DNA from: Herbaspirillum rubrisubalbicans
Lineage (GTDB): Bacteria; Pseudomonadota; Gammaproteobacteria; Burkholderiales; Burkholderiaceae_D
Length of the DNA stretch: 64,000 nucleotides
Assembly: GCF_003719195.1 (NCBI RefSeq)
Contig: NZ_CP024996.1
Span: 2,294,001-2,358,000 of the forward strand
Direction: 5' to 3'
The translations under genes and the position numbers were made by a program. A model generated the notes under the pieces. The model ran no database searches. It was not told the origin of the DNA and was given only the letters and a program-made list of their open reading frames with translations. Below are positions 1-64,000 of the stretch, in pieces; position 1 is the stretch's first letter, and each line of letters begins with the position of its first letter.

Positions 1-435
1 GCCGATCTGCTCCATCATTCCTGCCTGCAGTTGGTGAGCCCTATTTCCCCGTTGGACGAATGGGCGCTGGAGGGGCCGGAGGGGGCGTCGGTAATCGCCG
101 TGAAGAGCTATTTCCAGGTCAACGTGGCCGAAGCCATGCTCACCGCCGTGCGCGAAGGCATGGGGATCGGCGTGCTGCCGATCTATTCGGCCGTGGATGC
201 TTTGCGCGCGGGGACCATCGTGCGGGTGTTGCCGCAGCATCGCTTGCAGAACATGGGCGTGTATGCGCTGTATCCTTCACGTCAGTATCTGGACGCCAAG
301 ATCAGCACCTGGGTAGACTGGATGCACGAAACAGTGGACAAGACCTTGCAGGAAGACCATCAGGCGCTGGAACGCCTGGGCAGCCTGCGCGAGGAAATGC
401 AGGGACTGGCTGCACGCGGCGCGACGCTGGTCTAA
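1..435 (+). CDS. LysR-family transcriptional regulator, C-terminal part (5' end outside window)
   Basis: The frame is open from base 1 to the stop at 433-435, so the start codon and DNA-binding domain lie upstream of the window. The visible part is the end of a LysR substrate-binding domain: it has the typical run V-x-E-A-M-L-T-A-V-R-E-G-M-G-I-G-V-L-P followed by an arginine-rich strand ending VLPQHRL and the NMGVYALYPSRQYLDAKI segment near the C-terminus. A polar tail of about 30 residues follows. It lies 27 bases before crcB on the same strand, but the target genes cannot be told from this fragment. Confidence 0.85.
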   Translation, partial: ADLLHHSCLQLVSPISPLDEWALEGPEGASVIAVKSYFQVNVAEAMLTAVREGMGIGVLPIYSAVDALRAGTIVRVLPQHRLQNMGVYALYPSRQYLDAKISTWVDWMHETVDKTLQEDHQALERLGSLREEMQGLAARGATLV

Positions 436-462
436 TCAATCAAGGCAATCAAGGAGACCGCA

Positions 463-837
463 ATGGGATGGCTGGCCGTAGGGATGGGAGCAACGCTGGG
501 TGCCTGGTTGCGCTGGCGTATCTCGGTGGTGTGGAACGTGGCCGGGCACTTTGTGCCGCTGGGCACGCTGGCGGCCAACTGGATCGGTGCTTTCGTGATC
601 GGGTTCCTGGTGGCCTATTTCGAGGAACATCCCGGCTTGCCGCCGGAATGGCGACTCTTTGCTGTCACCGGTTTCCTGGGCGGGCTGACCACCTTCTCGA
701 CCTTCTCGGCCGAGGCCATGATCCTGCTGCAACGGGGGGACTACCTGTGGGCCATCGGCCACTCCGGCTTGCACCTGCTGGGCTCCATCGTGCTGTGCGT
801 GACCGGCTTTGCCTGTTATCGCGCCTTGGTCGCATGA
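463..837 (+). CDS. crcB: Fluoride ion channel CrcB/Fluc
   Basis: 124-residue, four-helix membrane protein of the CrcB/Fluc family, which exports fluoride as a dual-topology dimer in the inner membrane. Family marks are the N-terminal GATLGAWLRW segment, the helix-2 Asn in TLAANWIGAF, and the highly conserved GFLGGLTTFSTFS segment that carries the Phe box and the polar Thr/Ser track. Length is usual for the family. The start ATG is preceded by AAGGAGAC. No fluoride riboswitch could be recognised in the 27 bases before it, so expression may depend on upstream transcription. Confidence 0.93.
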   Translation: MGWLAVGMGATLGAWLRWRISVVWNVAGHFVPLGTLAANWIGAFVIGFLVAYFEEHPGLPPEWRLFAVTGFLGGLTTFSTFSAEAMILLQRGDYLWAIGHSGLHLLGSIVLCVTGFACYRALVA

Positions 838-885
838 CCATTGCCAGCGACCTGATGCAGATCAAAACAGACGGCATGATCATTG

Positions 886-913
886 CTTGAAAATCAAAGG
901 GCAGTCCCAATTT
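886..913 (+). promoter_or_regulatory. Sigma-32-type heat-shock promoter of clpB
   Basis: CTTGAAA at 886-892, 13 bases, then CCCAATTT at 906-913. This matches the heat-shock sigma-32 layout (CTTGAAA, 11-15 bases, CCCCATNT) and lies 28 bases before the clpB ATG. clpB is a classic member of the sigma-32 regulon. Confidence 0.7.
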
Positions 914-941
914 TCATAGCATTGAATAATTGGAGTCCATC

Positions 942-3527
942 ATGCGTCTCGACAAACTCACTACCAAATTGCAGGAAGCGCTGGCCGACGCGCAATCCCA
1001 GGCGGTCGGCCACGACAATCAATACATTGAACCGGTTCACCTGATCCTGGCGCTGCTGAACCAAGACGATGGCGGCGCACGCTCGCTGTTGCAGCGCGCC
1101 GGCGTGAATGTGAACGGTCTCATCAGCGCCTTGCAGGCCGCGCTGAAGCGACTGCCGCAAGTCTCCGGCAATGGCGGCGAAGTGCAGGTCGGCCGGGAGC
1201 TGGTGGCCTTGCTCAACCTGGCCGACAAGGAAGCGCAAAAGCATGGCGACCAGTTCGTGGCCAGCGAAATGGTGCTGCTGGGCCTGGTGGACGACAAGTC
1301 CGACGCCGGCCGTGCCGCCCGCGAGAATGGGCTGACCCGCAAGTCGCTGGAAGCGGCCATCACCGCCGTGCGCGGTGGCGCCTCGGTCTCTTCGCAGCAA
1401 GATGAAGGCCAGCGTGAAGCCTTGAAGAAATACACCCTGGACCTGACCGAGCGCGCCCGTGCCGGCAAGCTCGATCCGGTGATCGGCCGTGACGATGAAA
1501 TCCGCCGCGCCATCCAGGTGCTGCAACGGCGCAGCAAGAACAATCCGGTCTTGATCGGAGAACCCGGCGTGGGCAAGACTGCCATCGTCGAAGGCCTGGC
1601 CCAGCGCATCGTCAATGGCGAAGTGCCGGACAGCCTCAAGTCCAAGCGCGTACTGTCGCTGGACATGGCAGCGCTCTTGGCCGGTGCCAAGTATCGCGGT
1701 GAATTCGAGGAACGCCTCAAGGCGGTCTTGAAGGAAATCGCCCAGGACGAAGGCCAGACCATCGTCTTCATCGATGAGCTGCACACCATGGTCGGTGCCG
1801 GCAAGGCCGAAGGCGCCATGGATGCAGGCAACATGTTGAAGCCAGCCTTGGCACGCGGCGAACTGCATTGCGTGGGCGCCACCACCCTGGACGAATACCG
1901 TCAGTACATCGAAAAGGATGCTGCCCTGGAACGCCGCTTCCAGAAGATTCTGGTCGATGAGCCCAGCGTGGAAGCGACCATCGCCATCCTGCGCGGCCTG
2001 CAGGAAAAGTATGAAGTGCACCACGGTGTGGACATCACCGACCCGGCCATCGTGGCCGCCGCCGAGCTGTCGCATCGTTACATTACCGACCGCTTCCTGC
2101 CGGACAAGGCCATCGACCTGATCGACGAAGCTGCTTCGAAGATCAAGATCGAGATCGACTCCAAGCCGGAAGTGATGGACAAGCTCGACCGTCGCCTGAT
2201 CCAGCTGAAGATCGAGCGCGAAGCCGTCAAGCGCGAGAAGGACGAAGCCTCGCAGAAGCGCCTGCAATTGATCGAGGAAGAGATTGAAAAACTGGAGCGC
2301 GAATATGCCGACCTGGAAGAAATCTGGAAGGCCGAGAAATCGACTGCCCAGGGCGGCCAGCAATTGAAGGAAGAAATCGAGAAGGTGCGCCTGCAGATGG
2401 AAGAGGCCACCCGCAAGAGCGACTGGCAGAAGGTCTCGGAACTGAAGTACGGCAAGCTGGCCGAGCTGGAAGCTGCGCTGGAGGTGCAGAACAAGAAGGA
2501 TGCGGCCGGCGTGGTCAGCGAAAAGCCCAAGCTGGTGCGCACCCAGGTGGGCGCCGAGGAGATCGCCGAGATCGTGGCGCGCGCCACCGGCATTCCCGTA
2601 TCGCGCATGATGCAGGGCGAGCGTGAAAAACTGCTTCATATGGAAGATGTGCTGCATGAACGTGTGGTCGGCCAGGACGAAGCCATCGTGGCGGTTTCCG
2701 ACGCCATCCGTCGCTCCCGCGCGGGTCTGGGCGACCCCAGCAAGCCGTATGGCTCTTTCATGTTCCTGGGCCCCACCGGCGTGGGCAAGACCGAGCTGTG
2801 CAAGGCGCTGGCCTCCTATCTCTTCGATACCGAAGAAGCCATGATCCGCATCGACATGAGCGAATTCATGGAAAAGCATTCGGTGGCCCGTCTGATCGGG
2901 GCGCCCCCGGGTTATGTCGGTTATGAAGAGGGTGGTTACCTGACCGAAGCGGTGCGGCGCAAGCCCTACAGCGTGATCCTGCTCGATGAAATCGAGAAGG
3001 CGCACCCGGATGTCTTCAACGTACTGCTGCAAGTGCTGGACGATGGCCGTATGACCGATGGCCAGGGCCGCACCGTGGACTTCAAGAATACGGTGATCGT
3101 GATGACCTCCAACCTGGGTTCGCACAAGATCCAGAGCATGGAAGACAGCGATCCGGCGCTGGTGAAGCTGGCAGTCATGGCCGAGGTGCGCACCCACTTC
3201 CGCCCGGAATTCATCAACCGGGTCGATGAAATCGTGGTGTTCCACGCGTTGGATGCCAAGAACATCGGCGCCATCGCCAAGATCCAGTTACGCATCCTGG
3301 AGCAACGCCTGGCCAAACTGGAAATCGGCTTGCAGATCAGCGAAGCAGGTCTGCAGAAGATCGCCGAGGCCGGGTTCGATCCGGTCTATGGGGCCCGTCC
3401 GCTCAAGCGCGCCATCCAGCAGGAGATCGAGAATCCGCTGTCCAAGCAAATCCTGGCCGGCAAGTTCGGGCCCAAGGATGTGGTGCAGGTGGATGTGCAG
3501 AACGGGCAGTTGGCTTTCAGCAAGTAA
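942..3527 (+). CDS. clpB: ATP-dependent disaggregase ClpB
   Basis: 861-residue Hsp100 disaggregase that pulls polypeptides out of aggregates together with DnaK/DnaJ/GrpE. Domains in order: Clp N-terminal domain (about 1-145), first AAA+ module with Walker A GEPGVGKT and Walker [10 protein letters not shown], a long charged coiled-coil middle domain (about 400-525, the M-domain that separates ClpB from ClpA), second AAA+ module with GPTGVGKT and [11 protein letters not shown], then the C-terminal D2-small domain. The chosen start ([11 protein letters not shown]) has GGAG eight bases upstream; an in-frame ATG four codons earlier is less likely. A sigma-32-type promoter precedes it and a strong terminator follows, so it is probably monocistronic. 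Confidence 0.97.
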
Positions 3528-3562
3528 TACCAGCAACACCAGCCAGTCAATGGCGTGGTAGG

Positions 3563-3598
3563 GCGGCGGCGCATGTGTTCATGCGTCGCCGCTTTTTT
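3563..3598 (+). terminator. Intrinsic terminator after clpB
   Basis: A 13-bp stem (3563-3575 with 3580-3592, one mismatch) with loop TGTT, followed by six T at 3593-3598. Confidence 0.85.
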
Positions 3599-3928
3599 AT
3601 GTCTTTTGTGGCAACACGATCCAGTTTTCGTCAGCACTCCTGAACCTTGGTTCAGAAAAGTTGCAATACAATCAAAGTGATGATCGGATTTTCACTAGTC
3701 CAAGCTCGGCGCGGCTCTTGAACTGCTGCTCTGTCGGTCTATCCTCCGCCGCGTTGCAAAAAACGCTCCCCAAGACAGGGCGAATGTGATATTTACATCA
3801 TCCAAGGGGGACGCGCCAGAACCAATAACGTCGGTGCGCCATTGATCCAGGGCTACGGCCTGTGCGGCAAATTGCCGGAACTGGGCAAGATTGCCTGGCA
3901 GCAAGGAATACATGGTCATATTCGCAAT
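3599..3928. promoter_or_regulatory. Noncoding stretch upstream of the GGDEF gene, with one inverted repeat
   Basis: About 330 bases without a convincing gene. The one clear element is the inverted repeat CTGAACC-TT-GGTTCAG at 3640-3655, shortly before TTGCAATACAATC, which could be part of a promoter; this is a guess. Further on there is a GTGATATTTACATCA near-palindrome around 3786-3800. The short ORFs here have no ribosome binding sites and no recognisable domains. Confidence 0.35.
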
Positions 3929-5704
3929 GTGCGGTCAACGTGTCAGCAAGAGCAGAAGGGGGCGATTCTGAAGCAATCGTCCTTGCAGCGGCTATTCATC
4001 CTGCCGTTCATCTTCCTCATGGTCTGCCTGGTGTTGACCATCGGCTGGTTCCTCTATCGCGCCGGTGACGATGCCACCGAGGTCTTGGCGCGCAATGCCT
4101 TGACCGAGGTGATGGGGCGCGTGAGCCAGGCCATCGACCGCCAGACCCAAGGCGCGCGGGAAACCCTCAACGTGATCGCGCCGCGGCCGGTGCCGCCGGT
4201 GGAGGTCGGCCAGGCCCCCGCCCTGCTGCCTTTCCCCAAGAGCCGCAAGGAGCTCGAAGATCGCCTGTGGCTGGCCAACTCGCTCTTCGATGAACCCAGC
4301 TATGTCTATTTCGGTGGCGTCGACGGCAGCTTCCTGGGCATCAAGCAGGAACAGCCCAATGTCTTCATGTATAGCGTGCGCGAGCCGGGGCAAAAGAACT
4401 ACGTCTATTACCTGCGCGGCCCCGGCACCGAGATGAAGCTGGTCGCCGTGCAGGACTACGAACCGCGCAAGCGTCCCTGGTACGAGCAGGCGGTCAAGCA
4501 AGGTCACGAAACCTGGTCGCCGGTCTACATCGATTACCGCGTCAAGAACATCGTCGGCATCAATCTCTCCAAGCCCATTTTCGATGCCGATGGCACGCTG
4601 CTGGGCGTAGCCAATAGCAGCATCGGCTTGCAGCAACTGGGCGCACTGTTGCGCCAGGTGCCGCAGAGCACGCATGGCGTGGCCTTCGTCACCGAACTAC
4701 AGGGCGACATGATCGCCACCTCCCTCAATGAGCCCATTTACCAGGCCGGCGAGCAGGGTAGTGAACCCATGCGCCTCAATGCTGGCCGTAGCACCTCGCC
4801 CTTGGTGCAGCAAGCCTTCGAGGAAGTACAAAGTTACCTGGCCACGCACCAGGCCGTGCCGGACAGGCTCGTGCTGCTGGGCGCGCGCAGCCAGGGCAGC
4901 AAGATCGAGGTGGCCTTCCGCCTGCATCGCGATCCGGCCGGACTGGAGTGGCTGGCCATCAGCGCAGCACCACGTTCTGACTTCCTGGGCTCGGTCACCA
5001 GTGGCGTCTACCAGACCCTGATACTGGGCTTGCTGGCCGTGGGCCTGAGCTTCGTGATCGGCTTGCTGCTGCTGCGCTGGGTGCTGCGCGACATCCGCAA
5101 GCTTACGCTGGCGGCCAAGAGCATCGGCAACGGCAGTCCCTTCCCCACGCTTAACATTGACCGTAACGATGAAATCGGCCAGTTGGCACAAAGCTTTGTG
5201 GAGATGGAACGCAACCTGCGCACTGATCGCCTGACCAATGTGCTCAACCGCGATTCCTTGATCGCGCAGATCGATTTCCGCCGCCGCAACAGTTCGCAGG
5301 CCGTGCCGCTGCACTTTGCCTTGCTCTTCATCGACCTCGACCGCTTCAAGGCGGTCAATGATGAATACGGTCACGATGAAGGCGACAAGGTTTTGATCAC
5401 CATCGCCGAACGTTTGCAGCACAGCCTGCGGCACGACGATTCCGTGGCGCGTTTCGGCGGTGATGAATTCGTGGTCTACCTGCATGGCGTGACCGAGGTG
5501 GAGGTGGCGCGCAGCATCGGCGACAAGATCCGCCACGCCGTCAACAAGCCCATCGCAGGCCGCGATGGTCAGCAATACACGGTCGATGCCTCGGTAGGTG
5601 TGTCGCTCTACCCGGATGACGGGCTGGATGTGGAAACCCTGCTGCGGGTAGCCGACTCACGCATGTTCGACCAGAAGCGCCTGCACCGCATCCTGTCGGT
5701 GTGA
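3929..5704 (+). CDS. Membrane-bound Cache-HAMP-GGDEF diguanylate cyclase
   Basis: Predicted sensor that makes cyclic di-GMP from two GTP at the inner membrane. An N-terminal membrane helix ([22 protein letters not shown]) is followed by a periplasmic double-Cache-type region of about 340 residues, including the [10 protein letters not shown] and [20 protein letters not shown] segments usual in dCache domains. A second membrane helix, a HAMP domain and a C-terminal GGDEF domain follow. The active site RFGGDEF is intact, so it should be catalytic; no RxxD inhibitory site was noted. There is no ATG at the 5' end: GTG at 3929 is used here, but CTG at 3968, just after AAGGGGG, is also possible. 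Its signal is unknown. Confidence 0.85.
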
Positions 5705-5744
5705 GGCGTTGCAGATCATCCCCTCAAGCCTATTCGGAGCCATC

Positions 5745-6245
5745 ATGACCCCTGCATCCTTTGCCACTTGTGACCTGTGCGACACCAACGAAGACAAGCT
5801 GGCCGCGGGCACGCTGCACGTCCTGCCGCCCATCTTCGCCAGCTTCGGCCGCAAGCAGGCCTTCGCCGGCCCGGCCAAGACCTTGAAGGTATTCGAGGAT
5901 AACGTGATGGTGCGCGCCACCCTGGAGACGCCCGGCCATGGCCAGGTGCTGGTGGTCGATGGCGGCGGCAGCCTGCGCTGCGCGCTGGTGGGGGGCAATC
6001 TGGCGCAACTGGCGCAGGACAATGGCTGGGCCGGCATCCTGGTCAATGGTTGTGTGCGCGATGCGGCCGAATTGAATGCCTGCGAGGTCGGTATCCGGGC
6101 GCTGGCCACCCATCCGCAGCGCAGCTTCCGCAAGGGCGCGGGCGATGCCGATATCAAGGTCGGTATTGCCGGGGTGGCGGTGCATCCAGGTGACTGGATC
6201 TATGCCGATGTGGATGGAGTGCTGGTCTCGCGCACGCCGCTTTGA
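5745..6245 (+). CDS. rraA: RraA-family protein (RNase E inhibitor-like / 4-hydroxy-4-methyl-2-oxoglutarate aldolase)
   Basis: 166 residues, the usual RraA length. It has the family signature [24 protein letters not shown] followed by [14 protein letters not shown], in which G-x-x-R-D forms the metal/substrate site of the aldolase members. In E. coli RraA inhibits RNase E; related proteins cleave 4-hydroxy-4-methyl-2-oxoglutarate and decarboxylate oxaloacetate. Sequence alone does not tell which role applies here, although the R-D pair of the aldolases is present. The ATG has CGGAG upstream. It lies 40 bases after the GGDEF gene and ends at a hairpin shared with the convergent FUSC gene. Confidence 0.85.
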
Positions 6246-6277
6246 GCGTTTTGCTTCACCTTCAGCCTCATCTTTCC

Positions 6278-6299
6278 AGCCCGCCGCGAGCGGGCTTTT
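6278..6299. terminator. Terminator between rraA and the convergent FUSC gene
   Basis: Stem AGCCCGC/GCGGGCT with loop CGCGA, then TTTTG on the plus strand. It lies between convergent genes. Confidence 0.7.
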
Positions 6300-6320
6300 G
6301 TTTGGGCGGCTGCAGGCCGC

Positions 6321-8552
6321 TCAATCCGGCGCTTTGCGCAGCACCTGGTCGATGGCCGCGGTCTGGATGACAATTTCCTTCAGATCCTGGTTCAGCAGGC
6401 TGGTGCGGCGGCGCAGGTTGTCCCAGCCTGACCAGGCGCTGGCTTCGGCCGCCATCGGCTCGGGTGCGACCGGGCCGATCAGTTCGATCTTGCCCGAGAT
6501 GGCTTTGTCTTCTGGTGCGGTGGGTGACACCGTGACGGCGCCGCTGCGCTTTTTCGGCTGGGGTGTCAGCAGGCGCTGGGCTTCGGCCAGGTGCTGGCTG
6601 GCTTCCAGGTAGGTTTCCTCGATCAGTCTGGCCACCGCAGCCTCGGGCATGTTGTCCTGATGGCGCCGCAGCATCAGGCGCAGGGCGGCAATGTGGGCCG
6701 CCACCAGATAGTTCTGGACGATGAAGCGATTCAGTTCGCGCACGGCGCGCTGCTTGGTGGCTGGTTCATCCATCATGCGCACCAGCGCCGAGATCAGTGC
6801 GGCCAGGCTGTCCATGAAACCCTTGCGGCAGACCCGGTAGAAGAAGTCATCCTTGACCTTGCCTTCCAGCATGTCGCGGCTGGCGGTCAGGTAGCGCTGG
6901 CTGGCCTTGAGTACGTTGCGCAGCAGCTTGGGCAGGTCGCGGTATTCCCAGGCTGGCAGCACATAGCTGAAGACAGTGGCGATCAATACGCCAATGATGG
7001 TATCGATCAGCCGCTCGCCGATCACGGTCTGGTGACCGGCCGGCATCAGCAGGTTCAACAGCATCAGGATCTGCACCGAGGCGGCGATGGCGGTATAGCG
7101 GTACTTGATGTAGGTGAAGGCCGGTGCGGCCACGCTGGCGGCAAACAGCACCGCCAACTGGCCCAGTGGATTGTGCACGAAGCGCAGGATCAGCAAGGTA
7201 ATCAGGCAGCCGATGAGGGTGCCGATGAGGCGGTCGGCCATGCGCTGCTTGGTGGCGCTGAAATTGGGCTTGAGGATGATGACGATGGTCAGCACGATCC
7301 AATAGCCGTGCGACATGTAGGGCAGGTGTCCGGCGATCCACAGGCCGGTCGTCACCGCCAGCGCCACCCGGATGGCAAAGCGGAAGATCGGCGACTGCCA
7401 GCGCAGGTTCACCAGCAGCATGTTGAACTTGAACTTCTGCTGGGTCAGGAACGGTGTCATGTCCGAGCCCGGCAGGATGGGCAGCGGGTCCACAGGATTT
7501 TGTGTGGCCTGGTGCACCTGGCCGATCAGTTCGATGATGTCGCGGATCTTGTTGTAGGTCACGCGCAGCAGGGTGAGCGCTTCTTCGGAGGCTTGTCGCG
7601 GGCCTGGCTGGGCCAGTTCGCGGATCTCGAACTGCACCGCGCGCAGCTCGGCCTTGTAGTTTACGCTGGGCTCGGAGGCCTTGTTGCGGGTGACGGCATA
7701 GGCGATCGATTCGATGTCCTGGGCCGCCTTGGTGGCCAAGTCGCGCAGGAAGATCATGACATCGGTGCCGCCGAAGTGCTGCCGCAGGAAGGCGTAGTCA
7801 GCATGGGTGGAGAGCACCTGTTCATAGAGCTCAAGCATCGACAGATGCACCTGCACCAGCAAACCATCCTGCTTGGTGTGCAGGTCGCGCAGGATCAAGT
7901 CGCGCGAGGCCTGCTGCTTGTCGGCCACCACGATCTGCTGGCGCACCAGCTGATTGAACTGATTGGCCAGGTCGTGCTTGACGTCATAAAAATCGGCCTT
8001 GATGCGCAGGTAGCGCGCCAGTTCGAAGAGCGCCTCGGCCAGCACCTGCTGCTTGATGCGCCGGCGCAGGAACCACGATACCGCCATCGAATAGGCCAGG
8101 TAACCCAGGCCGCCACCCAGGAACAGCGCGGCGTGCAGGAAGGCGTCGGCAATGGGCACCTGGTTTTCCATCGACAGGGTCATCACCATGAGTGCGGCGA
8201 ACTGCAGCGGCATGGTCTTCTTGCCATAGACCACCATCATGCTGGCAAAGAAGCTGACCACCACCATCATGGCGCTGAGCAGCCAGGGCACCGGTGCGCA
8301 CAAGCTGATGATGAGCATGACCAGGGTACAGAGCAGCACGCCGGCCAGCATTTCATTGAATTTGTGGCGCAGCGGGCTGGGCAGGTCCATCAGGCTGGTA
8401 CAGAGCGCACCGAGGAAGACCGTCATGGTGGTGGTCATGTCGGCCACGTTGAACACCAGCAGGGTCAGGCCGACTACCCCGATTGCGATCCGCACACCCG
8501 TATAGAAATAATGACTGAAGAGGAAAGTGCGAATGTCCAGGGCGTAATGCAT
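6321..8552 (-). CDS. FUSC-family (YccS/YhfK-like) inner membrane protein
   Basis: 743-residue protein of the fusaric-acid-resistance/YccS superfamily. It has two blocks of closely spaced membrane helices (about residues 15-165 and 395-535), each followed by a soluble helical region, which is the YccS layout. The second block contains the HGYWIVLTIVIILKPNFSATKQRMADRLIGTLIGC stretch that is the best conserved part of the family. YccS-type proteins are thought to be efflux components, but substrates are mostly unknown and no partner membrane-fusion gene is next to it. The C-terminal 60 residues are polar and poorly conserved. A 666-codon ORF on the opposite strand is a shadow. Confidence 0.88.
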   Translation of the reverse strand: MHYALDIRTFLFSHYFYTGVRIAIGVVGLTLLVFNVADMTTTMTVFLGALCTSLMDLPSPLRHKFNEMLAGVLLCTLVMLIISLCAPVPWLLSAMMVVVSFFASMMVVYGKKTMPLQFAALMVMTLSMENQVPIADAFLHAALFLGGGLGYLAYSMAVSWFLRRRIKQQVLAEALFELARYLRIKADFYDVKHDLANQFNQLVRQQIVVADKQQASRDLILRDLHTKQDGLLVQVHLSMLELYEQVLSTHADYAFLRQHFGGTDVMIFLRDLATKAAQDIESIAYAVTRNKASEPSVNYKAELRAVQFEIRELAQPGPRQASEEALTLLRVTYNKIRDIIELIGQVHQATQNPVDPLPILPGSDMTPFLTQQKFKFNMLLVNLRWQSPIFRFAIRVALAVTTGLWIAGHLPYMSHGYWIVLTIVIILKPNFSATKQRMADRLIGTLIGCLITLLILRFVHNPLGQLAVLFAASVAAPAFTYIKYRYTAIAASVQILMLLNLLMPAGHQTVIGERLIDTIIGVLIATVFSYVLPAWEYRDLPKLLRNVLKASQRYLTASRDMLEGKVKDDFFYRVCRKGFMDSLAALISALVRMMDEPATKQRAVRELNRFIVQNYLVAAHIAALRLMLRRHQDNMPEAAVARLIEETYLEASQHLAEAQRLLTPQPKKRSGAVTVSPTAPEDKAISGKIELIGPVAPEPMAAEASAWSGWDNLRRRTSLLNQDLKEIVIQTAAIDQVLRKAPD

Positions 8553-9036
8553 GTAGACAGGGGCGGCGTTGCATCGCCGCTTAATAATTAGTTAGGGGCT
8601 TATTCTCTGCCTTCTTTGCAGATTAAACAACCCGACCTGGAAAAGCAGTTCAACCAGCTGCGGGATGAAGAAAAAAGCGAATTTCCTGTCGCGGCCCGCT
8701 ACACGGATGAGGATCAGGCGTCATTCGTGGCAGTGTTCATATGAACGATCACGCTGCGAGAGGTTTCATTTAGGCGATATTTTACGATACGAAATCTTCA
8801 TTTCGCATCATGAAAAACGCCAGTGCGCTGCATCAAAAATCTTTTTCATTCTCTGGATTTTTGTTTCGTATCGCAAAAAGAAGAGTGTAAGTAACTGATT
8901 TTATTCGTATAAAAATTTTACAGATATCTTATATAAGACATTGTTGCTCCGCTCCTGCAGGCCTACTATGAAGTCATGGAATCAACGATTTCATCCGGTT
9001 TCAAGCCACTTCATATTGACCAACAAGGAGATCCAC
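8553..9036. promoter_or_regulatory. AT-rich regulatory region upstream of aceA with inverted repeats
   Basis: 484 bases without a convincing gene, much more AT-rich than its surroundings. It contains the near-perfect inverted repeat GATACGAAAT (8786-8795) - CTTC - ATTTCGCATC (8800-8809), and a third half-site TTTCGTATCGC at 8864-8874 in the opposite orientation to the first. They look like operators for a dimeric regulator of aceA, or of the divergent FUSC gene at 8552. A 77-codon ORF at 8665-8898 is rejected. I cannot name the regulator. Confidence 0.5.
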
Positions 9037-10341
<1,305 letters not shown>

Positions 10342-10450
10342 GGCGCTGCTTCGCAGTGGGCAAGACTGTCGTATGAAGGTATGTGAATGTGTGATGTAAC
10401 GCCGGCCCGCATCCTTGCGCGGGCCGGCGGGGTGACCCCCCGAACTTGCT

Positions 10451-10480
10451 GCCGTACCCCACAAGGGTGCGGCTTTTTTT
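10451..10480 (+). terminator. Intrinsic terminator after aceA
   Basis: GCCGTACCC (10451-10459), short loop, GGGTGCGGC (10465-10473), then seven T at 10474-10480. It lies between aceA and the convergent modC. Confidence 0.8.
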
Positions 10481-10497
10481 CGTCTGCGTGGCCGAAT

Positions 10498-11160
10498 TCA
10501 GCGCAACTGGCCGTCGCGTAGTTCGAAGACTGTCTGGCCCAGCGCCTCGACATCGGCCGGGTCGTGGGTGATGAGCAGCATCGGTACCTGCAGATGGGTT
10601 TGCAGCTCGGCCAGTTCCTGGCGCATCCGTTGGCGCAAGGACAGGTCCAGCGCCGAGAAGGGTTCATCCAGCAAGAGCATCTCGGGTTCGGCCACCAGCG
10701 CGCGCGCCAGCGCCACGCGCTGACGCTGGCCGCCGGAAATCTGGGCCGGGTGGCTGTGGGCGATGGCCTGCAGCTCGAAGGCCTGCAGCCAGCGCTGCAC
10801 GGCGGGATGCCCGGTCGGGCGGCGTGGGTTACAGCTGCCGCGTGACAGGCCAAAGGCGATGTTCTGCGCCACCGTCAGGTGCGGGAAGAGGGCGTAATCC
10901 TGGAACAGGTAGGCTACATTGCGCTCCTGCACACGCACATCGATGCCTTCGGCGCTATCGAACAGCGTGCGGCCGCGCACGCGGATGTGGCCGCGATCCG
11001 GTCGTATCAGTCCGGCGATGGCCTTCAAGGTGAGGCTCTTGCCCGAGCCGGAAGGGCCGTACAGCACGATGCGCTGGCTGTGGCTGGCCAGGGCGATATC
11101 GAGATCGAAGATGCGATCCCCGGCGCGCAGTTGTTTGTGGATCTGGAGGTCGACGCTCAC
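10498..11160 (-). CDS. modC: Molybdate ABC transporter ATP-binding protein ModC, short form without Mop domain
   Basis: 220-residue ABC ATPase that powers molybdate uptake with ModB. It has Walker A GPSGSGKS, signature ISGGQRQRVALARAL, Walker B MLLLDEPFSALD and the His switch LLITHDPAD. ModC in E. coli is about 350 residues and ends in a molybdate-binding Mop/TOBE domain; here the protein stops right after the ATPase domain. The terminator-free 3' end shows no downstream remnant of the lost domain. It is the last gene of modABC, with a 40-base gap after modB that is larger than the modA/modB overlap. Confidence 0.9.
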   Translation of the reverse strand: MSVDLQIHKQLRAGDRIFDLDIALASHSQRIVLYGPSGSGKSLTLKAIAGLIRPDRGHIRVRGRTLFDSAEGIDVRVQERNVAYLFQDYALFPHLTVAQNIAFGLSRGSCNPRRPTGHPAVQRWLQAFELQAIAHSHPAQISGGQRQRVALARALVAEPEMLLLDEPFSALDLSLRQRMRQELAELQTHLQVPMLLITHDPADVEALGQTVFELRDGQLR

Positions 11161-11200
11161 GAATGGTGTGGTCTAAAAAATATAAATGATTTGCGGGTTG

Positions 11201-11875
11201 TTAGCGAACGCGCAATTGCGAGCGATCCGGCACCAGGCGACCGGCTATCATCAACAGCACGATACAGGTGAGCGAGGTAATGATCACCAGCAAGGTAGCC
11301 GCGCCGTCATCGCCCGCCTGCACGGCTTCATAGATGGCCACCGACAGGGTCTGGGTGCGCCCCGGCAGGTTGCCGGCCACCATCAGCGTCGCCCCGAATT
11401 CGCCCAGTGCGCGGGCAAAGGCCAGCAACACTCCAGCCATGATGCCCCGCGTGGCCAGCGGCAGGCTGACCCGGAAGAATACCCCGGCTTCGGATACGCC
11501 CAGCACGCGGGCAGCGTTTTCCAGTTGCTGATCGACGCTTTCGAAGGCTGCGCGGGCGGCCTTCAAGACCAGCGGAAAGGCCACCACGGTGGAGGCCAGC
11601 ACCGCGCCCTGCCAGGTAAAGACCAACTGGATCCCCATGCCTTCCAGCCAGGCGCCGAAGGTACCACGGCGACCAAAGAGCACCAGCAGGTAATAGCCCA
11701 TGACGGTGGGTGGCAGCACCAGCGGCAGGGTCAGTACCGAATCGATGAAGTCACGCAAGGGCGAGCGCCAGCGCGACAGGCCATAGGCGGCCGCCACCCC
11801 CAGCACCAGATTGAGCAAGGTGGCCAGTCCCGCCACCTTTAGCGACAGCAGCAGCGGCGTCCAGACCGGATGCAT
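11201..11875 (-). CDS. modB: Molybdate ABC transporter permease ModB
   Basis: 224-residue inner membrane permease with five to six hydrophobic helices and the cytoplasmic EAA-loop sequence ARALGEFGATLMVAGNLPGRTQTL, which docks with ModC and is typical of ModB. Its ATG overlaps the modA stop (TGATG), so the two are translationally coupled; a GTG one codon upstream is the alternative start. Together with ModA and ModC it forms a high-affinity molybdate importer. Confidence 0.94.
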   Translation of the reverse strand: MHPVWTPLLLSLKVAGLATLLNLVLGVAAAYGLSRWRSPLRDFIDSVLTLPLVLPPTVMGYYLLVLFGRRGTFGAWLEGMGIQLVFTWQGAVLASTVVAFPLVLKAARAAFESVDQQLENAARVLGVSEAGVFFRVSLPLATRGIMAGVLLAFARALGEFGATLMVAGNLPGRTQTLSVAIYEAVQAGDDGAATLLVIITSLTCIVLLMIAGRLVPDRSQLRVR

Positions 11876-12645
11876 CACGGCTTCAGGAAACCATAGCGCG
11901 CTAGCACCGCTTGTCCGCTGGAGGAGCGCACATACGCCACGAATTGCGCTGCCAGCGCCGGTTGGCGGCTGCCACTGGTCACCGCGATGGGGTAGGTGGC
12001 CGGCGTGTCGGAAGGGATGCGGAGGGCGACCTTGACCTTCTCGGGCATCACCGCCGCATCGGTGGCGAAGACGAAGCCGGCATCGACTTCACCGCGCGCC
12101 ACGTAATCGAGGCTGGTGCGCACGTTCTCGGCCATCACCGCCTTGGCCTGCACCTGAGGCCACAGGCCGGCCTGTTCCAGCGCCGCCTTGGTGTAGCGGC
12201 CGAAGGGCACGGAGGCCGGGTTGCCCAGGGCAATGCGCTGGTATTGGGCACGGGTCAGATTGGCCAGGCTGGTCGGCAGTTGTTTGGCATCGTGCGGCAC
12301 GATCAGCACGATCTGGTTGGCCGCGAAGTTCTGGCGGCTGGCGGCATCGACCGCCTTTTCCGCCACCGCCTTGTCCATCGCGGTCTGGTCGGCCGAGGCG
12401 AACACATCGGCCGGGGCGCCGCGCACGATCTGCTGCATCAGGATGTCGGAGGCGCCGAAGTTGGTAATGACCTTCACTCCCGGATGCTGTTGTTCGAAGC
12501 TTTGCGCCAATTCCTTGAAGGCATTGGTCAGGCTGGCGGCAGCCGACACCACCAGGTCGGTGGCCTGGGCCGCACCGGCTGCCAAGATCAGCGTGGCCGC
12601 ACAGACGGTGCGCAGGGCGGCTTTGAGGCGCAATTTCATGAACAT
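11875..12645 (-). CDS. modA: Periplasmic molybdate-binding protein ModA
   Basis: 256 residues with a clear signal peptide ending AAGAAQA before TDLVVSAAASL. The mature start with VSAAASLTNAFKEL and the GASDILMQQIVRGAPADVFASAD segment are the molybdate-binding Ser/Ala-rich loops of ModA. The start was set at the ATG preceded by AAGGA; a TTG two codons upstream and an ATG two codons downstream are in frame. First gene of modABC, with a ModE-like site about 50 bases upstream. Confidence 0.94.
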   Translation of the reverse strand: MFMKLRLKAALRTVCAATLILAAGAAQATDLVVSAAASLTNAFKELAQSFEQQHPGVKVITNFGASDILMQQIVRGAPADVFASADQTAMDKAVAEKAVDAASRQNFAANQIVLIVPHDAKQLPTSLANLTRAQYQRIALGNPASVPFGRYTKAALEQAGLWPQVQAKAVMAENVRTSLDYVARGEVDAGFVFATDAAVMPEKVKVALRIPSDTPATYPIAVTSGSRQPALAAQFVAYVRSSSGQAVLARYGFLKP

Positions 12646-12696
12646 CGGCAATCCTTGATCGGCAGAATGTTGGGCCTGGGAGTGGCGGGAGGTGGG

Positions 12697-12720
12697 CGAA
12701 ATATACGCAAGGATATAACG
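12697..12720. promoter_or_regulatory. ModE box between modABC and modE
   Basis: CGAAATATA, seven bases, ATATAACG: an imperfect inverted repeat like the known ModE operator (CGNTATATA-N6-TATATAACG). It sits between the divergent modA and modE starts and could control both. Confidence 0.65.
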
Positions 12721-12780
12721 AACGTCAATTGCGTGCAGGCGTCTGGTCGCCGCTGCCTGCCCGCTAGTACAATCACGCGC

Positions 12781-13185
12781 ATGAATGATTCCAAGACCCT
12801 ACGAGTGCGCGTGATGCAGGGCGACACCATTGCTTTCGGCCCCGGCAAGGCCGACCTGTTGCAGGCCATCGCGCAGACCGGATCGATTTCCGGCGCTGCC
12901 CGCGAGATGGCAATGTCCTATCGGCGCGCCTGGCTGCTGGTGGAGGAGATGAACCGTTGTTTCGCCAGTCCGCTGGTGGCGACCGCCACCGGTGGCGCGC
13001 GTGGCGGTGGCGCTGCCGTCACCGAGCTGGGGCAGGAAGTGCTGGCGCGCTATCGGCGGATGCAGAAGAAAGCAGCCACCGCCATCGCCGCCGACCTCAG
13101 GCATCTGCATTCGCTGATGCAGCAGCCAGAGGCGGATGGGCAGGTGCAGGCCAGCAGCCAGCAGGGTGGTGGCGCTCATGCATGA
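12781..13185 (+). CDS. modE: ModE-type winged-helix regulator lacking Mop domains
   Basis: 134-residue protein matching the N-terminal DNA-binding domain of ModE: KADLLQAIAQTGSISGAAREMAMSYRRAWLLVEEMNRCF is the ModE helix-turn-helix with its linker. Full ModE (E. coli, 262 residues) has two C-terminal Mop modules that bind molybdate; here a Gln/Gly-rich tail replaces them. It is divergent from modABC with a ModE box in between, so it probably controls the transporter. How it senses molybdate without a Mop domain is unclear. It overlaps the next gene by 8 bases. Confidence 0.88.
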   Translation: MNDSKTLRVRVMQGDTIAFGPGKADLLQAIAQTGSISGAAREMAMSYRRAWLLVEEMNRCFASPLVATATGGARGGGAAVTELGQEVLARYRRMQKKAATAIAADLRHLHSLMQQPEADGQVQASSQQGGGAHA

Positions 13186-14914
13186 ACTGTGGATCAAGTA
13201 CCGGCTGCGGGTACTGAACGCCTGTCGCGTCTCGGAAACCCATTCGATGCTGTTGTGGGGGGCGCTGGCCGGCTTCGTCGGCGCGCTGGCCACGATTGCC
13301 TTCCGCGAATGCATCGCGCTGCTGCAGATCTGGCTGACCGGCCATGATGGCAGCTTCGTCGATATCGCCAAGGGCTTGCCCTGGCATGTGCGGGTCTTGC
13401 TGCCGACCTGCGGCGGCGTGGTGGCCGGCCTGTTCCTGGTGTGGGCCAAGAAGACCCCGGCCGGCAATGGCGGCGACTACATGGAAGCGGTGGCCATCGG
13501 CGATGGTGCCATTCCGGTGCGCAACACCCTCTTGCGCAGCATTTCCTCGCTGGCCTCGATTGCCTCGGGTGGTTCCATCGGGCGCGAAGGGCCGATGGTG
13601 CAGCTGTCGGCGTTGTGCGCGTCGCTGGTGGGCAAGTTTTCGCATTTTCCTTCATCTCGCCTGCGCCTGCTGGTCGCCTGCGGGGCCGCAGCGGGCATTA
13701 CCTCGGCCTATAACGCGCCCATTGCGGGGGCTTTCTTCATCACCGAGATTGTGCTCGGTTCGCTGGTGATGGAAAGCTTCGGCCCGGTCATGGTGGCCTC
13801 GGTGGTGGCCAACATCACCATGCGCGAGCTGCCCGGTTACCGTGCCACCTACGAGATGCCGTACTTCCCCGAGATCGGTGGCTGGGAAGTGCTGCTGTTT
13901 CTGGTGCTGGGCGTACTGGCCGGGATTCTGGCGCCGCAGTTCCTGCGGGTGCTGGAGCTGGGCAAGCACGGTTTCGCCAAGTTCAAGTTGCCGCTGCCGG
14001 TGCGCCTGGGCGTGGGCGGCTTGCTGGTGGGCTTGATTTCCATCCAGGTGCCGGAGGTCTGGGGCAATGGCTACAGCCTGGTCAATTCACTGCTGCATAC
14101 CACCTGGCTGTGGCAGATGGTGTTGATGGTGCTGGTGATCAAGGTGCTGGCTACCGCCATTACGGTCGGCTCGGGCGCAGTGGGCGGGATCTTCACGCCG
14201 ACGCTATTCGTCGGGGCGGCGGTCGGCTACCTGTTCGGCGATACCGCCCAGGCGCTGCTGCCGGTGCATACTTCGCAGCCCTTCGCCTATGCCATGGTGG
14301 GTATGGGGGCCTTCCTGGCAGCGGCCTCCTATGCTCCCTTGATGGCGATCCTGATGATCTTCGAAATGACCTTGAGCTACCAGGTGGTGCTGCCGCTGAT
14401 GCTGTCCTGCGTAGTGGCCTATGTGGTGGCGCGCAGCGTCGATGGGCGCTCGATGTACGAAATCACGCTCAAGCGCCATCGCGACAATGAAGAACGGCTG
14501 CGCCTGCGCGGCACCCACATGAGCGAGCTGATCCGACCGGCCGAGACGGTCTTGATGGAAGACGCCAGTTTGGAAGAAGTCAGTGCGCTGTTCCTCAAGT
14601 ACCCGGTCAAGTACGTCTACATCGTCGACGCCCAGCAGCGCTACCAGGGGGTGGTGGCGTTGCAGGACATCACTTCCTGGCTGCTGGATAAGAAGCAAGC
14701 CGCCGGTAGCATGGCTCGCGATTTCCTGCGGCCGCATTTCCTGCATGAGGTCACGCCCGACATGTCGCTGGGCCAAGCGCTGCAGTTGTTCCTCGACCAT
14801 CAGGGCGAACGCCTGCCCGTGATCGCCAGCGCCGAAGATCCGCGCCTGTTGGGTGTGGTCTTCAAGACCTCGTTGCTGGATGCCTATTTCCGGCTCGACC
14901 GGGCCGGGAACTGA
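13178..14914 (+). CDS. CLC-family anion channel/transporter with C-terminal CBS pair
   Basis: 578 residues: a CLC membrane domain (about 1-430, ten or more helices) and two CBS domains (about 445-575). GREGP with the gating Glu (about residue 137), SAYNAPIAGAFF and GGIFTPTLFVGA are clear CLC marks. The usual GSGIP selectivity-filter motif is replaced by GNGGDYMEAV (about residues 96-105), as in a ClcB-like betaproteobacterial subgroup I recall. The ATG lies inside the end of modE, so the two may be co-translated; a physiological link with molybdate is not evident. It could be a chloride channel, an antiporter, or a transporter of another anion. Confidence 0.88.
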   Translation: MHELWIKYRLRVLNACRVSETHSMLLWGALAGFVGALATIAFRECIALLQIWLTGHDGSFVDIAKGLPWHVRVLLPTCGGVVAGLFLVWAKKTPAGNGGDYMEAVAIGDGAIPVRNTLLRSISSLASIASGGSIGREGPMVQLSALCASLVGKFSHFPSSRLRLLVACGAAAGITSAYNAPIAGAFFITEIVLGSLVMESFGPVMVASVVANITMRELPGYRATYEMPYFPEIGGWEVLLFLVLGVLAGILAPQFLRVLELGKHGFAKFKLPLPVRLGVGGLLVGLISIQVPEVWGNGYSLVNSLLHTTWLWQMVLMVLVIKVLATAITVGSGAVGGIFTPTLFVGAAVGYLFGDTAQALLPVHTSQPFAYAMVGMGAFLAAASYAPLMAILMIFEMTLSYQVVLPLMLSCVVAYVVARSVDGRSMYEITLKRHRDNEERLRLRGTHMSELIRPAETVLMEDASLEEVSALFLKYPVKYVYIVDAQQRYQGVVALQDITSWLLDKKQAAGSMARDFLRPHFLHEVTPDMSLGQALQLFLDHQGERLPVIASAEDPRLLGVVFKTSLLDAYFRLDRAGN

Positions 14915-15128
14915 GGCTATGAGCTCGCATTTTTCGGCGGTCCTGGCGGGGCCTCGCCAAGCCGCTGCAAAAGGGTATCTTTGTAACAATGACGGATTAG
15001 TCCGACAACTGCTCACTTATCCTTGTTAGAATGCATGACGTTTACACCTCATCGGTGTTCGTGGCAGCGGCCTGTCCAGGTCCGTCCCGCCACCCGATTT
15101 CAACCCCCATCCTAGAAGTGAATTTTCC

Positions 15129-16016
15129 ATGCTGAGTTATCGCCACGCTTTTCACGCCGGCAACCACGCCGATGTCCTGAAGCATATGGTGATCATCCAG
15201 TTGATGCGCTATCTCGGGCAGAAAGACACTGCCTATATGGTCATCGACACCCATGCCGGCGCAGGCGTCTATGCGCTCGATGGAGATTACGCCAGCAAGA
15301 ACGCCGAATACGAGACCGGCATCGCCAAACTGTGGGAGCGCAAGGACTTGCCGGCGATGGTCAAGGAATACGTCGACGTGGTCAAGTCGCTCAACCCCAG
15401 CGGCAAGATGCGTTACTACCCCGGCTCTCCCTATTGCGCCGAGAAGACCATGCGCGAGCAGGATCGCCTGCGTCTGTTTGAATTGCACCCCAGTGAAGTG
15501 AAGGTGCTGGAAGACAACTTCCGCAAGCTCGAAGCCCACGCCGCTGCCCAGGGCCAGCGACCATCCACCCGCGGCAAGCGCGTGATGGTGTATCGCGGTG
15601 ACGGTTTCCAGGGTCTCAAGGCCTTGCTGCCGCCGCCCTCGCGCCGCGGCCTGGTGTTGATCGATCCGCCCTATGAAGACAAGCGTGACTATGCCCACGT
15701 GGCCCAGGTGCTGGCCGATGCGCTCACGCGCTTTCCCACCGGTACCTATGCGGTCTGGTATCCGGTCCTGCAACGCAATGAATCGCGTCAGTTGCCGGAA
15801 CGCCTCAAGCGCCTGGGCGCCAAGAGCTGGCTCAACGTCACGCTGGCCATCCATGGCCCGGCGCCGGATGGCTTTGGCCTGCACAACAGCGGCATGTTCA
15901 TCCTCAATCCGCCCTGGACCCTGGAGGCCGGCCTCAAGGAAGTCATGCCCTATCTGATCGAGGTGCTGGGGGTGGATGACAGCGCCGAATATGTGCTCGA
16001 ATCCGGGGAAATCTGA
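15129..16016 (+). CDS. rlmJ: 23S rRNA (adenine2030-N6)-methyltransferase RlmJ
   Basis: 295-residue SAM-dependent methyltransferase of the RlmJ (YhiR) family, which methylates A2030 in 23S rRNA. The N-terminus LSYRHAFHAGNHADVLKH is nearly diagnostic. The SAM-binding segment VIDTHAGAGVY and the catalytic motif DPPYE are present, with the C-terminal GMFILNPPW. Length is slightly above the E. coli protein (280). The ATG is used although the upstream bases show only a weak ribosome binding site. It stands alone. Confidence 0.95.
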   Translation: MLSYRHAFHAGNHADVLKHMVIIQLMRYLGQKDTAYMVIDTHAGAGVYALDGDYASKNAEYETGIAKLWERKDLPAMVKEYVDVVKSLNPSGKMRYYPGSPYCAEKTMREQDRLRLFELHPSEVKVLEDNFRKLEAHAAAQGQRPSTRGKRVMVYRGDGFQGLKALLPPPSRRGLVLIDPPYEDKRDYAHVAQVLADALTRFPTGTYAVWYPVLQRNESRQLPERLKRLGAKSWLNVTLAIHGPAPDGFGLHNSGMFILNPPWTLEAGLKEVMPYLIEVLGVDDSAEYVLESGEI

Positions 16017-16112
16017 TGTCGGGTTATACTGGTGTTGCGATTATTGGTGATTTTTTGTTTCGAATAGACGCAACGTTGCTGAGATTAGTGCAAATTGGCA
16101 TACAATAGGTAA

Positions 16113-16128
16113 ATTGCCTTGAGGCAAT
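16113..16128. promoter_or_regulatory. Inverted repeat upstream of the EAL-HDOD gene
   Basis: ATTGCC-TTGA-GGCAAT, a perfect 6-bp inverted repeat about 40 bases before the start of the next gene. It could be an operator or an mRNA leader hairpin. Nothing links it to a known regulator. Confidence 0.35.
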
Positions 16129-16165
16129 ATTTGCCGCAACACCAGGGGCATTTAAAAAAACAACC

Positions 16166-17524
16166 ATGTCAGACCAGTCAGCCGACCCATCCGCTCCGCC
16201 CCCTCCCGCGCATCACGCCCTGGATTTCTTCCTGGCCCGCCAGCCCATCCTGAGTCGGGACCAAGACTTGATCGGTTACGAACTGCTGTTTCGCAGCGCC
16301 GCTTTCGGACCGGCCAACGTCAAGGATGACGTCACGGCCACGGCAGCGGTGATCGCCCACGCTTCCGAGCTGGGGTTGTCCAACGTGATCGGCAACCTGC
16401 ACGGCTTCATCAATGTGGATGCGGCCGTGCTGATGAGCGACTTCATCTATTTCCTGCCGGCGGACAAGGTGGTGCTGGAAATCCTGGAGACGGTGCGGGT
16501 CACGCCCGAACTGGTGGCGCGCGTGCGCGAGCTGGTCAAGGCCGGTTACGTGTTTGCGCTGGACGATGTGGTGGCCGAATCGCAGGAAATCGAAGAACTG
16601 CTGCCGCTGGTGAAGATCATCAAGATCGACGTGATGGAAGTCGACCCCAGCAAGTTGCTCAAGCTTTCCGTGCACTTCAAGCGTGCCCGCAAGGAGTTGC
16701 TGGCTGAGAAGGTCGAGACGCTGCAGCAGTTCAATGACTGCATGACCTTCGGTTTCGATTTCTTCCAGGGTTATTACTTCGCCAAACCGATGATTCTCCA
16801 GGGCAAGAAGCTGGAGGCGTCCAAGATGATCATCATGCATCTGCTGACGCTGCTGGTGCGCAATGTCGACAACGCGGAGATCGTGCGCTACATCAAGCGC
16901 GACGTGGCGCTCTCGTTGACCTTGCTGCGCCTGGTCAACACGCCCGTCTACGGTTTCCAGAAGTTCATCGATTCGCTGGGCCAGGCATTGATCGTGCTGG
17001 GACGCCGACAACTCAAGCGCTGGCTGCAGATCCTGCTCTTTGCCAATACCGACAAGGAGCGTGCCCACACCATGTCGCCGCTGATGATCCTGGCGGCCAC
17101 GCGCGGCAAGATGCTGGAGCTGATCACGGCCAAGATCCGGCCCGGACGACGCAAGATGTCGGAGATGGCCTTCACTGTCGGCATCATGTCGCTGGTCGAT
17201 GCGCTCTTTGGCATGAGCATGGAAAGCGTGCTGCGCCAGATCACCGTCAGTACCGAAATCCGCGAAGCGCTGCTGCGGCGCAATGGCTACTATGGTTCGG
17301 TCCTGCGCCTGGTGGAGTGCACTGAACTGCGCGAGCCCGACCAAGCCGAGATGCAGCGCCTGCTGGATGAACTGCAATTGTCGGCCGATGATTTCTTTGC
17401 CGCCGAAAAGCACGCCTTCGAATGGGGCAACAGCATTTCCAACAACAACATCGGGGGCCAGGCCTCCATGCAGATGTCGCCGCCGCCGGAAGGCTATATC
17501 GATGACGATGACGACGATGATTGA
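16166..17524 (+). CDS. EAL-HDOD (YuxH-type) signalling protein, EAL degenerate
   Basis: 452 residues: an EAL-like domain (about 20-215) joined to an HDOD domain (about 220-420). The EAL motif is YELLFR and the DDFGTGY-type motif has become LDDVVAES, so cyclic-di-GMP hydrolysis is not expected; binding or protein interaction is more likely. The HDOD part contains LLRLVNTPVYGF and ALIVLGRRQLKRWLQILLFA, typical of this family. The C-terminus is IDDDDDDD, an unusual run of seven Asp. A second protein with this layout lies at 30624. YuxH-type proteins have been tied to motility and surface behaviour; the exact role here is open. Confidence 0.85.
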   Translation: MSDQSADPSAPPPPAHHALDFFLARQPILSRDQDLIGYELLFRSAAFGPANVKDDVTATAAVIAHASELGLSNVIGNLHGFINVDAAVLMSDFIYFLPADKVVLEILETVRVTPELVARVRELVKAGYVFALDDVVAESQEIEELLPLVKIIKIDVMEVDPSKLLKLSVHFKRARKELLAEKVETLQQFNDCMTFGFDFFQGYYFAKPMILQGKKLEASKMIIMHLLTLLVRNVDNAEIVRYIKRDVALSLTLLRLVNTPVYGFQKFIDSLGQALIVLGRRQLKRWLQILLFANTDKERAHTMSPLMILAATRGKMLELITAKIRPGRRKMSEMAFTVGIMSLVDALFGMSMESVLRQITVSTEIREALLRRNGYYGSVLRLVECTELREPDQAEMQRLLDELQLSADDFFAAEKHAFEWGNSISNNNIGGQASMQMSPPPEGYIDDDDDDD

Positions 17525-17554
17525 TTGCGCCCCGTGCGGGATCGTATGAAGACC

Positions 17555-17578
17555 AAAGGCTGCCGCGGCAGCCTTTTT
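17555..17578. terminator. Terminator after the EAL-HDOD gene
   Basis: Perfect 11-bp stem AAAGGCTGCCG/CGGCAGCCTTT ending in a T run, between convergent genes. Confidence 0.75.
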
Positions 17579-17590
17579 CGTTGGTGCGTC

Positions 17591-18205
17591 TTAATGCTTG
17601 CGCATACGGCTTACCAGCCGTCGCAACAGTCGCAGCAGACGAGTGGCAGGTCCGCCCGGTTGGGCCACCATGCGCTGTGCCAGCACGCTTTTGACGCGGG
17701 CCAGGCCTTGCCGGACCGATCGCACCAGCCGTTGCACCTGTTGCCAGCCTGCCGTGGCTTGCAATTGCGCCGTGAGCCTAGCCTTGAAGGCCAGCAAGCG
17801 GTCGTGATAGCGCACGAACCAAGGCAGTGACAGCAGGCTGCGCCGGGTCAGCGCATAGATGCGTGCCACCAGCGCCGTGCCCAAGACCTTGGCACTGAGC
17901 ACGATGAGCAAGCCCAGGGTAGGGTGGCCGTGGGTGATGGAGAGCAGCGCCAGGATCTTCACCGGCAGCAGCAGCAGGGTCGGTGCCAGGAAGATCATCA
18001 GGGCGGCATACGGCGAGAGCCGCTCCACCCAGCGTTGCAGCCGCACCAGCAGCGGCCAGTCGGGAATGCGCGCCAGCAGGGCCTGGGTGGCATCCCACAG
18101 CCATTCTTCCAGCATCAACAGCAGGGCTGCGGTATAGATCAGCGGGGCCAGCAGGCGTCGACGCCAGCGATGGCTGCGGCGTGGCGGCGGGGAAGACGAC
18201 GTCAT
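17591..18205 (-). CDS. Conserved membrane protein of unknown function
   Basis: 204 residues, with a basic N-terminus and two or three hydrophobic helices (LLAPLIYTAALLLML, AALMIFLAPTLLLLPVKILALLSI, LGLLIVLSAKVLGTALVARIYAL) and a long basic C-terminal tail. The family is not one I can name; similar proteins are common in betaproteobacteria. The start ATG was chosen because it lies 7 bases after the stop of the upstream methylglyoxal-synthase-like gene, so both are probably one transcript. Function is unknown. Confidence 0.7.
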   Translation of the reverse strand: MTSSSPPPRRSHRWRRRLLAPLIYTAALLLMLEEWLWDATQALLARIPDWPLLVRLQRWVERLSPYAALMIFLAPTLLLLPVKILALLSITHGHPTLGLLIVLSAKVLGTALVARIYALTRRSLLSLPWFVRYHDRLLAFKARLTAQLQATAGWQQVQRLVRSVRQGLARVKSVLAQRMVAQPGGPATRLLRLLRRLVSRMRKH

Positions 18206-18212
18206 CGGCAAA

Positions 18213-19100
18213 TCAGATCGCGCGCGCCTTGATGAGCGAGAGCCAGCGGTCGCCCCATTGGACATCGCTCATGCAGGAGGCATAGGCGGTCACGGTGCGG
18301 GCGGCGCGTTCCAGCAACTGGATGTCGGCTTCGTGCTGGCGCGCTACATGCGGATCTTCCAGGAACAGCACGCGCCGGCACTGGCGCTCCAGGATCAGTT
18401 CGGCGATCTGGGCGTCGCCGCCCAAGGGGCCGGAGAGGAAGGGCTTGACCCAGTGGCGGCCGGCTTCGCCCTTCATCTTCATGGCCAACTGGTTTAGCAG
18501 TCCACCGGTGGTGCCGGTGGCGCAGCGGAAGGCGAATTGGTCCAGTACCTCGAAGTGCTTCTCGGCCAGCTCCAACATGCGCGACTTCATGGCATCGTGA
18601 GCGATCAGGGCGATGCCTTCCTCCTGGAGGTGGAAGCGGTCATCCAGGAAGCTGTCGGGTTTGGCACCATTGGCGATGGCTTCCAGTTCGAACCATTCCT
18701 GGGCGCCGGCCAGGGTCGACAGGAAAGGCTTGCCGTGGATGACGCACTGGCGCTTGAGCGCCACCGCTTCCGGGAAGGTGGAGGAAGGATCGACCGGGTC
18801 GATCAGGTAGATCACCGCATCCAGGGTACGCTGCGGGTCGGGGTCGACGGTGCGCGAAACAAGCTTCATCAAGCCGCCATGGCGACCGTAGGGAAAGCGC
18901 ACCAGGTGGGGGTAGCCTGGCAAAAGGTTCATTTGGCTGATGGCGTCGAGCGTGCGACCGACCACGATCAGTTCGGGCTGCAGGCTTTCGATACGATGCC
19001 GCGAACCGGTCAGCAACTGCACCAGGGCAGAATCCGAGGCGTCCTGGTGGGCGCGGTTGGCGATGAGACCGATGCGATAGCGGGGAGCGATGGAGGACAT
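18213..19100 (-). CDS. Two-domain methylglyoxal-synthase-like protein
   Basis: 295 residues. The C-terminal half (about 160-295) aligns with methylglyoxal synthase MgsA, which turns dihydroxyacetone phosphate into methylglyoxal and phosphate. It has IALIAHD (H168, D169), CATGTTGG, SGPLGGD (D229), then D249, H256 and D259 with the same spacing as D91, H98 and D101 in E. coli MgsA. The N-terminal half (about 5-150) looks like a second copy of the fold (GLIANRAHQD, GRHGG, VIYLIDPVD) but lacks the AHD and GGD residues. MgsA of E. coli is 152 residues, so this is about twice the usual size. The ATG has no visible ribosome binding site. Confidence 0.75.
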   Translation of the reverse strand: MSSIAPRYRIGLIANRAHQDASDSALVQLLTGSRHRIESLQPELIVVGRTLDAISQMNLLPGYPHLVRFPYGRHGGLMKLVSRTVDPDPQRTLDAVIYLIDPVDPSSTFPEAVALKRQCVIHGKPFLSTLAGAQEWFELEAIANGAKPDSFLDDRFHLQEEGIALIAHDAMKSRMLELAEKHFEVLDQFAFRCATGTTGGLLNQLAMKMKGEAGRHWVKPFLSGPLGGDAQIAELILERQCRRVLFLEDPHVARQHEADIQLLERAARTVTAYASCMSDVQWGDRWLSLIKARAI

Positions 19101-19337
19101 GGCGCTAGGAGGAGTGAAGGCGTAAGGGCTTGAAGGAGCAGGGTGGTTGGGAGGCTCGACATGACGACCATATGCGGGCCAAATGCCGATTATCGCCGAG
19201 TGCGGCCCAAAGGGCGAGCCTGGCGTGGACGGCTACCGTGACAAGTGGGTGCGACATTCATGCGCCCAACTGTACCGCTGCGTTGCTGCACATGCGGCTA
19301 CAATACGCCAGAACCTGCATACCTAACCCACTCCAGC

Positions 19338-19895
19338 ATGAACAAGGCTTTTGTAAAAGAATCCGATGGCGGCGACGACGATGATGAGCTCGCCTTGCCG
19401 GCCATTCCGGCCGGGGCCAAGAACTACATGACCCCGCAGGGTCATGCGCGCATCAAGGATGAACTGCTGCACCTGATCGACGAAGAGCGGCCCGAGGTGG
19501 TGCGCGTGGTGTCCTGGGCGGCCTCCAATGGCGACCGTTCCGAGAATGGCGACTACCTCTACGGCAAGAAGCGCCTGCGCGAGATCGATCGCCGTATCCG
19601 CTTCCTGACCAAGCGGCTGGACAATGCCGAAGTGGTCGATCCCTCGGTCCATCACGGCAGCGACCAGGTCTTCTTCGGTGCCACCGTGCACTACGAAAAC
19701 CAGCGGGGGGAAGCCCATACGGTGACCATCGTCGGCATCGATGAACTCGATCCGCTCAAGGGCCGCATCAGCTGGATTTCCCCGGTGGCGCGGGCTCTGA
19801 CCAAGGCGCGCGAAGGCGATGAGGTGGTGCTGCAGACCCCGTCGGGGGTGGAGCAGTTGACCATCCTGGAAGTCAGCTATCCGGCCCCGCAGTAA
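19338..19895 (+). CDS. greB: Transcript cleavage factor GreB
   Basis: 185 residues, of which an acidic N-terminal extension of about 25 residues (SDGGDDDDELALP) precedes the Gre fold. The N-terminal coiled coil has the cleavage loop RSENGDYLYGKKRLREIDRRIRFL, where the Asp/Glu pair enters the RNA polymerase secondary channel; the GKKRLREIDRR run is typical of GreB rather than GreA. The C-terminal FKBP-like domain follows (VFFGATVHYENQRGE...). It rescues backtracked RNA polymerase. Monocistronic as far as can be seen. Confidence 0.94.
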   Translation: MNKAFVKESDGGDDDDELALPAIPAGAKNYMTPQGHARIKDELLHLIDEERPEVVRVVSWAASNGDRSENGDYLYGKKRLREIDRRIRFLTKRLDNAEVVDPSVHHGSDQVFFGATVHYENQRGEAHTVTIVGIDELDPLKGRISWISPVARALTKAREGDEVVLQTPSGVEQLTILEVSYPAPQ

Positions 19896-20015
19896 GCATC
19901 ACTCCCTGATTGAGCAGCAGGCCGGCGTGCTTCTTGCACGCGCTACTGCTGCTGGCCGCGAGCGCCACCAAGAGCGCCCGGTGCAAGCTATTTGAACCCT
20001 CCACGAGAAAGCCTC

Positions 20016-21356
20016 ATGTCCATCGTTTTTGCCAGCCTGAACCATCCGCAGCGTGTCGTCCTGGCGGCCGAGGTGCATTCGCGCCCCTTCCTGCAATTGA
20101 CGCGCTCCGAAACCCTGACGCATCTGGCCGTCTATGTGCGCGAAGAGGGTAACGGCGCGCGCCATGCCAGCGCCCAGCACGCCTTGCTCGATGAGTTGTG
20201 TACCCATTTCGGCGTGGTCGCACCGGGTGGCGAGGCCAAGCACTTCTATCACGATTTCGGCCGCTTCCGTCTGAAGTGGGAGTGCCATACCGAGTTCGCC
20301 ACCTATACCTTCGCCCAGGCGCACGAAGAAGTGCTGTCGACCGATCAGGCCTTCGCCCGTGCGCCGCTGGCGCACATCCCGCAGCAATGGCTGATCGCGC
20401 TCAAGGGCAAGCTGATGGTGGCGGCGCACGTGGTGGTGGAGCCCGGTTCCGATGATCCGGCGGCCACTGCACGCCAGATGCAGCGCATCTTCGAAGGCAA
20501 GCTGATGAGTTCCAGTAAGGTCTTGCAGGGCGGTGAGATTTGGACCGATTTCCAGATCCAGTCCGATGGTTTCTCGCGCTTCGTGGTGCGCGACATCGAC
20601 CTGCGCGAACTGCAGGGCGGACGCCTGGCCCAGCGCATCCTGGAAATCGAGACCTATCGCATGATGGCGCTGCTGGGCTTGCCCCATGCGCAGCAATCCG
20701 GGCCTTTGCTCAACGAGATCGAGGGTGACCTGGCGGCCTTGACGGCGGCCATGGTGCAGTCCGAGCAATCCACCACGGGTACGCCCGAGGAGCAGGCCGA
20801 GGATGAGCGCATCCTGCGCAGGATCACCGGGCTGGCGGCGCGCATCGAAAAGTTGTCGCTGGAAAACAGCTACCGCTTTTCGGCCTCGCAAGCGTATTTT
20901 CGGCTGGTGCAGGCGCGTATCGAAGAATTGCGCGAGCAGCGCATCGAGGGGGTGCCGACCATCGGTGAATTCATGGAACGCCGCCTGGCGCCGGCCATGA
21001 ATACCTGCCAGGCCATCGCGCGCCGCCAGGAAGCGTTGGCCGAGCGCATCGCCCATACCAACGACTTGCTGCGCACCCGCATCGGTATCGTGCAGGAACG
21101 CCAGAACCGTCAGATCCTGGAATCCATGAATGCCCGCGCCGCCCAGCAACTGAAGCTGCAGCAGGCGGTGGAAGGCCTGTCGGTGGCGGCCATTTCGTAT
21201 TACGTGATCGGGCTATTGGGGTATGCCGGCAAGGCCGCCAAGGCGGCTGGCCTGCCGCTCAATCCAGATCTGGCCACCGGCTTGGCCATGCCGGTGGTGG
21301 CGGCTTGCGTCTGGCTGGGATTGCGCCGGATGCACAAGGGATTGGGCCATCACTGA
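20016..21356 (+). CDS. DUF3422 membrane-anchored protein
   Basis: 446 residues, matching the DUF3422 family of proteobacteria. It begins with the conserved HPQRVVLAAEVHSRPF segment, continues as a long soluble region with helical coiled-coil stretches (about 230-390), and ends in two hydrophobic helices (VAAISYYVIGLLGYAGKAA and GLAMPVVAACVWLGLRRM). This resembles the layout of CorA-like proteins, but no transport function is established for the family. The ATG was chosen over an upstream start because the conserved region begins right after it. Confidence 0.85.
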   Translation: MSIVFASLNHPQRVVLAAEVHSRPFLQLTRSETLTHLAVYVREEGNGARHASAQHALLDELCTHFGVVAPGGEAKHFYHDFGRFRLKWECHTEFATYTFAQAHEEVLSTDQAFARAPLAHIPQQWLIALKGKLMVAAHVVVEPGSDDPAATARQMQRIFEGKLMSSSKVLQGGEIWTDFQIQSDGFSRFVVRDIDLRELQGGRLAQRILEIETYRMMALLGLPHAQQSGPLLNEIEGDLAALTAAMVQSEQSTTGTPEEQAEDERILRRITGLAARIEKLSLENSYRFSASQAYFRLVQARIEELREQRIEGVPTIGEFMERRLAPAMNTCQAIARRQEALAERIAHTNDLLRTRIGIVQERQNRQILESMNARAAQQLKLQQAVEGLSVAAISYYVIGLLGYAGKAAKAAGLPLNPDLATGLAMPVVAACVWLGLRRMHKGLGHH

Positions 21357-21382
21357 GCCCAATGTCTGGACTGATCAAGCAA

Positions 21383-21417
21383 AACGGGGCGCACCGCAAT
21401 GCGCGGTGCGCCCCGTT
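21383..21417 (-). terminator. Intrinsic terminator after azoR
   Basis: Perfect 15-bp stem with loop of five bases. Read on the minus strand the stem is followed by TTTT, so it terminates azoR; it may also serve the convergent DUF3422 gene. Confidence 0.75.
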
Positions 21418-21440
21418 GCCGGGTGCTGCAGGGGCTGCGA

Positions 21441-22049
21441 TCAGACGGTGGCGTTGATCTTGGCCTGGGCGCCTGCCACAGCGGCCTTGGCCGCTTCTTC
21501 ACCCATGGACACGCCTTCGGCCACTACCAGCTCGACATCGGTGATACCGATGAAGCCCAGCGCGCCCTTGAGGTACTTGCCCTGGAAGTCCAGCGCTTCC
21601 ATCGGGCCTTCGGAATACTTGCCGCCACGCGAGAGGATGATGACGGCCTTCTTGCCGGTAGCCAGGCCCACCGGACCGGTTTCGGTGTACTTGAAGGTGC
21701 GGCCGGCACGGAACACGTGGTCGATCCAGGCCTTCAGGGTCGAGGGCGGGGCGAAGTTGTACATCGGCACGCCGATGACGATGGTGTCGGCGGCCAGCAG
21801 TTCATCGACCAGGGCGTCGGATTGCTGGATGACCTGAGCCTGCTCGGCGCTGCGCGCCTCAGCCGGGGTGAAATAGGCGCCCAGCATGGATTCGTTGAGG
21901 TGCGGCAGGGCGTTGGCCGCCAGGTCGCGATGCACGACCTTGCCGCCGGGGTTCTTGGCTTGCCATTGCTGGACGAAGGAAGCGGTCAACTGGCGCGAGA
22001 TGGAGCCGTCGCTACGGGCGCTGGAGTCGATGTGCAGGAGGGTGCTCAT
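21441..22049 (-). CDS. azoR: FMN-dependent NADH-azoreductase
   Basis: 202-residue flavodoxin-like reductase of the AzoR family, which reduces azo compounds and quinones with NADH via FMN. Marks are LLHIDSSARSDGSISRQL near the N-terminus (FMN phosphate site), PMYNFAPPSTLKAWIDHVFRAGRTF, and the LSRGGKYSEG segment. The ATG has AAGGACAC upstream. It is divergent from a LysR gene with a LysR box between, a common layout for quinone- or electrophile-responsive reductases. Confidence 0.92.
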   Translation of the reverse strand: MSTLLHIDSSARSDGSISRQLTASFVQQWQAKNPGGKVVHRDLAANALPHLNESMLGAYFTPAEARSAEQAQVIQQSDALVDELLAADTIVIGVPMYNFAPPSTLKAWIDHVFRAGRTFKYTETGPVGLATGKKAVIILSRGGKYSEGPMEALDFQGKYLKGALGFIGITDVELVVAEGVSMGEEAAKAAVAGAQAKINATV

Positions 22050-22144
22050 GGTGTGTCCTTTCGATGGTTCGGTGGGCATTGCCGTGTTGGGAAGGGCGTT
22101 TGCATTGGAGTCTACGATACCCAGTTTTCATTTCTTCCAATAGA

Positions 22145-22157
22145 TGCGAGAATCGCA
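22145..22157. promoter_or_regulatory. LysR box between azoR and the divergent lysR gene
   Basis: TGCGA-N3-TCGCA fits the LysR T-N11-A dyad, and is extended to a 6-bp perfect repeat by flanking A and T (22144-22158). It lies about 40 bases before the regulator's ATG. Confidence 0.55.
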
Positions 22158-22195
22158 TTTCACTGATCCATTTATGGAAGCAATCCAGGCTCGCC

Positions 22196-23167
22196 ATGCT
22201 AGACCTCAATGACATCTGGCTATTCGTTCACGTAGTGCGGGCCGGCAGCTTTGCCGCTGCCGGCCGCAGACTGTCCATGCCGCCCAATACCATCAGCCGC
22301 CGCCTGCAATCGCTGGAGGCCGCCATGGGCGTGCGGCTGCTGCAGCGTTCTACGCGCCAGCTCAACATGACCGCCGCCGGTCGCGAATTCTTCGAGCGCT
22401 GCGCGCCGGGCCTGGAGGACATCGAGCACGCCAGTACCAGCCTCACCGAAAGCCAGGGCGAGCCGGCCGGCAGCCTGCGGGTGGCGGCACCGGTGGACTT
22501 TTTCGACAATTTTTCCATCGAGTGGATGCATGAATTCATGCGTCTCTATCCCAAGGTGCAGTTGGAATTCGTGCTCAACGACGGGCGCGCCGACCTGATT
22601 GCCGAGGGTATCGACCTGGCCTTTCGCGGCGGGGTGTTGCCGGACTCCAGCCTGGTGGCCAGGAAGCTGGTGCAAAGCCACCTGGCGCTCATTGCCAGCC
22701 CGCGCTACCTGGAGCGCGAGGGCAGCCCGCAGACCCTGGCCGACCTGGTCGGCCACGCTTGCCTGGCGACCTCGCAAGCGCCGCAGCATACGGTCTGGAA
22801 GCTGGAAGGCCCGCATGGGCCCCAAAGCGTGCGGGTGGCGCCGCGGCTGTGCATCAATACCGCCCAGGGGCAGTTGCGGGCGGCGCGCGCCGGGCTGGGG
22901 ATTGCCTTGCTGCCCACCATGCTGGCCTCGGAGGATTTGCGCAATGGCACGCTGGTCAATATCCTGCCGGACTACCAGCGCGACACCATGGGTTTCTATG
23001 CCGTCTATGTGCATCGCCGCCAGTTGCCCAGCGCGGTGAGCGCTTTGATCGAGTTCTTCGCTGACAAGCTGGAACGCGGTATTGCCGACAAGGGCGCCCA
23101 GGCTTGCCAGCGGCATCTGGAGGACCAGGCCAAGGGCGCCGCAATGCCGGAAAAAGCGGCAGCCTGA
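22196..23167 (+). CDS. LysR-family regulator divergent from azoR
   Basis: 323 residues. The N-terminal winged helix (LDLNDIWLFVHVVRAGSFAAAGRRLSMPPNTISRRLQSLEAAMGVRLLQRSTRQL) is standard LysR and is followed by a substrate-binding domain with AARAGLGIALLPTMLA. It belongs to the large CrgA/AaeR-like group that often controls an adjacent reductase or efflux gene. The ATG lies after a weak ribosome binding site (CCAGG). The likely target is azoR and itself. A perfect hairpin terminates it. Confidence 0.9.
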   Translation: MLDLNDIWLFVHVVRAGSFAAAGRRLSMPPNTISRRLQSLEAAMGVRLLQRSTRQLNMTAAGREFFERCAPGLEDIEHASTSLTESQGEPAGSLRVAAPVDFFDNFSIEWMHEFMRLYPKVQLEFVLNDGRADLIAEGIDLAFRGGVLPDSSLVARKLVQSHLALIASPRYLEREGSPQTLADLVGHACLATSQAPQHTVWKLEGPHGPQSVRVAPRLCINTAQGQLRAARAGLGIALLPTMLASEDLRNGTLVNILPDYQRDTMGFYAVYVHRRQLPSAVSALIEFFADKLERGIADKGAQACQRHLEDQAKGAAMPEKAAA

Positions 23168-23190
23168 GCGGCCTTGCGCAAGTGGGCCAA

Positions 23191-23223
23191 TGACAAACGC
23201 CCGCTCAATGCGGGCGTTTGTCA
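23191..23223. terminator. Bidirectional terminator between lysR and rsh
   Basis: Perfect 14-bp stem with a 5-base loop between convergent genes. The stem itself contains TTT and AAA runs at its base. Confidence 0.75.
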
Positions 23224-23243
23224 TGGAGGGGAGGGCAGGGAGA

Positions 23244-25508
23244 TCAGCCGCGTTCGCGCAGGATACGCGCCACGCTGTCGATCTTGCGGATGCCGCGCAT
23301 GAGGCGCGCCAGATGCACGCGATCCTCGATCTGGATGGTGAAGCGCAGGTATTTCATCGACGCATTGCCACCTTCGTCATCCATGGCCACCGAGACGATG
23401 TTGGCGTCCGATTCGCCGATTTCGGCGGCGATGCGGGCCAGCGTGCCGCGCTCGTTGTGGATCAGGATAGTGATGCGGCAATCGAAGCGACGATTCAGGT
23501 CATGGCCCCAGACCAGTTCGATCCAGCGGTCCGGCTCCTTCTCGTGCAGGCGCTTGGCGGTCTCGCATTCCTGGGTATGCACGATCAGGGTCTGGTCCGG
23601 CTTGAGATAGCCGGTCAGGCGGTCGCCCGGAATCGGCATACAGCAGGACGACAATTGTGCCGACGCCCCTTCGCTGCCGGTGATGACCACCGGGTCGGGC
23701 TTGTTGGGCAGCATGTGGCCTTCCGGGTCCAGCTGCGGCACGCTCACGCCGGTATCCATCATGGTCATGATGTGGCGTGCTACCAGCGGTGCCATGCGGG
23801 TGCCGATGCCGATCTCGGCATACAGGTCATCCATGGTCTTGGCGCTGGATTCGTTGAGCAGGCGCTCGACGATATGGGAAGGAAGTTCAGGTTCGATGCC
23901 CAGTGTATGAAGAGCGTTGCCCAACAAGCGGCGTCCCACGGTCTGCGACTCGACCCGGTTGGCCGTGCGCAGGCGGTGGCGGATGGCCGAACGCGCCTTG
24001 CCGGTGCGCACGTAGCCTAGCCAGTTGGGGCTAGGGCGGGAGGTCGGCGAGGTGATGATCTCGACGATGTCGCCATTGTGCAGTTCCGAGCGCAGCGGTG
24101 CCGGTTCGTGATTGATGATGACCGAGGTGGTCTGGTCGCCGATGTCGGTGTGGATGCTGTAGGCAAAATCGAGCGCCGTGGCGCCACGCGGCAGGGCGAT
24201 GATCTTCGATTTGGGTGTGAAGACATACACTGAATCGGGGAACAGGTCGACCTTGACGTGTTCCAGGAACTCGGCCGAATCGCCGGTCTGCTTCTGGATG
24301 TCCAACAGCGACTGCAGCCAGGCATGGGTGCGCTGCTGCAGGTCGGTCAGGCTGCCTTCGTCATCCTTGTACAACCAGTGCGCAGCCACGCCGGATTCGG
24401 CCACGCGGTGCATCTCGGTGGTACGGATCTGGAACTCGACCGGCGTGCCGTAGGGGCCGATCAGGGTGGTGTGCAGCGACTGGTAGCCATTCAACTTGGG
24501 AATGGCGATGTAATCCTTGAACTTGCCCGGCATCGGCTTGAAGAGCGAATGCAGGGTGCCCAGCGCCACGTAGCAGTTGGCAAAGCTGTCCACCACCACC
24601 CGGAAACCGTAGACATCCAACACCTGCGAGAAGCTCAGGTGCTTGTTGCGCATCTTGCGGTAGATGCCGTAGAGGGTCTTTTCGCGGCCATCGACCTGGG
24701 CCGGGATGCCGGCGGCAATCAGGGTGCTGGTGACCGACTCCATGATCTTGGTCACCACCTCGCGGCGGTTGCCGCGGGCCGCCTTGACTGCCTTGGACAG
24801 GGTACGGTGGCGCAGCGGGTAGAGGTGCGAGAAGGACAGTTCCTGCAGTTCGCGGTAGATGTTGTTCAGGCCCAGGCGGTGCGCGATGGGCACGTAGACT
24901 TCCATGGTCTCGCGCGAGATGCGGCGCTTCTTTTCGGGCGGCATGGAGCCCAGGGTACGCATGTTGTGCAGGCGGTCGGCCAGCTTGACCAGGATCACCC
25001 GCACGTCGCGTGCCATGGCCAGGAGCATCTTGCGGAAATTCTCCGCCTGCGCTTCGACCTGGCTCTGGAATTCGATCTTGTCCAGCTTGGACAGACCATC
25101 CACCAGCGAGGCGACGGAGGCACCGAAGCGTTCGATCAGCTCTTCCTTCTTGACGCCCTGGTCTTCCATCACGTCATGCAGGAAGGCCGCCATCATGGCC
25201 TGGGCATCGAGCTTCCATTCGGCGCAGATCTCGGCCACCGCCAGCGGATGCGAGATATAGGGCTCGCCGGACTTGCGCATCTGGCCCAGGTGCATCTCAT
25301 CGGCAAAGCGATAGGCTTCCTTGACCTTCTTCAGTTCGGAAGGCGTCAGGTATTCTTCGAGCTTGGGGATCAGGTGCGCAAAAGTCGCCACGCCGCTATG
25401 GGCAGCGGCAGGGGCGACTTCCTGGGGAGTTGCGGTGCGGCCGGAACCGGCGGCACGTTTGGAGCTAGCAGCGGCTGATAAGGTGGAGTCGGTAGTGGTG
25501 AGGCTCAT
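23244..25508 (-). CDS. spoT: RelA/SpoT-family (p)ppGpp synthetase/hydrolase
   Basis: 754 residues with the full Rsh layout: HD hydrolase domain (HPLAVAEI, AAFLHDVMED, KLADRLHNMRTL), synthetase domain (VYGFRVVVDSFANCYVALGTLHSLFKPMPGKFKDYIAIPK), TGS domain, helical region and C-terminal ACT domain. The HD metal residues are present, so hydrolysis is expected; with rpoZ and gmk immediately downstream it corresponds to the spoT locus of other proteobacteria. The first about 35 residues are low-complexity and poorly conserved. It sets the level of the stringent alarmone. Confidence 0.94.
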   Translation of the reverse strand: MSLTTTDSTLSAAASSKRAAGSGRTATPQEVAPAAAHSGVATFAHLIPKLEEYLTPSELKKVKEAYRFADEMHLGQMRKSGEPYISHPLAVAEICAEWKLDAQAMMAAFLHDVMEDQGVKKEELIERFGASVASLVDGLSKLDKIEFQSQVEAQAENFRKMLLAMARDVRVILVKLADRLHNMRTLGSMPPEKKRRISRETMEVYVPIAHRLGLNNIYRELQELSFSHLYPLRHRTLSKAVKAARGNRREVVTKIMESVTSTLIAAGIPAQVDGREKTLYGIYRKMRNKHLSFSQVLDVYGFRVVVDSFANCYVALGTLHSLFKPMPGKFKDYIAIPKLNGYQSLHTTLIGPYGTPVEFQIRTTEMHRVAESGVAAHWLYKDDEGSLTDLQQRTHAWLQSLLDIQKQTGDSAEFLEHVKVDLFPDSVYVFTPKSKIIALPRGATALDFAYSIHTDIGDQTTSVIINHEPAPLRSELHNGDIVEIITSPTSRPSPNWLGYVRTGKARSAIRHRLRTANRVESQTVGRRLLGNALHTLGIEPELPSHIVERLLNESSAKTMDDLYAEIGIGTRMAPLVARHIMTMMDTGVSVPQLDPEGHMLPNKPDPVVITGSEGASAQLSSCCMPIPGDRLTGYLKPDQTLIVHTQECETAKRLHEKEPDRWIELVWGHDLNRRFDCRITILIHNERGTLARIAAEIGESDANIVSVAMDDEGGNASMKYLRFTIQIEDRVHLARLMRGIRKIDSVARILRERG

Positions 25509-25543
25509 ACTTGTCCGTTATCAGCTTCATGGACGGACCAGGA

Positions 25544-25747
25544 TCAGGCCGGAACCTTCTTGAGCATCTCGATGCCGACCTTGCCGGCGGCGATTTCGCG
25601 CAGGGCGGTCACGGTCGGCTTGTCCTTGGCTTCCACCTTGGGGGTATGGCCTTGCAGCAGCTGGCGGGCGCGGTAGGTGGCCGACAGGGTCAACTGGAAG
25701 CGGTTGGGGATCTGCTTGAGGCAATCTTCGATGGTAATGCGGGCCAT
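25544..25747 (-). CDS. rpoZ: RNA polymerase omega subunit
   Basis: 67 residues, matching omega: [33 protein letters not shown] is the conserved N-terminal two-thirds. Omega assists folding of beta-prime and is needed for one of the ppGpp binding sites, which fits its position between gmk and rsh. The ATG has AGGAG upstream. Confidence 0.95.
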
Positions 25748-25822
25748 GTGAAACTCCTGAATGACGGTCTTGCTTGTGGATTGATGGGTCCGGCGCGGGC
25801 TTGCTCGTCTAGCTTATGCTGT

Positions 25823-26461
25823 TCAGCTTGCGTGGATGCCCAACTGGGTGAACAAGTAGGCGTTACGAGCGGCTTGCTGCGGGAAGCGGCAGCGGGCGGC
25901 CTGGACGATTGCCGTCAGTTCGGACAAAGCGACGGCAAACTCTTGATTAATAATAACATATTCGAACTCTGGGGAGTGCGCGATTTCGCCGCCAGCGGCC
26001 AGGATACGGCGTGTGATGACGTGCGGTTCATCCTGTCCGCGCTTCTTCAGACGCTCTTCCAGGGCGGCGATGGAGGGCGGCAGGATGAAGATGCCGATGG
26101 CATTGGTAAATTGTTTCTTCACCTGCTGGGCGCCTTGCCAGTCGATTTCCAGCAGCACATCGGTGCCATTGGCGATCTGGTCGGCGATCATCAGGCGCGA
26201 GGTGCCGTAGTAATTTCCATGCACTTCGGCCCATTCCAGGAATTCGCCTTCGGCCTGGCGCTTGAGGAAGTCATCCACATCGGTGAAATAATATTCACGT
26301 CCGTGTTCCTCCCCCGGGCGCGGGGCGCGGGTGGTGTAGGAGATGGACAGCTTGATGCTCGGTTCCTGCTTGAGCAGGGCGTTGACCAGGGTCGATTTAC
26401 CGGCGCCGGACGGGGCGACCACCATGAAGAGGCTGCCGGAAGTGGGTTTTTGGACGGGCAT
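25823..26461 (-). CDS. gmk: Guanylate kinase
   Basis: 212 residues. P-loop [13 protein letters not shown], the GMP-binding [19 protein letters not shown] segment, and the lid region [17 protein letters not shown] are diagnostic. It phosphorylates GMP to GDP. First gene of the gmk-rpoZ-rsh cluster, whose products all touch GTP/ppGpp metabolism. The ATG is preceded by GAGGACCCC. Confidence 0.95.
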
Positions 26462-26526
26462 GGGGTCCTCGCTGAAAATGTCTTTTAACTAATCAATGTG
26501 GGGGGAGAGATGCGGCGGCGCCAGCT

Positions 26527-27441
26527 TCACTCCAGATTCTGCACCTGCTCACGCATCTGGTCGATGAGCAGCTTCAGTTCCATGGAGGCATCGGCCAGCT
26601 CCTTGACGGCGGCCTTGGAGCCGACGGTGTTGGCCTCGCGGTTCAGTTCCTGCATCATGAAATCGAGGCGCTTGCCGACCTGGCCGCCCTTCTTGAGGAT
26701 ATGGCGGGTCTCGGCCAGGTGCGCCGACAGGCGTGCCAGTTCCTCGGCGATGTCGATGCGGATGCCATAGAGCGTCACTTCCTGGCGGATGCGTTCCAGC
26801 GATTCCTCGCGGGTGGCCACGGGGGCCGCGCCATTTTGCGTCTGCAGGGCCAGGCCCAGGGCTTCGGTCATGCGTTCGATGGCTTTTTGCTGGAATTGCT
26901 CGACCAGTTGCGGCACCAGCGGCGTGATGCGCGCCACGATGGCTTCCATCGCATCGACCCGGGCCAGGATCACCGCCTGCAATGCCGAGCCTTCGCGCGC
27001 GCGCGATTCGACGAAGGCGTCCAGGGTCTGTTGCAGGGTGGAAAGGATGTCGGCCTGCAGGGTTTCCTGGCTGATTTCGGCTTCTTCCATCACGCCCGGC
27101 CAGCGCAGCAATTCATTGATGGACAGCGGCGCGGCGTCGGGGAATTGGGCGCGCAGTTGATCCTGCAGGCTGGCCAGTTGTGCCACCAGGCTGGTGTTGA
27201 TGGCTTGGCTGTTGCCGCTGGCGACCTTGCGGCCGAAGGACAGGCGGCACTCCACCTTGCCGCGCACCAGGCGGCCCATGATGGCTTCGCGTAGCATCGG
27301 CTCGACTGCGCGCAGGTCGTCGTTGACTCGGAATTGCAGGTCCAGGAAGCGCGAATTCACGCTCTTCATTTCCAGGGTGACCGTGCCGGCAGTGGTTTCA
27401 CGGGTGGTGACGGCATAGCCGGTCATGCTGTAGATGGTCAA
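26527..27441 (-). CDS. yicC: YicC-family endoribonuclease-like protein
   Basis: 304 residues, matching YicC: SMTGYAVTTRETTAGTVTLEMKSVNSRFLDLQFR at the N-terminus and the diagnostic C-terminal KRLDFMMQELNREANTVGSKA. YicC proteins act on RNA in E. coli and relatives. The start is set at a TTG (giving TIYSMTGYA) preceded by GGAG, because most family members have three to five residues before SMT; the ATG at 27426 would also work. It precedes gmk with a 65-base gap. Confidence 0.9.
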   Translation of the reverse strand: MTIYSMTGYAVTTRETTAGTVTLEMKSVNSRFLDLQFRVNDDLRAVEPMLREAIMGRLVRGKVECRLSFGRKVASGNSQAINTSLVAQLASLQDQLRAQFPDAAPLSINELLRWPGVMEEAEISQETLQADILSTLQQTLDAFVESRAREGSALQAVILARVDAMEAIVARITPLVPQLVEQFQQKAIERMTEALGLALQTQNGAAPVATREESLERIRQEVTLYGIRIDIAEELARLSAHLAETRHILKKGGQVGKRLDFMMQELNREANTVGSKAAVKELADASMELKLLIDQMREQVQNLE

Positions 27442-27769
27442 GGTCGGGGCTCCATAAGCGGACGGCGGCGCAGCAAGGGCGCCTGCGGGGTCGGGTGGCG
27501 GGCGGGGCGGGCAGGGTGGCGTCATCTGGTCGAGGTCGCGACGGCCTGCATCGTGTTCCATTACAATGCCGGTCTTGAACGTTCCGGCACTGCCAGTGCG
27601 CTCTGCCCGGGTGTGGCCCGGTCGGACCCGCATTTTAATGAAGTTTGGCGGCGCCGCGCTATCAAAAACAGCAAAATGGGCGGTTTTGGCTGCTGCGCCC
27701 CAGCCCCTTATCTCCGCCATCAGCCATCAGCCCCCGACCCGCTTAGTCCAGACCAAGACAAGGATCATC
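27442..27769. promoter_or_regulatory. Divergent promoter region between yicC and rph
   Basis: 328 bases, very GC-rich near yicC and less so near rph. It must hold promoters for both directions, but no convincing box, repeat or leader was found. Open frames running through it lack ribosome binding sites. Confidence 0.4.
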
Positions 27770-28498
27770 ATGACAACTTTCCATCGCCCCAGCGGCCGCA
27801 GCGTTTCGCAATTGCGCGAGGTACGCCTGACCCGCCAGTACACCAAGCACGCCGAAGGCTCGGTGCTGGTCGAGTTTGGCGATACCCGGGTGCTGTGCAC
27901 CGCCTCCATCGAGGAAAAGGTGCCCGGCTTCCTGAAAGGTAAGGGCCAGGGCTGGCTGACTGCCGAATATGGCATGTTGCCGCGTTCCGCCCACACCCGT
28001 ATGGACCGCGAAGCCGCCAAGGGCAAGCAATCTGGTCGCACCCAGGAAATCCAGCGCCTGATCGGCCGCGCCCTGCGTGCCGCCTTCAACCTGGAAGCCT
28101 TCGGCGAGCGCACCCTGCAACTGGACTGCGACGTGCTGCAAGCCGACGGCGGCACCCGTACTGCGGCCATCACGGGTGCCATGGTGGCGGCCTATGATGC
28201 CTTCACCGTGCTGCAGTCGCGCGGCCTGATCGAAACCATTCCTGTGAAGCAATTCGTGGCCGCCATCTCTGTGGGCGTCTATCAGGGCGTGCCGGTGCTG
28301 GACCTGGACTACCTGGAAGATTCGGATTGCGATACTGATATGAACGTGGTCATGACCGACGCCGGCCACTTCGTGGAAGTCCAGGGCACCGCCGAAGGCG
28401 CGGCATTCGACCGCGCCACGCTCAACAGCCTGCTGGACCTGGCCCAGCAAGGCATTGCCACGCTCAACGGCTTGCAGAAGCAGGCCCTGGGCCTGTAA
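27770..28498 (+). CDS. rph: Ribonuclease PH
   Basis: 242 residues, full length. It has the RNase PH core: [47 protein letters not shown], the [17 protein letters not shown] phosphate/RNA-binding segment and [19 protein letters not shown]. It trims tRNA 3' ends by phosphorolysis. The ATG follows AAGGATCATC. First gene of rph-rdgB-hemW, although a terminator-like hairpin separates it from rdgB. Confidence 0.96.
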
Positions 28499-28557
28499 GT
28501 CGCAGCGACGCGGCGGCACAAATGGCCGTACAATGCGGCTCAGAAGCGATATGAACA

Positions 28558-28592
28558 AAAACGCCATGTGCCGCACCGACATGGCGTTTTTT
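28558..28592 (+). terminator. Intrinsic terminator between rph and rdgB
   Basis: AACGCCATGT/ACATGGCGTT stem with a 9-base loop and a T run, about 60 bases after rph. Confidence 0.75.
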
Positions 28593-28640
28593 ATTGTGGC
28601 GGCGCGCGCTACGCCCTTTGCAACTGAATTTTGAGCACAC

Positions 28641-29231
28641 ATGCAACCCAAGCAAAAGATCGTGATGGCGTCCAACAACGCCGGCAAACTGAAGGAATTC
28701 GCCAGCCTGCTGGGCGACATCGGGCTGGACGTGCGCCCGCAGGGCGAGTTCAATGTCCCCGAGGCGGAAGAACCCTTCGCCACCTTCGTCGAGAATGCCC
28801 TGACCAAGGCCCGTCATGCCGCCCGCCTGACCGGCCTGCCGGCGCTGGCCGATGATTCCGGGGTCTGCGTCAATGCCCTGGGCGGTGCGCCGGGCGTGTA
28901 TTCGGCGCGCTATGCCGGCGAACCCAAGTCGGACGCCAACAACAATGCCAAGCTAGTCGCCGAGCTGGCCGCGCACGCCGACAAGTCGGCCTATTACTAT
29001 TGCGTGCTGGTCTATGTGCGTCATGCCGACGACCCGCAACCGGTCATCGCCGATGGCCTCTGGAAGGGCGAGATCATGGCGCAGCCGCGCGGGGAGGGCG
29101 GCTTCGGCTACGATCCCCACTTCCTGCTGCCGGCACTGGGCAAGACCGCCGCCGAACTGACGGCCGCCGAGAAGAATGCCGTGTCCCACCGTGGCCAGGC
29201 TCTGCGCGCACTGGTCGAGAAGCTGAAATGA
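28641..29231 (+). CDS. rdgB: XTP/dITP pyrophosphatase RdgB
   Basis: 196 residues. IVMASNNAGKLKEF at the N-terminus, ALADDSGVCVNALGGAPGVYSARYAG, and GEGGFGYDPHFLLP with FSHRGQA-like VSHRGQALRAL at the end are the HAM1 family motifs. It clears dITP, XTP and related bases from the nucleotide pool. Stop and the start of hemW overlap (ATGA). Confidence 0.96.
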   Translation: MQPKQKIVMASNNAGKLKEFASLLGDIGLDVRPQGEFNVPEAEEPFATFVENALTKARHAARLTGLPALADDSGVCVNALGGAPGVYSARYAGEPKSDANNNAKLVAELAAHADKSAYYYCVLVYVRHADDPQPVIADGLWKGEIMAQPRGEGGFGYDPHFLLPALGKTAAELTAAEKNAVSHRGQALRALVEKLK

Positions 29232-30481
29232 TCCCGATCAAACCGATCAACCCTGCGATGGCCGCCCCCCCCGCCACCCAGGCAGCGGCAGGTCCGGCCC
29301 AGGCGGCGCTGGCCTTCCTCAAGCCCGGCAGCCTGCAACTGACGGCCTTGCCGCCCTTGTCGCTGTATGTGCATTTCCCGTGGTGCGTGCGCAAGTGCCC
29401 GTATTGCGATTTCAATTCGCATGAAGTCAAAGGTAGCTTCCCTGAGGACGACTATCTGGCAGCCTTGCGCAGTGATCTGGAGCAATCGCTGCCGCTGATC
29501 TGGGGCCGCAAGATCCACACCATCTTCATCGGCGGCGGCACGCCCAGCCTGCTCTCGGCAGCCGGCCTGGACCGTCTGCTGTCGGACCTGCGCACCTTGC
29601 TGCCCTTCGACAGCGACATCGAAATTACGATGGAAGCCAATCCTGGTACCTTCGAGGCCGACAAGTTCAGGTCTTACCGGGCCAGCGGCATCAACCGCCT
29701 GTCCATCGGTATCCAGAGCTTCAACAGCCAGCATCTGCACGCCCTGGGCCGCATCCACGATGGCGACCAGGCCCGCAAGGCGGTGGAGATCGCCCACGCC
29801 AACTTCGACAATTTCAACCTCGACCTGATGTATGCGCTGCCCCAGCAGACGCTGGCCGAGGCCCAGGCCGACATCAGCACTGCCATCGCCTTTGCACCGC
29901 CGCACCTGTCGCTGTACCACCTGACGCTGGAGCCCAATACACTCTTTGCCAAGTACCCGCCACCGGTACCGGATGAGGATGCCAGTGCCGATATGCAGGA
30001 CATGATCGCCGAACTCACCACGGCGGCTGGCTATACCAACTATGAAGTCTCGGCCTACGCCCAGCCCAAGCGGCGCGCCCGGCATAACCTGAACTACTGG
30101 CAATTCGGCGACTACCTGGGCATCGGTGCCGGCGCCCATTCCAAGCTATCCTTCCCGCACCGCATCGTGCGCCAGATGCGTTACAAGCATCCGCAGGCCT
30201 ACCTGGATCAGGCCCGGGTCGGCAGCCCCATCCAGGAAGAGGGCGAGATCGGCCGCGATGCGTTGGGCTTCGAGTTCATGCTCAATGCCCTACGCCTGAC
30301 CGAAGGCTTCCCCCCCAATCTGTTTGCCGAACGTACCGGCATGAGCCTGAACCAGATCGAGCAGCAACTGAACCTGGCCGAGCAAAAGGGCATGTTGTAT
30401 CGCGATCATGCACTGATCCGGCCTACCGAACTGGGCCGTCGCTTTTTGAATGATTTGCAGGAAATTTTCCTGTCAATGTAA
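29228..30481 (+). CDS. hemW: Heme chaperone HemW (radical SAM)
   Basis: 417 residues. The 4Fe-4S site is CVRKCPYCDF; GGGTPSLL, EANPGT and SIGIQSFN are the usual SAM-contact motifs of this family. The extra Cys after the CxxxCxxC motif seen in HemN coproporphyrinogen oxidases is replaced by Phe here (CPYCDF), as in HemW. A Pro/Ala-rich extension of about 30 residues precedes the conserved LSLYVHFPWC start, so the true start might lie further in. Translationally coupled to rdgB. Confidence 0.92.
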   Translation: MIPIKPINPAMAAPPATQAAAGPAQAALAFLKPGSLQLTALPPLSLYVHFPWCVRKCPYCDFNSHEVKGSFPEDDYLAALRSDLEQSLPLIWGRKIHTIFIGGGTPSLLSAAGLDRLLSDLRTLLPFDSDIEITMEANPGTFEADKFRSYRASGINRLSIGIQSFNSQHLHALGRIHDGDQARKAVEIAHANFDNFNLDLMYALPQQTLAEAQADISTAIAFAPPHLSLYHLTLEPNTLFAKYPPPVPDEDASADMQDMIAELTTAAGYTNYEVSAYAQPKRRARHNLNYWQFGDYLGIGAGAHSKLSFPHRIVRQMRYKHPQAYLDQARVGSPIQEEGEIGRDALGFEFMLNALRLTEGFPPNLFAERTGMSLNQIEQQLNLAEQKGMLYRDHALIRPTELGRRFLNDLQEIFLSM

Positions 30482-30584
30482 AGCCATGTTGCAAGCTTGC
30501 TTTTATCAGGTATATTTAGAAAAAATTTAATTTTAATTAAGTATTCTGCTGGGAAACTTCTTTACAGTTTTTCAATGTGATAGA

Positions 30585-30612
30585 GCGCCCCGGGAGACTC
30601 ACGGGGTGCGCC
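30585..30612 (+). promoter_or_regulatory. 5' leader hairpin before the second EAL-HDOD gene
   Basis: GCGCCCCG and CGGGGTGCGC form a GC-rich stem with a small bulge around the loop GGAGACTCA. It ends 12 bases before the ATG, where a ribosome binding site would be expected and none is visible. The only purine-rich ribosome-like sequence (GGGAGA) is in the loop. Upstream, 30482-30584 is AT-rich and may hold the promoter. Confidence 0.4.
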
Positions 30613-30623
30613 ACGATAAAAAT

Positions 30624-31823
30624 ATGGCTGTTCAGGATAAAAGCGTTCCATTCCCACTCGTGTTTTTGCAGCCCGTCGCCGACGTTCACCACGTCTGGAC
30701 CGCGCTGTCTTTGCATATTTCGCCCGCCGTCGAGGATGGCAGTGCGCTGCTGTCCAGGCTTTTCAATGAATTCGACCTGCTCGATGCGCTGGGTGGCTTG
30801 AACTGCATCATCCCGGTTCGCGATCCGGCCATCTTCGCGCCCGAGTTCGCCCAGGAGATTCCGCAAGGGCAGCTCGCCTTGCGGGTGCCGGTAGAGCACT
30901 GCGTCGACCCGGCCAAGATCGATGCGCTGGACTGGCTCTACAGCCGCGGCTTTGCCATCATCGCCGATGGCTTGCCGGCGCAGGGCGCCAGTGTGTTCCC
31001 CTTTGTCGAATCGATGGCGCTGGACGTGAGCATGGGCCACGTGCCGGAAACCACCCAGTGGCTGCACCGCCTGCGCGGGCCGCACCTGGCCGAGAACGTG
31101 GGCGATGCGGTGCAGTTCGATGCTTGCCGGGTGGAAGGTTTCCGCTGGTTCTCGGGCGACTACGCCCTGCATCCAGATAGCCGCCTGTCGCAGAAGAATT
31201 CGATTTCCCGTGCCCGCCTGTTGAAGTTGCTGGAGCTGGTGGCGCGCGACGCCGACGCCAACGCGCTCGAATCTTTGCTTAAGCAAGATCCGGCCTTGTC
31301 CTACCAGCTCTTCAAGCTGGTCAGTTCGGCCGCCTTTGGCTTCTCGGCGCATATCACCAATTTCACCCAGGCCATCAACCTGCTGGGTCGCCGTCAATTG
31401 CAGCGTTGGTTGCAATTGCTGCTGTATGCGCGTTTCCCCGGCGACGAGTCGGCCAATCCACTGCTGCCGCGCGCCGCCGCTCGGGCGGCGATGATGGAAG
31501 CGATGGCGCACAAGGTCCAGTGCACCCAGGAAGAGCTGGACCGTGCCTTCATCACCGGCATGTTCTCGCTGCTGGATATCCTGCTAGGGATGCCCTTGCA
31601 TGACATCATCGAGCCGCTCAAGTTGCCGGTGGACATCGTCAACGCCCTGGTGCGTCGCACGGGCCGGCTGGGCAAGCTGCTCGACGTGGTCGAGCGTTCC
31701 GAAGACGGCCGCATTCCGCTGCGTCATTCCGATCTGGATGCCGCGGGTCTGGATGCGCAGGTGTATTGCCGTTGTCTTATTCAGGCCTTCAATTGGGCCA
31801 CACGCGTCAGTACTGAGGCGTGA
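30624..31823 (+). CDS. EAL-HDOD (YuxH-type) protein, strongly degenerate EAL
   Basis: 399 residues, with the same layout as the protein at 16166. The HDOD half is close (LLKLLELVARDADANALESLLKQDPALSYQLFKLVSSAAFGFSAHITNFTQAINLLGRRQLQRWLQLLLYA), while the N-terminal EAL-like half has lost all catalytic motifs. It is therefore expected to be a non-catalytic adaptor. It lies 5 bases before a PAS-GGDEF-EAL gene, so the two are probably co-expressed and may work in one cyclic-di-GMP pathway. Confidence 0.8.
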   Translation: MAVQDKSVPFPLVFLQPVADVHHVWTALSLHISPAVEDGSALLSRLFNEFDLLDALGGLNCIIPVRDPAIFAPEFAQEIPQGQLALRVPVEHCVDPAKIDALDWLYSRGFAIIADGLPAQGASVFPFVESMALDVSMGHVPETTQWLHRLRGPHLAENVGDAVQFDACRVEGFRWFSGDYALHPDSRLSQKNSISRARLLKLLELVARDADANALESLLKQDPALSYQLFKLVSSAAFGFSAHITNFTQAINLLGRRQLQRWLQLLLYARFPGDESANPLLPRAAARAAMMEAMAHKVQCTQEELDRAFITGMFSLLDILLGMPLHDIIEPLKLPVDIVNALVRRTGRLGKLLDVVERSEDGRIPLRHSDLDAAGLDAQVYCRCLIQAFNWATRVSTEA

Positions 31824-31828
31824 TCTCG

Positions 31829-33922
31829 ATGATTTCCTCCGTGGGTAGCGACGATCTGGCGTGCTGTTCGGCACTCCTGGACGCCACGCAGAATCTGCAG
31901 GGCATGGCGCTGCACGCTGCGCTGGGAGGGATCGCATCCGGTTTCCTGAAGCGCCCGGGCGGGCGTTACATGGTGAACTTGCCACCAGAGAGCGGCGGTG
32001 ATGGCAATACCAGCGTTAATGGCCTGTGTCAGGCCGTGCAGTTCGAGAGCACGCAATTCGGCTATTTCGTCTTCCCCCCGCTGACCCGGCCCTATACCGA
32101 CCAGGAGCGCAGCCGCCTGGCGTTGCTGGCCTCCTTCCTCGGCCGACTGATGCAGCGTCGTGCCGACAGCGACAAGCGCAGCCGCGCGCTGGACCAGATC
32201 GAAGCCAAGCTGGAGCAGCAGGCGCAGATCCTGAACCAGATGCACGAATCGGTGATCACCATGGACCCGGCCGGTTTCATCACCAGCTGGAACCGGGGCG
32301 CCGAGCAGTTGTTCGGCTATACCTCCCTGGAAGCCATCGGCCGCAACGTGCTCTTCCTTTATGAGAATGAAGAGGAAGAGGACGCCATGCACGCCCTGTT
32401 CCTGGAGCATGGCAGCCGCGAGATCGAGGTCCGTCGGCGCAAGAAGTCCGGCGAGGTGTTCTGGGCCAGCCTGTCCTTGTCGGTCATGCGCGACCAGAAT
32501 GGCCATCCCATTGGCCTGATCGGCTATCTCAACGACATCACCGAACGCAAGAATGCCGAAAAGCTGATCCATCACCTGGCCTATTACGATGCACTCACCG
32601 GCTTACCCAACCGCACGCTGCTGACCCGTACCGTGGACCAGGCACTGACCGCAGCCCAGCATGAAAATCTGCAGGGCTGCGTCATGTTCATCGACCTGAA
32701 CCGTTTCAAGCCCATCAACGACACGCTGGGCCATGTGGCGGGCGACATGTTGCTGGTGGAAGTGGCAATCCGCCTGCGCCGCGCGTTGCGCGAGCAGGAT
32801 GTGGTGGCGCGTCTGGGCGCTGATGAATTCGCGGTGGCCCTGTTCGACATCGACAAGGATCATCACCCCGGCTACGTGGCCCAGAAGCTGCTCTCCCTGT
32901 TCGACGAACCCTTCTTCATCGACGGCCATGAATTGCGGGTCGGCGCCAGCATCGGCGTGAGCATGTACCCGGAAGACGCCAGCGACACCGAAACCCTGCT
33001 GCGCTTGGCCGACATCGCCATGTACCGCGCCAAGCAGGGCGGTGACAACAATGAAGGCGGCTACGTCTATTACAGTGAAGAGATGAACCGCAACACGCTG
33101 GACCTGTTGCGTATCGAGACCGGCCTGCTGCACGCCTTCGAATACAACGAATTGCTGCTGTACTACCAGCCCAAGGTGGATATGAACACCCTGGCCATCA
33201 CCGGCGGCGAAGCCCTGGTGCGCTGGCAGCATCCCGAGCGCGGCCTGCTGCTGCCGGGAGAATTCATCCCCATTGCCGAGGAAACCGGCCTGATCGTGCA
33301 ACTGAGCGACTGGGTGCTGGATGCCGTGTGTCGCCAGGCGCGCGCCTGGAAGGAAGCCGGGCTGGCACCGATTCGTATTGCCTTGAACGTCACGGCCCGT
33401 GAATTTACCCGCTCCCTGCCTGATCGTGTGCGCGCTGCGCTGAACCGACACGCCCTCAGCGGCGACTGGCTGGAGATCGAAATCACCGAAAGCATGTTGA
33501 TGCACAGCACCGACCGCGTCATTTCCATCATGGAAAAGATCTGCAGCCTGGGCATCACGATTTCGCTGGACGACTTCGGCACCGGCTATTCCAGCCTGTC
33601 CTATCTGAAGCGCTTCCCCATCAATACCCTCAAGATCGACCGTTCCTTTACCATGGGCATTCCCGACGATACCAATGACTGCGCCATTGCCAGCGCCATC
33701 ATCGGCATCGCCAAGCAATTGCGCCACAAGGTCATCGCCGAAGGGGTGGAGACCGAGAAGCAATTCAACTTCCTGCGCGAAGCCGGCTGCAACGAGTTGC
33801 AGGGCTTCCTCTTCTCCTGCCCGGTACCGGCCGACGACTTCCACGCCATGCTGCTGGAAGGGCGCAAGCTCAACCTGGCGCCGACTCCGCCTACACCGGA
33901 TAACGGTATGTCCGGCAACTGA
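31829..33922 (+). CDS. GAF-like/PAS-GGDEF-EAL protein, GADEF variant
   Basis: 697 residues, no membrane helix. An N-terminal GAF-like region (about 1-125) and coiled-coil linker lead to a PAS domain (about 135-250), a GGDEF domain and an EAL domain. The cyclase site reads RLGADEFAV, with Ala in place of the second Gly, so cyclase activity is doubtful. The phosphodiesterase domain keeps GGEALVRWQHP, LNVTAREF, EITESMLM, DDFGTGYSSL and KIDRSF, and AEGVETE, so cyclic-di-GMP hydrolysis is the likely output. The ATG is preferred over a GTG three codons upstream because of the GAGG position. Confidence 0.88.
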   Translation: MISSVGSDDLACCSALLDATQNLQGMALHAALGGIASGFLKRPGGRYMVNLPPESGGDGNTSVNGLCQAVQFESTQFGYFVFPPLTRPYTDQERSRLALLASFLGRLMQRRADSDKRSRALDQIEAKLEQQAQILNQMHESVITMDPAGFITSWNRGAEQLFGYTSLEAIGRNVLFLYENEEEEDAMHALFLEHGSREIEVRRRKKSGEVFWASLSLSVMRDQNGHPIGLIGYLNDITERKNAEKLIHHLAYYDALTGLPNRTLLTRTVDQALTAAQHENLQGCVMFIDLNRFKPINDTLGHVAGDMLLVEVAIRLRRALREQDVVARLGADEFAVALFDIDKDHHPGYVAQKLLSLFDEPFFIDGHELRVGASIGVSMYPEDASDTETLLRLADIAMYRAKQGGDNNEGGYVYYSEEMNRNTLDLLRIETGLLHAFEYNELLLYYQPKVDMNTLAITGGEALVRWQHPERGLLLPGEFIPIAEETGLIVQLSDWVLDAVCRQARAWKEAGLAPIRIALNVTAREFTRSLPDRVRAALNRHALSGDWLEIEITESMLMHSTDRVISIMEKICSLGITISLDDFGTGYSSLSYLKRFPINTLKIDRSFTMGIPDDTNDCAIASAIIGIAKQLRHKVIAEGVETEKQFNFLREAGCNELQGFLFSCPVPADDFHAMLLEGRKLNLAPTPPTPDNGMSGN

Positions 33923-34169
33923 TTCCAGTTTGACCGGCACCCGAATCAGGTCTGGGTGTCGGATTGCCGCATTGCTCTCTGCCTGCTCTGCTCCTATGCT
34001 GGGGGAAGAGTCGTTGCGGGCTTTTTAGGTGTCATCCGGTGCTTTCTTGAGTTATTTCGATCTGATCGCGGAAATTTTTTCGATTTTTCTAGTCGGTCTA
34101 GACGTTTTTCTTCCGCTCTTCGCCAGAGTGCCTATCCTCCACTTTTTTGTTAGCACAAGGAGCACGATC

Positions 34170-34703
34170 ATGAAGCGAGCTATTGCAATGTTGGCCCTGG
34201 CCTGTGGATCGGCCATCACTGCTGTCTCTGCTGCCGAGCCTCCGATCACGGTGGCGCTCAACCTGGTCAATGCCCAGGGCGTGGCGTCCCCGGCCGGCGA
34301 AGTCACCATCAGCGAGACGCCCTACGGCCTGCTGTTCAAGCCGGCCTTGTCCGGTTTGCCGGCGGGTGTACACGGTTTCCACGTGCATCAGAACCCCAGC
34401 TGCGCGCCGCTGGAAAAGGATGGAAAGATGGAGCCCGCGCTCGCAGCTGGTGGTCATTGGGATCCGCAGAAGACCGGCAAGCATGAGGGGCCGTATGGCG
34501 AGGGGCATCTGGGCGACCTGCCGGCCCTGTACGTCACGGCTGACGGCAGGGCGGACAATCCGGTCCTGGCGCCGCGCTTGAAAAGCATTGCCGAGTTGCG
34601 TGGTCATGCCTTGATGGTGCATGTGGGCGGGGACAATCATTCGGATCATCCGGCTACTTTGGGTGGAGGTGGGGCGCGCTTGGCGTGTGGGGTGATTCAG
34701 TAA
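34170..34703 (+). CDS. sodC: Periplasmic Cu/Zn superoxide dismutase
   Basis: 177 residues with a signal peptide ([21 protein letters not shown]). Copper/zinc ligands are visible in [17 protein letters not shown], the GHLGDLP segment and [13 protein letters not shown]; the paired disulphide Cys is in RLACGVI. It removes superoxide in the periplasm. The start follows AAGGAGCACGATC. About 245 bases before it hold no gene, and no terminator is obvious after it. Confidence 0.95.
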
Positions 34704-34750
34704 TCCTCGGAGAGGAGTTGTGCTCGGTCGTGATCGTCATCCGGCAAGCT

Positions 34751-35062
34751 TCAGGCCGATCGCACCATGGGTTGTACTTCCTGCTCGATGCGGGCGCCGT
34801 TTTCCTGCTGGGCGATCTTGAGGTCGTGGGTCATCTGCAGGTTCAGCCAGGATTGCGCATCGCCACCGAAAAATCGCGCCAGCCGCAATGCGGTATCAGG
34901 CGTGATGCCGCGCCGTTCGTTGACGATTTCGCCGATGCGAGTCGCGGGTACGCGCAAGGCGATGGCCAGTGCATTGGCGCTGAGGTTGGCCGGGGCGAGG
35001 AATTCTTCCCGCAGGATTTCGCCCGGATGGATGGGGCGCATACGATTGCTGGCAGGGTTCAT
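34751..35062 (-). CDS. higA: HigA-type antitoxin
   Basis: 103 residues with the HigA signature MRPIHPGEILREEFLAPANLSANALAIALRVPATRIGEIVNERRGITPDTALRLARFF, an Xre-type helix-turn-helix. It should neutralise the upstream toxin and repress the operon. The start used (MNPASN) lies 10 bases after the toxin stop; MRPIHPG at 35041 is an alternative. The pair is in the order toxin-antitoxin, as usual for higBA. Confidence 0.9.
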   Translation of the reverse strand: MNPASNRMRPIHPGEILREEFLAPANLSANALAIALRVPATRIGEIVNERRGITPDTALRLARFFGGDAQSWLNLQMTHDLKIAQQENGARIEQEVQPMVRSA

Positions 35063-35072
35063 GAGCTTGTTT

Positions 35073-35360
35073 TCAGTGGTAATCGACGATTTCAACATGG
35101 CTTGCGCCTACTTCTCCAATGCTGTTCCAGATGAAGCAGAGTCGGAATTGGCTGTTGATGCGGATACTGTATTGCCCGCTTCGATCACCCTGCAGCGGTT
35201 CCAGCCGATTGCCAGGCGGTGAGCACAGGAAATCCAACGTCGCAGCGGCTTCCAGCATCTGCAGTTTGCGTTCTGCCGCGGCCCGGATGTTGGCGAACCG
35301 GGCCACGGTTTCACCATGGAAGAGGGCTTCGGTTTCTGCGCATCGGAAACTGATGATCAT
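35073..35360 (-). CDS. higB: HigB-type ribosome-dependent mRNA interferase toxin
   Basis: 95 residues of the RelE/HigB superfamily: MIISFRCAETEALFHGE, KLQMLEAAATLDFLCSPPGNRLEPLQGDRSGQYSIRINSQFRLCFIW and a C-terminal VEIVDYH are the killer-protein motifs, including the R/N-x-Q-x-R strand. It should cleave ribosome-bound mRNA. It sits on the chromosomal side of the prophage boundary, about 300 bases from the attL-like site. Confidence 0.9.
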   Translation of the reverse strand: MIISFRCAETEALFHGETVARFANIRAAAERKLQMLEAAATLDFLCSPPGNRLEPLQGDRSGQYSIRINSQFRLCFIWNSIGEVGASHVEIVDYH

Positions 35361-35364
35361 GGTT

Positions 35365-35390
35365 AACGTATAACGTTGAGCGTTAAGCGT
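35365..35390. promoter_or_regulatory. Inverted repeats upstream of higB, likely HigA operator
   Basis: AACGT-ATA-ACGTT (35365-35377) overlaps a second AACG-TTGAG-CGTT repeat and a further CGTTAAGCG. They lie just upstream of the toxin start, where HigA-type autorepression would be expected. Confidence 0.5.
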
Positions 35391-35627
35391 CAATCGATAA
35401 GGTTCGACAGGCAAGCGGGGTAATGGTGAGCCTGATGGTGGACGGCAGAATCGATGTCCAAGGCTGTGCTGGTTTATACGACGTTTGCGGGGCAGGGGGG
35501 GGCGTGCAATTCCAGAAATGAAGTTGAGGCGCTTGCGATTTTTCGAGGAGGAAAAGGTCGTGGAATGTTGTTGACCTGATGACTTACCGTATTGGATCTT
35601 GAAGCTATTGCGCAATCCGGCAATAAA

Positions 35628-35654
35628 AAAGCCCCTGTCAAAAACAGGGGCTTT
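35628..35654 (-). terminator. Terminator at the left prophage boundary
   Basis: Perfect 11-bp stem (35628-35638 with 35644-35654) with a 5-base loop. On the minus strand it is followed by a T run. It lies directly behind the tRNA-like fragment and is the natural terminator of the original tRNA gene. Confidence 0.8.
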
Positions 35655-35662
35655 CATATTTC

Positions 35663-35677
35663 TGGCGGAGACGGAGG
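35663..35677 (-). other. Candidate attL: 3' end of a tRNA-Ser-like gene
   Basis: On the minus strand the sequence CCTCCGTCTCCGCCA is the end of a class II tRNA: acceptor 3' strand CGTCTCC, discriminator G and encoded CCA, as in tRNA-Ser (GGAGACG... acceptor 5' strand). The rest of the tRNA is absent; upstream on this strand the sequence turns into phage DNA. Phages often integrate into tRNA 3' ends and leave such a fragment at one boundary, with the intact tRNA at the other, here expected beyond 64 kb. Confidence 0.6.
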
Positions 35678-35704
35678 CGTACTTATAGTCTCCTGTGGGC
35701 CTTG

Positions 35705-35950
35705 TCAGTGGCGGGGTCTAGTTCGTTCGGAAGAATTTTCACCAACACTTTCACCAACATAATTCGAGTCTCTGGCTTTCATCAGCGCTTCGATCCAAGC
35801 GTCCACTTCGCTCTCAATCCAGCCCACTGCACGGCCGCCCAGCGGCACGGGTTTCGGGAACGTATTATCCCTGACTTTCTCGTGAAGCGTTGTGCGGCCG
35901 AGTTTGGTTTTGGCGATGACTTCCTTCGTGCGAAGAATGGTATGAGCCAT
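35705..35950 (-). CDS. AlpA-like DNA-binding protein (putative excisionase/regulator)
   Basis: 81 residues. ILRTKEVIAKTKLGRTTLHEKVRDNTFPKPVPLGGRAVGWIESEVDAWIEALMKARD is the AlpA/MerR-like winged helix with the FPKPV-x-L-G-R-AVGW core. Such proteins act as excisionase or as activators of integrase. It is the last gene of the leftward operon and the one nearest to the attL-like site, as expected for an excisionase. The start overlaps the stop of the upstream gene (TGATG). No integrase gene is beside it. Confidence 0.85.
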   Translation of the reverse strand: MAHTILRTKEVIAKTKLGRTTLHEKVRDNTFPKPVPLGGRAVGWIESEVDAWIEALMKARDSNYVGESVGENSSERTRPRH

Positions 35951-36840
35951 CATGCACCGCCTTCCTGATAGCGAGCCTCTGCGGCGCTCACGGCATCCTG
36001 CAATTCGGTATTGATCGCTTTTTCCCACCCCTCGCCATGCATCAGGACGGCGCGTGTCAGGCGGTGAATGACAAACGCCTGCTCTTCTTCTGCCTTGCAG
36101 GGGATCGCGTAGCCAGCGATGCGATAGATCTCGGCATAGGGCGCGCAGCGGAAGTTCGGCACGCCTAGGACACGACGCAGTTCGGGCGTCAGCTGGGCCG
36201 GGAAGATGGTCGCTTGAGTCGGGACGATGAGATCAAGTAAGGCCGCATAGGCGACGCCTGCGGCTTCCTCGTCGTGGCTGGCCATGGCATCGCCGTATGC
36301 ATTGAGGTGCTCCTGAAGTTCCCGCAGCGTTCCAGGAAAGTTCACACCGCCGCGCGGTTGCGCTGGCGAGATGAGTTGCTTTCGCGCCAACGCAATCAGC
36401 TGCAGGGTGGTGGCCGGATCTACCAGCGAGATGAACTCGTCCTGCTCCTGGGTGAGTTCAGCAATCGAGAACGGCTTGCGTGGATGATCGGCTGGCGCCG
36501 CGTCGCTCGCGATGTCGCCGGCGGCGGCCGCCGTATCGGCGATCACTTCCAGCGTCTCCAGGTTGAGCGAGAATTCCTGCGGCAGGTCATCGATCAGGCA
36601 GGCGGACAGCGAGAGAACGGCGTAGCCGGTCGGGAGGCCGAAGCCGTCGCGCAGGACGTGGGTCACCTGGCGCTGCAGTTCGGCGCCGGTGTAGCGCTCG
36701 GTGCTCGGATCGAAGCAGCACAGCTTGAGCATGTCGCCGGGTTGGTAGTCGCGATCGTTGAGGCGGAATTCATGGGTCTTGACCCCGCTCAGCAGATCGG
36801 TGAATGGCTGCGGCCAGCACTTCAGGACGTGGGTAATCAT
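35950..36840 (-). CDS. DUF3850 (ASCH-like) phage protein with C-terminal domain of unknown function
   Basis: 296 residues. The first about 80 residues (ITHVLKCWPQPFTDLLSGVKTHEFRLNDRDYQPGDMLKLCCFD...GLPTGYAVLSLS) fit DUF3850, a small PUA/ASCH-like fold thought to bind RNA. The remainder is helical and ends with a segment (VIHRLTRAVLMHGEGWEKAIN) that recurs in phage proteins but has no known role. The start has AGGAGG eight bases upstream and overlaps the preceding stop by 4 bases (ATGA). An in-frame start 30 codons earlier lies inside the upstream gene and is rejected. Confidence 0.75.
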   Translation of the reverse strand: MITHVLKCWPQPFTDLLSGVKTHEFRLNDRDYQPGDMLKLCCFDPSTERYTGAELQRQVTHVLRDGFGLPTGYAVLSLSACLIDDLPQEFSLNLETLEVIADTAAAAGDIASDAAPADHPRKPFSIAELTQEQDEFISLVDPATTLQLIALARKQLISPAQPRGGVNFPGTLRELQEHLNAYGDAMASHDEEAAGVAYAALLDLIVPTQATIFPAQLTPELRRVLGVPNFRCAPYAEIYRIAGYAIPCKAEEEQAFVIHRLTRAVLMHGEGWEKAINTELQDAVSAAEARYQEGGA

Positions 36841-37739
36841 AGGGCGGCCTCCTTCGGCTCTTTGAATGCCAGGGCGGTCTTGAACAAGGCGTTGCGTGTG
36901 GCTTGGATGTGCTTCTCGCGAAGATCCCACTGGTCGTCGTCGACAAAGCGGCCGACGTGCTCGTCCACCAGGTTGGCCAGGTAGCTCGGCGGCAGGGCGT
37001 CGAGTTCCCAGGATTCGTGGCCGAACTGGCGCAGGTAAGCCTCGAAGCGTGAATCGGTGGTCTTGGCCGGGTTCGGCGGCGGATCTTGTTCATCGATCTG
37101 GTCCATGTTCAGCGCCACGCGCTCGAAATGAAACTCCTGATTCCAGGTGAACATGGAAAGGCGCTCCTGCAGATCTCGGCTCATATCGAGGCCGCTCGGG
37201 TCGTGGTCGCCGAAATGCAGGATCACGGCGTGTTGGCCGCTGCGGTCGGCGGGCAGGAGATCTTCCTCGGCGAATTCGCGCAGCACGGTGCCGCTCGGGT
37301 AGCCGCGAGCGGCCAGTAACGGCACATCCCAGCGCCGGCAGGCGCGTTCGAGCACGCCCGCCAGGGCTTCCTTCTCCACGATGACGAAGACGCGGTGCTC
37401 CTGGTTGAGCCACATGTCAGAGTGGAAGCTGTCGGCGCAGGCGTTCAGGATCTCTTTGCCGTTCTTCCAGCTGGCCCGGCGGATGAAGTCGCGCGTCCGG
37501 TCTTCGATGGCATCCCAGTCCATCAGACCAGCGTTCCGGGCATCGTTGACGATGCCGGTCGTGCGCTTGTAGCTGCGCTCGGTGTTCTCGATGATGTCGC
37601 GCGCCACGAGCTGGTAGTACAACTGTCGGACGGTCAGGCGGTAGCCCTGGTTCACGTAGTCATCGATGATCCCGTTCATCAGATCGATGAGATGCAGGGT
37701 ATCGCGACGGAAATTGACCTCTTGGTATTGTTGTTTCAT
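36837..37739 (-). CDS. Standalone Spo11/TopVI-A-like Toprim protein
   Basis: 300 residues. The N-terminal half holds LTVRQLYYQLVARDIIENTERSYKRT (about residues 35-60), which resembles the winged-helix segment with the catalytic Tyr of topoisomerase VI subunit A and Spo11 (candidates Y41/Y42). It is followed by a Toprim domain: VFVIVEKEALAG with E122 or E124, ARGYPSG, and ILHFGDHDPSG (D168, D170). The order Tyr-domain then Toprim is that of TopVI-A. No TopVI-B-type ATPase gene is near. Such single-subunit relatives have been seen on mobile elements (I recall the name Mini-A). DNA breakage, recombination or replication resolution are possible roles. Confidence 0.7.
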   Translation of the reverse strand: MKQQYQEVNFRRDTLHLIDLMNGIIDDYVNQGYRLTVRQLYYQLVARDIIENTERSYKRTTGIVNDARNAGLMDWDAIEDRTRDFIRRASWKNGKEILNACADSFHSDMWLNQEHRVFVIVEKEALAGVLERACRRWDVPLLAARGYPSGTVLREFAEEDLLPADRSGQHAVILHFGDHDPSGLDMSRDLQERLSMFTWNQEFHFERVALNMDQIDEQDPPPNPAKTTDSRFEAYLRQFGHESWELDALPPSYLANLVDEHVGRFVDDDQWDLREKHIQATRNALFKTALAFKEPKEAAL

Positions 37740-38497
37740 GCATCTTCCCCTTCTTGGTGGGCTGCAATGCGGTCTAGACGCTCTATTTCGGCAAGGATCA
37801 GAGCACCGGCCTTCTTCAGCTCTTCGCGCCGATCACCAGGTTTCGCCCGCCAGTCAGGCGGAAGCATCGCCTCGCCGAGCGTTTCGCCGTAGCCCGTGCT
37901 GCTGGCGTCCCAGTCACGCGCGGCCGGCGGCATCGCATAGAACGCGGCCAGCGCGGAGATCTCGCCCGAAACGTGCTCATCGTCGTGCTCCAGCGTCCAG
38001 CCCTCGACATCCTGCTGCCGGCGGCGCTCAGCCAGCACGTCGCGCGCTGCAGCGTCTAAACCGTTCGCTTTCTCGGCTGGCGGGGAGTTGTATAGTAGGG
38101 CGTTAGCGCCAATCGTCTCCCAGGGCACCAGCGGCTGCATATGCCACCCATGGAGTACTGGATCATTCTTGATGACCCCGACGGCGCGGGGGAGTGCGCG
38201 GGGCTGCAGTCGCTGGAGGCGCGTCAGTTGCTCGCGCAAGCCCATCACTGTGCAGGGTTCTTCACCGCATGGAGTGCCTGCGTTGAGCGGATCGCCTTCG
38301 CCAACGACCATCAGGTGCTTGGCAATGATGCGAGCCGCCGGAGACGGATGGCCGCACCACCGATCTAGGTCGAGTATTGCAAGAAGGTAGCGGTCTGCCC
38401 GTTCTTCAGCCTTGATGGCGCGCTTGACGCCGATGAATACGCCGATGAGGTAGCCGCCAATGGCGCATGAGACGCCCAGCAGGATAATTGAAGTCAT
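37736..38497 (-). CDS. Phage protein with N-terminal membrane helix and conserved GW-EHDD-H domain
   Basis: 253 residues. The N-terminus is a membrane helix (MTSIILLGVSCAIGGYLIGVFIGVKRA). The C-terminal about 95 residues, from VLAERRRQQDVEGWTLEHDDEH to RREELKKAGALILAEIERLDR, form a domain common in phage proteins of unknown function; its Glu/Asp/His pattern could bind metal, but this is speculation. The middle (about 35-140) is not recognised. It overlaps both neighbours by 4 bases. Confidence 0.7.
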   Translation of the reverse strand: MTSIILLGVSCAIGGYLIGVFIGVKRAIKAEERADRYLLAILDLDRWCGHPSPAARIIAKHLMVVGEGDPLNAGTPCGEEPCTVMGLREQLTRLQRLQPRALPRAVGVIKNDPVLHGWHMQPLVPWETIGANALLYNSPPAEKANGLDAAARDVLAERRRQQDVEGWTLEHDDEHVSGEISALAAFYAMPPAARDWDASSTGYGETLGEAMLPPDWRAKPGDRREELKKAGALILAEIERLDRIAAHQEGEDA

Positions 38498-38958
38498 GCT
38501 TCCTCCGTCATGCTCTGGATGATGGTGGTGGTGTAGTGCTCTGTCATCGGGAGTGTCTCTTGCTTCAGGATGGCCAAGTCTCGGCGAACCGCATCAACGT
38601 CCGACTGGAAGATCATCACGCCATAGGCAAACTTGTTCGCCAACTGGCGGAGTGACCTGGTGGGCATCTCGCGACCGCTGATGCGGGCGTGCGCCTCGTA
38701 GAACTCGGCGAAGCCCTCAATGGCGCCTGCAAGGTCGTACCACGCGTGGCTGCTGGGGGCTCGATAGACGGCGCCATCGTTGTCGACATCGATGTCACCG
38801 GTGGTCTCGAGCGCCGTCAGGATATCTTCGACCGGGCCAAAGGTGGCGCGCATCCGCCATGGCATCTGAGCCATCGTGAGGCTTCCGTGGTCGCGCACCA
38901 CATGGTGCTTATGTTTCCGGGCAGCGCGCTTCGCCCGACTGCGCAGATGGCCGCTCAT
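38494..38958 (-). CDS. Phage protein of unknown function
   Basis: 154 residues. The N-terminus is very basic (RSRAKRAARKHKHH); the rest is acidic and helical with the segment PSSHAWYDLAGAIEGFAEFYEAHARISGREMPTRSLRQLANKFAYGVMI. The family is not recognised. Overlaps of 4 bases with both neighbours support it as a real gene of the leftward operon, directly downstream of the parB-like gene. Confidence 0.7.
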   Translation of the reverse strand: MSGHLRSRAKRAARKHKHHVVRDHGSLTMAQMPWRMRATFGPVEDILTALETTGDIDVDNDGAVYRAPSSHAWYDLAGAIEGFAEFYEAHARISGREMPTRSLRQLANKFAYGVMIFQSDVDAVRRDLAILKQETLPMTEHYTTTIIQSMTEEA

Positions 38959-40787
38959 ACGCGTTCCTTCGACTTCGGGAAGGGCCAGGCATCAGCCGGG
39001 TTGATGGCATCCTTCTTGGCTGCTTGCTTGGGGCGAGCTGGCTGCTTCTTCGTGGCCTTGGGCTTGGGTGCCTCGGTAGGCTCTTCAGCCGGCGCTTCCT
39101 CGGCTGACGCCATTGCATCGGCGAGCTCATTCAGCAGATCGGCCAGATGCTTGTCCTGGAGCAGGCCGATGTCGATACCGCAAATATGGCCGATTTTCTT
39201 CAGCGTTTCGTAGTGCAACAGCTGATGTTCTCGCCACTCATCCTCGACATGAATGATGCCGCCATCGATCTGGCGCGGGTACACTTGTGGAATGACGCTG
39301 AGGGTTGCATCGAGATGAAGACGGCACACGTCCTCATCCGACGCATCTTGGGCCATTTCATCCACAGCGTTCGCGTCATAAAAATCGACGCTGTAGGACT
39401 CGTCAACTCGCTTCGAGAAGCCAAGCGGTTCTGCTCGGATCGCCTGGCCTGCCGAAAAGACCGCCAGCGCCCGATAGACGGGGAGCAGAATCTGGTGATC
39501 GACCTGATCCTTGATCTCGTCTAGAAGCTCCTCGTGGAAGGCGTTGTAGCCGTCAGCGATCTTGCGGTTGATTTCCTCGATGCGTTTGCGTTGAAGCGCA
39601 GCGGGGTCTTCTGTATCGTTCTTGCGCACTGTCATCGGTGCCGGATCAGCCTCCTGTGACGCCGGCTGCATGTCTGCCTGGCTTTCTTCTTCGGTTCTCG
39701 CGAGCCCCGCCTTCTCTAGCGCACACTGGATATCGCTCTTCGAGTAGATGTTCGTGATGTGTCCAGAGAGATTCTTGAATATTCCAATAGGCTTTGGCAT
39801 TCGGTCGGTGCCGAGCAAATCGTCGACAGGCATATTCTGGTGATCGGCGTTGATAAGCCTGTCGAAGGTGCGCGCCAGAACGAAGTCCGTGCTCAGATCA
39901 CCGTTGCGCTCCGTCTTGCATTGCTCCCAGGATTCGTAGAAGCGGATTTTCTTCTTTGCGGCTTTAGCGATTTCAGCCGCATTGTGCGCCTCGGTCTTCA
40001 TTTCAAAGCAGTCGGGATCAGTGCACACGTCTGCGGTGATGTCGGGGAATTTATCGGGATCGTTTGCGGTACGCTTCGGGCATTCCGCGCATGATCCTGC
40101 TGCTCTGCAGAGCTTCGCGTCCACCAGGCTGAATGCGGCCCGATTGATGTCCAGGGTGTAACGTTGCTCGATCCAGGTCTTGGCCTGCCTGTAGGACATG
40201 GGGGAGCCTGCTCCATTGTTTGTCAGCACTTCAGCTGCAGCGCGTTCCTGGAGGCTTGCTACTGGAATGCGTGCGATGAGCAGTGCCGTCGAGGGTGCCA
40301 GCCGCCCATCATTCAATCCGACTCGTGCTTCGGCGCAGAGATCGAGCAACTGCAGGCGTGAATAGGCCCAGCGGCGCTTAACTCCCAGCTCGGTGCAAAT
40401 ATCATCGATCTTCAGTCCGTGGTCGCGCATGGCGCGCTCCATGGCTTCGGCTTCTTCGAGCGGTGGCACGCCGGCGCGCTGGTGGTTTTCGACCAGCTGG
40501 ATGATGGCCACCTCGGCATCGGTCAGTTGACGCACAATGCCGGGAATCTCGGTCAGGCCGGCGAGCTGAGACGCACGATAGCGGCGCTCTCCCGCAACCA
40601 GTTGCAGGCGCGTATCGCTATCCTCGATGGTGCGCAACAGAATGGGCTGGATAACGCCGCTGACCTTGATGCTGTCCGCCAGCTCCTGCAGGGCGTTTTC
40701 ATCAAATGTCCGTCGCGGCTGGTTGGGGTCGGTCTCGATGAATTGCAGCGGGATCATCCCGAACTGCGCTTGGGTGACTTGATTCAT
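38955..40787 (-). CDS. ParB/Spo0J-like DNA-binding protein
   Basis: 610 residues, much longer than chromosomal ParB (about 300). The N-terminal part is ParB-like: PNQPRRTFDENALQELADSIKVSGVIQPILLR, LVAGERRYRAS (CTP/partner-binding motif, about 66-73), QLVENHQR (about 98-104) and a helix-turn-helix at about 125-145. A Cys-rich segment CRAAGSCAECPKRT...DVCTDPDCF (about 230-265) may bind zinc. The C-terminal half is acidic and ends in a Lys/Ala/Pro-rich tail. No parA lies beside it. Phage ParB-like proteins of this type may organise or protect replicating DNA or regulate genes. The start was set by GGAG six bases upstream. Confidence 0.85.
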   Translation of the reverse strand: MNQVTQAQFGMIPLQFIETDPNQPRRTFDENALQELADSIKVSGVIQPILLRTIEDSDTRLQLVAGERRYRASQLAGLTEIPGIVRQLTDAEVAIIQLVENHQRAGVPPLEEAEAMERAMRDHGLKIDDICTELGVKRRWAYSRLQLLDLCAEARVGLNDGRLAPSTALLIARIPVASLQERAAAEVLTNNGAGSPMSYRQAKTWIEQRYTLDINRAAFSLVDAKLCRAAGSCAECPKRTANDPDKFPDITADVCTDPDCFEMKTEAHNAAEIAKAAKKKIRFYESWEQCKTERNGDLSTDFVLARTFDRLINADHQNMPVDDLLGTDRMPKPIGIFKNLSGHITNIYSKSDIQCALEKAGLARTEEESQADMQPASQEADPAPMTVRKNDTEDPAALQRKRIEEINRKIADGYNAFHEELLDEIKDQVDHQILLPVYRALAVFSAGQAIRAEPLGFSKRVDESYSVDFYDANAVDEMAQDASDEDVCRLHLDATLSVIPQVYPRQIDGGIIHVEDEWREHQLLHYETLKKIGHICGIDIGLLQDKHLADLLNELADAMASAEEAPAEEPTEAPKPKATKKQPARPKQAAKKDAINPADAWPFPKSKERV

Positions 40788-40800
40788 GATCATCTCCGAA

Positions 40801-41079
40801 TTAGTGAATAGTGGGGACGGTGAAGAGCAGGGCGCCAGCGAAGCCGAGAATGGGGTTCGCGACATCGATGCGCCAGGTGGTGTGGCCCGGCCTGATCGGC
40901 CGGCAAAGTTGTGGGATGCTCAGCTGGTAGCCTGCTGCGAGCATTGAGTTGAATTCGTCCAGGAGCGTGCGAGCGACATCCTGGCCAAGCAGGGGTGAGC
41001 ACCCGGCCTTCGATGTGACTGCAAGCCCCAGCTCCTGGAGCGTCATCTGTGGGGCGACCGACTTGGGTAGGTGGCGCAT
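40801..41079 (-). CDS. Small phage protein of unknown function
   Basis: 92 residues (MRHLPKSVAPQMTLQELGLAV...), with a GGGGAG ribosome binding site. It contains VARTLLDEFNSMLAAGYQLSIPQLCRPIRPGHTTWRIDVANPILGFAGALLFTVP, a mixed helix/strand protein with a hydrophobic C-terminus. It is not recognised. It lies 4 bases from the upstream gene and 13 from the parB-like gene. Confidence 0.6.
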   Translation of the reverse strand: MRHLPKSVAPQMTLQELGLAVTSKAGCSPLLGQDVARTLLDEFNSMLAAGYQLSIPQLCRPIRPGHTTWRIDVANPILGFAGALLFTVPTIH

Positions 41080-41083
41080 GTGG

Positions 41084-41335
41084 TCACTCCCCGAATGCGC
41101 GACAGGCCTTGCGGCGAGCCTCTGCTGTCTTAGCGCCAGCAACCTCGCTCGGCCACTCGACCGAACACAGGGAGCGCAGTTGATCGACAGGCGGCAGCTC
41201 CTCGATGGCCATCTGTCGGCCGAGATCCACGAATGGCTCCAGCTCGGGACCGTTCTTGGTAAATGCTTGGGCGATCAGCAGCAGATAGACGACCGCAATG
41301 GCGGTGATGAGGCGGGTGAGGGTTGTCCGGATCAT
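41084..41335 (-). CDS. Small membrane-anchored phage protein
   Basis: 83 residues. An N-terminal hydrophobic helix (LTRLITAIAVVYLLLIAQAF) is followed by a soluble acidic part with two Cys. It could be membrane-anchored or exported. The ATG overlaps the stop of the 46-residue gene upstream (ATGA). Confidence 0.6.
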   Translation of the reverse strand: MIRTTLTRLITAIAVVYLLLIAQAFTKNGPELEPFVDLGRQMAIEELPPVDQLRSLCSVEWPSEVAGAKTAEARRKACRAFGE

Positions 41336-41472
41336 GCTGGCCTCACCGAGATCTTGCAGACGCCGAACATATCGAGTGCAGACGTATGCACATCGAAAGA
41401 CGAGTGCGCGATGATGGTCAGCGTCAGCGGGATGCCGCTCTCGCGGGTGATCGTGAGGAGGAAGGCTTTCAC
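41332..41472 (-). CDS. 46-residue phage protein with GTG start
   Basis: VKAFLLTITRESGIPLTLTIIAHSSFDV... ending FGVCKISVRPA. It starts with GTG, seven bases after AGGAGG, and overlaps both neighbours by 4 bases. The pattern of a strand, a small helix (SSFDVHTSALDMFG) and a C-terminal ISVRPA strand is one I associate with short phage proteins of unknown function. Confidence 0.65.
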   Translation of the reverse strand: MKAFLLTITRESGIPLTLTIIAHSSFDVHTSALDMFGVCKISVRPA

Positions 41473-41774
41473 GCTGCCACCTCCTGCACGACAGCGCAGC
41501 CGAGGAGGTCAGCGATAGTCTGGTAATCCTTCTCGTTGATTTCGAAGGCAGCGGACCCGATCCAGAGTGACCATTGGTCTTGCGCCTTCCGCAAGTGGCA
41601 TCGGTCCGAAGTGTGCGAGATCGCGTAGGCCAGGGGCGTTGGGGTCTGGTCGCCGCGCTGGAAGAACAGGTAGGCGGAGCAAGATTGCCCATCAGTCCAG
41701 ACGTTGAGCTTTACGTTCCGCACGAGCGTGGTAAAGGTCTGCTTTTGGATCTTCTTGATGACGGGATAGCTCAT
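41469..41774 (-). CDS. Phage protein of unknown function
   Basis: 101 residues (MSYPVIKKIQKQTFTTLVRNVKLNVWTDGQ...). It looks like a compact beta-rich protein: LNVWTDGQSCSAYLFFQRG and AQDQWSLWIGSAAFEINEKDYQTIADLLG. Not recognised. It overlaps the upstream gene by ATGA and the downstream gene by GTGA. Confidence 0.65.
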   Translation of the reverse strand: MSYPVIKKIQKQTFTTLVRNVKLNVWTDGQSCSAYLFFQRGDQTPTPLAYAISHTSDRCHLRKAQDQWSLWIGSAAFEINEKDYQTIADLLGCAVVQEVAA

Positions 41775-42052
41775 GCCTCCCTCGCTTTCGTCCAGGCGGA
41801 AGGCACGGGCCAGAAGCGGCGGTCGCCGTTCTCAGGTGAGAGGTAGTCCAGGTGGCCAGTTGTGAAAACGAACTTGATAGGCGGCTTCGCTGTTGCCTTC
41901 TGGCACGCCACGCAGTGGCCGTATTGAGCCAGGTCTTTTGCGGTGGTTTGCTTGCCGCACTCGCACTTCTTCGCGACATGGGAAATCACGCGGGAGTGCG
42001 ACACTCGCCGGAACGTATCTTCGCTCTCAGGCGCTAGGTAGAAGCGGCTCAT
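41771..42052 (-). CDS. Zinc-ribbon phage protein with a VirE-like FWPV segment
   Basis: 93 residues. A four-Cys site (CECGK...YGHCVACQ, about 30-50) should bind zinc. The C-terminal third, FVFTTGHLDYLSPENGDRRFWPV, resembles the sensor segment of VirE-type helicases, including ATTNEGQYFKDPTGSRRFWPV in this phage's own primase-helicase. The fold around it is missing, so it cannot be a helicase. Function is unknown. Confidence 0.65.
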   Translation of the reverse strand: MSRFYLAPESEDTFRRVSHSRVISHVAKKCECGKQTTAKDLAQYGHCVACQKATAKPPIKFVFTTGHLDYLSPENGDRRFWPVPSAWTKAREA

Positions 42053-42207
42053 TTAGCACCTCGCTTGGTGCTAGTGATGGCGATCGACTGCGCTTCAGCT
42101 GGAGTATGGCCAAGTGGCCACTCGCGGCGAGAGGGCGGTCGGCGACCGGCGAGGAAGTTGAACTTGGCTGGCAGTTGCGTGGCTGCGGCTTTTTTGGCGA
42201 TGCGCAT
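42049..42207 (-). CDS. 52-residue basic protein, first gene of the leftward operon
   Basis: MRIAKKAAATQLPAKFNFL... ending STKRGAK. The ATG has GGAG seven bases upstream; the stop overlaps the next start (ATGA). It begins about 25 bases after the predicted start of the leftward transcript. Basic and Ala-rich, not recognised. Confidence 0.6.
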   Translation of the reverse strand: MRIAKKAAATQLPAKFNFLAGRRPPSRREWPLGHTPAEAQSIAITSTKRGAK

Positions 42208-42237
42208 TTATCGCTCCGGTGATTGAACACGGGAGCG

Positions 42238-42266
42238 AGTATCACTCAAGTGATTTTATAATTCAA
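42238..42266 (-). promoter_or_regulatory. Leftward early promoter (PL)
   Basis: On the minus strand: -35 TTGAAT (42266-42261), 17-base spacer, -10 GATACT (42243-42238). One operator lies in the spacer and a second overlaps the -35. Confidence 0.6.
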
Positions 42267-42309
42267 CACTGTAGTGATATTTTGGGTGGAAAATAATCAC
42301 TTAATGTCT
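42241..42309. promoter_or_regulatory. Left operator cluster (OL)
   Basis: ATCACTCAAGTGAT at 42241-42254 (perfect), AACACTGTAGTGAT at 42265-42278 (one mismatch), and a half-site ATCACTTAATG at 42296-42306. The same 14-bp dyad occurs on the other side of the repressor gene. Confidence 0.75.
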
Positions 42310-42392
42310 GTGTGGCAATTAAATTGATTGGCTGTAGATAGCCTCGCCGCATGAATTTCTCAGGCAGCGGGGTGGGAGCGGACTGGCAGGTT

Positions 42393-42788
42393 TTACTTGT
42401 GCCGCCTTTGGGCAAGCTCCTCGATTAGCTCAAAGTTGGCTTGTTTCGTAGCTTCAAGAGTCCTGATTATTTCGTCTTGCTGCTTCGAGGTAAGTCCATC
42501 GAATAACTGCAAGAGCACGACCTGTCGCGCCGACAGATCACCTGGCACGTCGCTGTCGTTGGAGGCGCTGTCTTGATGCTTTACGTCTGTTTCCATGCGT
42601 AGATAGGCCGGATCGACGTCCAGCGCTTTCGCAATATCCAGCAGGCTTTCTCCGTACCCCCTGATCCCCGATTCTATATTGCCAATTGTTCCTTGGGTCA
42701 AGCCGGCCCTTTGCGCAAGCTGCGCTTGCGTTAGTTGCTTGGCTTTTCGGGTGGCGCGAAGCCGTGCGCCCAAGGTTTCTTTGTTCAT
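42393..42788 (-). CDS. Phage repressor (Xre-type, no peptidase domain)
   Basis: 131 residues. LGARLRATRKAKQLTQAQLAQRAGLTQGTIGNIESGIRGYGESLLDIAKALDVDPAYL is a classic Xre helix-turn-helix. The C-terminal 60 residues are helical and lack the S24 Ser-Lys autocleavage domain of lambda CI, so it should not be inactivated by RecA-stimulated cleavage. Operator clusters with the same dyad flank the gene on both sides and cover the two early promoters, which marks it as the immunity repressor. A gap of about 185 bases separates it from the leftward operon. Confidence 0.88.
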   Translation of the reverse strand: MNKETLGARLRATRKAKQLTQAQLAQRAGLTQGTIGNIESGIRGYGESLLDIAKALDVDPAYLRMETDVKHQDSASNDSDVPGDLSARQVVLLQLFDGLTSKQQDEIIRTLEATKQANFELIEELAQRRHK

Positions 42789-42799
42789 TCGCGGATTAA

Positions 42800-42849
42800 A
42801 TCACTTGTGTGAATCACTTGGGTGTTGACTGCATTATCACTAAAGTGAT
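42800..42849. promoter_or_regulatory. Right operator cluster (OR)
   Basis: Three copies: ATCACTTGTGTGAA (42800-42813), ATCACTTGGGTGTT (42813-42826) and the perfect ATCACTAAAGTGAT (42836-42849). They lie between the divergent repressor and Cro-like genes. Confidence 0.75.
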
Positions 42850-42853
42850 TAAA
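42825..42853 (+). promoter_or_regulatory. Rightward early promoter (PR)
   Basis: TTGACT (42825-42830), 17 bases, ATTAAA (42848-42853). The perfect operator dyad fills the spacer. The expected start of transcription is at or within a base or two of the ATG at 42861. Confidence 0.6.
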
Positions 42854-42860
42854 TGCCGCC

Positions 42861-43136
42861 ATGAAACCACTCGACAAAGCCATTGATATTGCGCGGGGAG
42901 TGTCCAGGCTGGCGGACCAGATTGGCGTTGGGCAGTCCGTTGTTAGCAATTGGAGAAGGCGCGGCACGTTGATTGAGCCGCTGCTCTGCGCTCGGATTGA
43001 AAAAGTCACCCGAGGTGAGGTGAAGCGGCAAGACCTGCGCCCCAAGGATTGGCAGGAGATCTGGCCTGAGCTCGTGGCGAGCGGCCCCATTACCCGTCGC
43101 GATGAGCCCAGCGATGCAGGCCAGGGTGCGAGGTAG
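42861..43136 (+). CDS. YdaS/Cro-like regulator
   Basis: 91 residues. LDKAIDIARGVSRLADQIGVGQSVVSNWRRRGTLIEPLLCARIEKVTRGEVKRQDLRPKDWQEIWPEL is the YdaS_antitoxin/Cro-like fold with the VVSNW recognition helix. In lambdoid phages this gene takes the place of cro. No ribosome binding site precedes the ATG and the predicted promoter would start the mRNA almost at it, so the message may be leaderless. The last about 15 residues overlap a leftward ORF. Confidence 0.85.
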   Translation: MKPLDKAIDIARGVSRLADQIGVGQSVVSNWRRRGTLIEPLLCARIEKVTRGEVKRQDLRPKDWQEIWPELVASGPITRRDEPSDAGQGAR

Positions 43137-43392
43137 CGATGCCTTCGCCCAGCGAAAAAATACTCAAGTTGTCGCCAGGCTGGAGATCGCTTGCCAGTAA
43201 GCGGAATAGGGAGTCTGCCGATGCGCGGGACTCGCCCACGAATGCGACGGATGAAGCGGTCGAGCAAATCGCCTCACTGTTCTGCAGGGTGTTTCGGACT
43301 GCTCGCGTTACCTGCACGGCTATCTCGGACAAGTTGGCCCTGGTCACCTTGGCCGCGAAGTGGAAGAGAACTAAATATCTGTCGGCCTTCAT
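43090..43392 (-). CDS. Probable leftward protein of unknown function inside the rightward early region
   Basis: 100 residues: a first strand RYLVLFHFA, a helix ANLSEIAVQVTRAVRNTLQ, a strand SSVAFVGES, a helix ASADSLFRLLASDLQPGDN and a strand LSIFSLG. This beta-alpha-beta pattern reads like a real small ferredoxin-like-fold protein, more so than the opposite-strand ORF at 43139-43465. GAGGG lies about nine bases before the ATG. The end overlaps the Cro-like gene by 47 bases. It may be a gene expressed from the prophage. I do not recognise the family. Confidence 0.5.
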   Translation of the reverse strand: MKADRYLVLFHFAAKVTRANLSEIAVQVTRAVRNTLQNSEAICSTASSVAFVGESRASADSLFRLLASDLQPGDNLSIFSLGEGIATSHPGLHRWAHRDG

Positions 43393-43478
43393 GCCCGTGC
43401 CCTCATGTTTTTTGAATGATGGGGCGAAGCATATGACTGCCAGGCAATCAAGAAAACCACAATGAAAGGGAATGGATT

Positions 43479-44093
43479 GTGAAATTCAAGCCGAAGCACG
43501 AACGCAAATTTTGGCGTATGGCTGGTGGAACTCCTGTGTCTTCCAGCCAATTTAATGACGGCATGGCCGAGGTGGCGCGTCTCTTCCAGGCATTGCAACC
43601 GAGGCTCACAGTCAACGTCGATGACAAGCAATACCGGCATTACAGGGAGGCCGACCGTCAATCCCGGATACCAGCTGTGTATGTGCCTGCGTCCTGGCGC
43701 AATACGACGCCTGTAGACGATGGTGCCAATGAAATCGGTATCGGCTTCGAGACCTCGGATGGCACTATCCGGTTGTGTTTGAGCGTGGATTCGGCGAAGC
43801 ACCTTGTTTCCAGCGTCGCTGACTACATCAATCGCTATGCGTGCCGAACCCATGCTGATGGGCTGGCGGGACTCCCAGAAAATCAAGAGAACATGGGCGT
43901 CCACAAGCCAGCCGACGTTTGGCAAATTGAACGCGCGGCTGATCTCTACATCTTCCGTCGGATCGTCAATGGCGTGACTGTCGAATCGTACCGGCCGGTC
44001 ACGCACGACGTTGCATCAGTTTGGGCGATCTCAATTATTCAAGATTTTCAACCACCACGTCACCTTCAGCATTCCGATAAACCTGTTGGTTGA
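43479..44093 (+). CDS. Phage protein of unknown function
   Basis: 204 residues, GTG start after AAAGGGAA. The central part has alternating strands and helices (GIGFETSDGTIRLCLSVDSAKHLVSSVADYINRYACRTHADGLAGLPENQ), a natural-looking protein, but the family is unknown. It lies between the Cro-like and CII-like genes, where lambdoid phages carry variable genes. Its last 19 codons overlap a leftward ORF. Confidence 0.6.
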   Translation: MKFKPKHERKFWRMAGGTPVSSSQFNDGMAEVARLFQALQPRLTVNVDDKQYRHYREADRQSRIPAVYVPASWRNTTPVDDGANEIGIGFETSDGTIRLCLSVDSAKHLVSSVADYINRYACRTHADGLAGLPENQENMGVHKPADVWQIERAADLYIFRRIVNGVTVESYRPVTHDVASVWAISIIQDFQPPRHLQHSDKPVG

Positions 44094-44319
44094 ACTCCAC
44101 CTGGACGAGATTTGGACCGCGCGTCTTAAGCCGATAGAAGTCCAGGCCGCTGAAGTCGAGGTGGTCGTTGTCATCGAATCCGGCGAGCAGTCTCTTGAAG
44201 GCACCAATAGTCAGCAGGGCAGGGCGATTTGTTTTCACGAAGGCTCCAGTGATGGGCTGTTGAGTGTTTTCGGAATATATCACGGCGCAATATTCGCCTA
44301 AATACGAGGGAGTACACAT
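44035..44319 (-). CDS. Probable leftward protein of unknown function
   Basis: 94 residues: MCTPSYLGEYCAVIYSENTQQPITGAFVKTNRPALLTIGAFKRLLAGFDDNDHLDFSGLDFYRLKTRGPNLVQVEFNQQVYRNAEGDVVVENLE reads like a compact alpha/beta protein and is far more convincing than the plus-strand ORF in the same place. The start is uncertain: the ATG has no ribosome binding site and overlaps, on the opposite strand, the ATG of the next rightward gene (CATG). Its 3' end overlaps the preceding rightward gene by 59 bases. Confidence 0.5.
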   Translation of the reverse strand: MCTPSYLGEYCAVIYSENTQQPITGAFVKTNRPALLTIGAFKRLLAGFDDNDHLDFSGLDFYRLKTRGPNLVQVEFNQQVYRNAEGDVVVENLE

Positions 44320-44785
44320 GAATTTACGCCAAGCACACCAGGGAATGATTGATGCCTTCCCAGGGGGATGGGATGCCATGGCGGCCGCTTTGGGAATGAC
44401 CCGAGATGCGCTCTCGAACCGCGTCTATGAGCGCAAGGGCCAAGCAGTCCGCACGCAACACTCGCTGGAGATGCAGGCCTTCACCAGCACTACGCTCTTC
44501 GCTGAAGCTATAGCGGCGGCGAGCGGTGGTGTATTCGTCAAGCTGATCACGCCTGGCAGCGTCGACCGCGAAGACCTGCATTCGAAGTTCCAGGAGCTGT
44601 GGGCGCGCCTTGGCGAATTGTCTCGGGCGTATACCGCCTATACGGATGACAACCACATCGATGCCCGTGAGAAGGCAGACCTGCAGCGCATCTCTAACGA
44701 GATTCAGCGCACTATGCAGGAACTCATGGCGCTCATGTTCCAGATCTATTGCAGCCACGAGCAGGAGCCGGTGAGTGGAGCTTGA
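44318..44785 (+). CDS. YmfL/CII-like phage regulator
   Basis: 155 residues. The N-terminal half (LRQAHQGMIDAFPGGWDAMAAALGMTRDALSNRVYERKGQAVRTQHSLEMQAFTST) is the YmfL family known from the e14 prophage: a CII-like helix-turn-helix that meets its DNA before a long C-terminal helix. In lambdoid layouts this position (after cro, before the replication genes) is that of cII. The ribosome binding site GAGGGAG is strong. It overlaps the primase gene by 11 bases. Confidence 0.8.
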   Translation: MNLRQAHQGMIDAFPGGWDAMAAALGMTRDALSNRVYERKGQAVRTQHSLEMQAFTSTTLFAEAIAAASGGVFVKLITPGSVDREDLHSKFQELWARLGELSRAYTAYTDDNHIDAREKADLQRISNEIQRTMQELMALMFQIYCSHEQEPVSGA

Positions 44786-47285
44786 GGACTTCGATGCGGT
44801 CAATGCGGCCGCGCTGGCCTCGCTGGATTCGCTGCTGGCTCAATGGTTTCCAAACGGCGTTGTTGACGGCGCCGAGTTCTGCATTGGTTCCCTCTCCGGC
44901 GAAGCCGGCAAATCCTTGCGTGTTCGCCTGAAAGGCGACAAAGCTGGTTTTTGGTCTGATTTTTCCATGGACGGCGAAGCCGGCCGTGATCCTATCTCGC
45001 TCTACGCGGCGAAGGAATCCATCTCCCAAGGGAAAGCTTGTGCTCACCTCGCTCGCGAGCTGGGCATCGCTATTCACGGCGCAGATAAGGTCAAGAGAAT
45101 TCCTAACGGAACTCCCTATTTGCCACAGAAATCAGCGCCTGCGCAAGCCGGCAAAGGGGTAGGAGCACCTCCGAAGGAGAAGAAATCCACTAGTTCCTGG
45201 TGCCCGATTCTGCCTATTCCCGAGGCGGCGTTACCGTATCCCGTCGCTCATCCAGTGCGAGGACGGCCGCAGATGGTTTGGGAGTATCGGGACCAGCAGC
45301 GGCAGCTTTTAGGCATCGTTTGTCGCTTCGTCACATCGGACGGTGGCAAGGAAGTTTTGCCATGCGTTTACGCGCAGGATGAGAACACCGGCAATAGGAA
45401 ATGGCATTGGATTCAGTGGCGTGAGCCACGGCCCCTTTACCTTCCTCAACCGCTCAGGGAAGGCTTCCCTGTTTTGGTGGTAGAGGGAGAGAAGTGCGCT
45501 GACGCGGCTAGGGCCGCTGTGGGCGACGCGTGGGATGTCGTGTCTTGGCCTGGTGGTGGGAAGGCGGTCAAGAAAGTTGATTGGTCGCTGCTAGCCGGCC
45601 GTTCGTTGCTCTTATGGGCAGATGCCGATGCGCAGCGCTACAAAGAGAACCACGCGAAGGCTGGCGAGATAAAGCCAGAAGTCGAGCAGCCGGGTATGGT
45701 TGCGATGCAAGCGGTGGCCGAGTTGAATTTTTCCCAGGGCTGCTCGATCCAATTCGTCGATATTCCTCCTCCAGGCGAGGTCGAGGATGGTTGGGATGTG
45801 GCCGATCTGATTGCTGCGGGCGGAACGAAAGAGGATGTGTGTGCGTGGCTTGCCCACGTGCGGCCTGCTTGGGTGGCCAAGTCTGTAGAGGAGGCGGCAG
45901 CGCCCGCATCGCCAGCAGCGGTCAGCGATGACAGCGTGCCTGCATGGGTCGATGCGCCGCCTACGCCAGAGGATGTACCCCAACGTCCGGCTAGCGCAGG
46001 CAGCATGGACCGCGCGCAGATCAAGGCGATGATGCTCTATGGGGCGACCGGTGTGAAGCCTTGCCGGGAAAACGTCTTCCTAGCGCTGACCCATGATCCC
46101 GACCTGCACGGGATCGTGGCCTTCGACAAGTTTTCTGAGCTGCTCATGAAGCGGCGTGATCCACCCTGGGAGTCTGAGCCCGGTGAGTGGACGGAAAGTG
46201 ACGACTTCTTCCTGGGCCTGTTCCTTGGTCAGCATTACGGCCTGATCGTATCGAGCATCGGTGAAATCGAGAAGGCAGTGGCGCAGGTCGCTCGCCGCCA
46301 TGCATTCAATCCGGTTACGGACTACATGTCCGAGTGTGAGGCGAAGTGGGACGGCAAGCCTCGCGTGGCGGATGCCTTCCATCGCTACTGGGGAGCGGAA
46401 GATTCCGACTACACGCGCCTGGTCTCGACGATGTTCCTTGTCGGCCTCGCGGCCCGTGCTTACGTACCCGGCATCAAGCATGACTGCGCGCCGGTATTTG
46501 AGGGCGGGCAGGGCGCGGGTAAGTCCACGGCGCTGGAGGTGCTGGGCGGGGCTTGGTACGCGGACACTCCCTTCCGGATGGGGGAGAAAGACGGCTATCT
46601 GTCGATCCAGGGCATCCTGCTGTATGAGGTTGCTGAGTTGGAGCAATTCAACCGATCAGAAGTGACGGCGGTTAAGGCATTCATGTCGAGTAAGAAGGAC
46701 CGATTTCGCGAGCCGTATGGCAGGCGTATGCGCAACCTTCCTCGGCGCACGCTCTTTGCTGCGACGACGAACGAAGGGCAGTACTTCAAAGACCCGACAG
46801 GCAGCCGACGGTTCTGGCCGGTGAAATGTGGCCGCGTCGATACGGTAGGCCTGGCCGAGGTGAGGGACCAGTTGTTCGGCGAAGCTGTCGCAATGTGGCG
46901 CAGGGGAGTTAAGTGGTATGCCACGCGTGACCAGGATGTCCGCTTGATCATGCCGGCGCAGGACGACCGCGAGATCCCGGACCAATGGATCGGACGGCTG
47001 TACGACTACGTGGAAGGAATTGATGCCGATGGTAATTCCTTGAGTGTTCGTAAGCTGGATCGTGTGACGGCGCGCGAGCTGCTTACGCGGGCCTTGCACA
47101 TCGAGATCGGCAAGCTCTCGCAGTCGAAGAACGAAACCATGCGCATCTCGGCGTGTATGCGCAAGCTGGGATGGGAGAAGGAGCGTGATCCAAACGGGGC
47201 GCGGGAGTATTTTTACGTGCGTCCGAAGCCGGCTGTTGTCGAGCCAAAGATGGCAGAGGAGGGCGATTATGCGATCCCCTTCTAG
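44775..47285 (+). CDS. Toprim-VirE primase-helicase
   Basis: 836 residues, the main replication protein. An N-terminal primase-like region (KAGFWSDFSMDGEAGRDPISLYA) leads to a Toprim domain (about 232-290: VLVVEGEKCADAA with the catalytic Glu, LLLWADADAQ with DxD). After a Pro/Ala-rich linker the C-terminal half is a VirE-type superfamily-3-like helicase: Walker A EGGQGAGKST, Walker B LLYEVAELEQFNR, sensor ATTNEGQYFKDPTGSRRFWPV. Start is GTG with GGAG upstream, inside the end of the ymfL-like gene. It probably loads on the repeat-rich DNA immediately downstream. Confidence 0.88.
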   Translation: MELEDFDAVNAAALASLDSLLAQWFPNGVVDGAEFCIGSLSGEAGKSLRVRLKGDKAGFWSDFSMDGEAGRDPISLYAAKESISQGKACAHLARELGIAIHGADKVKRIPNGTPYLPQKSAPAQAGKGVGAPPKEKKSTSSWCPILPIPEAALPYPVAHPVRGRPQMVWEYRDQQRQLLGIVCRFVTSDGGKEVLPCVYAQDENTGNRKWHWIQWREPRPLYLPQPLREGFPVLVVEGEKCADAARAAVGDAWDVVSWPGGGKAVKKVDWSLLAGRSLLLWADADAQRYKENHAKAGEIKPEVEQPGMVAMQAVAELNFSQGCSIQFVDIPPPGEVEDGWDVADLIAAGGTKEDVCAWLAHVRPAWVAKSVEEAAAPASPAAVSDDSVPAWVDAPPTPEDVPQRPASAGSMDRAQIKAMMLYGATGVKPCRENVFLALTHDPDLHGIVAFDKFSELLMKRRDPPWESEPGEWTESDDFFLGLFLGQHYGLIVSSIGEIEKAVAQVARRHAFNPVTDYMSECEAKWDGKPRVADAFHRYWGAEDSDYTRLVSTMFLVGLAARAYVPGIKHDCAPVFEGGQGAGKSTALEVLGGAWYADTPFRMGEKDGYLSIQGILLYEVAELEQFNRSEVTAVKAFMSSKKDRFREPYGRRMRNLPRRTLFAATTNEGQYFKDPTGSRRFWPVKCGRVDTVGLAEVRDQLFGEAVAMWRRGVKWYATRDQDVRLIMPAQDDREIPDQWIGRLYDYVEGIDADGNSLSVRKLDRVTARELLTRALHIEIGKLSQSKNETMRISACMRKLGWEKERDPNGAREYFYVRPKPAVVEPKMAEEGDYAIPF

Positions 47286-47645
47286 CGTTGTGATGTGTTG
47301 CCGAGTATCATCCTGCCAGGGATCGTGCGCGCAAGTTGCGCGTGCGGAAAAGGCGATGATTTTCGTCTCACCTCCCAACCTCGTCCAACCCTTCATTTTG
47401 AAGGTTGGACGGCTGAAAGCCGCCACCATAGCGGCTTCGCCAACCTCCCAACCTTTTTTGCACATTCTCACGCACACGTGCGCATACGCGCGCACGCGTA
47501 GGGACTTCTTTTTCCTTTTTTTATTTTCAAATCCATTCAAAAGTAGGTTAGCGAGGTTAGGAGGTTGGCAAAGCCGCATGGGTATTGGCTTTGCGCCGTC
47601 CAACCTTGCCGCCAACCTTTTTTTGTTCGAGGGGAGGTTAGTCGG
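47286..47645. repeat. Repeat-rich noncoding region, candidate phage replication origin
   Basis: About 360 bases without a gene. CCAACCT or a close variant occurs at 47376, 47386 (CCAACCC), 47441, 47449, 47600 and 47612; the reverse form AGGTTGG/AGGTTAG at 47403, 47545, 47554, 47562 and 47635. Two copies form a hairpin (47384-47411), and GCAAAGCC (47568-47575) pairs with GGCTTTGC (47587-47594). Between the two repeat groups lie a CG/CA-alternating stretch (about 47470-47500) and a T/A-rich stretch (about 47507-47543). Iterons plus an easily melted region next to a primase-helicase gene suggest an origin. Confidence 0.6.
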
Positions 47646-47990
47646 ATGAGCGATCTGCGTCAGGAAATGCCAATGGTCGCCAGCATGATCGACGACCTCC
47701 GAAGGGAGCATGGCCTGCTTCCGGTTGATCGCCAGATAAGGCGGTCGCTCCGAGGGGAAGCGGTCTTTTACGCCCAGGAGAATGGTTCGCACATTGGGAC
47801 TCCACAGAAGCGCGGAACCGTTGAGATTTACTGGGACGAACTCGGGATCAGTCAGGAACGCGAGATAGTGCTACCGCCCGTCTATATCGAAATCGTCATC
47901 GAATCGAGCGGCAAAGAGCTGCGCGTCATGAATCGGTGGCCTGGCAAGCAACAGCCGCCGGCATCGACCGGCAATAACAGCAACAAGTGA
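47646..47990 (+). CDS. Phage protein of unknown function
   Basis: 114 residues (MSDLRQEMPMVASMIDDLRREHG...). The strong ribosome binding site GGGGAGG marks this ATG as the start rather than one 27 codons upstream inside the repeats. It has helical N-terminus and a strand-rich middle (GTVEIYWDELGISQEREIVLPPVYIEIVIES). Not recognised. Confidence 0.65.
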   Translation: MSDLRQEMPMVASMIDDLRREHGLLPVDRQIRRSLRGEAVFYAQENGSHIGTPQKRGTVEIYWDELGISQEREIVLPPVYIEIVIESSGKELRVMNRWPGKQQPPASTGNNSNK

Positions 47991-48000
47991 GGGAAAAATT

Positions 48001-48702
48001 ATGCTGGTAGCAATTGAGGCAAATAAGGGTGCGATCTTCCGTGATGTCGGCCACGCACTACACACAGCGTTCCTGGTGATCTCGAATGAGCCGCGTCAAG
48101 GATGTGTGACGCGTTCCATGCTCTTGCAGATGATGGCGACCATCGATCTGGACGCGCCGGGTCGCCAGTTGACGCCTGGGCAAGCGGAATGGTTCTCGGC
48201 ATTGAAGGGGACGCCTGCTGGTAGCATCGATTTCTCCGGGCTGACCGACGATGAGATCCGTGCTCAGTGCGCGATGATCGTGGCTGCTGTGAATCACCAT
48301 CTGCCCAGGATTGAGGCGATGGTCGTACGTGCGCGTTTTGGTTCGACGGAATACGAGGATGTTAATGGCGCGCGTCGATATGCTTTCTCACATGAGCGGG
48401 CTGCTGCGATAAGGGAACTCTCGGACTGGCTGCGGCCGGCTCTCCAGAATGTTCCCGCCATGGCGGTAGATGGATTGTTGGCCCGTCAGTTTGCGAATCA
48501 CATCAAGACTAAGGTTTCGGTACGTGACCTCGCAGCGGCGTTTGGGTGTTCCAAGTCCACGTACCATCGTGCGAGCGCCGTAGTTCGCAGTCATGTGCGG
48601 CAGTTGGAGGCAGCAGCGCACCAGCGGCTCGCGCGGCACTTTATTGAGCAGGGGATCATCCCCGCACCAGCGGAATTATCCACAGCCGGAAAAAGCTGTT
48701 GA
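48001..48702 (+). CDS. HTH protein, probable late-gene regulator (Q-like antiterminator?)
   Basis: 233 residues. The C-terminal third has a clear helix-turn-helix, VSVRDLAAAFGCSKSTYHRASAVVRSHVRQLE (about 180-212), resembling sigma-region-4-like HTHs; before it lies MVVRARFGSTEYEDVNGARRYAFSHERAAAIRELSDWL. GAGGG precedes the ATG. The last codons overlap a promoter, and a terminator follows 55 bases later; this is the layout of lambdoid Q genes with PR' and tR'. I have no family match that proves Q, so the role is inferred from position and the HTH. Confidence 0.6.
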   Translation: MLVAIEANKGAIFRDVGHALHTAFLVISNEPRQGCVTRSMLLQMMATIDLDAPGRQLTPGQAEWFSALKGTPAGSIDFSGLTDDEIRAQCAMIVAAVNHHLPRIEAMVVRARFGSTEYEDVNGARRYAFSHERAAAIRELSDWLRPALQNVPAMAVDGLLARQFANHIKTKVSVRDLAAAFGCSKSTYHRASAVVRSHVRQLEAAAHQRLARHFIEQGIIPAPAELSTAGKSC

Positions 48703-48728
48703 CGTGTCTGGGACAGTTGCCTTATATT
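48699..48728 (+). promoter_or_regulatory. Candidate late promoter (PR'-like)
   Basis: TTGACG (48699-48704), 18 bases, TATATT (48723-48728), the best sigma-70-like promoter in the prophage. It overlaps the stop codon of the HTH gene. Confidence 0.6.
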
Positions 48729-48755
48729 TTCGCCAAACTCGACGCAGTTGCGTTT

Positions 48756-48789
48756 AAAGCCCTAGAAAAGAAATTTTCCGGGGCTTTTT
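48756..48789 (+). terminator. Terminator just after the late promoter (tR'-like)
   Basis: AAAGCCC/GGGCTTT outer stem, GAAAA/TTTTC inner stem with a 2-base internal loop, then TTTTT. It begins about 28 bases after the -10 box, before any late gene. Confidence 0.65.
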
Positions 48790-48857
48790 CGTTCTCGAAG
48801 CCAGAAGGGGCAGGTTGTTGCTATTATTTCCGCTCGCATACAACCAAGGGGAATGTC

Positions 48858-49319
48858 ATGGCAGTAGAGAGCAAGTTTCATCAAGCGGCGTCGACCGTCG
48901 GGGCCCGATTGCTCGATTTTCAAGCTCTGGATGAGTTGGGCCGCGGTCTCGTTTCGGCGCTGTCGCACCCAACCGGGGTGGCAGCTGACTTGATCGAGGA
49001 CGCTTGCCTGGTGAGCATTGGCTCCTACCCCTATGTCCTTGAGACGCAGGTGGGCGAGGTCCAGCTGCACACAAACACATTTTTGACAGCTGGCCGACAG
49101 GCGGCGGTGGCATTCAAATTCTTCCATGAAGATCATGCCTCTTGCGAAAGCCCAGTTTACGAGCTCCAGTTCGATTTTACAGGCAGGATCATCTACGCCA
49201 CGTATCCATTGGGGCATAGCGAGGTCCCATCCTCTGAAGACGCTGACACCCTTAAAGAGTTTGCCTATTTCCTGAAGGCATCTGTGTTGGAAGCGGTGCT
49301 GGAAGGGATGATTCGATAA
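48858..49319 (+). CDS. Phage protein of unknown function
   Basis: 153 residues, start set by AAGGGGA. A globular, strand-rich protein (ACLVSIGSYPYVLETQVGEVQLHTNTFLTAGRQAAVAFKFFHEDHASCESPVYELQFDFTGRIIYATYPLG). Not recognised. It lies alone between two terminators (48756 and 49344), so in the absence of antitermination it should be poorly expressed. Confidence 0.6.
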   Translation: MAVESKFHQAASTVGARLLDFQALDELGRGLVSALSHPTGVAADLIEDACLVSIGSYPYVLETQVGEVQLHTNTFLTAGRQAAVAFKFFHEDHASCESPVYELQFDFTGRIIYATYPLGHSEVPSSEDADTLKEFAYFLKASVLEAVLEGMIR

Positions 49320-49343
49320 GCCGATTCAACGAACTAGTGTACG

Positions 49344-49373
49344 GCCCCTTGCATGAGGGGCTTTTTGTTTTTT
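49344..49373 (+). terminator. Intrinsic terminator in the late region
   Basis: GCCCCT/AGGGGC with loop TGCATG-type spacer and TTTTTGTTTTTT. Confidence 0.8.
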
Positions 49374-49457
49374 GGCTTCATAGAAGGAAGGGCAAGGCGG
49401 CTGCCATAAGCCCGCCACCACTGTGCAAACATCTGCACATTCTTTTCAGGAGCCCTG

Positions 49458-50045
49458 ATGATCTTCGCCTCGGTCAAGCATGACTTGCTCGCCAATGCTT
49501 TGAAGTTCAAGAAAGCGGGCAAGCAGCTTCCCTTTGGAATTGCGAAGGGCCTGACTGCAACAGCCAAGGATGCTCAAGTCGCACTCGGGAAGGCGCTCCC
49601 GGAAAACCTCGATCGCCCGACGCCGTTCACCATGAAGGCGTTTGCCGTTGAGCCGGCCACCAAGCAGAAGCAGTACGCTAAGGTGTTCATCAAGGATGAT
49701 CAGGAAAAGTATCTGCAGTATCAGGTGGCCGGTGGAACGCGCACGCCCGCTCGGCGTGCTGTCGTCGTACCGAAAGGCGTCCGGCTGAACCAGTACGGCA
49801 ACATGACGCGAGGTGCCATCAAGAAGCTGCTGGCTCGGAAGGATGTCTTCAGTGGCAAGGTCAAAGGTGTCGCGGGAATCTATCAGCGCAAGGGTACGCA
49901 TGTGCAGCTGATCGTCAGCTATGCGGACCGCGTGCAATACAAGAAGCGATTCCCGTTCGGAGACATCGGGCAGGCCGCCGTCAAGACGAGCTCTGCGAAG
50001 AATCTGATCGCGGCCATCGACGCGGCCCTGGCCTCGGCCCGGTAG
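49458..50045 (+). CDS. Phage protein upstream of the terminase genes
   Basis: 195 residues: LDRPTPFTMKAFAVEPATKQKQYAKVFIKDDQEKYLQYQVAGGTRTPARRAVVVPKGVRLNQYGNMTRGAIKKLLARKDVFSGKVKGVAGIYQRKG followed by a strand YKKRFPF. The pattern recurs in myophage genomes near head genes and resembles minor head/tail components, but no function is known. The ATG has CAGGAG. The gap after it holds the cos-like sequence. Confidence 0.65.
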   Translation: MIFASVKHDLLANALKFKKAGKQLPFGIAKGLTATAKDAQVALGKALPENLDRPTPFTMKAFAVEPATKQKQYAKVFIKDDQEKYLQYQVAGGTRTPARRAVVVPKGVRLNQYGNMTRGAIKKLLARKDVFSGKVKGVAGIYQRKGTHVQLIVSYADRVQYKKRFPFGDIGQAAVKTSSAKNLIAAIDAALASAR

Positions 50046-50080
50046 GGCGGTGTTGCTCGGGTGATATTTTTTTCAAGGTA

Positions 50081-50146
50081 CTTCCGGGGCCTCGGCTGGC
50101 GAGGGTAATTCGCGCCCCGATTTCGCACTACTTACAAAATTTTCCC
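50081..50146 (+). other. Candidate cos site
   Basis: The 115-base gap before the small terminase gene has the GC-rich partial dyad CGGGGC...GCCCCG (50085-50090 with 50114-50119), then TTTCGC and ACTACTTACAAAATTTTCCC. Lambda cos has a GC-rich cosN followed by TTTTCGC, TATTTATG and AAAATTTTCC in the same order, directly before Nu1. Position and sequence both fit a cohesive-end site. The nicking positions cannot be told. Confidence 0.6.
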
Positions 50147-50160
50147 TAGGGGGTTATGTG

Positions 50161-50676
50161 ATGGATCTGGAGGCCAAGACGACTCAGGCCGCGTTCGGCG
50201 CGCTGGTCGGAATCAGCCAGCCAGCCGTCAGCGAACTCCTCACGCGCGGCATTCTTCAGCCCGGTGAGCCGGCTGGCGTCTGGCTGAAAGCGTATTGCAC
50301 GAACCTGCGCGAGCAGGCCGCCGGCCGATTCGCTGCTGGCGAGCTGGATCTGGCGACGGAGCGCGCCGCGCTCGCGCGTGCACAGCGCGAGAAGGTGGAG
50401 ATGCAGAACGCGGTCACGCGACGCGAGCTGGCGCCGGTCGCACTCCTGGAGCAGGTGCTCTCGAAGGTCGGCCGGCAGATCGCTGGCATCCTGGAAGCGG
50501 TGCCGGTGCAATTGAAACGGCGCTCCCAGCTCTCTGCGGATGATCTGGACTTCATCACGCGCGAGCTGGTCAAGGCGCGCAACCATGCGGCCGCCATCAA
50601 ATTAGCGGACCTCGACGACGAAGATGATAGCGAGGCCGCAGAAAGCGACCTCGAAGATGGATCTGAAGGAGATTGA
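50161..50676 (+). CDS. Terminase small subunit (Nu1-like)
   Basis: 171 residues. The N-terminal winged helix (TTQAAFGALVGISQPAVSELLTRGILQPGEPAGVWLKAYCTNLREQAAGR) and the charged coiled-coil middle (LDLATERAALARAQREKVEMQNAVTRRELAPVALLEQVLSKVGRQIAGILEAVPVQLKRR) match Nu1. It recognises cos and starts packaging with the large subunit. AGGGGG lies seven bases before the ATG; a GTG one codon earlier is possible. It overlaps the large subunit gene. Confidence 0.88.
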   Translation: MDLEAKTTQAAFGALVGISQPAVSELLTRGILQPGEPAGVWLKAYCTNLREQAAGRFAAGELDLATERAALARAQREKVEMQNAVTRRELAPVALLEQVLSKVGRQIAGILEAVPVQLKRRSQLSADDLDFITRELVKARNHAAAIKLADLDDEDDSEAAESDLEDGSEGD

Positions 50677-52696
50677 ACGCGCGATCGCAGCGGGCCTGGA
50701 ATCGCTGGCGGCCGTTGAGCCAATGAGGCTGTCGGAATGGGCCGCCAAGAATTTTTACCTGTCGGCCGAGTCGTCCTATGTCGAGCAGGCGTGGGAAGCG
50801 TATCCCTACCAGGTCGCCATCATGGACGCGATGTCCAATGATGAGATCGAAGAAGTCACCTTCATGAAGTCGGCCCGGGTCGGCTATACGAAGATGATCC
50901 TGGCGGCGGTCGGCTACTTCGCCGAACACAAGCGGCGCAACCAGGCGCTGTGGCAACCGACAGACGACGACAGCGACGAGTTCTGCAAGACCGAGTTGGA
51001 ACCGATGCTGCGTGACGTGCCCGCGATGATGAAGGTATTCCCGAGCTTCCAGGCCAAGAGCAAGGCAAACACCTTGCGGCAGAAGAAGTTCCTGACTTCG
51101 GTCTTGCACCTGCGGGGCGGCAAGGCCGCGAAGAACTACCGACGCCTGTCGGTCGACGTGTCGATCCTGGACGAGGTGGATGGTTTCGACCAGAACGTGG
51201 AGAAGGAAGGCAGCCCGATCACCCTGGCGCGCAAGCGCATCGAGGGCGCTACCTTCCCGAAGCTGATTGGCGGGTCTACCCCGAAGCTGAAGGGGCTCTC
51301 GCTGATCGAGGCGCGGCATGACCAGGCCGACCTGCAGTTCAAGCGGCACATCCCTTGCAAGCATTGCGGCGAGATGATCACCCTGCGCTGGGGTGGCAAG
51401 GATAAGTCCTTCGGGATGAAGTGGATCAATGACGATCCGTCGACCGTGATGCACATGTGTGATCTGTGCGACGGGCAGATGACCCAGGCGGACTATCTGG
51501 AGGCGTGGGGGCAGGGCCGCTGGATCGCGCAGGACGGATCCTACATCGATGACGGTGATGGCAGCTTTCACGCGCCGGATGGCGCCCGGATCCCGGTACC
51601 GAAGAAAGTGGCCTTCCATGTTTGGACGGCCTACAGCCCGCAGACCAGCTGGGCGCAGATCGTGGACGAATTCTTGTCGGCGCAGCGCAAGGCCAAGACC
51701 GGTGACAAGTCGGAGCTGCAGACCTTCGTCAACACGACGTTGGGCGAGACCTGGGAGGAGGATGTCGAGAAGGCTGACATCCATGCGTTGATGCAGCGGG
51801 CAGAGCCGTACCCCCTTCGCGTGGTCCAGATGGGCGGCCTGGTGCTGGTGGCGGGGATCGACGTCCAGGACAACCGCTTCGAGGTGGTGGTTTGGGCGGT
51901 TGGACGCGGCGAGGAGATGTGGGTGGTCGACTACATGGTCCTGGCGGCGAATCCGGCGGTACCGGCTGACTGGGAGAAGCTGTCCTTCTATATGGAGACG
52001 CGGTTTCAGCACATGGCGGGCGGGACGCTGGGCGTCGAGGGGTACACCATCGATACTGGTGGCCACTTCACGCACCAGGCCTATGCCTGGGCGCGGATGC
52101 AGCAGGCGAAGGGTCGGCGCTGCTTTGCCAGCAAGGGCGACTCTCGCCTCGGCGGGCCCGTGAAAGGGCGCTCGTCCCTGCAGGACGTGAACATTGCAGG
52201 CCAGGTAATCAAGAACGGCATCAGGCTCTGGCTTGTGGGTACCGACACGGCAAAGGATTTGATCTTCGGGCGGTTGAACGTGACGGTGTCGGGGCCAGGT
52301 TGCCTGCACTTCTCGCAGGATCTGCCCGCCGAGTTCTACCACCAGCTGACAGCCGAAGCACGCGTCAAGGTGCGCACGGCCTCCGGTGAGCAGTATCGCT
52401 GGGTGCCGCTACGCAAACGCAACGAGGTGCTGGACTGCACGGTGCTGGCCATGTTCTCTGCGCACATGCTTGACCTGCACCGCTATACCGAGCGGATGTG
52501 GGAACGCCTTGAGGCCGCAGTACAGCCTTCAGTCGCTGACATGTTCGCATCGCCGCCACCGGCGCCCATGGCATCGGCCGGCCCATCCGAGTCGATAGAA
52601 ATCAACAATCCACCCGCGCGGGTGCAAGTACCTGCACCGATGCCGCCGCCGTCCTCTGGTGGGCGGCGGGTCCGCTCGCGCGGGATTGAACGATAG
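50657..52696 (+). CDS. Terminase large subunit (lambda gpA-like)
   Basis: 679 residues from this start. It aligns along its length with lambda gpA: TFMKSARVGYTKM (Walker-A-like, about 69-80), ALWQPTDDDSDEFCKTELEPMLRDVPAM, GGKAAKNYRRLSVDVSILDEVDGFD (Walker B region), EGSPI...KRIEG, HIPCKHCGE, FHIWTAYSP-like FHVWTAYSPQTSW, and the nuclease part (VAGIDVQDNRFEVVVWAVG, YTIDTGG, WVPLRKRNEVLDCTVLAMFSAHML). It powers DNA packaging and cuts cos. An in-frame ATG 11 codons upstream (50624) is an alternative. The C-terminal 50 residues are Pro-rich. Confidence 0.95.
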   Translation: MDLKEIERAIAAGLESLAAVEPMRLSEWAAKNFYLSAESSYVEQAWEAYPYQVAIMDAMSNDEIEEVTFMKSARVGYTKMILAAVGYFAEHKRRNQALWQPTDDDSDEFCKTELEPMLRDVPAMMKVFPSFQAKSKANTLRQKKFLTSVLHLRGGKAAKNYRRLSVDVSILDEVDGFDQNVEKEGSPITLARKRIEGATFPKLIGGSTPKLKGLSLIEARHDQADLQFKRHIPCKHCGEMITLRWGGKDKSFGMKWINDDPSTVMHMCDLCDGQMTQADYLEAWGQGRWIAQDGSYIDDGDGSFHAPDGARIPVPKKVAFHVWTAYSPQTSWAQIVDEFLSAQRKAKTGDKSELQTFVNTTLGETWEEDVEKADIHALMQRAEPYPLRVVQMGGLVLVAGIDVQDNRFEVVVWAVGRGEEMWVVDYMVLAANPAVPADWEKLSFYMETRFQHMAGGTLGVEGYTIDTGGHFTHQAYAWARMQQAKGRRCFASKGDSRLGGPVKGRSSLQDVNIAGQVIKNGIRLWLVGTDTAKDLIFGRLNVTVSGPGCLHFSQDLPAEFYHQLTAEARVKVRTASGEQYRWVPLRKRNEVLDCTVLAMFSAHMLDLHRYTERMWERLEAAVQPSVADMFASPPPAPMASAGPSESIEINNPPARVQVPAPMPPPSSGGRRVRSRGIER

Positions 52697-52704
52697 GAAA
52701 CGAT

Positions 52705-52938
52705 ATGTCCGGTATCACTCTGGATCAAGCCCAGGCACAACTCGCCGCTTGGCTGGCCGCCAGCCTGGCCGTCTCGCAGAATCAGGAGTACAGCATCGGT
52801 ACCCGAAAACTGCGTCGCGCCGATGCCGCTGTGATCAGGGAGCAGATCACCTACTGGCAGGGCATTGTGGCGCAACTCTCCGCCGCCGCGAGCGGCCGCC
52901 GTCGCGGTTTGAACATCAGCTATGGGGTGCCGCAATGA
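52705..52938 (+). CDS. Small head-joining protein (gpW/DUF6148-like)
   Basis: 77 residues: an Ala-rich helix (LDQAQAQLAAWLAASLAVSQ), a short hairpin (EYSIGTRKLRRAD), and a second helix ending in GRRRG, similar in order to lambda gpW, which sits between terminase and portal and joins head and tail. The stop overlaps the portal start (ATGA). Confidence 0.75.
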   Translation: MSGITLDQAQAQLAAWLAASLAVSQNQEYSIGTRKLRRADAAVIREQITYWQGIVAQLSAAASGRRRGLNISYGVPQ

Positions 52939-54503
52939 ACGCCCGAGGCAAGCTGCAGCTGGCGCCCAACGTGATCGATAAGGTGGTCTCGTACTTCGAT
53001 CCCGTCGCTGGCACGCGACGGATGCAGGCCCGCGCACACATGGCGATCGCGGGATCGTATGTGGGGGCTGATCGCAGTCGGCGAAGCTTTCGCAATTGGT
53101 TCACCTCGGGCAAGAGTGCCGACGACGACCTTCTGCCCGATTTGGCCACGCTGCGAGAGAACTCGCGGGATCTCATGCGCAATGCCCCGCTGGCCGGCGG
53201 TGTGATCAATACGGTGGTGACGAACGTCGTGGGTACTGGCCTGGCCATGCGGCCGTCCATTGATGGCGATCTCCTCGGCATGAGCGATGACCAGGTACAA
53301 GCCTGGCAGCGCTCGGTCACCCGCGAGTTCCAGCTGTGGGCAGAGAACGCGCTTGAGTGCGATTCCACCGGTACGCAGATCTTCTACGACCTCCAGGACC
53401 TTGCACTGCGCTCTGCGCTGGTCAACGGCGACGCCTTTGCTGTGCTGCCGTCGAACCGCGTGGATAACTGCGTGTATGCGACGAAGGTCCAGTTGATCGA
53501 GGGGGATCGAGTCGCGACTCCGCCCGATCTGCTCGGAAAAGGGAATGTCTTCGGTGGGATCGAGCTTGATGGCTACGGCGCCATGGCAGCGGTGCATGTG
53601 TGTGACCAGCATCCGGGCAGTGTCCGGATGGGCAAGAAGCTGTCCTTCACACGGATCGCCGCGCGAGGCTCCCAGACTGGGCGGCGCAATGTGGTGCATC
53701 TGTTCAAGCGGTTGCGACCCGATCAGCATCGTGGTGAGCCCTATCTGGCGGCGGTGATCGAGCCGCTGAAGCAGCTTGATCGCTACACCGAGGCCGAAAT
53801 CATGGCCGCCGTCGTCTCGGGCATGTTCACGGTTTTCATCGAGCATGAGGCAGACCAGAATCAGCCTGTAGAACTTTACGGCCAGGAAGAGAAGGCCGCG
53901 CCGGAATTGGCGCTCCAATCCGGTGCCATTATCGACCTGGCCAAGGGCGAGAAGGTGAACACGGCCAATCCCGGCCGGCCGAATGCCCAGTTCGATCCGT
54001 TCGTGATGGCGATCCTCCGCCAGATCGGCGTCAACCTGGAGCTGCCGTTCGAAGTGCTGATCAAGCATTACACGGCCAGCTACAGCGCGGCGCGGGCGGC
54101 CATGCTGGATGCCTGGAAGTTCTTCCGGGTGCGCCGGGCCTGGTTGGCGTCGAACTTCTGCCAGCCAATCTATGAGACTTGGCTTGCCGAGGCGGTCGCC
54201 ATCGGCCGCCTCAGCGCGCCTGGCTTCTTTGCGGACGCCGGATTGCGCCGTGCCTGGTGCCAGGCGGTGTGGCTGGGCGACGGTCCCAGCAGTTTGGACC
54301 CGCTGAAGGAAGCCAGTGCCATCGAGAAGCGTGTCGATATCGGCGTGACGACGTTGGAGGAAGAAGTGGCGGCCTACGACGGCGGCGACTGGGAGACCAA
54401 GCACAAGCAGCGCGTGAAGGAACAGCGGATGCGCCGCGAAGGCGGTCTGTTGGACGCGGCGCCGAGCACTCCTCCGCCGGATTTGCCGCCGGATCCAGAT
54501 TGA
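52935..54503 (+). CDS. Portal protein (lambda gpB family)
   Basis: 522 residues. LRENSRDLMRNAPLAGGVINTVVTNVVGTGLAMRP, DLQDLALRSALVNGDAFAVLP, VVHLFKRLRPDQHRGEPYLAAVIEPLKQLDRYTEAEIMAAVVSGMFTVFIE and LELPFEVLIKHYTASYSAARAAMLDAWKFFRVRRAWLASNFCQPIYETWL are all features of the lambda-type portal. It forms the dodecameric ring through which DNA enters the head. A strong terminator follows. Confidence 0.95.
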   Translation: MNARGKLQLAPNVIDKVVSYFDPVAGTRRMQARAHMAIAGSYVGADRSRRSFRNWFTSGKSADDDLLPDLATLRENSRDLMRNAPLAGGVINTVVTNVVGTGLAMRPSIDGDLLGMSDDQVQAWQRSVTREFQLWAENALECDSTGTQIFYDLQDLALRSALVNGDAFAVLPSNRVDNCVYATKVQLIEGDRVATPPDLLGKGNVFGGIELDGYGAMAAVHVCDQHPGSVRMGKKLSFTRIAARGSQTGRRNVVHLFKRLRPDQHRGEPYLAAVIEPLKQLDRYTEAEIMAAVVSGMFTVFIEHEADQNQPVELYGQEEKAAPELALQSGAIIDLAKGEKVNTANPGRPNAQFDPFVMAILRQIGVNLELPFEVLIKHYTASYSAARAAMLDAWKFFRVRRAWLASNFCQPIYETWLAEAVAIGRLSAPGFFADAGLRRAWCQAVWLGDGPSSLDPLKEASAIEKRVDIGVTTLEEEVAAYDGGDWETKHKQRVKEQRMRREGGLLDAAPSTPPPDLPPDPD

Positions 54504-54518
54504 TTCTTGAACCCTGAC

Positions 54519-54544
54519 GGGCCTCGCATTGCGGGGCCCTTTTT
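54519..54544 (+). terminator. Terminator between portal and protease genes
   Basis: GGGCCTCGC/GCGGGGCCC 9-bp stem (one GT pair), loop ATT, then TTTTT. It ends 11 bases before the next start codon and occupies the place of its ribosome binding site. Confidence 0.8.
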
Positions 54545-54555
54545 ACTTCCAAGTC

Positions 54556-55986
54556 ATGAAACTGATCGAAATCCTCACCAGTCCCTGGGCGATTCAGCCG
54601 GAAAAGCTGTGCGAGATCCAGGGCATCTACGCTACGCATCTGCGCGGCGAGAAGATCGACATCGAGGCCATCGAAGCGCGCCTGAATCGGCCCCTATCGA
54701 GCGAGCAGCAGGACTACGAGATCCGGGATAACGGTGTCGCGGTCCTGTCGGTGGACGGCGTGATCGCACCGAAGGCCAATCTCTTCACCCGCGTGAGCGG
54801 CGGCGCCTCGGCCCAGCTGCTCATCAAGCAGGTCGAGTCGGCCATCGCCGACCCGCGCGTGAGCGGCTTGGTGCTGGCGGTGGACTCGCCTGGAGGCAGC
54901 GTGCTGGGTACGCCCGAGCTGGCCGCCACCATCCGCGAGCTGTCGGCCGAGAAGCCGATCGTCACCGTCTCCGAGGGCACGCTGGCCAGCGCTGCGTATT
55001 GGTTCGGCTCTGCCGCCAACGCGGTCTACATCAGCGGCCCGACCGTCAATGTCGGCAGCATCGGCGTGGTGATGACGCATGACTACAGCCCGCGCGCGAC
55101 CGGTGGCCAGGCCACCGAGATCACGGCCGGCCGCTATAAGCGGATCGCCTCCAGCGTGGCCCCGCTCACCGCCGAAGGTAAGCAGTACCTGCAGGACCAG
55201 GTGGATCACATCTACTCGGTCTTTGTGGATGCCGTAGCCGATCACCGGGGCGTTGCTGCCGAGGATGTGGTGCAGCACATGGCCGATGGCCGCGTGTTCA
55301 TCGGTCAGCAGGCGGTTGACGCCGGCTTGGTAGATGGCATGGCCACCGTGGACGCCATCGTGCAGCAGATGGCGGCCGATCCAAACCAGTTTTCAGCGCG
55401 TCGCGTCGCTCAAATCGCGGCGAAATCCAATACTGCAGCCGGCGCCGGTGGTGCGCTGGGCGGCAGTACTTCTCCAACTGTGGCCAGCGCCGGTGCTGCG
55501 AAGAGCCACGATCCTATCCATGAGGAAAATGAAATGCCCGACCCCGTTGCAACCGTTCTGACCCGTGAAGCGCTGGAGCGCGATCACGCCCCGTTGTATG
55601 CGCAGCTGCGTACCGATTTCATGGCCGAGGGTGCCGCCAGCGAGCGCCAGCGCATCCTGGGCATCGAGGCGCACTCGATGCCGGGCCATGAAGCCCTGAT
55701 CTCGACCTTGAAGGCGGACGGCAAGACCACTCCGGACCAAGCCGCCGCCCAGGTGCTGGGCGCCGAGAAGACGAAGCTGGCCGCCATGGCGACCAATCTG
55801 AAAGGCGATGCACCTGATCCGGTGAAGCCGACCGACGATCCGCAGGCAACCTCGGTGAAGAAGCCGACCCATGAGGCGATCGCCGCACGTGCGCAGGAGA
55901 TCGTGACGGCAGAAAGCAACGCCGGTCGCCGCATTTCCTATGCCCAGGCGGCGGCCCGCGCCAATACCGAACTGTCCGCAGCCTGA
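54556..55986 (+). CDS. Head maturation protease with scaffold domain (S49 family, lambda C/Nu3-like)
   Basis: 476 residues. The N-terminal about 270 residues are an S49 (SppA-type) peptidase: AVLSVDGVIAPKAN, LVLAVDSPGGSVLG, VTVSEGTLASAAYWFGSAA with the likely nucleophile Ser in LASAAYW, VGSIGVVMTHDY, and the general-base Lys in GRYKRIAS. A linker leads to a C-terminal scaffold of about 150 residues with an internal start (see nested entry). In lambda, C and Nu3 have the same relation. No clear ribosome binding site lies before the ATG. Confidence 0.93.
   Translation: MKLIEILTSPWAIQPEKLCEIQGIYATHLRGEKIDIEAIEARLNRPLSSEQQDYEIRDNGVAVLSVDGVIAPKANLFTRVSGGASAQLLIKQVESAIADPRVSGLVLAVDSPGGSVLGTPELAATIRELSAEKPIVTVSEGTLASAAYWFGSAANAVYISGPTVNVGSIGVVMTHDYSPRATGGQATEITAGRYKRIASSVAPLTAEGKQYLQDQVDHIYSVFVDAVADHRGVAAEDVVQHMADGRVFIGQQAVDAGLVDGMATVDAIVQQMAADPNQFSARRVAQIAAKSNTAAGAGGALGGSTSPTVASAGAAKSHDPIHEENEMPDPVATVLTREALERDHAPLYAQLRTDFMAEGAASERQRILGIEAHSMPGHEALISTLKADGKTTPDQAAAQVLGAEKTKLAAMATNLKGDAPDPVKPTDDPQATSVKKPTHEAIAARAQEIVTAESNAGRRISYAQAAARANTELSAA
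55534..55986 (+). CDS. Nested scaffold protein (Nu3-like) with internal start
   Basis: 150 residues, in frame within the protease gene. The ATG (MPDPVATVLTREALERDH) is preceded by GAGGAAAATGAA, a better ribosome binding site than the one of the full gene. The product is acidic, helical and Ala-rich, as scaffolds are. In lambda, Nu3 is made this way from inside C. Separate production of the scaffold is inferred. Confidence 0.65.
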   Translation: MPDPVATVLTREALERDHAPLYAQLRTDFMAEGAASERQRILGIEAHSMPGHEALISTLKADGKTTPDQAAAQVLGAEKTKLAAMATNLKGDAPDPVKPTDDPQATSVKKPTHEAIAARAQEIVTAESNAGRRISYAQAAARANTELSAA

Positions 55987-56030
55987 TCGGCGGACGGCCT
56001 ACTTCCTCCAATTCATCGAAAGGAACCGCA

Positions 56031-56405
56031 ATGCGCGTCCCCAATACCGTACTCAACTACACGGCCGAAACCGCCCTGGCCAAGTTCCGCATCGTCTGCT
56101 ACGGCGCCACCGATGGCTCCGTGAAGCAGGCGGCGGCCTCCACCGATCTGATGATCGGCGTCACTGAAGGCTTTGCCTACGCTGCCGGCGATCGCGCCGA
56201 CATCGTGCGCAGCGGCCCGGCCGAGATCGAGTTCGGCGGCCCTGTTACCCGTGGCCAGCCGCTGACCTCGGACGCACTCGGTCGCGCCATCGCCGCTGCT
56301 CCGGCCGCCGGTGTCAATGCCCGGATCATCGGCTATGCCGAGGTTTCGGGCGTCCTGGGCGACATCGGCAGCGTGTACGTCGGCGCCGAGATGATCCAGG
56401 GCTAA
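56031..56405 (+). CDS. Head decoration protein (DUF2190/gpD-like)
   Basis: 124 residues, Gly/Ala-rich with short strands: LMIGVTEGFAYAAGDRADIVRSGPAEIEFGGPVTRGQPLTSDALGRAIAAAPA and ARIIGYAEVSGVLGDIGSVYV. This pattern (G-V-x-x-x-A-x-x-G-D-x-x-D-V-x-x-x-G) is the DUF2190-type capsid decoration fold. The position between the protease/scaffold and the major capsid protein is that of lambda D. AAAGGAACC precedes the ATG. Confidence 0.85.
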   Translation: MRVPNTVLNYTAETALAKFRIVCYGATDGSVKQAAASTDLMIGVTEGFAYAAGDRADIVRSGPAEIEFGGPVTRGQPLTSDALGRAIAAAPAAGVNARIIGYAEVSGVLGDIGSVYVGAEMIQG

Positions 56406-56459
56406 GGCTTCCTGGTCCCGTTCGCCTCTTTCATTCCCATTCCAATTTAGGAGCCAAGC

Positions 56460-57392
56460 ATGAGTGCAGCAGCACCGTTTCCCATCAATCCGGCGGTCAT
56501 TCGCGCGATCGTCATTGCCTACAGCAACACCAAGCTGATCGCCGACTCGGTCATGCCGCGTGTGCCGGTGGGCGCCCAGGACTTCAAGTACATGCGCCAG
56601 AACATGGCGGACCAGTTCACCGTCCCCGAAACTCGCGTCGGCCGCAAGAGCGCCCCGAACCAGGTGGAGTCGATCGGGGACCTGATCCCGGCCAGCGTGT
56701 TCGAATACGGCCTAGACGAGGTCGTGCCGGTGGTGGACATCAAGAACGCCCCCGAGGGCGTGGATCCCATCGCCAACGCGGCGGAGTTCGTCATGAAGCT
56801 GATCCTCCTGGATCGCGAGGTCCGCGTGGCCAATACCGTGTTCGCTCCCGCCAACCACGTCAACAAGCTGACCCTGTCGGGCACCTCGCAGTGGTCCGAC
56901 TACAGCAACTCTGACCCGATCACGGCGCTCCTGACCGCGCTCGATGTGCCGGTGATGCGTCCGAACGTGATGACCATCGGCCGAGCCGCCTGGACCAAGT
57001 TGATCCTGCACCCGAAGACCATCGACTACGTGAACGGCAAGGGCGGCATGTCCGGCGGCGTTTCGCGCCAGCAACTGGCCGATGCACTGGAGCTGGATGA
57101 GATTCAGGTGGGCGAGGCCTTCGTCAACACCGCGAAGAAGGGCCAGACCGCGAGTTATCAGCGTGCTTGGGGCAAGCACTGCGCGCTGACCTACCGCGAG
57201 ACGCCGACCGAGGCGAGCCGCTCCACCACCTGGGGCTTCACTCCCCAGTTCGGCGAGCGCATCTCGGACACGATCTACAGCAAGGACTTCGGCGGCCTGG
57301 AAGGCGGCTACAAGACCCGTGCTGGCGAGCGCGTCACCGAGGTGGTGAGCGCCCCGGACCTGTCTTACTTCTTCCAGAACGTCGTCGCATAA
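56460..57392 (+). CDS. Major capsid protein (lambda gpE family)
   Basis: 310 residues. Matches the E-like HK97-fold capsid family: FKYMRQNMADQFTVPETRVGRKSAPNQVE, an E-loop-like region, LILLDREVRVANTVFAPANHVNKLTLSGTSQWSDYSNSDPI, RPNVMTIGRAAWTKLILHPKTIDYVNG, and C-terminal SRSTTWGFTPQFGERISD. TAGGAGCC precedes the ATG. A terminator follows 25 bases later, so capsid mRNA may end there without antitermination. Confidence 0.94.
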   Translation: MSAAAPFPINPAVIRAIVIAYSNTKLIADSVMPRVPVGAQDFKYMRQNMADQFTVPETRVGRKSAPNQVESIGDLIPASVFEYGLDEVVPVVDIKNAPEGVDPIANAAEFVMKLILLDREVRVANTVFAPANHVNKLTLSGTSQWSDYSNSDPITALLTALDVPVMRPNVMTIGRAAWTKLILHPKTIDYVNGKGGMSGGVSRQQLADALELDEIQVGEAFVNTAKKGQTASYQRAWGKHCALTYRETPTEASRSTTWGFTPQFGERISDTIYSKDFGGLEGGYKTRAGERVTEVVSAPDLSYFFQNVVA

Positions 57393-57416
57393 GCGGCGTG
57401 GCTGGATCCAAACTGC

Positions 57417-57441
57417 GGCTCGCCTTGGCGGGCCTGTTTTT
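57417..57441 (+). terminator. Terminator after the major capsid gene
   Basis: GGCTCGCC/GGCGGGCC stem (small loop, one GT pair) followed by TGTTTTT. Confidence 0.65.
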
Positions 57442-57462
57442 CATCCCTGAATAGGAGTCAAC

Positions 57463-57624
57463 ATGAAACTGCAAGTGAACTGGCAGCTGGAGCATAACGG
57501 CACGGTCTACCCGGCCGGCGCCACCATCGAGCTGGACGAGAAGAAGGACAAGGCCACCATCGAGCAGCTGACCGGCCTGGGTGTGGTCACCGACCCGTCC
57601 GTCAAGTCTGCCGAAGCGCAGTAA
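57463..57624 (+). CDS. 53-residue structural-operon protein
   Basis: MKLQVNWQLEHNGTVYPAGATIELDEKKDKATIEQLTGLGVV...AEAQ. The pattern (a strand, a V-x-x-A-G-x-x-I-x-L turn, an acidic helix) recalls small phage proteins that lie between capsid and head-tail genes. TAGGAGTCAAC lies before the ATG. Function unknown; possibly related to head completion. Confidence 0.7.
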   Translation: MKLQVNWQLEHNGTVYPAGATIELDEKKDKATIEQLTGLGVVTDPSVKSAEAQ

Positions 57625-57630
57625 GCGGCC

Positions 57631-57927
57631 GTGTTCGCCGAAGATCTGGACGTCTTCTTCGCCGATATGGGCAAGCCCGTTGTTTGGGCGCCCAGCGGTG
57701 GAGCAGAGCAGACCACGATGGGCCTCGTCGATGCGCCGGATGTGTTTGCGCTGTCCGAGCATCTCGTCGTCGCGAACGTCGCCGAGCTGACGTACCCCGC
57801 CGGCAAGCTGATCGGCCTGGATGAGGATGATTTCATCCAGGTCGGTAGCGTGCGCTACCGCGTGCGACAGATCCCCCGACGCGTCGACGACGGTGAACTG
57901 ATGAAAGTGCTGATCTCGGAGGCTTGA
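57631..57927 (+). CDS. Head-tail joining protein (lambda FII-like / ATP-binding-sugar-transporter-like family)
   Basis: 98 residues, GTG start 6 bases after the previous stop. A strand-rich protein: DVFFADMGKPVVWAPSGGAEQTTMGLVDAPDVFALSEHLVVANVAELTYPAGKLIGLDEDDFIQVGSVRYRVRQIPRRVDDGELMKVLISEA. This fits the FII-type head-tail attachment family that follows the capsid gene in lambda-like modules. Confidence 0.75.
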   Translation: MFAEDLDVFFADMGKPVVWAPSGGAEQTTMGLVDAPDVFALSEHLVVANVAELTYPAGKLIGLDEDDFIQVGSVRYRVRQIPRRVDDGELMKVLISEA

Positions 57928-57928
57928 C

Positions 57929-58468
57929 ATGCATACCCGCAAGAAAATCCGGCTGGCCGTGCAGGAGAAACTGGCGGGGCATCCGCTGCTGGAGAAGCTG
58001 TTCTTGGCCCGTACCCGTGCGGCCAGATCGGAGGATCTGCCTTTCGCCAACATCATCACCGGTGCCGAGGTCACCGAGGATCTGTCGGACCAGTACCAGG
58101 AGCAGCGCACGGTGCAGGTCTACGTGCAACTGTATGCCCTGAATGGTGCGGCTGTGGTCGATGTGCTGGATGACCTGGCGGACGTGGTCGAGCAGCGGTT
58201 GATCACGGATCCTTACCTCGGTGGCATCTGTCAGTCGCTCCGGTACAAGGGGAGTCAGCCGGACTACGAGAGCGCAGCCGACCTCGAGGCGGCGCTCCTC
58301 ACGATGACCTATGAATGCGTCTACATCTGGCAGCCGAGTGTCGAGGGCGACGACCTGCAGAAGGTGGCCGTCGAGATTGACATGGCCTCGCCGCGCAATG
58401 ATCCGCCATTGCCGGTCGGGCCGGACGGTCAGGTTGACGCCTCTGCAACAATCAATTTCCCACAATAG
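57929..58468 (+). CDS. Tail terminator protein (gpU-like)
   Basis: 179 residues. IRLAVQEKLAGHPLLEKLFLARTRAARSEDLPFANIITGAEVTEDLSDQYQEQRTVQVYVQLYALNGAAVVDVLDDLADVVEQRLITDP is the layout of tail-terminator/minor tail U proteins, which cap the tail tube. The CGGAGG before the ATG is strong. It has a longer C-terminal tail than lambda gpU (131 residues). Confidence 0.75.
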   Translation: MHTRKKIRLAVQEKLAGHPLLEKLFLARTRAARSEDLPFANIITGAEVTEDLSDQYQEQRTVQVYVQLYALNGAAVVDVLDDLADVVEQRLITDPYLGGICQSLRYKGSQPDYESAADLEAALLTMTYECVYIWQPSVEGDDLQKVAVEIDMASPRNDPPLPVGPDGQVDASATINFPQ

Positions 58469-58478
58469 GAGCAACGCA

Positions 58479-58667
58479 ATGAAGATCTATCCCGTACCAG
58501 GGAGGACCGTTCGCGACCCCGTCACGTACCGCGAGGTCGCGGGCGAAACCGAGGTCAATGAGAACGATGCTTTCTGGATCCGTCGACTCGCCGACGGCGA
58601 TGTCAGCACCGAGCCGCAGGCAGCAGGTGAAGCTGGTGGCGTTGCAGATGGTGGAGGTGAGCAATGA
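58479..58667 (+). CDS. DUF2635 family protein
   Basis: 62 residues: MKIYPVPGRTVRDPVTYREVAGETEVNENDAFWIRRLADGDV is the DUF2635 family found just before tail sheath genes in Mu-like phages. A Gly/Ala-rich tail follows. The stop overlaps the sheath start (ATGA). Role unknown. Confidence 0.85.
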   Translation: MKIYPVPGRTVRDPVTYREVAGETEVNENDAFWIRRLADGDVSTEPQAAGEAGGVADGGGEQ

Positions 58668-60148
58668 GTGACGGTTCCATTTCGTTCAACCAGATCCCGG
58701 TGGATCTGCTCACGCCTGGCCAGTACGTCGAATTCGACAACAGCAAGGCGATCAGCTCGCCGGTGAACATGCCGCAGCGCATCCTGCTGATCGGCCAGTC
58801 GCTGGCCACCGGTACCGGCGCTGCCAACGTTCCTCTGCAGGTGAGCGGCAAGACGGCGGGTATCGCTGCCTTCGGTCGTGGTTCGATTGGCGCGGCGATG
58901 ATTGCCTCGCTCTTCGACGTCACCGACACCATCGAGACCTGGATCGTCCCGATCCCGGACAACGGCGCCGGCACGGCGGCGACTGGCACCATCACGATTA
59001 CCGGATCTGCAACGCAGGGGGGCACGCTGAATCTGTATATCGGCGAAGACGTGGTGCAGGTCGCGGTTGCTACCACCGATACCGTTGCAGTCATTGCTGC
59101 TGCTCTGGCTGCTGCGATCAACGCCAAGCCGGATCTGGTGGTGACCGCTGCCAGCGCTGCCGGCGTGGTGACCGTCACTGCGCGCCACAAGGGCACGCTC
59201 ACCAATGATCTGATGATGCAGCTGAACTATTACCCGATGTCCGAGGCGACTCCGGCCGGTCTGGGCGTGGCGATCGTCCAGATGAGCGGTGGTACGGCTG
59301 ATCCGAGCATTGCGACCGCTCTGGCCAACATCGGCGCGGTGCAGTACAACACCATCATCATGCCGTTCAACGATGCCGCGAACCTGGCGCTGATGGAGAC
59401 TGAGCTGAACAACCGCTGGGGACCGCTGTACCAGAACGATGGCCATTGCCATTCGGCCGTTCGCGGCACGGTGGGCTCCCTCAATACGCTGCTGTCCGCG
59501 CGCAACAATTCGCACATCACGCTGTGGACCTGCGAAACCGGTGGTGAGCCGGGCCCGGTGTGGGAGAAGGCAGTGCTAGCCGGTGCGGTTTCGGCGTACT
59601 ACCTGGCGATCGACCCGGCCCGTCCGCTGCAGACGCTGGTGCTGCCCACGCGTCTGCCGGCGCCGGCCGCGAAGCGGTGGCTGCGCTCCGAGCGTAACAA
59701 CATTCTGTCCTATGGCGGCGCGACGACCGTGGTGGACAACGGCGGCAACGTGGTGATCGAGCGCGCGGTGACGAATTACAAGACCAATGCGTCCGGGACG
59801 GTTGACCCGAGCTATCGGGACATCGAGACCATGTACACCCTGTCGCTGATGCGCTACCAGGTGCGTGCGCGCATCGCCCAGCGTTTCCCGCGTCACAAGC
59901 TGGTGGATGACACCACGCCGGTGGCGCCAGGCCAGGCGGTGGCCGCGCCCAAGGACATCAAGGCAGAGTTGATCGCCTTGGCTCTGGATTGGGTGGACGC
60001 CGGCATCATGGAAAACCCTGATCAGTTCAAGTCGGATCTGCTGGTGGTCCGCAACAAGAACGATCGCAACCGAGTGGACGTGCGCCTGCCGCCTGATCTG
60101 GTCAACCAGTTCCGGGTGTTCGCAGCACAGGTCCAGTTCCGTCTTTAA
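58664..60148 (+). CDS. Contractile tail sheath protein (Mu gpL-like)
   Basis: 494 residues. It starts SDGSISFNQIPVDLLTPGQYVEFDNSKA, as in Mu-type sheaths; an inserted Ig-like Ala/Thr/Val/Gly-rich domain lies at about 105-185; the C-terminal core (TMYTLSLMRYQVRARIAQRFPRHKLVDD...VVRNKNDRNRVDVRLPPDLVNQFRVFAAQVQFRL) is the conserved sheath domain. Its presence proves a contractile, myovirus-type tail. GGAGG precedes the ATG. Confidence 0.95.
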   Translation: MSDGSISFNQIPVDLLTPGQYVEFDNSKAISSPVNMPQRILLIGQSLATGTGAANVPLQVSGKTAGIAAFGRGSIGAAMIASLFDVTDTIETWIVPIPDNGAGTAATGTITITGSATQGGTLNLYIGEDVVQVAVATTDTVAVIAAALAAAINAKPDLVVTAASAAGVVTVTARHKGTLTNDLMMQLNYYPMSEATPAGLGVAIVQMSGGTADPSIATALANIGAVQYNTIIMPFNDAANLALMETELNNRWGPLYQNDGHCHSAVRGTVGSLNTLLSARNNSHITLWTCETGGEPGPVWEKAVLAGAVSAYYLAIDPARPLQTLVLPTRLPAPAAKRWLRSERNNILSYGGATTVVDNGGNVVIERAVTNYKTNASGTVDPSYRDIETMYTLSLMRYQVRARIAQRFPRHKLVDDTTPVAPGQAVAAPKDIKAELIALALDWVDAGIMENPDQFKSDLLVVRNKNDRNRVDVRLPPDLVNQFRVFAAQVQFRL

Positions 60149-60160
60149 TAGGAGGCTTAC

Positions 60161-60523
60161 ATGCCATCTCAGTATTTTGGACGCGCGTTTATCCGCGTCA
60201 ACGGTGCGAGTATCGCCAGCCTCCCCGGCACGGCGAAGCTCAATCCGGGCGGGGTCACCCGCAAGCCGGTCGTGGGCGACCACGGCTTCCTCGGCTGGAC
60301 GGAGACGCCGGTGCATTCGGAAATCGAATGCGATATCGCGGTGAACGCCGATACGGATATCGTCGGCCTGAACGCCATGACCAATGGCTCGATCGTCTTC
60401 GAATGCGATTCCGGGCAGCAGTTCATCCAGCGCGGTGCTGGTCTGGAATCGCCGATCAGTCCTCAGGCGGGCGATGGTAAGGCATCGCTCAAGTTCATCG
60501 GCGCACCGGTGGAGCAAGCATGA
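60161..60523 (+). CDS. Tail tube protein (Mu gpM-like)
   Basis: 120 residues: FGRAFIRVNGASIASLPGTAKLNPGGVTRKPVVGDHGFLGWTETPVHSEIECDIAVNADTDIVGLNAMTNGSIVFECDSGQQFIQRGAGLESPISPQAGDGKASLKFIG is the Mu M-type tube. GGAGG lies before the ATG. The stop overlaps the next start (ATGA). Confidence 0.93.
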   Translation: MPSQYFGRAFIRVNGASIASLPGTAKLNPGGVTRKPVVGDHGFLGWTETPVHSEIECDIAVNADTDIVGLNAMTNGSIVFECDSGQQFIQRGAGLESPISPQAGDGKASLKFIGAPVEQA

Positions 60524-60960
60524 GCTACGATCAATTCTACGAGCGCCAACCGAACGGCCCGACCGCCGGCCCTGTGCAGACGTCTGCACCATCGCCCACT
60601 CTGCCGCCTTCCATGGGCACGCCGGCAGGGGCGCCGGTGGGCGACGGTACCGCCCCAGTGCCCGCAGGCAGCATCACGGTGGTGCAGGAAGATCGCTACG
60701 ACCTGGCGTTCCCGATCAAGGCAGCGGACGGATCCGATATCACCTTCCTGAAACTGCGCCGCCTGAAGGCCAAAGAGATGAAGGGCGTTGATCCGAAGAC
60801 CTCGGACGGGAAGTTCGGTGGCGCGCTGAAGTTTATCGCGGAGATGAATGGCCTACCGGCGGACACGCTGGATGAGCTGGATGCGGTCGATGTGATCGAG
60901 CTGGTGGGGAAGGTGGCGCCTTTTTTGGTACGTGGCACTGGCGTGACGCCATCGGCCTGA
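60520..60960 (+). CDS. Tail assembly chaperone, zero-frame product (Mu gp41-like)
   Basis: 146 residues. After a Pro/Thr-rich N-terminal about 55 residues, DRYDLAFPIKAADGSDITFLKLRRLKAKEMKGVDPKTSDGKFGGALKFIAEMNGLPADTLDELDAVDVIELVGKVAPFL matches the gp41/E/gp14 tail chaperone family. Near its end a slippery T-TTT-TTG (60921-60927) should allow a -1 shift into the next frame (see next entry). Confidence 0.88.
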   Translation: MSYDQFYERQPNGPTAGPVQTSAPSPTLPPSMGTPAGAPVGDGTAPVPAGSITVVQEDRYDLAFPIKAADGSDITFLKLRRLKAKEMKGVDPKTSDGKFGGALKFIAEMNGLPADTLDELDAVDVIELVGKVAPFLVRGTGVTPSA

Positions 60961-61085
60961 TCGCGCACTTCTACCACTTTCCGCCGAGCGAGATGTGGGA
61001 GATGGATAGCTGGGAGTTGGACTTCTGGGCCAATGAGGCCAGTGAGGTGATCAAGGCGCAACAGCGGATGCAGGGCTCGTCTTGA
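60520..61085 (+). CDS. Tail assembly chaperone, -1 frameshift extension product
   Basis: Composite product of about 188 residues: zero frame from 60520 up to the slippery T-TTT-TTG at 60921-60927, then the -1 frame to the stop at 61083-61085. The extension reads FGTWHWRDAIGLIAHF...SEMWEMDSWELDFW and ends KAQQRMQGSS, a sensible tail-chaperone C-terminus with no start codon or ribosome binding site of its own. A -1 frameshift at this place is known in lambda (G/GT) and Mu (gp41/42). Confidence 0.75.
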
Positions 61086-61114
61086 CGGTCAGGGCATTCT
61101 GTTAGAATGGGTTG

Positions 61115-61300
61115 ATGGAAAAACCCGCCAAACCTAAGAAGGAAGTGCCCGGTCGCATGACAGGTCTGGTCGGCCTGCTGGCATTCGGTGCCGGTGCTAT
61201 CGGGCTGATTCCTGCAGTGCTGGGGCTGATCCTGGTAGCTAGTATCGCCTGGATCGGTCTGCGCTTTGTGATTGGCCTCTTCGGTATCCTCTTCTCCTGA
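61115..61300 (+). CDS. Small two-helix membrane protein between chaperone and tape measure
   Basis: 61 residues. Basic N-terminus MEKPAKPKKEVPGR, then two hydrophobic segments (MTGLVGLLAFGAGAIGLIPAVLGLILVASIAWIGLRFVIGLFGILFS). The ATG follows GAATGGG. A terminator lies directly after it. Tail modules do not usually carry a membrane protein here; it may be a moron (for instance exclusion) or a holin-like protein, but there is no evidence for either. Confidence 0.6.
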   Translation: MEKPAKPKKEVPGRMTGLVGLLAFGAGAIGLIPAVLGLILVASIAWIGLRFVIGLFGILFS

Positions 61301-61319
61301 CGTAACGCAACTCTGACAA

Positions 61320-61354
61320 GCCCCGCCTGGGAAACCCGGCGGGGCTTTTCTTTT
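61320..61354 (+). terminator. Terminator before the tape measure gene
   Basis: GCCCCGCC/GGCGGGGC stem extended by TGGG/CCC pairing inside, then TTTTCTTTT. Confidence 0.85.
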
Positions 61355-61369
61355 GCCCGCGAGAATCGA

Positions 61370-62968
61370 ATGGGAACGCAACAGACAAAAACAGAGCTGG
61401 TGATCTCGGCCATCGACAAGGCCTCGACCACCCTCAATGAGATCGGCGCCAAGCTGGAAGGCATGATCAAGCCGGCCGGCGATCTGCACTCGGCCTTTGG
61501 CAAGCTGTACGACGCCACGGGCCTGGGCAAGGTCAAATCCGCGGTCGGCGCACTGTCCAAGTCGCTGGTGGGACTGGCTGTCACTACGGTCGGGATCGGC
61601 GGTGTGTATGCCGGCACGGTCGGGGAGATCCTCCATTTCGGGGTCGCAGCGGCCGAGGCCGCTGACAGCGTCGGTGACCTGGCCGAGAAATACCAGATCA
61701 ACGCCCAGCGCCTGCAGGTGTTCGGCGAGCTGGTGAAGGAAGATGGCGGCACCATGGAAGACGCCGCCGCCGCCATGGGCAAGCTGAAGAAGGCAATGGG
61801 CCTAGCGCTGGCCGGCGGGAAAGAGCAGCAGCAAGCCTTCGCGGGCGTGGGAATCTCCATGGCGCAGCTGAAGGGGATGAAGCCCGAGGAGGTGATCGAG
61901 CGCATTGCCGATGCCTTCAAGGGCTCCAATAAGGACATTGCCAAGCAGGCGGTCCTGCTGGAGCTGATGGGCAAGTCCGGCGAGATCATGATGGGCACCA
62001 TGAACCGTGGTGCTGATGGGATCCGCGAGAAGTATGAACAGATGACGGCAGATGGCCGGATCTTCACCGACGACCAGCTGCAGCAGGCCGACTCCTTCGA
62101 CAAGATGTGGAAGCGCCTGCAGGGCACCTTCGAGGGTATCAAGAACTTCCTCGGTCTGAAGCTGGCCGAGAAGCTGCAGCCGATGTTCGAGAACATCCAG
62201 AAATGGACGGTGGCCAACCGTGGCCTGATCGAGAGCAAATTCGACGCCTTCCTGGAGAAGCTGCCGGCGATCATCGAGATCGGTGTGCAGTTGTTCCAAG
62301 GCCTCTGGCAGGTGGCGCAGAAGGTCGGCGCAGTCTTCAAGTCGCTCAATAGCGCCTTCGGGCCGACAGTCTCCACGCTGTTGATGCTGGGCGGTCTCAT
62401 GTCGCCGGTGTTGCTGGCCTTCGGGCAGTTGGGCTGGGCGCTGGGTGTGGCGGCCGTCAAGTTGAGCGTCTTTGCCTGGACGATGTTGCCGGCAGCGATG
62501 AGCGGACTGCAGGCGCTGTGGGGCGTGATGCTTGCCAATCCAATCGGCCTGATGATTGCGGGTGTGGTCGCCTTCGGCGTGATCATCTACAAGAACTGGG
62601 ACAACATCGTTTCCTACGTCAGCGGCGCATGGGATCGGATCAAGGGCGTCTTCGATGTCAACTTCTTCAGCGGCATGATTCAAGTCTGGCTGGAGGGATG
62701 GCAGGCGCTGGCCAACGGCATCCTGGGGATCCTGAAGACGATCTTGCCTGACCGATTGATGCCGGACGCCATGAAGGACTTCAAGTTCACCTTTGCCACC
62801 GACCGGGCCAGCAATATCACGGCCGCCCAGGCCGCCAGTGCCGGCAAGACGGAGGTGGGCGGCACGCTCAAGATCCAACTGGAAGGCGCGCCGGCGAAGG
62901 TGACCGAGCTCAAGCGTGCCGGCAACGCGATGGACATCGATGTCACGGCCGGCCTGGCCATGATGTAA
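61370..62968 (+). CDS. Tail tape measure protein
   Basis: 532 residues, a short tape measure, which suggests a short tail. The N-terminus KTELVISAIDKASTTLNEIGAKLEGM and ADSVGDLAEKYQINAQRLQVFGELVKEDGGTMEDAAAAMGKLKKAMG are typical of tape measure proteins; the middle has hydrophobic helices (TVSTLLMLGGLMSPVLLAFGQLGWALGVAAVKL, LANPIGLMIAGVVAFGVIIYKNWD), and the end is soluble. It sets tail length and is ejected during infection. The ribosome binding site is weak. Confidence 0.9.
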   Translation: MGTQQTKTELVISAIDKASTTLNEIGAKLEGMIKPAGDLHSAFGKLYDATGLGKVKSAVGALSKSLVGLAVTTVGIGGVYAGTVGEILHFGVAAAEAADSVGDLAEKYQINAQRLQVFGELVKEDGGTMEDAAAAMGKLKKAMGLALAGGKEQQQAFAGVGISMAQLKGMKPEEVIERIADAFKGSNKDIAKQAVLLELMGKSGEIMMGTMNRGADGIREKYEQMTADGRIFTDDQLQQADSFDKMWKRLQGTFEGIKNFLGLKLAEKLQPMFENIQKWTVANRGLIESKFDAFLEKLPAIIEIGVQLFQGLWQVAQKVGAVFKSLNSAFGPTVSTLLMLGGLMSPVLLAFGQLGWALGVAAVKLSVFAWTMLPAAMSGLQALWGVMLANPIGLMIAGVVAFGVIIYKNWDNIVSYVSGAWDRIKGVFDVNFFSGMIQVWLEGWQALANGILGILKTILPDRLMPDAMKDFKFTFATDRASNITAAQAASAGKTEVGGTLKIQLEGAPAKVTELKRAGNAMDIDVTAGLAMM

Positions 62969-62980
62969 GGGAGAAACCAC

Positions 62981-64000
62981 ATGGCATGGCGAGATAACTT
63001 GCGCCCGGCGAGTTTCCGAGGCGCGAAGTTCAACGTCGACGGATCCAGCCTGAGTGCCGGCCGCCGCATTGCACGGCACGAATATCCGCAGCGCGACATT
63101 CCCTATGCGGAAGATATGGGACGGCGGGCACGTGAGTACAAGGTGGATGCCTTCGTGCTGGGTGATCCGGCGGCCGACAACGACTACATGGTCCCGCGCG
63201 ATGCCTTGATCGCCGCGATCGAGAAGGCGGGCCCTGGCCAGCTGGTGCATCCGTACTACGGCACGGTCTCGGTGACCGTGTTCGGGGAGGTGCAGATTAC
63301 CGAGTCATCGCGCGAAGGCGGGATGGCGAAGTTCTCGATCACCTTCCTCGAGGCCGGCAAGCAGGAGGAGCCGAAGACCTCGGTGGATACCGAGGCCAAG
63401 CTCGCCGAGCAGGCCGGCGTGTGCGATGCGTCCTTCGAGAAGGACTTTGCCGACAACTTCTCGGTGGACGGCCTTCCGGACTTCGCAGTCGCCGATGCCG
63501 TGGGTCAAGTGGATGATCTGATGGCACTGCCGGATGTCGATCTCGGTGCTTTGGATTGGATACGAGCGGATCCGACGTCGGTGCTCACGTCACTGCTGCC
63601 TGAGAACCTGCGCAGCAGCCTGGATGCCCCCCTGTCGCTGGCAAAGGGCGTGCTTGGGCTGATTGGTGGTGCGCAGCGCTGGCTCTCCTTCTTCAGCTTC
63701 TCCGAGGGGCTGGCGTCTTCGGCCTCGGCCGTCAACGCGACAACTGCGTCACGAATCGCCGTGGTGCGCAATCAGACGGCCTTCAGTGACCTGGTGCGCG
63801 GTGGCGCCACGTCCAACCGGATCTATGAACTGGCCACGACGCAGCCAGCTACGACGGCAGAGGCGCAGGTGCTGCGCTCGGAGATCGTCCAGCGGGCCGA
63901 TGCCATCCTTTTTTCGGACAAGGTCAGTCAGGCGACCAGCCAGGCGGTGGTGCAGCTTCGGACGGTGGCTCTACAGCACCTGGCCAGCAATACGGTTGCG
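62981..64000 (+). CDS. Tail/DNA circularisation protein N (Mu gpN-like), 3' end outside window
   Basis: At least 340 residues, open to the end of the window. AWRDNLRPASFRGAKFNVDGSSLSAGRRIARHEYPQRDIPYAEDMGRRAREYKVDAFVLG is the conserved N-terminus of the gpN (DNA circularisation) family, which forms part of the baseplate hub region in Mu-like tails. Strong ribosome binding site AAGGGAG. The usual next genes (gpP-like tail protein, spike, baseplate) are expected beyond 64 kb. Confidence 0.92.
   Translation, partial: MAWRDNLRPASFRGAKFNVDGSSLSAGRRIARHEYPQRDIPYAEDMGRRAREYKVDAFVLGDPAADNDYMVPRDALIAAIEKAGPGQLVHPYYGTVSVTVFGEVQITESSREGGMAKFSITFLEAGKQEEPKTSVDTEAKLAEQAGVCDASFEKDFADNFSVDGLPDFAVADAVGQVDDLMALPDVDLGALDWIRADPTSVLTSLLPENLRSSLDAPLSLAKGVLGLIGGAQRWLSFFSFSEGLASSASAVNATTASRIAVVRNQTAFSDLVRGGATSNRIYELATTQPATTAEAQVLRSEIVQRADAILFSDKVSQATSQAVVQLRTVALQHLASNTVA

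What the first reader, a model, noticed from the sequence alone, without database searches (positions are those of the whole stretch)
36837..40787. Spo11/TopVI-A-like protein and an oversized ParB-like protein in one phage early operon
The 300-residue product at 36837-37739 has a TVRQLYYQL segment like the catalytic Tyr region of TopVI-A/Spo11 followed by a Toprim domain (E122/E124, D168-x-D170), with no TopVI-B ATPase gene nearby. Two genes upstream lies a 610-residue ParB-like protein with a GERRYRAS motif and a Cys-rich zinc-type segment but no ParA. They are the only recognisable enzyme or DNA-organising factors in the leftward operon. A DNA-breaking enzyme and a DNA-sliding clamp-like protein under repressor control could form a replication, recombination or host-takeover module that has not been described.
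Basis: partly seen in the sequence, partly recalled or inferred. Interest (0 to 1): 0.8.

Follow-up and report, generated by a model that had tools for sequence, protein, structure and literature searches.

The report
Known phage Mini-A topoisomerase-like protein
A virus resident in a bacterial chromosome carries a small DNA-cutting enzyme of an already named family (Mini-A, relatives of the protein that starts meiotic recombination); the neighbouring ParB-like gene does not look like its partner, so the find is mostly ordinary, although what Mini-A does for phages remains open.

Summary
The model (pLDDT 94) has a winged-helix Tyr domain and a Toprim domain; TopVI-A ranks first for each, tied with other rows. 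The gene lies in a 39-kb prophage of a contractile-tailed phage at tRNA-Ser(GCT), in six genes joined by ATGA overlaps.

The proposed module with ParB is not supported. None of 87 loci of that ParB family encodes Mini-A; 3 of 80 Mini-A loci have a ParB within 10 kb; the nearest ParB phages carry other genes in the slot. Elsewhere Mini-A sits among replication and recombination genes, or, in one other prophage read, beside excisionase and integrase. Best reading: an accessory Spo11-type DNA-breaking enzyme without its ATPase. Catalytic type is well supported; its role is inferred. New member of a known kind.

The parts
36837..37739 (-). Mini-A (stand-alone TopVI-A/Spo11-like protein, 300 aa): winged-helix Tyr domain about 11-82 (Y42), Toprim part about 106-264 (E122, D178, D180), C-terminal helices
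38955..40787 (-). ParB/RepB/Spo0J-like protein, 610 aa (ParB_N, HTH_ParB, Cys4 segment); a separate family that does not travel with Mini-A
38494..38958 (-). 154-aa protein of unknown function, next to the ParB gene in relatives too (55-95% identity in L083, L131, L130, L128, L127)
37736..38497 (-). 253-aa protein; C-terminal part (about 130-251) matches phage families of unknown function
35950..36840 (-). DUF3850/ASCH protein (my start choice: ATG at 36840; the longest ORF starts at 36930)
35705..35953 (-). AlpA-type regulator/excisionase (my start choice: ATG at 35953; the longest ORF starts at 36028)
42393..42788 (-). Cro/CI-type repressor
42861..43136 (+). YdaS/Cro-like regulator, divergent from the repressor
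44264..44785 (+). CII-like activator
44775..47285 (+). VapE-type primase/helicase (rightward replication gene)
50158..62968 (+). Terminase, portal, protease, major head, sheath, tube, tape measure genes: contractile-tailed phage
35663..35677 (.). 15-bp putative left att repeat; its twin is the 3' end of tRNA-Ser(GCT) at L095:11492-11506, beside an integrase at L095:10098-11423

Best explanation
The protein is a phage Mini-A: a homologue of the TopVI-A/Spo11 subunit reduced to the winged-helix Tyr domain and the Toprim domain, without an ATPase partner. Supported by sequence and model: family membership, the active-site residues, the fold, and the genomic position. Inferred from TopVI-A: it works as a dimer in which Y42 of one subunit, with metal held by E122/D178/D180 of the other, breaks both DNA strands with a 5'-phosphotyrosyl link and a short overhang. 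Inferred from its neighbourhood in other phages: it serves replication or recombination of the phage genome, making or resealing breaks that feed annealing/recombination proteins or relieve topological strain. In this prophage it is an accessory gene in a variable slot of the leftward (immunity-to-excision) operon; the ParB-like protein is a separate component of this prophage type.
Confidence: 0.75

Rival explanations
1. Mini-A and the ParB-like protein form one functional module (sliding clamp plus DNA breaker).
For: Same operon, with five of five junctions from ParB to AlpA overlapping as ATGA; both families have a member whose longest contig is 353,244 bases, in Herbaspirillum seropedicae (P0002 94%, P0127 73%).
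Against: 0 of 87 ParB loci encode Mini-A; 52 of the 87 have 3 kb or more downstream of ParB. 3 of 80 Mini-A loci, alike in ORF size and score, have a ParB, of another size and 8-9 kb away. The closest ParB relatives keep ParB and its 154-aa neighbour without Mini-A. None of the 57 ParB phage records is among the 60 listed (of 75) Mini-A phage records.
Confidence: 0.05
2. Mini-A is a lysogenic-conversion or superinfection nuclease: expressed from the prophage, it cuts DNA of competing phages or plasmids, as the related JetD/MksG nucleases do with plasmids.
Against: MksG has no tyrosine candidate in the domain equivalent to the winged helix (PMC10123090 passage), whereas Y42 is invariant here; in 5 of the 6 annotated phage stretches read Mini-A has replication or nucleotide-metabolism genes close by (in JWF, mostly hypothetical genes); the ten prophage proteins scanned gave only two weak defence hits, E 0.019 and 0.028.
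Confidence: 0.2
3. A true topoisomerase without its own ATPase (strand passage or relaxation, alone or with a host factor).
For: Active-site residues complete as far as compared; a topo VIII is reported to relax DNA without ATP (PMC7614492 passage).
Against: No TopVI-B transducer match in the host genome; no TopVI-B-like family among the 9 (of 11) recurrent neighbour clusters scanned.
Confidence: 0.2

Closest known systems
Mini-A (Takahashi et al. 2020, paper not held; exemplar Pseudomonas phage NP1)
   Same: Size, single-subunit winged-helix plus Toprim, phage-encoded, no B subunit; 56% identity over 294 aa
   Different: Sits on the immunity-to-integration side of a temperate phage instead of a replication module
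DNA topoisomerase VI A subunit / Spo11
   Same: Active-site residues and spacing; TopVI-A ranks first for both domains
   Different: About 60 fewer residues before the Tyr; no TopVI-B; sequence too far for confident profile matching
JetD / MksG (Wadjet) nuclease
   Different: MksG lacks the winged-helix tyrosine (PMC10123090); Mini-A has it in 68 of 68 rows, and no SMC partner was found in the ten proteins scanned
ParB/RepB/Spo0J family: Burkholderiales prophage ParB (phages Aval, VarioGold), PRTRC ParB
   Same: ParB_N and HTH, place downstream of the repressor and opposite a VapE-like primase; PRTRC ParB model matches at E 6.7e-40
   Different: No Mini-A there; PRTRC score 137 is below that model's cut-off of 278.6; no ParA in this prophage

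Membership tests
Mini-A | Sequence family of the named exemplar (phage NP1 protein) | tested here: met
   56% over 294 aa; phrog_6247. NP1 as exemplar: PMC7614492 Fig. 4 legend; that its 'DNA topoisomerase' gene is the meant protein is inferred
Mini-A | Winged-helix domain with catalytic Tyr | tested here: met
Mini-A | Toprim with E and DxD | tested here: met
Mini-A | No fused or adjacent B-type ATPase | tested here: met
   PF09239: 0 matches in the whole genome
Mini-A | DNA cleavage activity | not testable with these tools
   needs biochemistry
DNA topoisomerase VI | Heterotetramer with TopVI-B | tested here: not met
   no TopVI-B transducer match in the genome
Topo VIII | A- and B-type domains in one protein (recalled; the review passage says usually a homodimer) | tested here: not met
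   the 300 aa hold only winged helix and Toprim
JetD/MksG | No catalytic Tyr in the winged-helix-like domain | tested here: not met
   Y42 invariant; MksG described without it (PMC10123090)
JetD/MksG | Encoded with an SMC (JetABC/MksBEF) complex | tested here: inconclusive
   only ten prophage proteins were scanned against the defence library; two weak hits, none SMC
ParABS partition system (for 38955-40787) | Partner ParA ATPase encoded nearby | tested here: not met
   0 of 7 AAA_31 places lie in the prophage

The most novel reading that the evidence does not exclude
Phage Mini-A is a stand-alone, ATPase-free Spo11: it makes programmed Tyr-linked double-strand breaks that start phage genome recombination, and temperate phages have moved it to the immunity-to-excision side to act at induction or against co-infecting phages.
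Probability: 0.2. Interest if true: 0.75.

Novelty: new member of a known kind. Interest (0 to 1): 0.3.

Why it matters
The find adds a clear temperate-phage member with the active-site residues intact to a widespread family (7,160 of 8,000 scored candidates at E 0.001 or better; 75 of 50,697 phage records). One review calls its function unknown (PMC8084294) and another notes no characterisation of archaeal members (PMC8185306). Stand-alone Spo11-type enzymes could show what the core does without its ATPase regulator. It also closes a false lead: the ParB link looks like a coincidence of phage mosaicism.

Tried and rejected
ParB-Mini-A module: rejected on co-occurrence. TopVI-A by profile-profile comparison: weak, Toprim only. 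Sequence search of solved structures with P0001 (no match to E 10) and with A1 (best E 0.18 to an unrelated ribosome-biogenesis protein). Whole-model structural re-alignment covered only the Toprim part, so the N-terminal domain was modelled alone; JetD is not among its 50 listed rows, which shows nothing. Two searches of the viral collection with single ParB proteins gave 2 and 1 loci, so an alignment was used. Paper searches listed reviews and phage genome papers, or nothing; I saw listings and some passages, and none of what I saw reports an experiment on a phage Mini-A. The original Mini-A paper is not held. A search for Herbaspirillum prophage papers gave a listing that I did not follow. 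Base composition: GC 0.52-0.65 across 34.5-43.5 kb, no sharp island at the gene.

Full report
What is there. The ORF at 36837-37739 (minus strand, 300 aa) and the ParB-like ORF at 38955-40787 (minus, 610 aa from the ATG at 40787) are real. They belong to a chain ParB, 154-aa gene, 253-aa gene, Mini-A, DUF3850, AlpA whose five junctions overlap as ATGA when the last two genes are given the starts at 36840 and 35953, so they are probably one translationally coupled operon. It runs from a CI-type repressor (42393-42788) towards the left end of a prophage. The left end is a 15-bp repeat at 35663-35677; its twin is the 3' end of tRNA-Ser(GCT) at L095:11492-11585, beside an integrase at L095:10098-11423. 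That makes an element of about 39.3 kb (genome positions 2329663-2369005) with terminase, portal, head, sheath and tape-measure genes and a rightward VapE-type primase. Not every gene of it was annotated.

Identity of the 300-aa protein. PHROG 6247 'DNA topoisomerase' matches at E 5.5e-125 over nearly the full length and matches 73 of 73 members of the alignment. Of 8,000 scored candidates 7,160 are relatives at E 0.001 or better; 75 of 50,697 phage records and 39 of 72,556 plasmid records have one, two of the latter annotated as Topo Mini-A. [quoted passage not shown] passages and figure legend seen). The NP1 'DNA topoisomerase' is 56% identical to ours over 294 aa. That this annotated gene is the one the review means is an inference.

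Active site. In 68 rows T36, R38, Y42, E122, K123, D178, D180, G183, W244, E245 and D247 do not vary; Y41 is F in two rows, and position 124 is E, D or A. A count over 76 ORFs agrees; before it I dropped L001 and L002 (the window again), L064, L066, L069 and L071 (long, partial, split or interrupted). The 73-row alignment agrees too. Archaeal TopVI-A (23 rows) has E-K, D-x-D-x-x-G and E-x-[ED]-A in the same order, and T-x-R...Y, which was the picking regex and so is no test. The structure paper PMC13040014 (passages seen) names the M. mazei site R102, Y106, E202, D254, D256, E342; R38/Y42 have the same spacing as R102/Y106. Taking E245 as the counterpart of E342 is my inference from the motif.

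The ParB-like neighbour. It has ParB_N (E 1.3e-30), HTH_ParB and four invariant Cys. Of the seven AAA_31 places in the genome none is in the prophage. The best 80 of 277 confirmed viral loci of this ParB family plus seven others (L085, L086, L126-L130) make 87 loci, not de-duplicated (L130 and L132 are the same contig; L129 is a shortened ParB in the window's own genome); 0 of 87 encode Mini-A at E 1e-5. Of the 87, 52 have 3 kb or more and 69 have 1.5 kb or more downstream of ParB, where it would be expected. Conversely 3 of 80 Mini-A loci (L017, L018, L020, alike in ORF size and score) have a ParB, 277 and 273 aa as first called, 8-9 kb away; flanks of the 80 vary and some are short. The closest ParB relatives show the slot directly: L083 (ParB 82%) has the 154- and 253-aa genes, an 84-aa ORF and then an AlpA-like ORF, with neither Mini-A nor DUF3850; L128 has DUF3850 but no Mini-A; L131 and L130 have other genes. 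Apart from the window's own genome, the one contig length I saw in both protein lists (120 shown in each) is 353,244, H. seropedicae, with Mini-A at 94% and ParB at 73%. Mini-A was found in 1 of 100 relatives' genomes, the window's own, and in 1 of 34 of its genus, again its own. The annotated phages Aval and VarioGold have the ParB operon opposite a 'virulence protein E' or 'topoisomerase-primase' gene, and neither held stretch has Mini-A.

Where Mini-A lives elsewhere. In NP1 and PaMx25 it lies between DNA ligase (one small gene apart) and a Sak4-like annealing protein, near RNase H, ThyX, primase and helicase; in BP12C (Chivirus) next to ThyX; in Brevundimonas phage Delta after ThyX; in Lumi near helicase and DNA polymerase genes; in JWF mostly among hypothetical genes. 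In 71 de-duplicated loci, with crude gene picking that lost Mini-A itself in 13, eleven neighbour clusters recur in four or more loci; nine were scanned: helicases (11 and 4 loci), a family of unknown function (8), exonuclease, HNH and DnaB (6 each), DNA polymerase (5), RusA and RecT (4 each). No fixed partner is visible. In another temperate phage, in Pseudomonas khazarica (L072), the order is VapE-type primase and a regulator on one side, then a CI-type repressor, Mini-A, an unknown gene, excisionase and integrase, with a 4-base overlap after Mini-A and no ParB.

How it most likely works. Shown by sequence or model: the catalytic residues, the two-domain core, no B-subunit match, the position. 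Inferred from TopVI-A and Spo11: dimer, Tyr42 attack, 5' covalent link. Inferred from neighbours: a replication or recombination role. [quoted passage not shown] Whether it religates, relaxes or only breaks DNA is open.

Verdict. A new member of a named family, in an accessory slot; the claimed module looks like a coincidence. Interest is modest, carried by the unresolved function of Mini-A. On rechecking I corrected the make-up of the 87 loci, the count of neighbour clusters and the fold ties; none changes the odds.

Noticed in passing
L071:8234-10558 (+): A Mini-A ORF of 774 aa is interrupted just before the Toprim E-K by a long stretch that begins with C and ends HN before C, which looks like an intein at the catalytic motif.
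   Followed up: no
L129 (own genome, C1:4286000-4302000): A second prophage with a nearly identical repressor operon, where the ParB match keeps only residues 1-53 and 568-608 and the VapE-type match covers 294 of 836 residues.
   Followed up: partly
L064:9812-11326 (+): Mini-A with a long C-terminal extension (504-aa ORF).
   Followed up: no
plasmid hits: 30 of 39 plasmid records with Mini-A relatives are Streptomyces plasmids, at about 30% identity in the rows listed.
   Followed up: no
34751-35366 (-): HigA-like antitoxin and a HigB-like ORF just outside the left att repeat (names recalled from the sequences, not searched).
   Followed up: no
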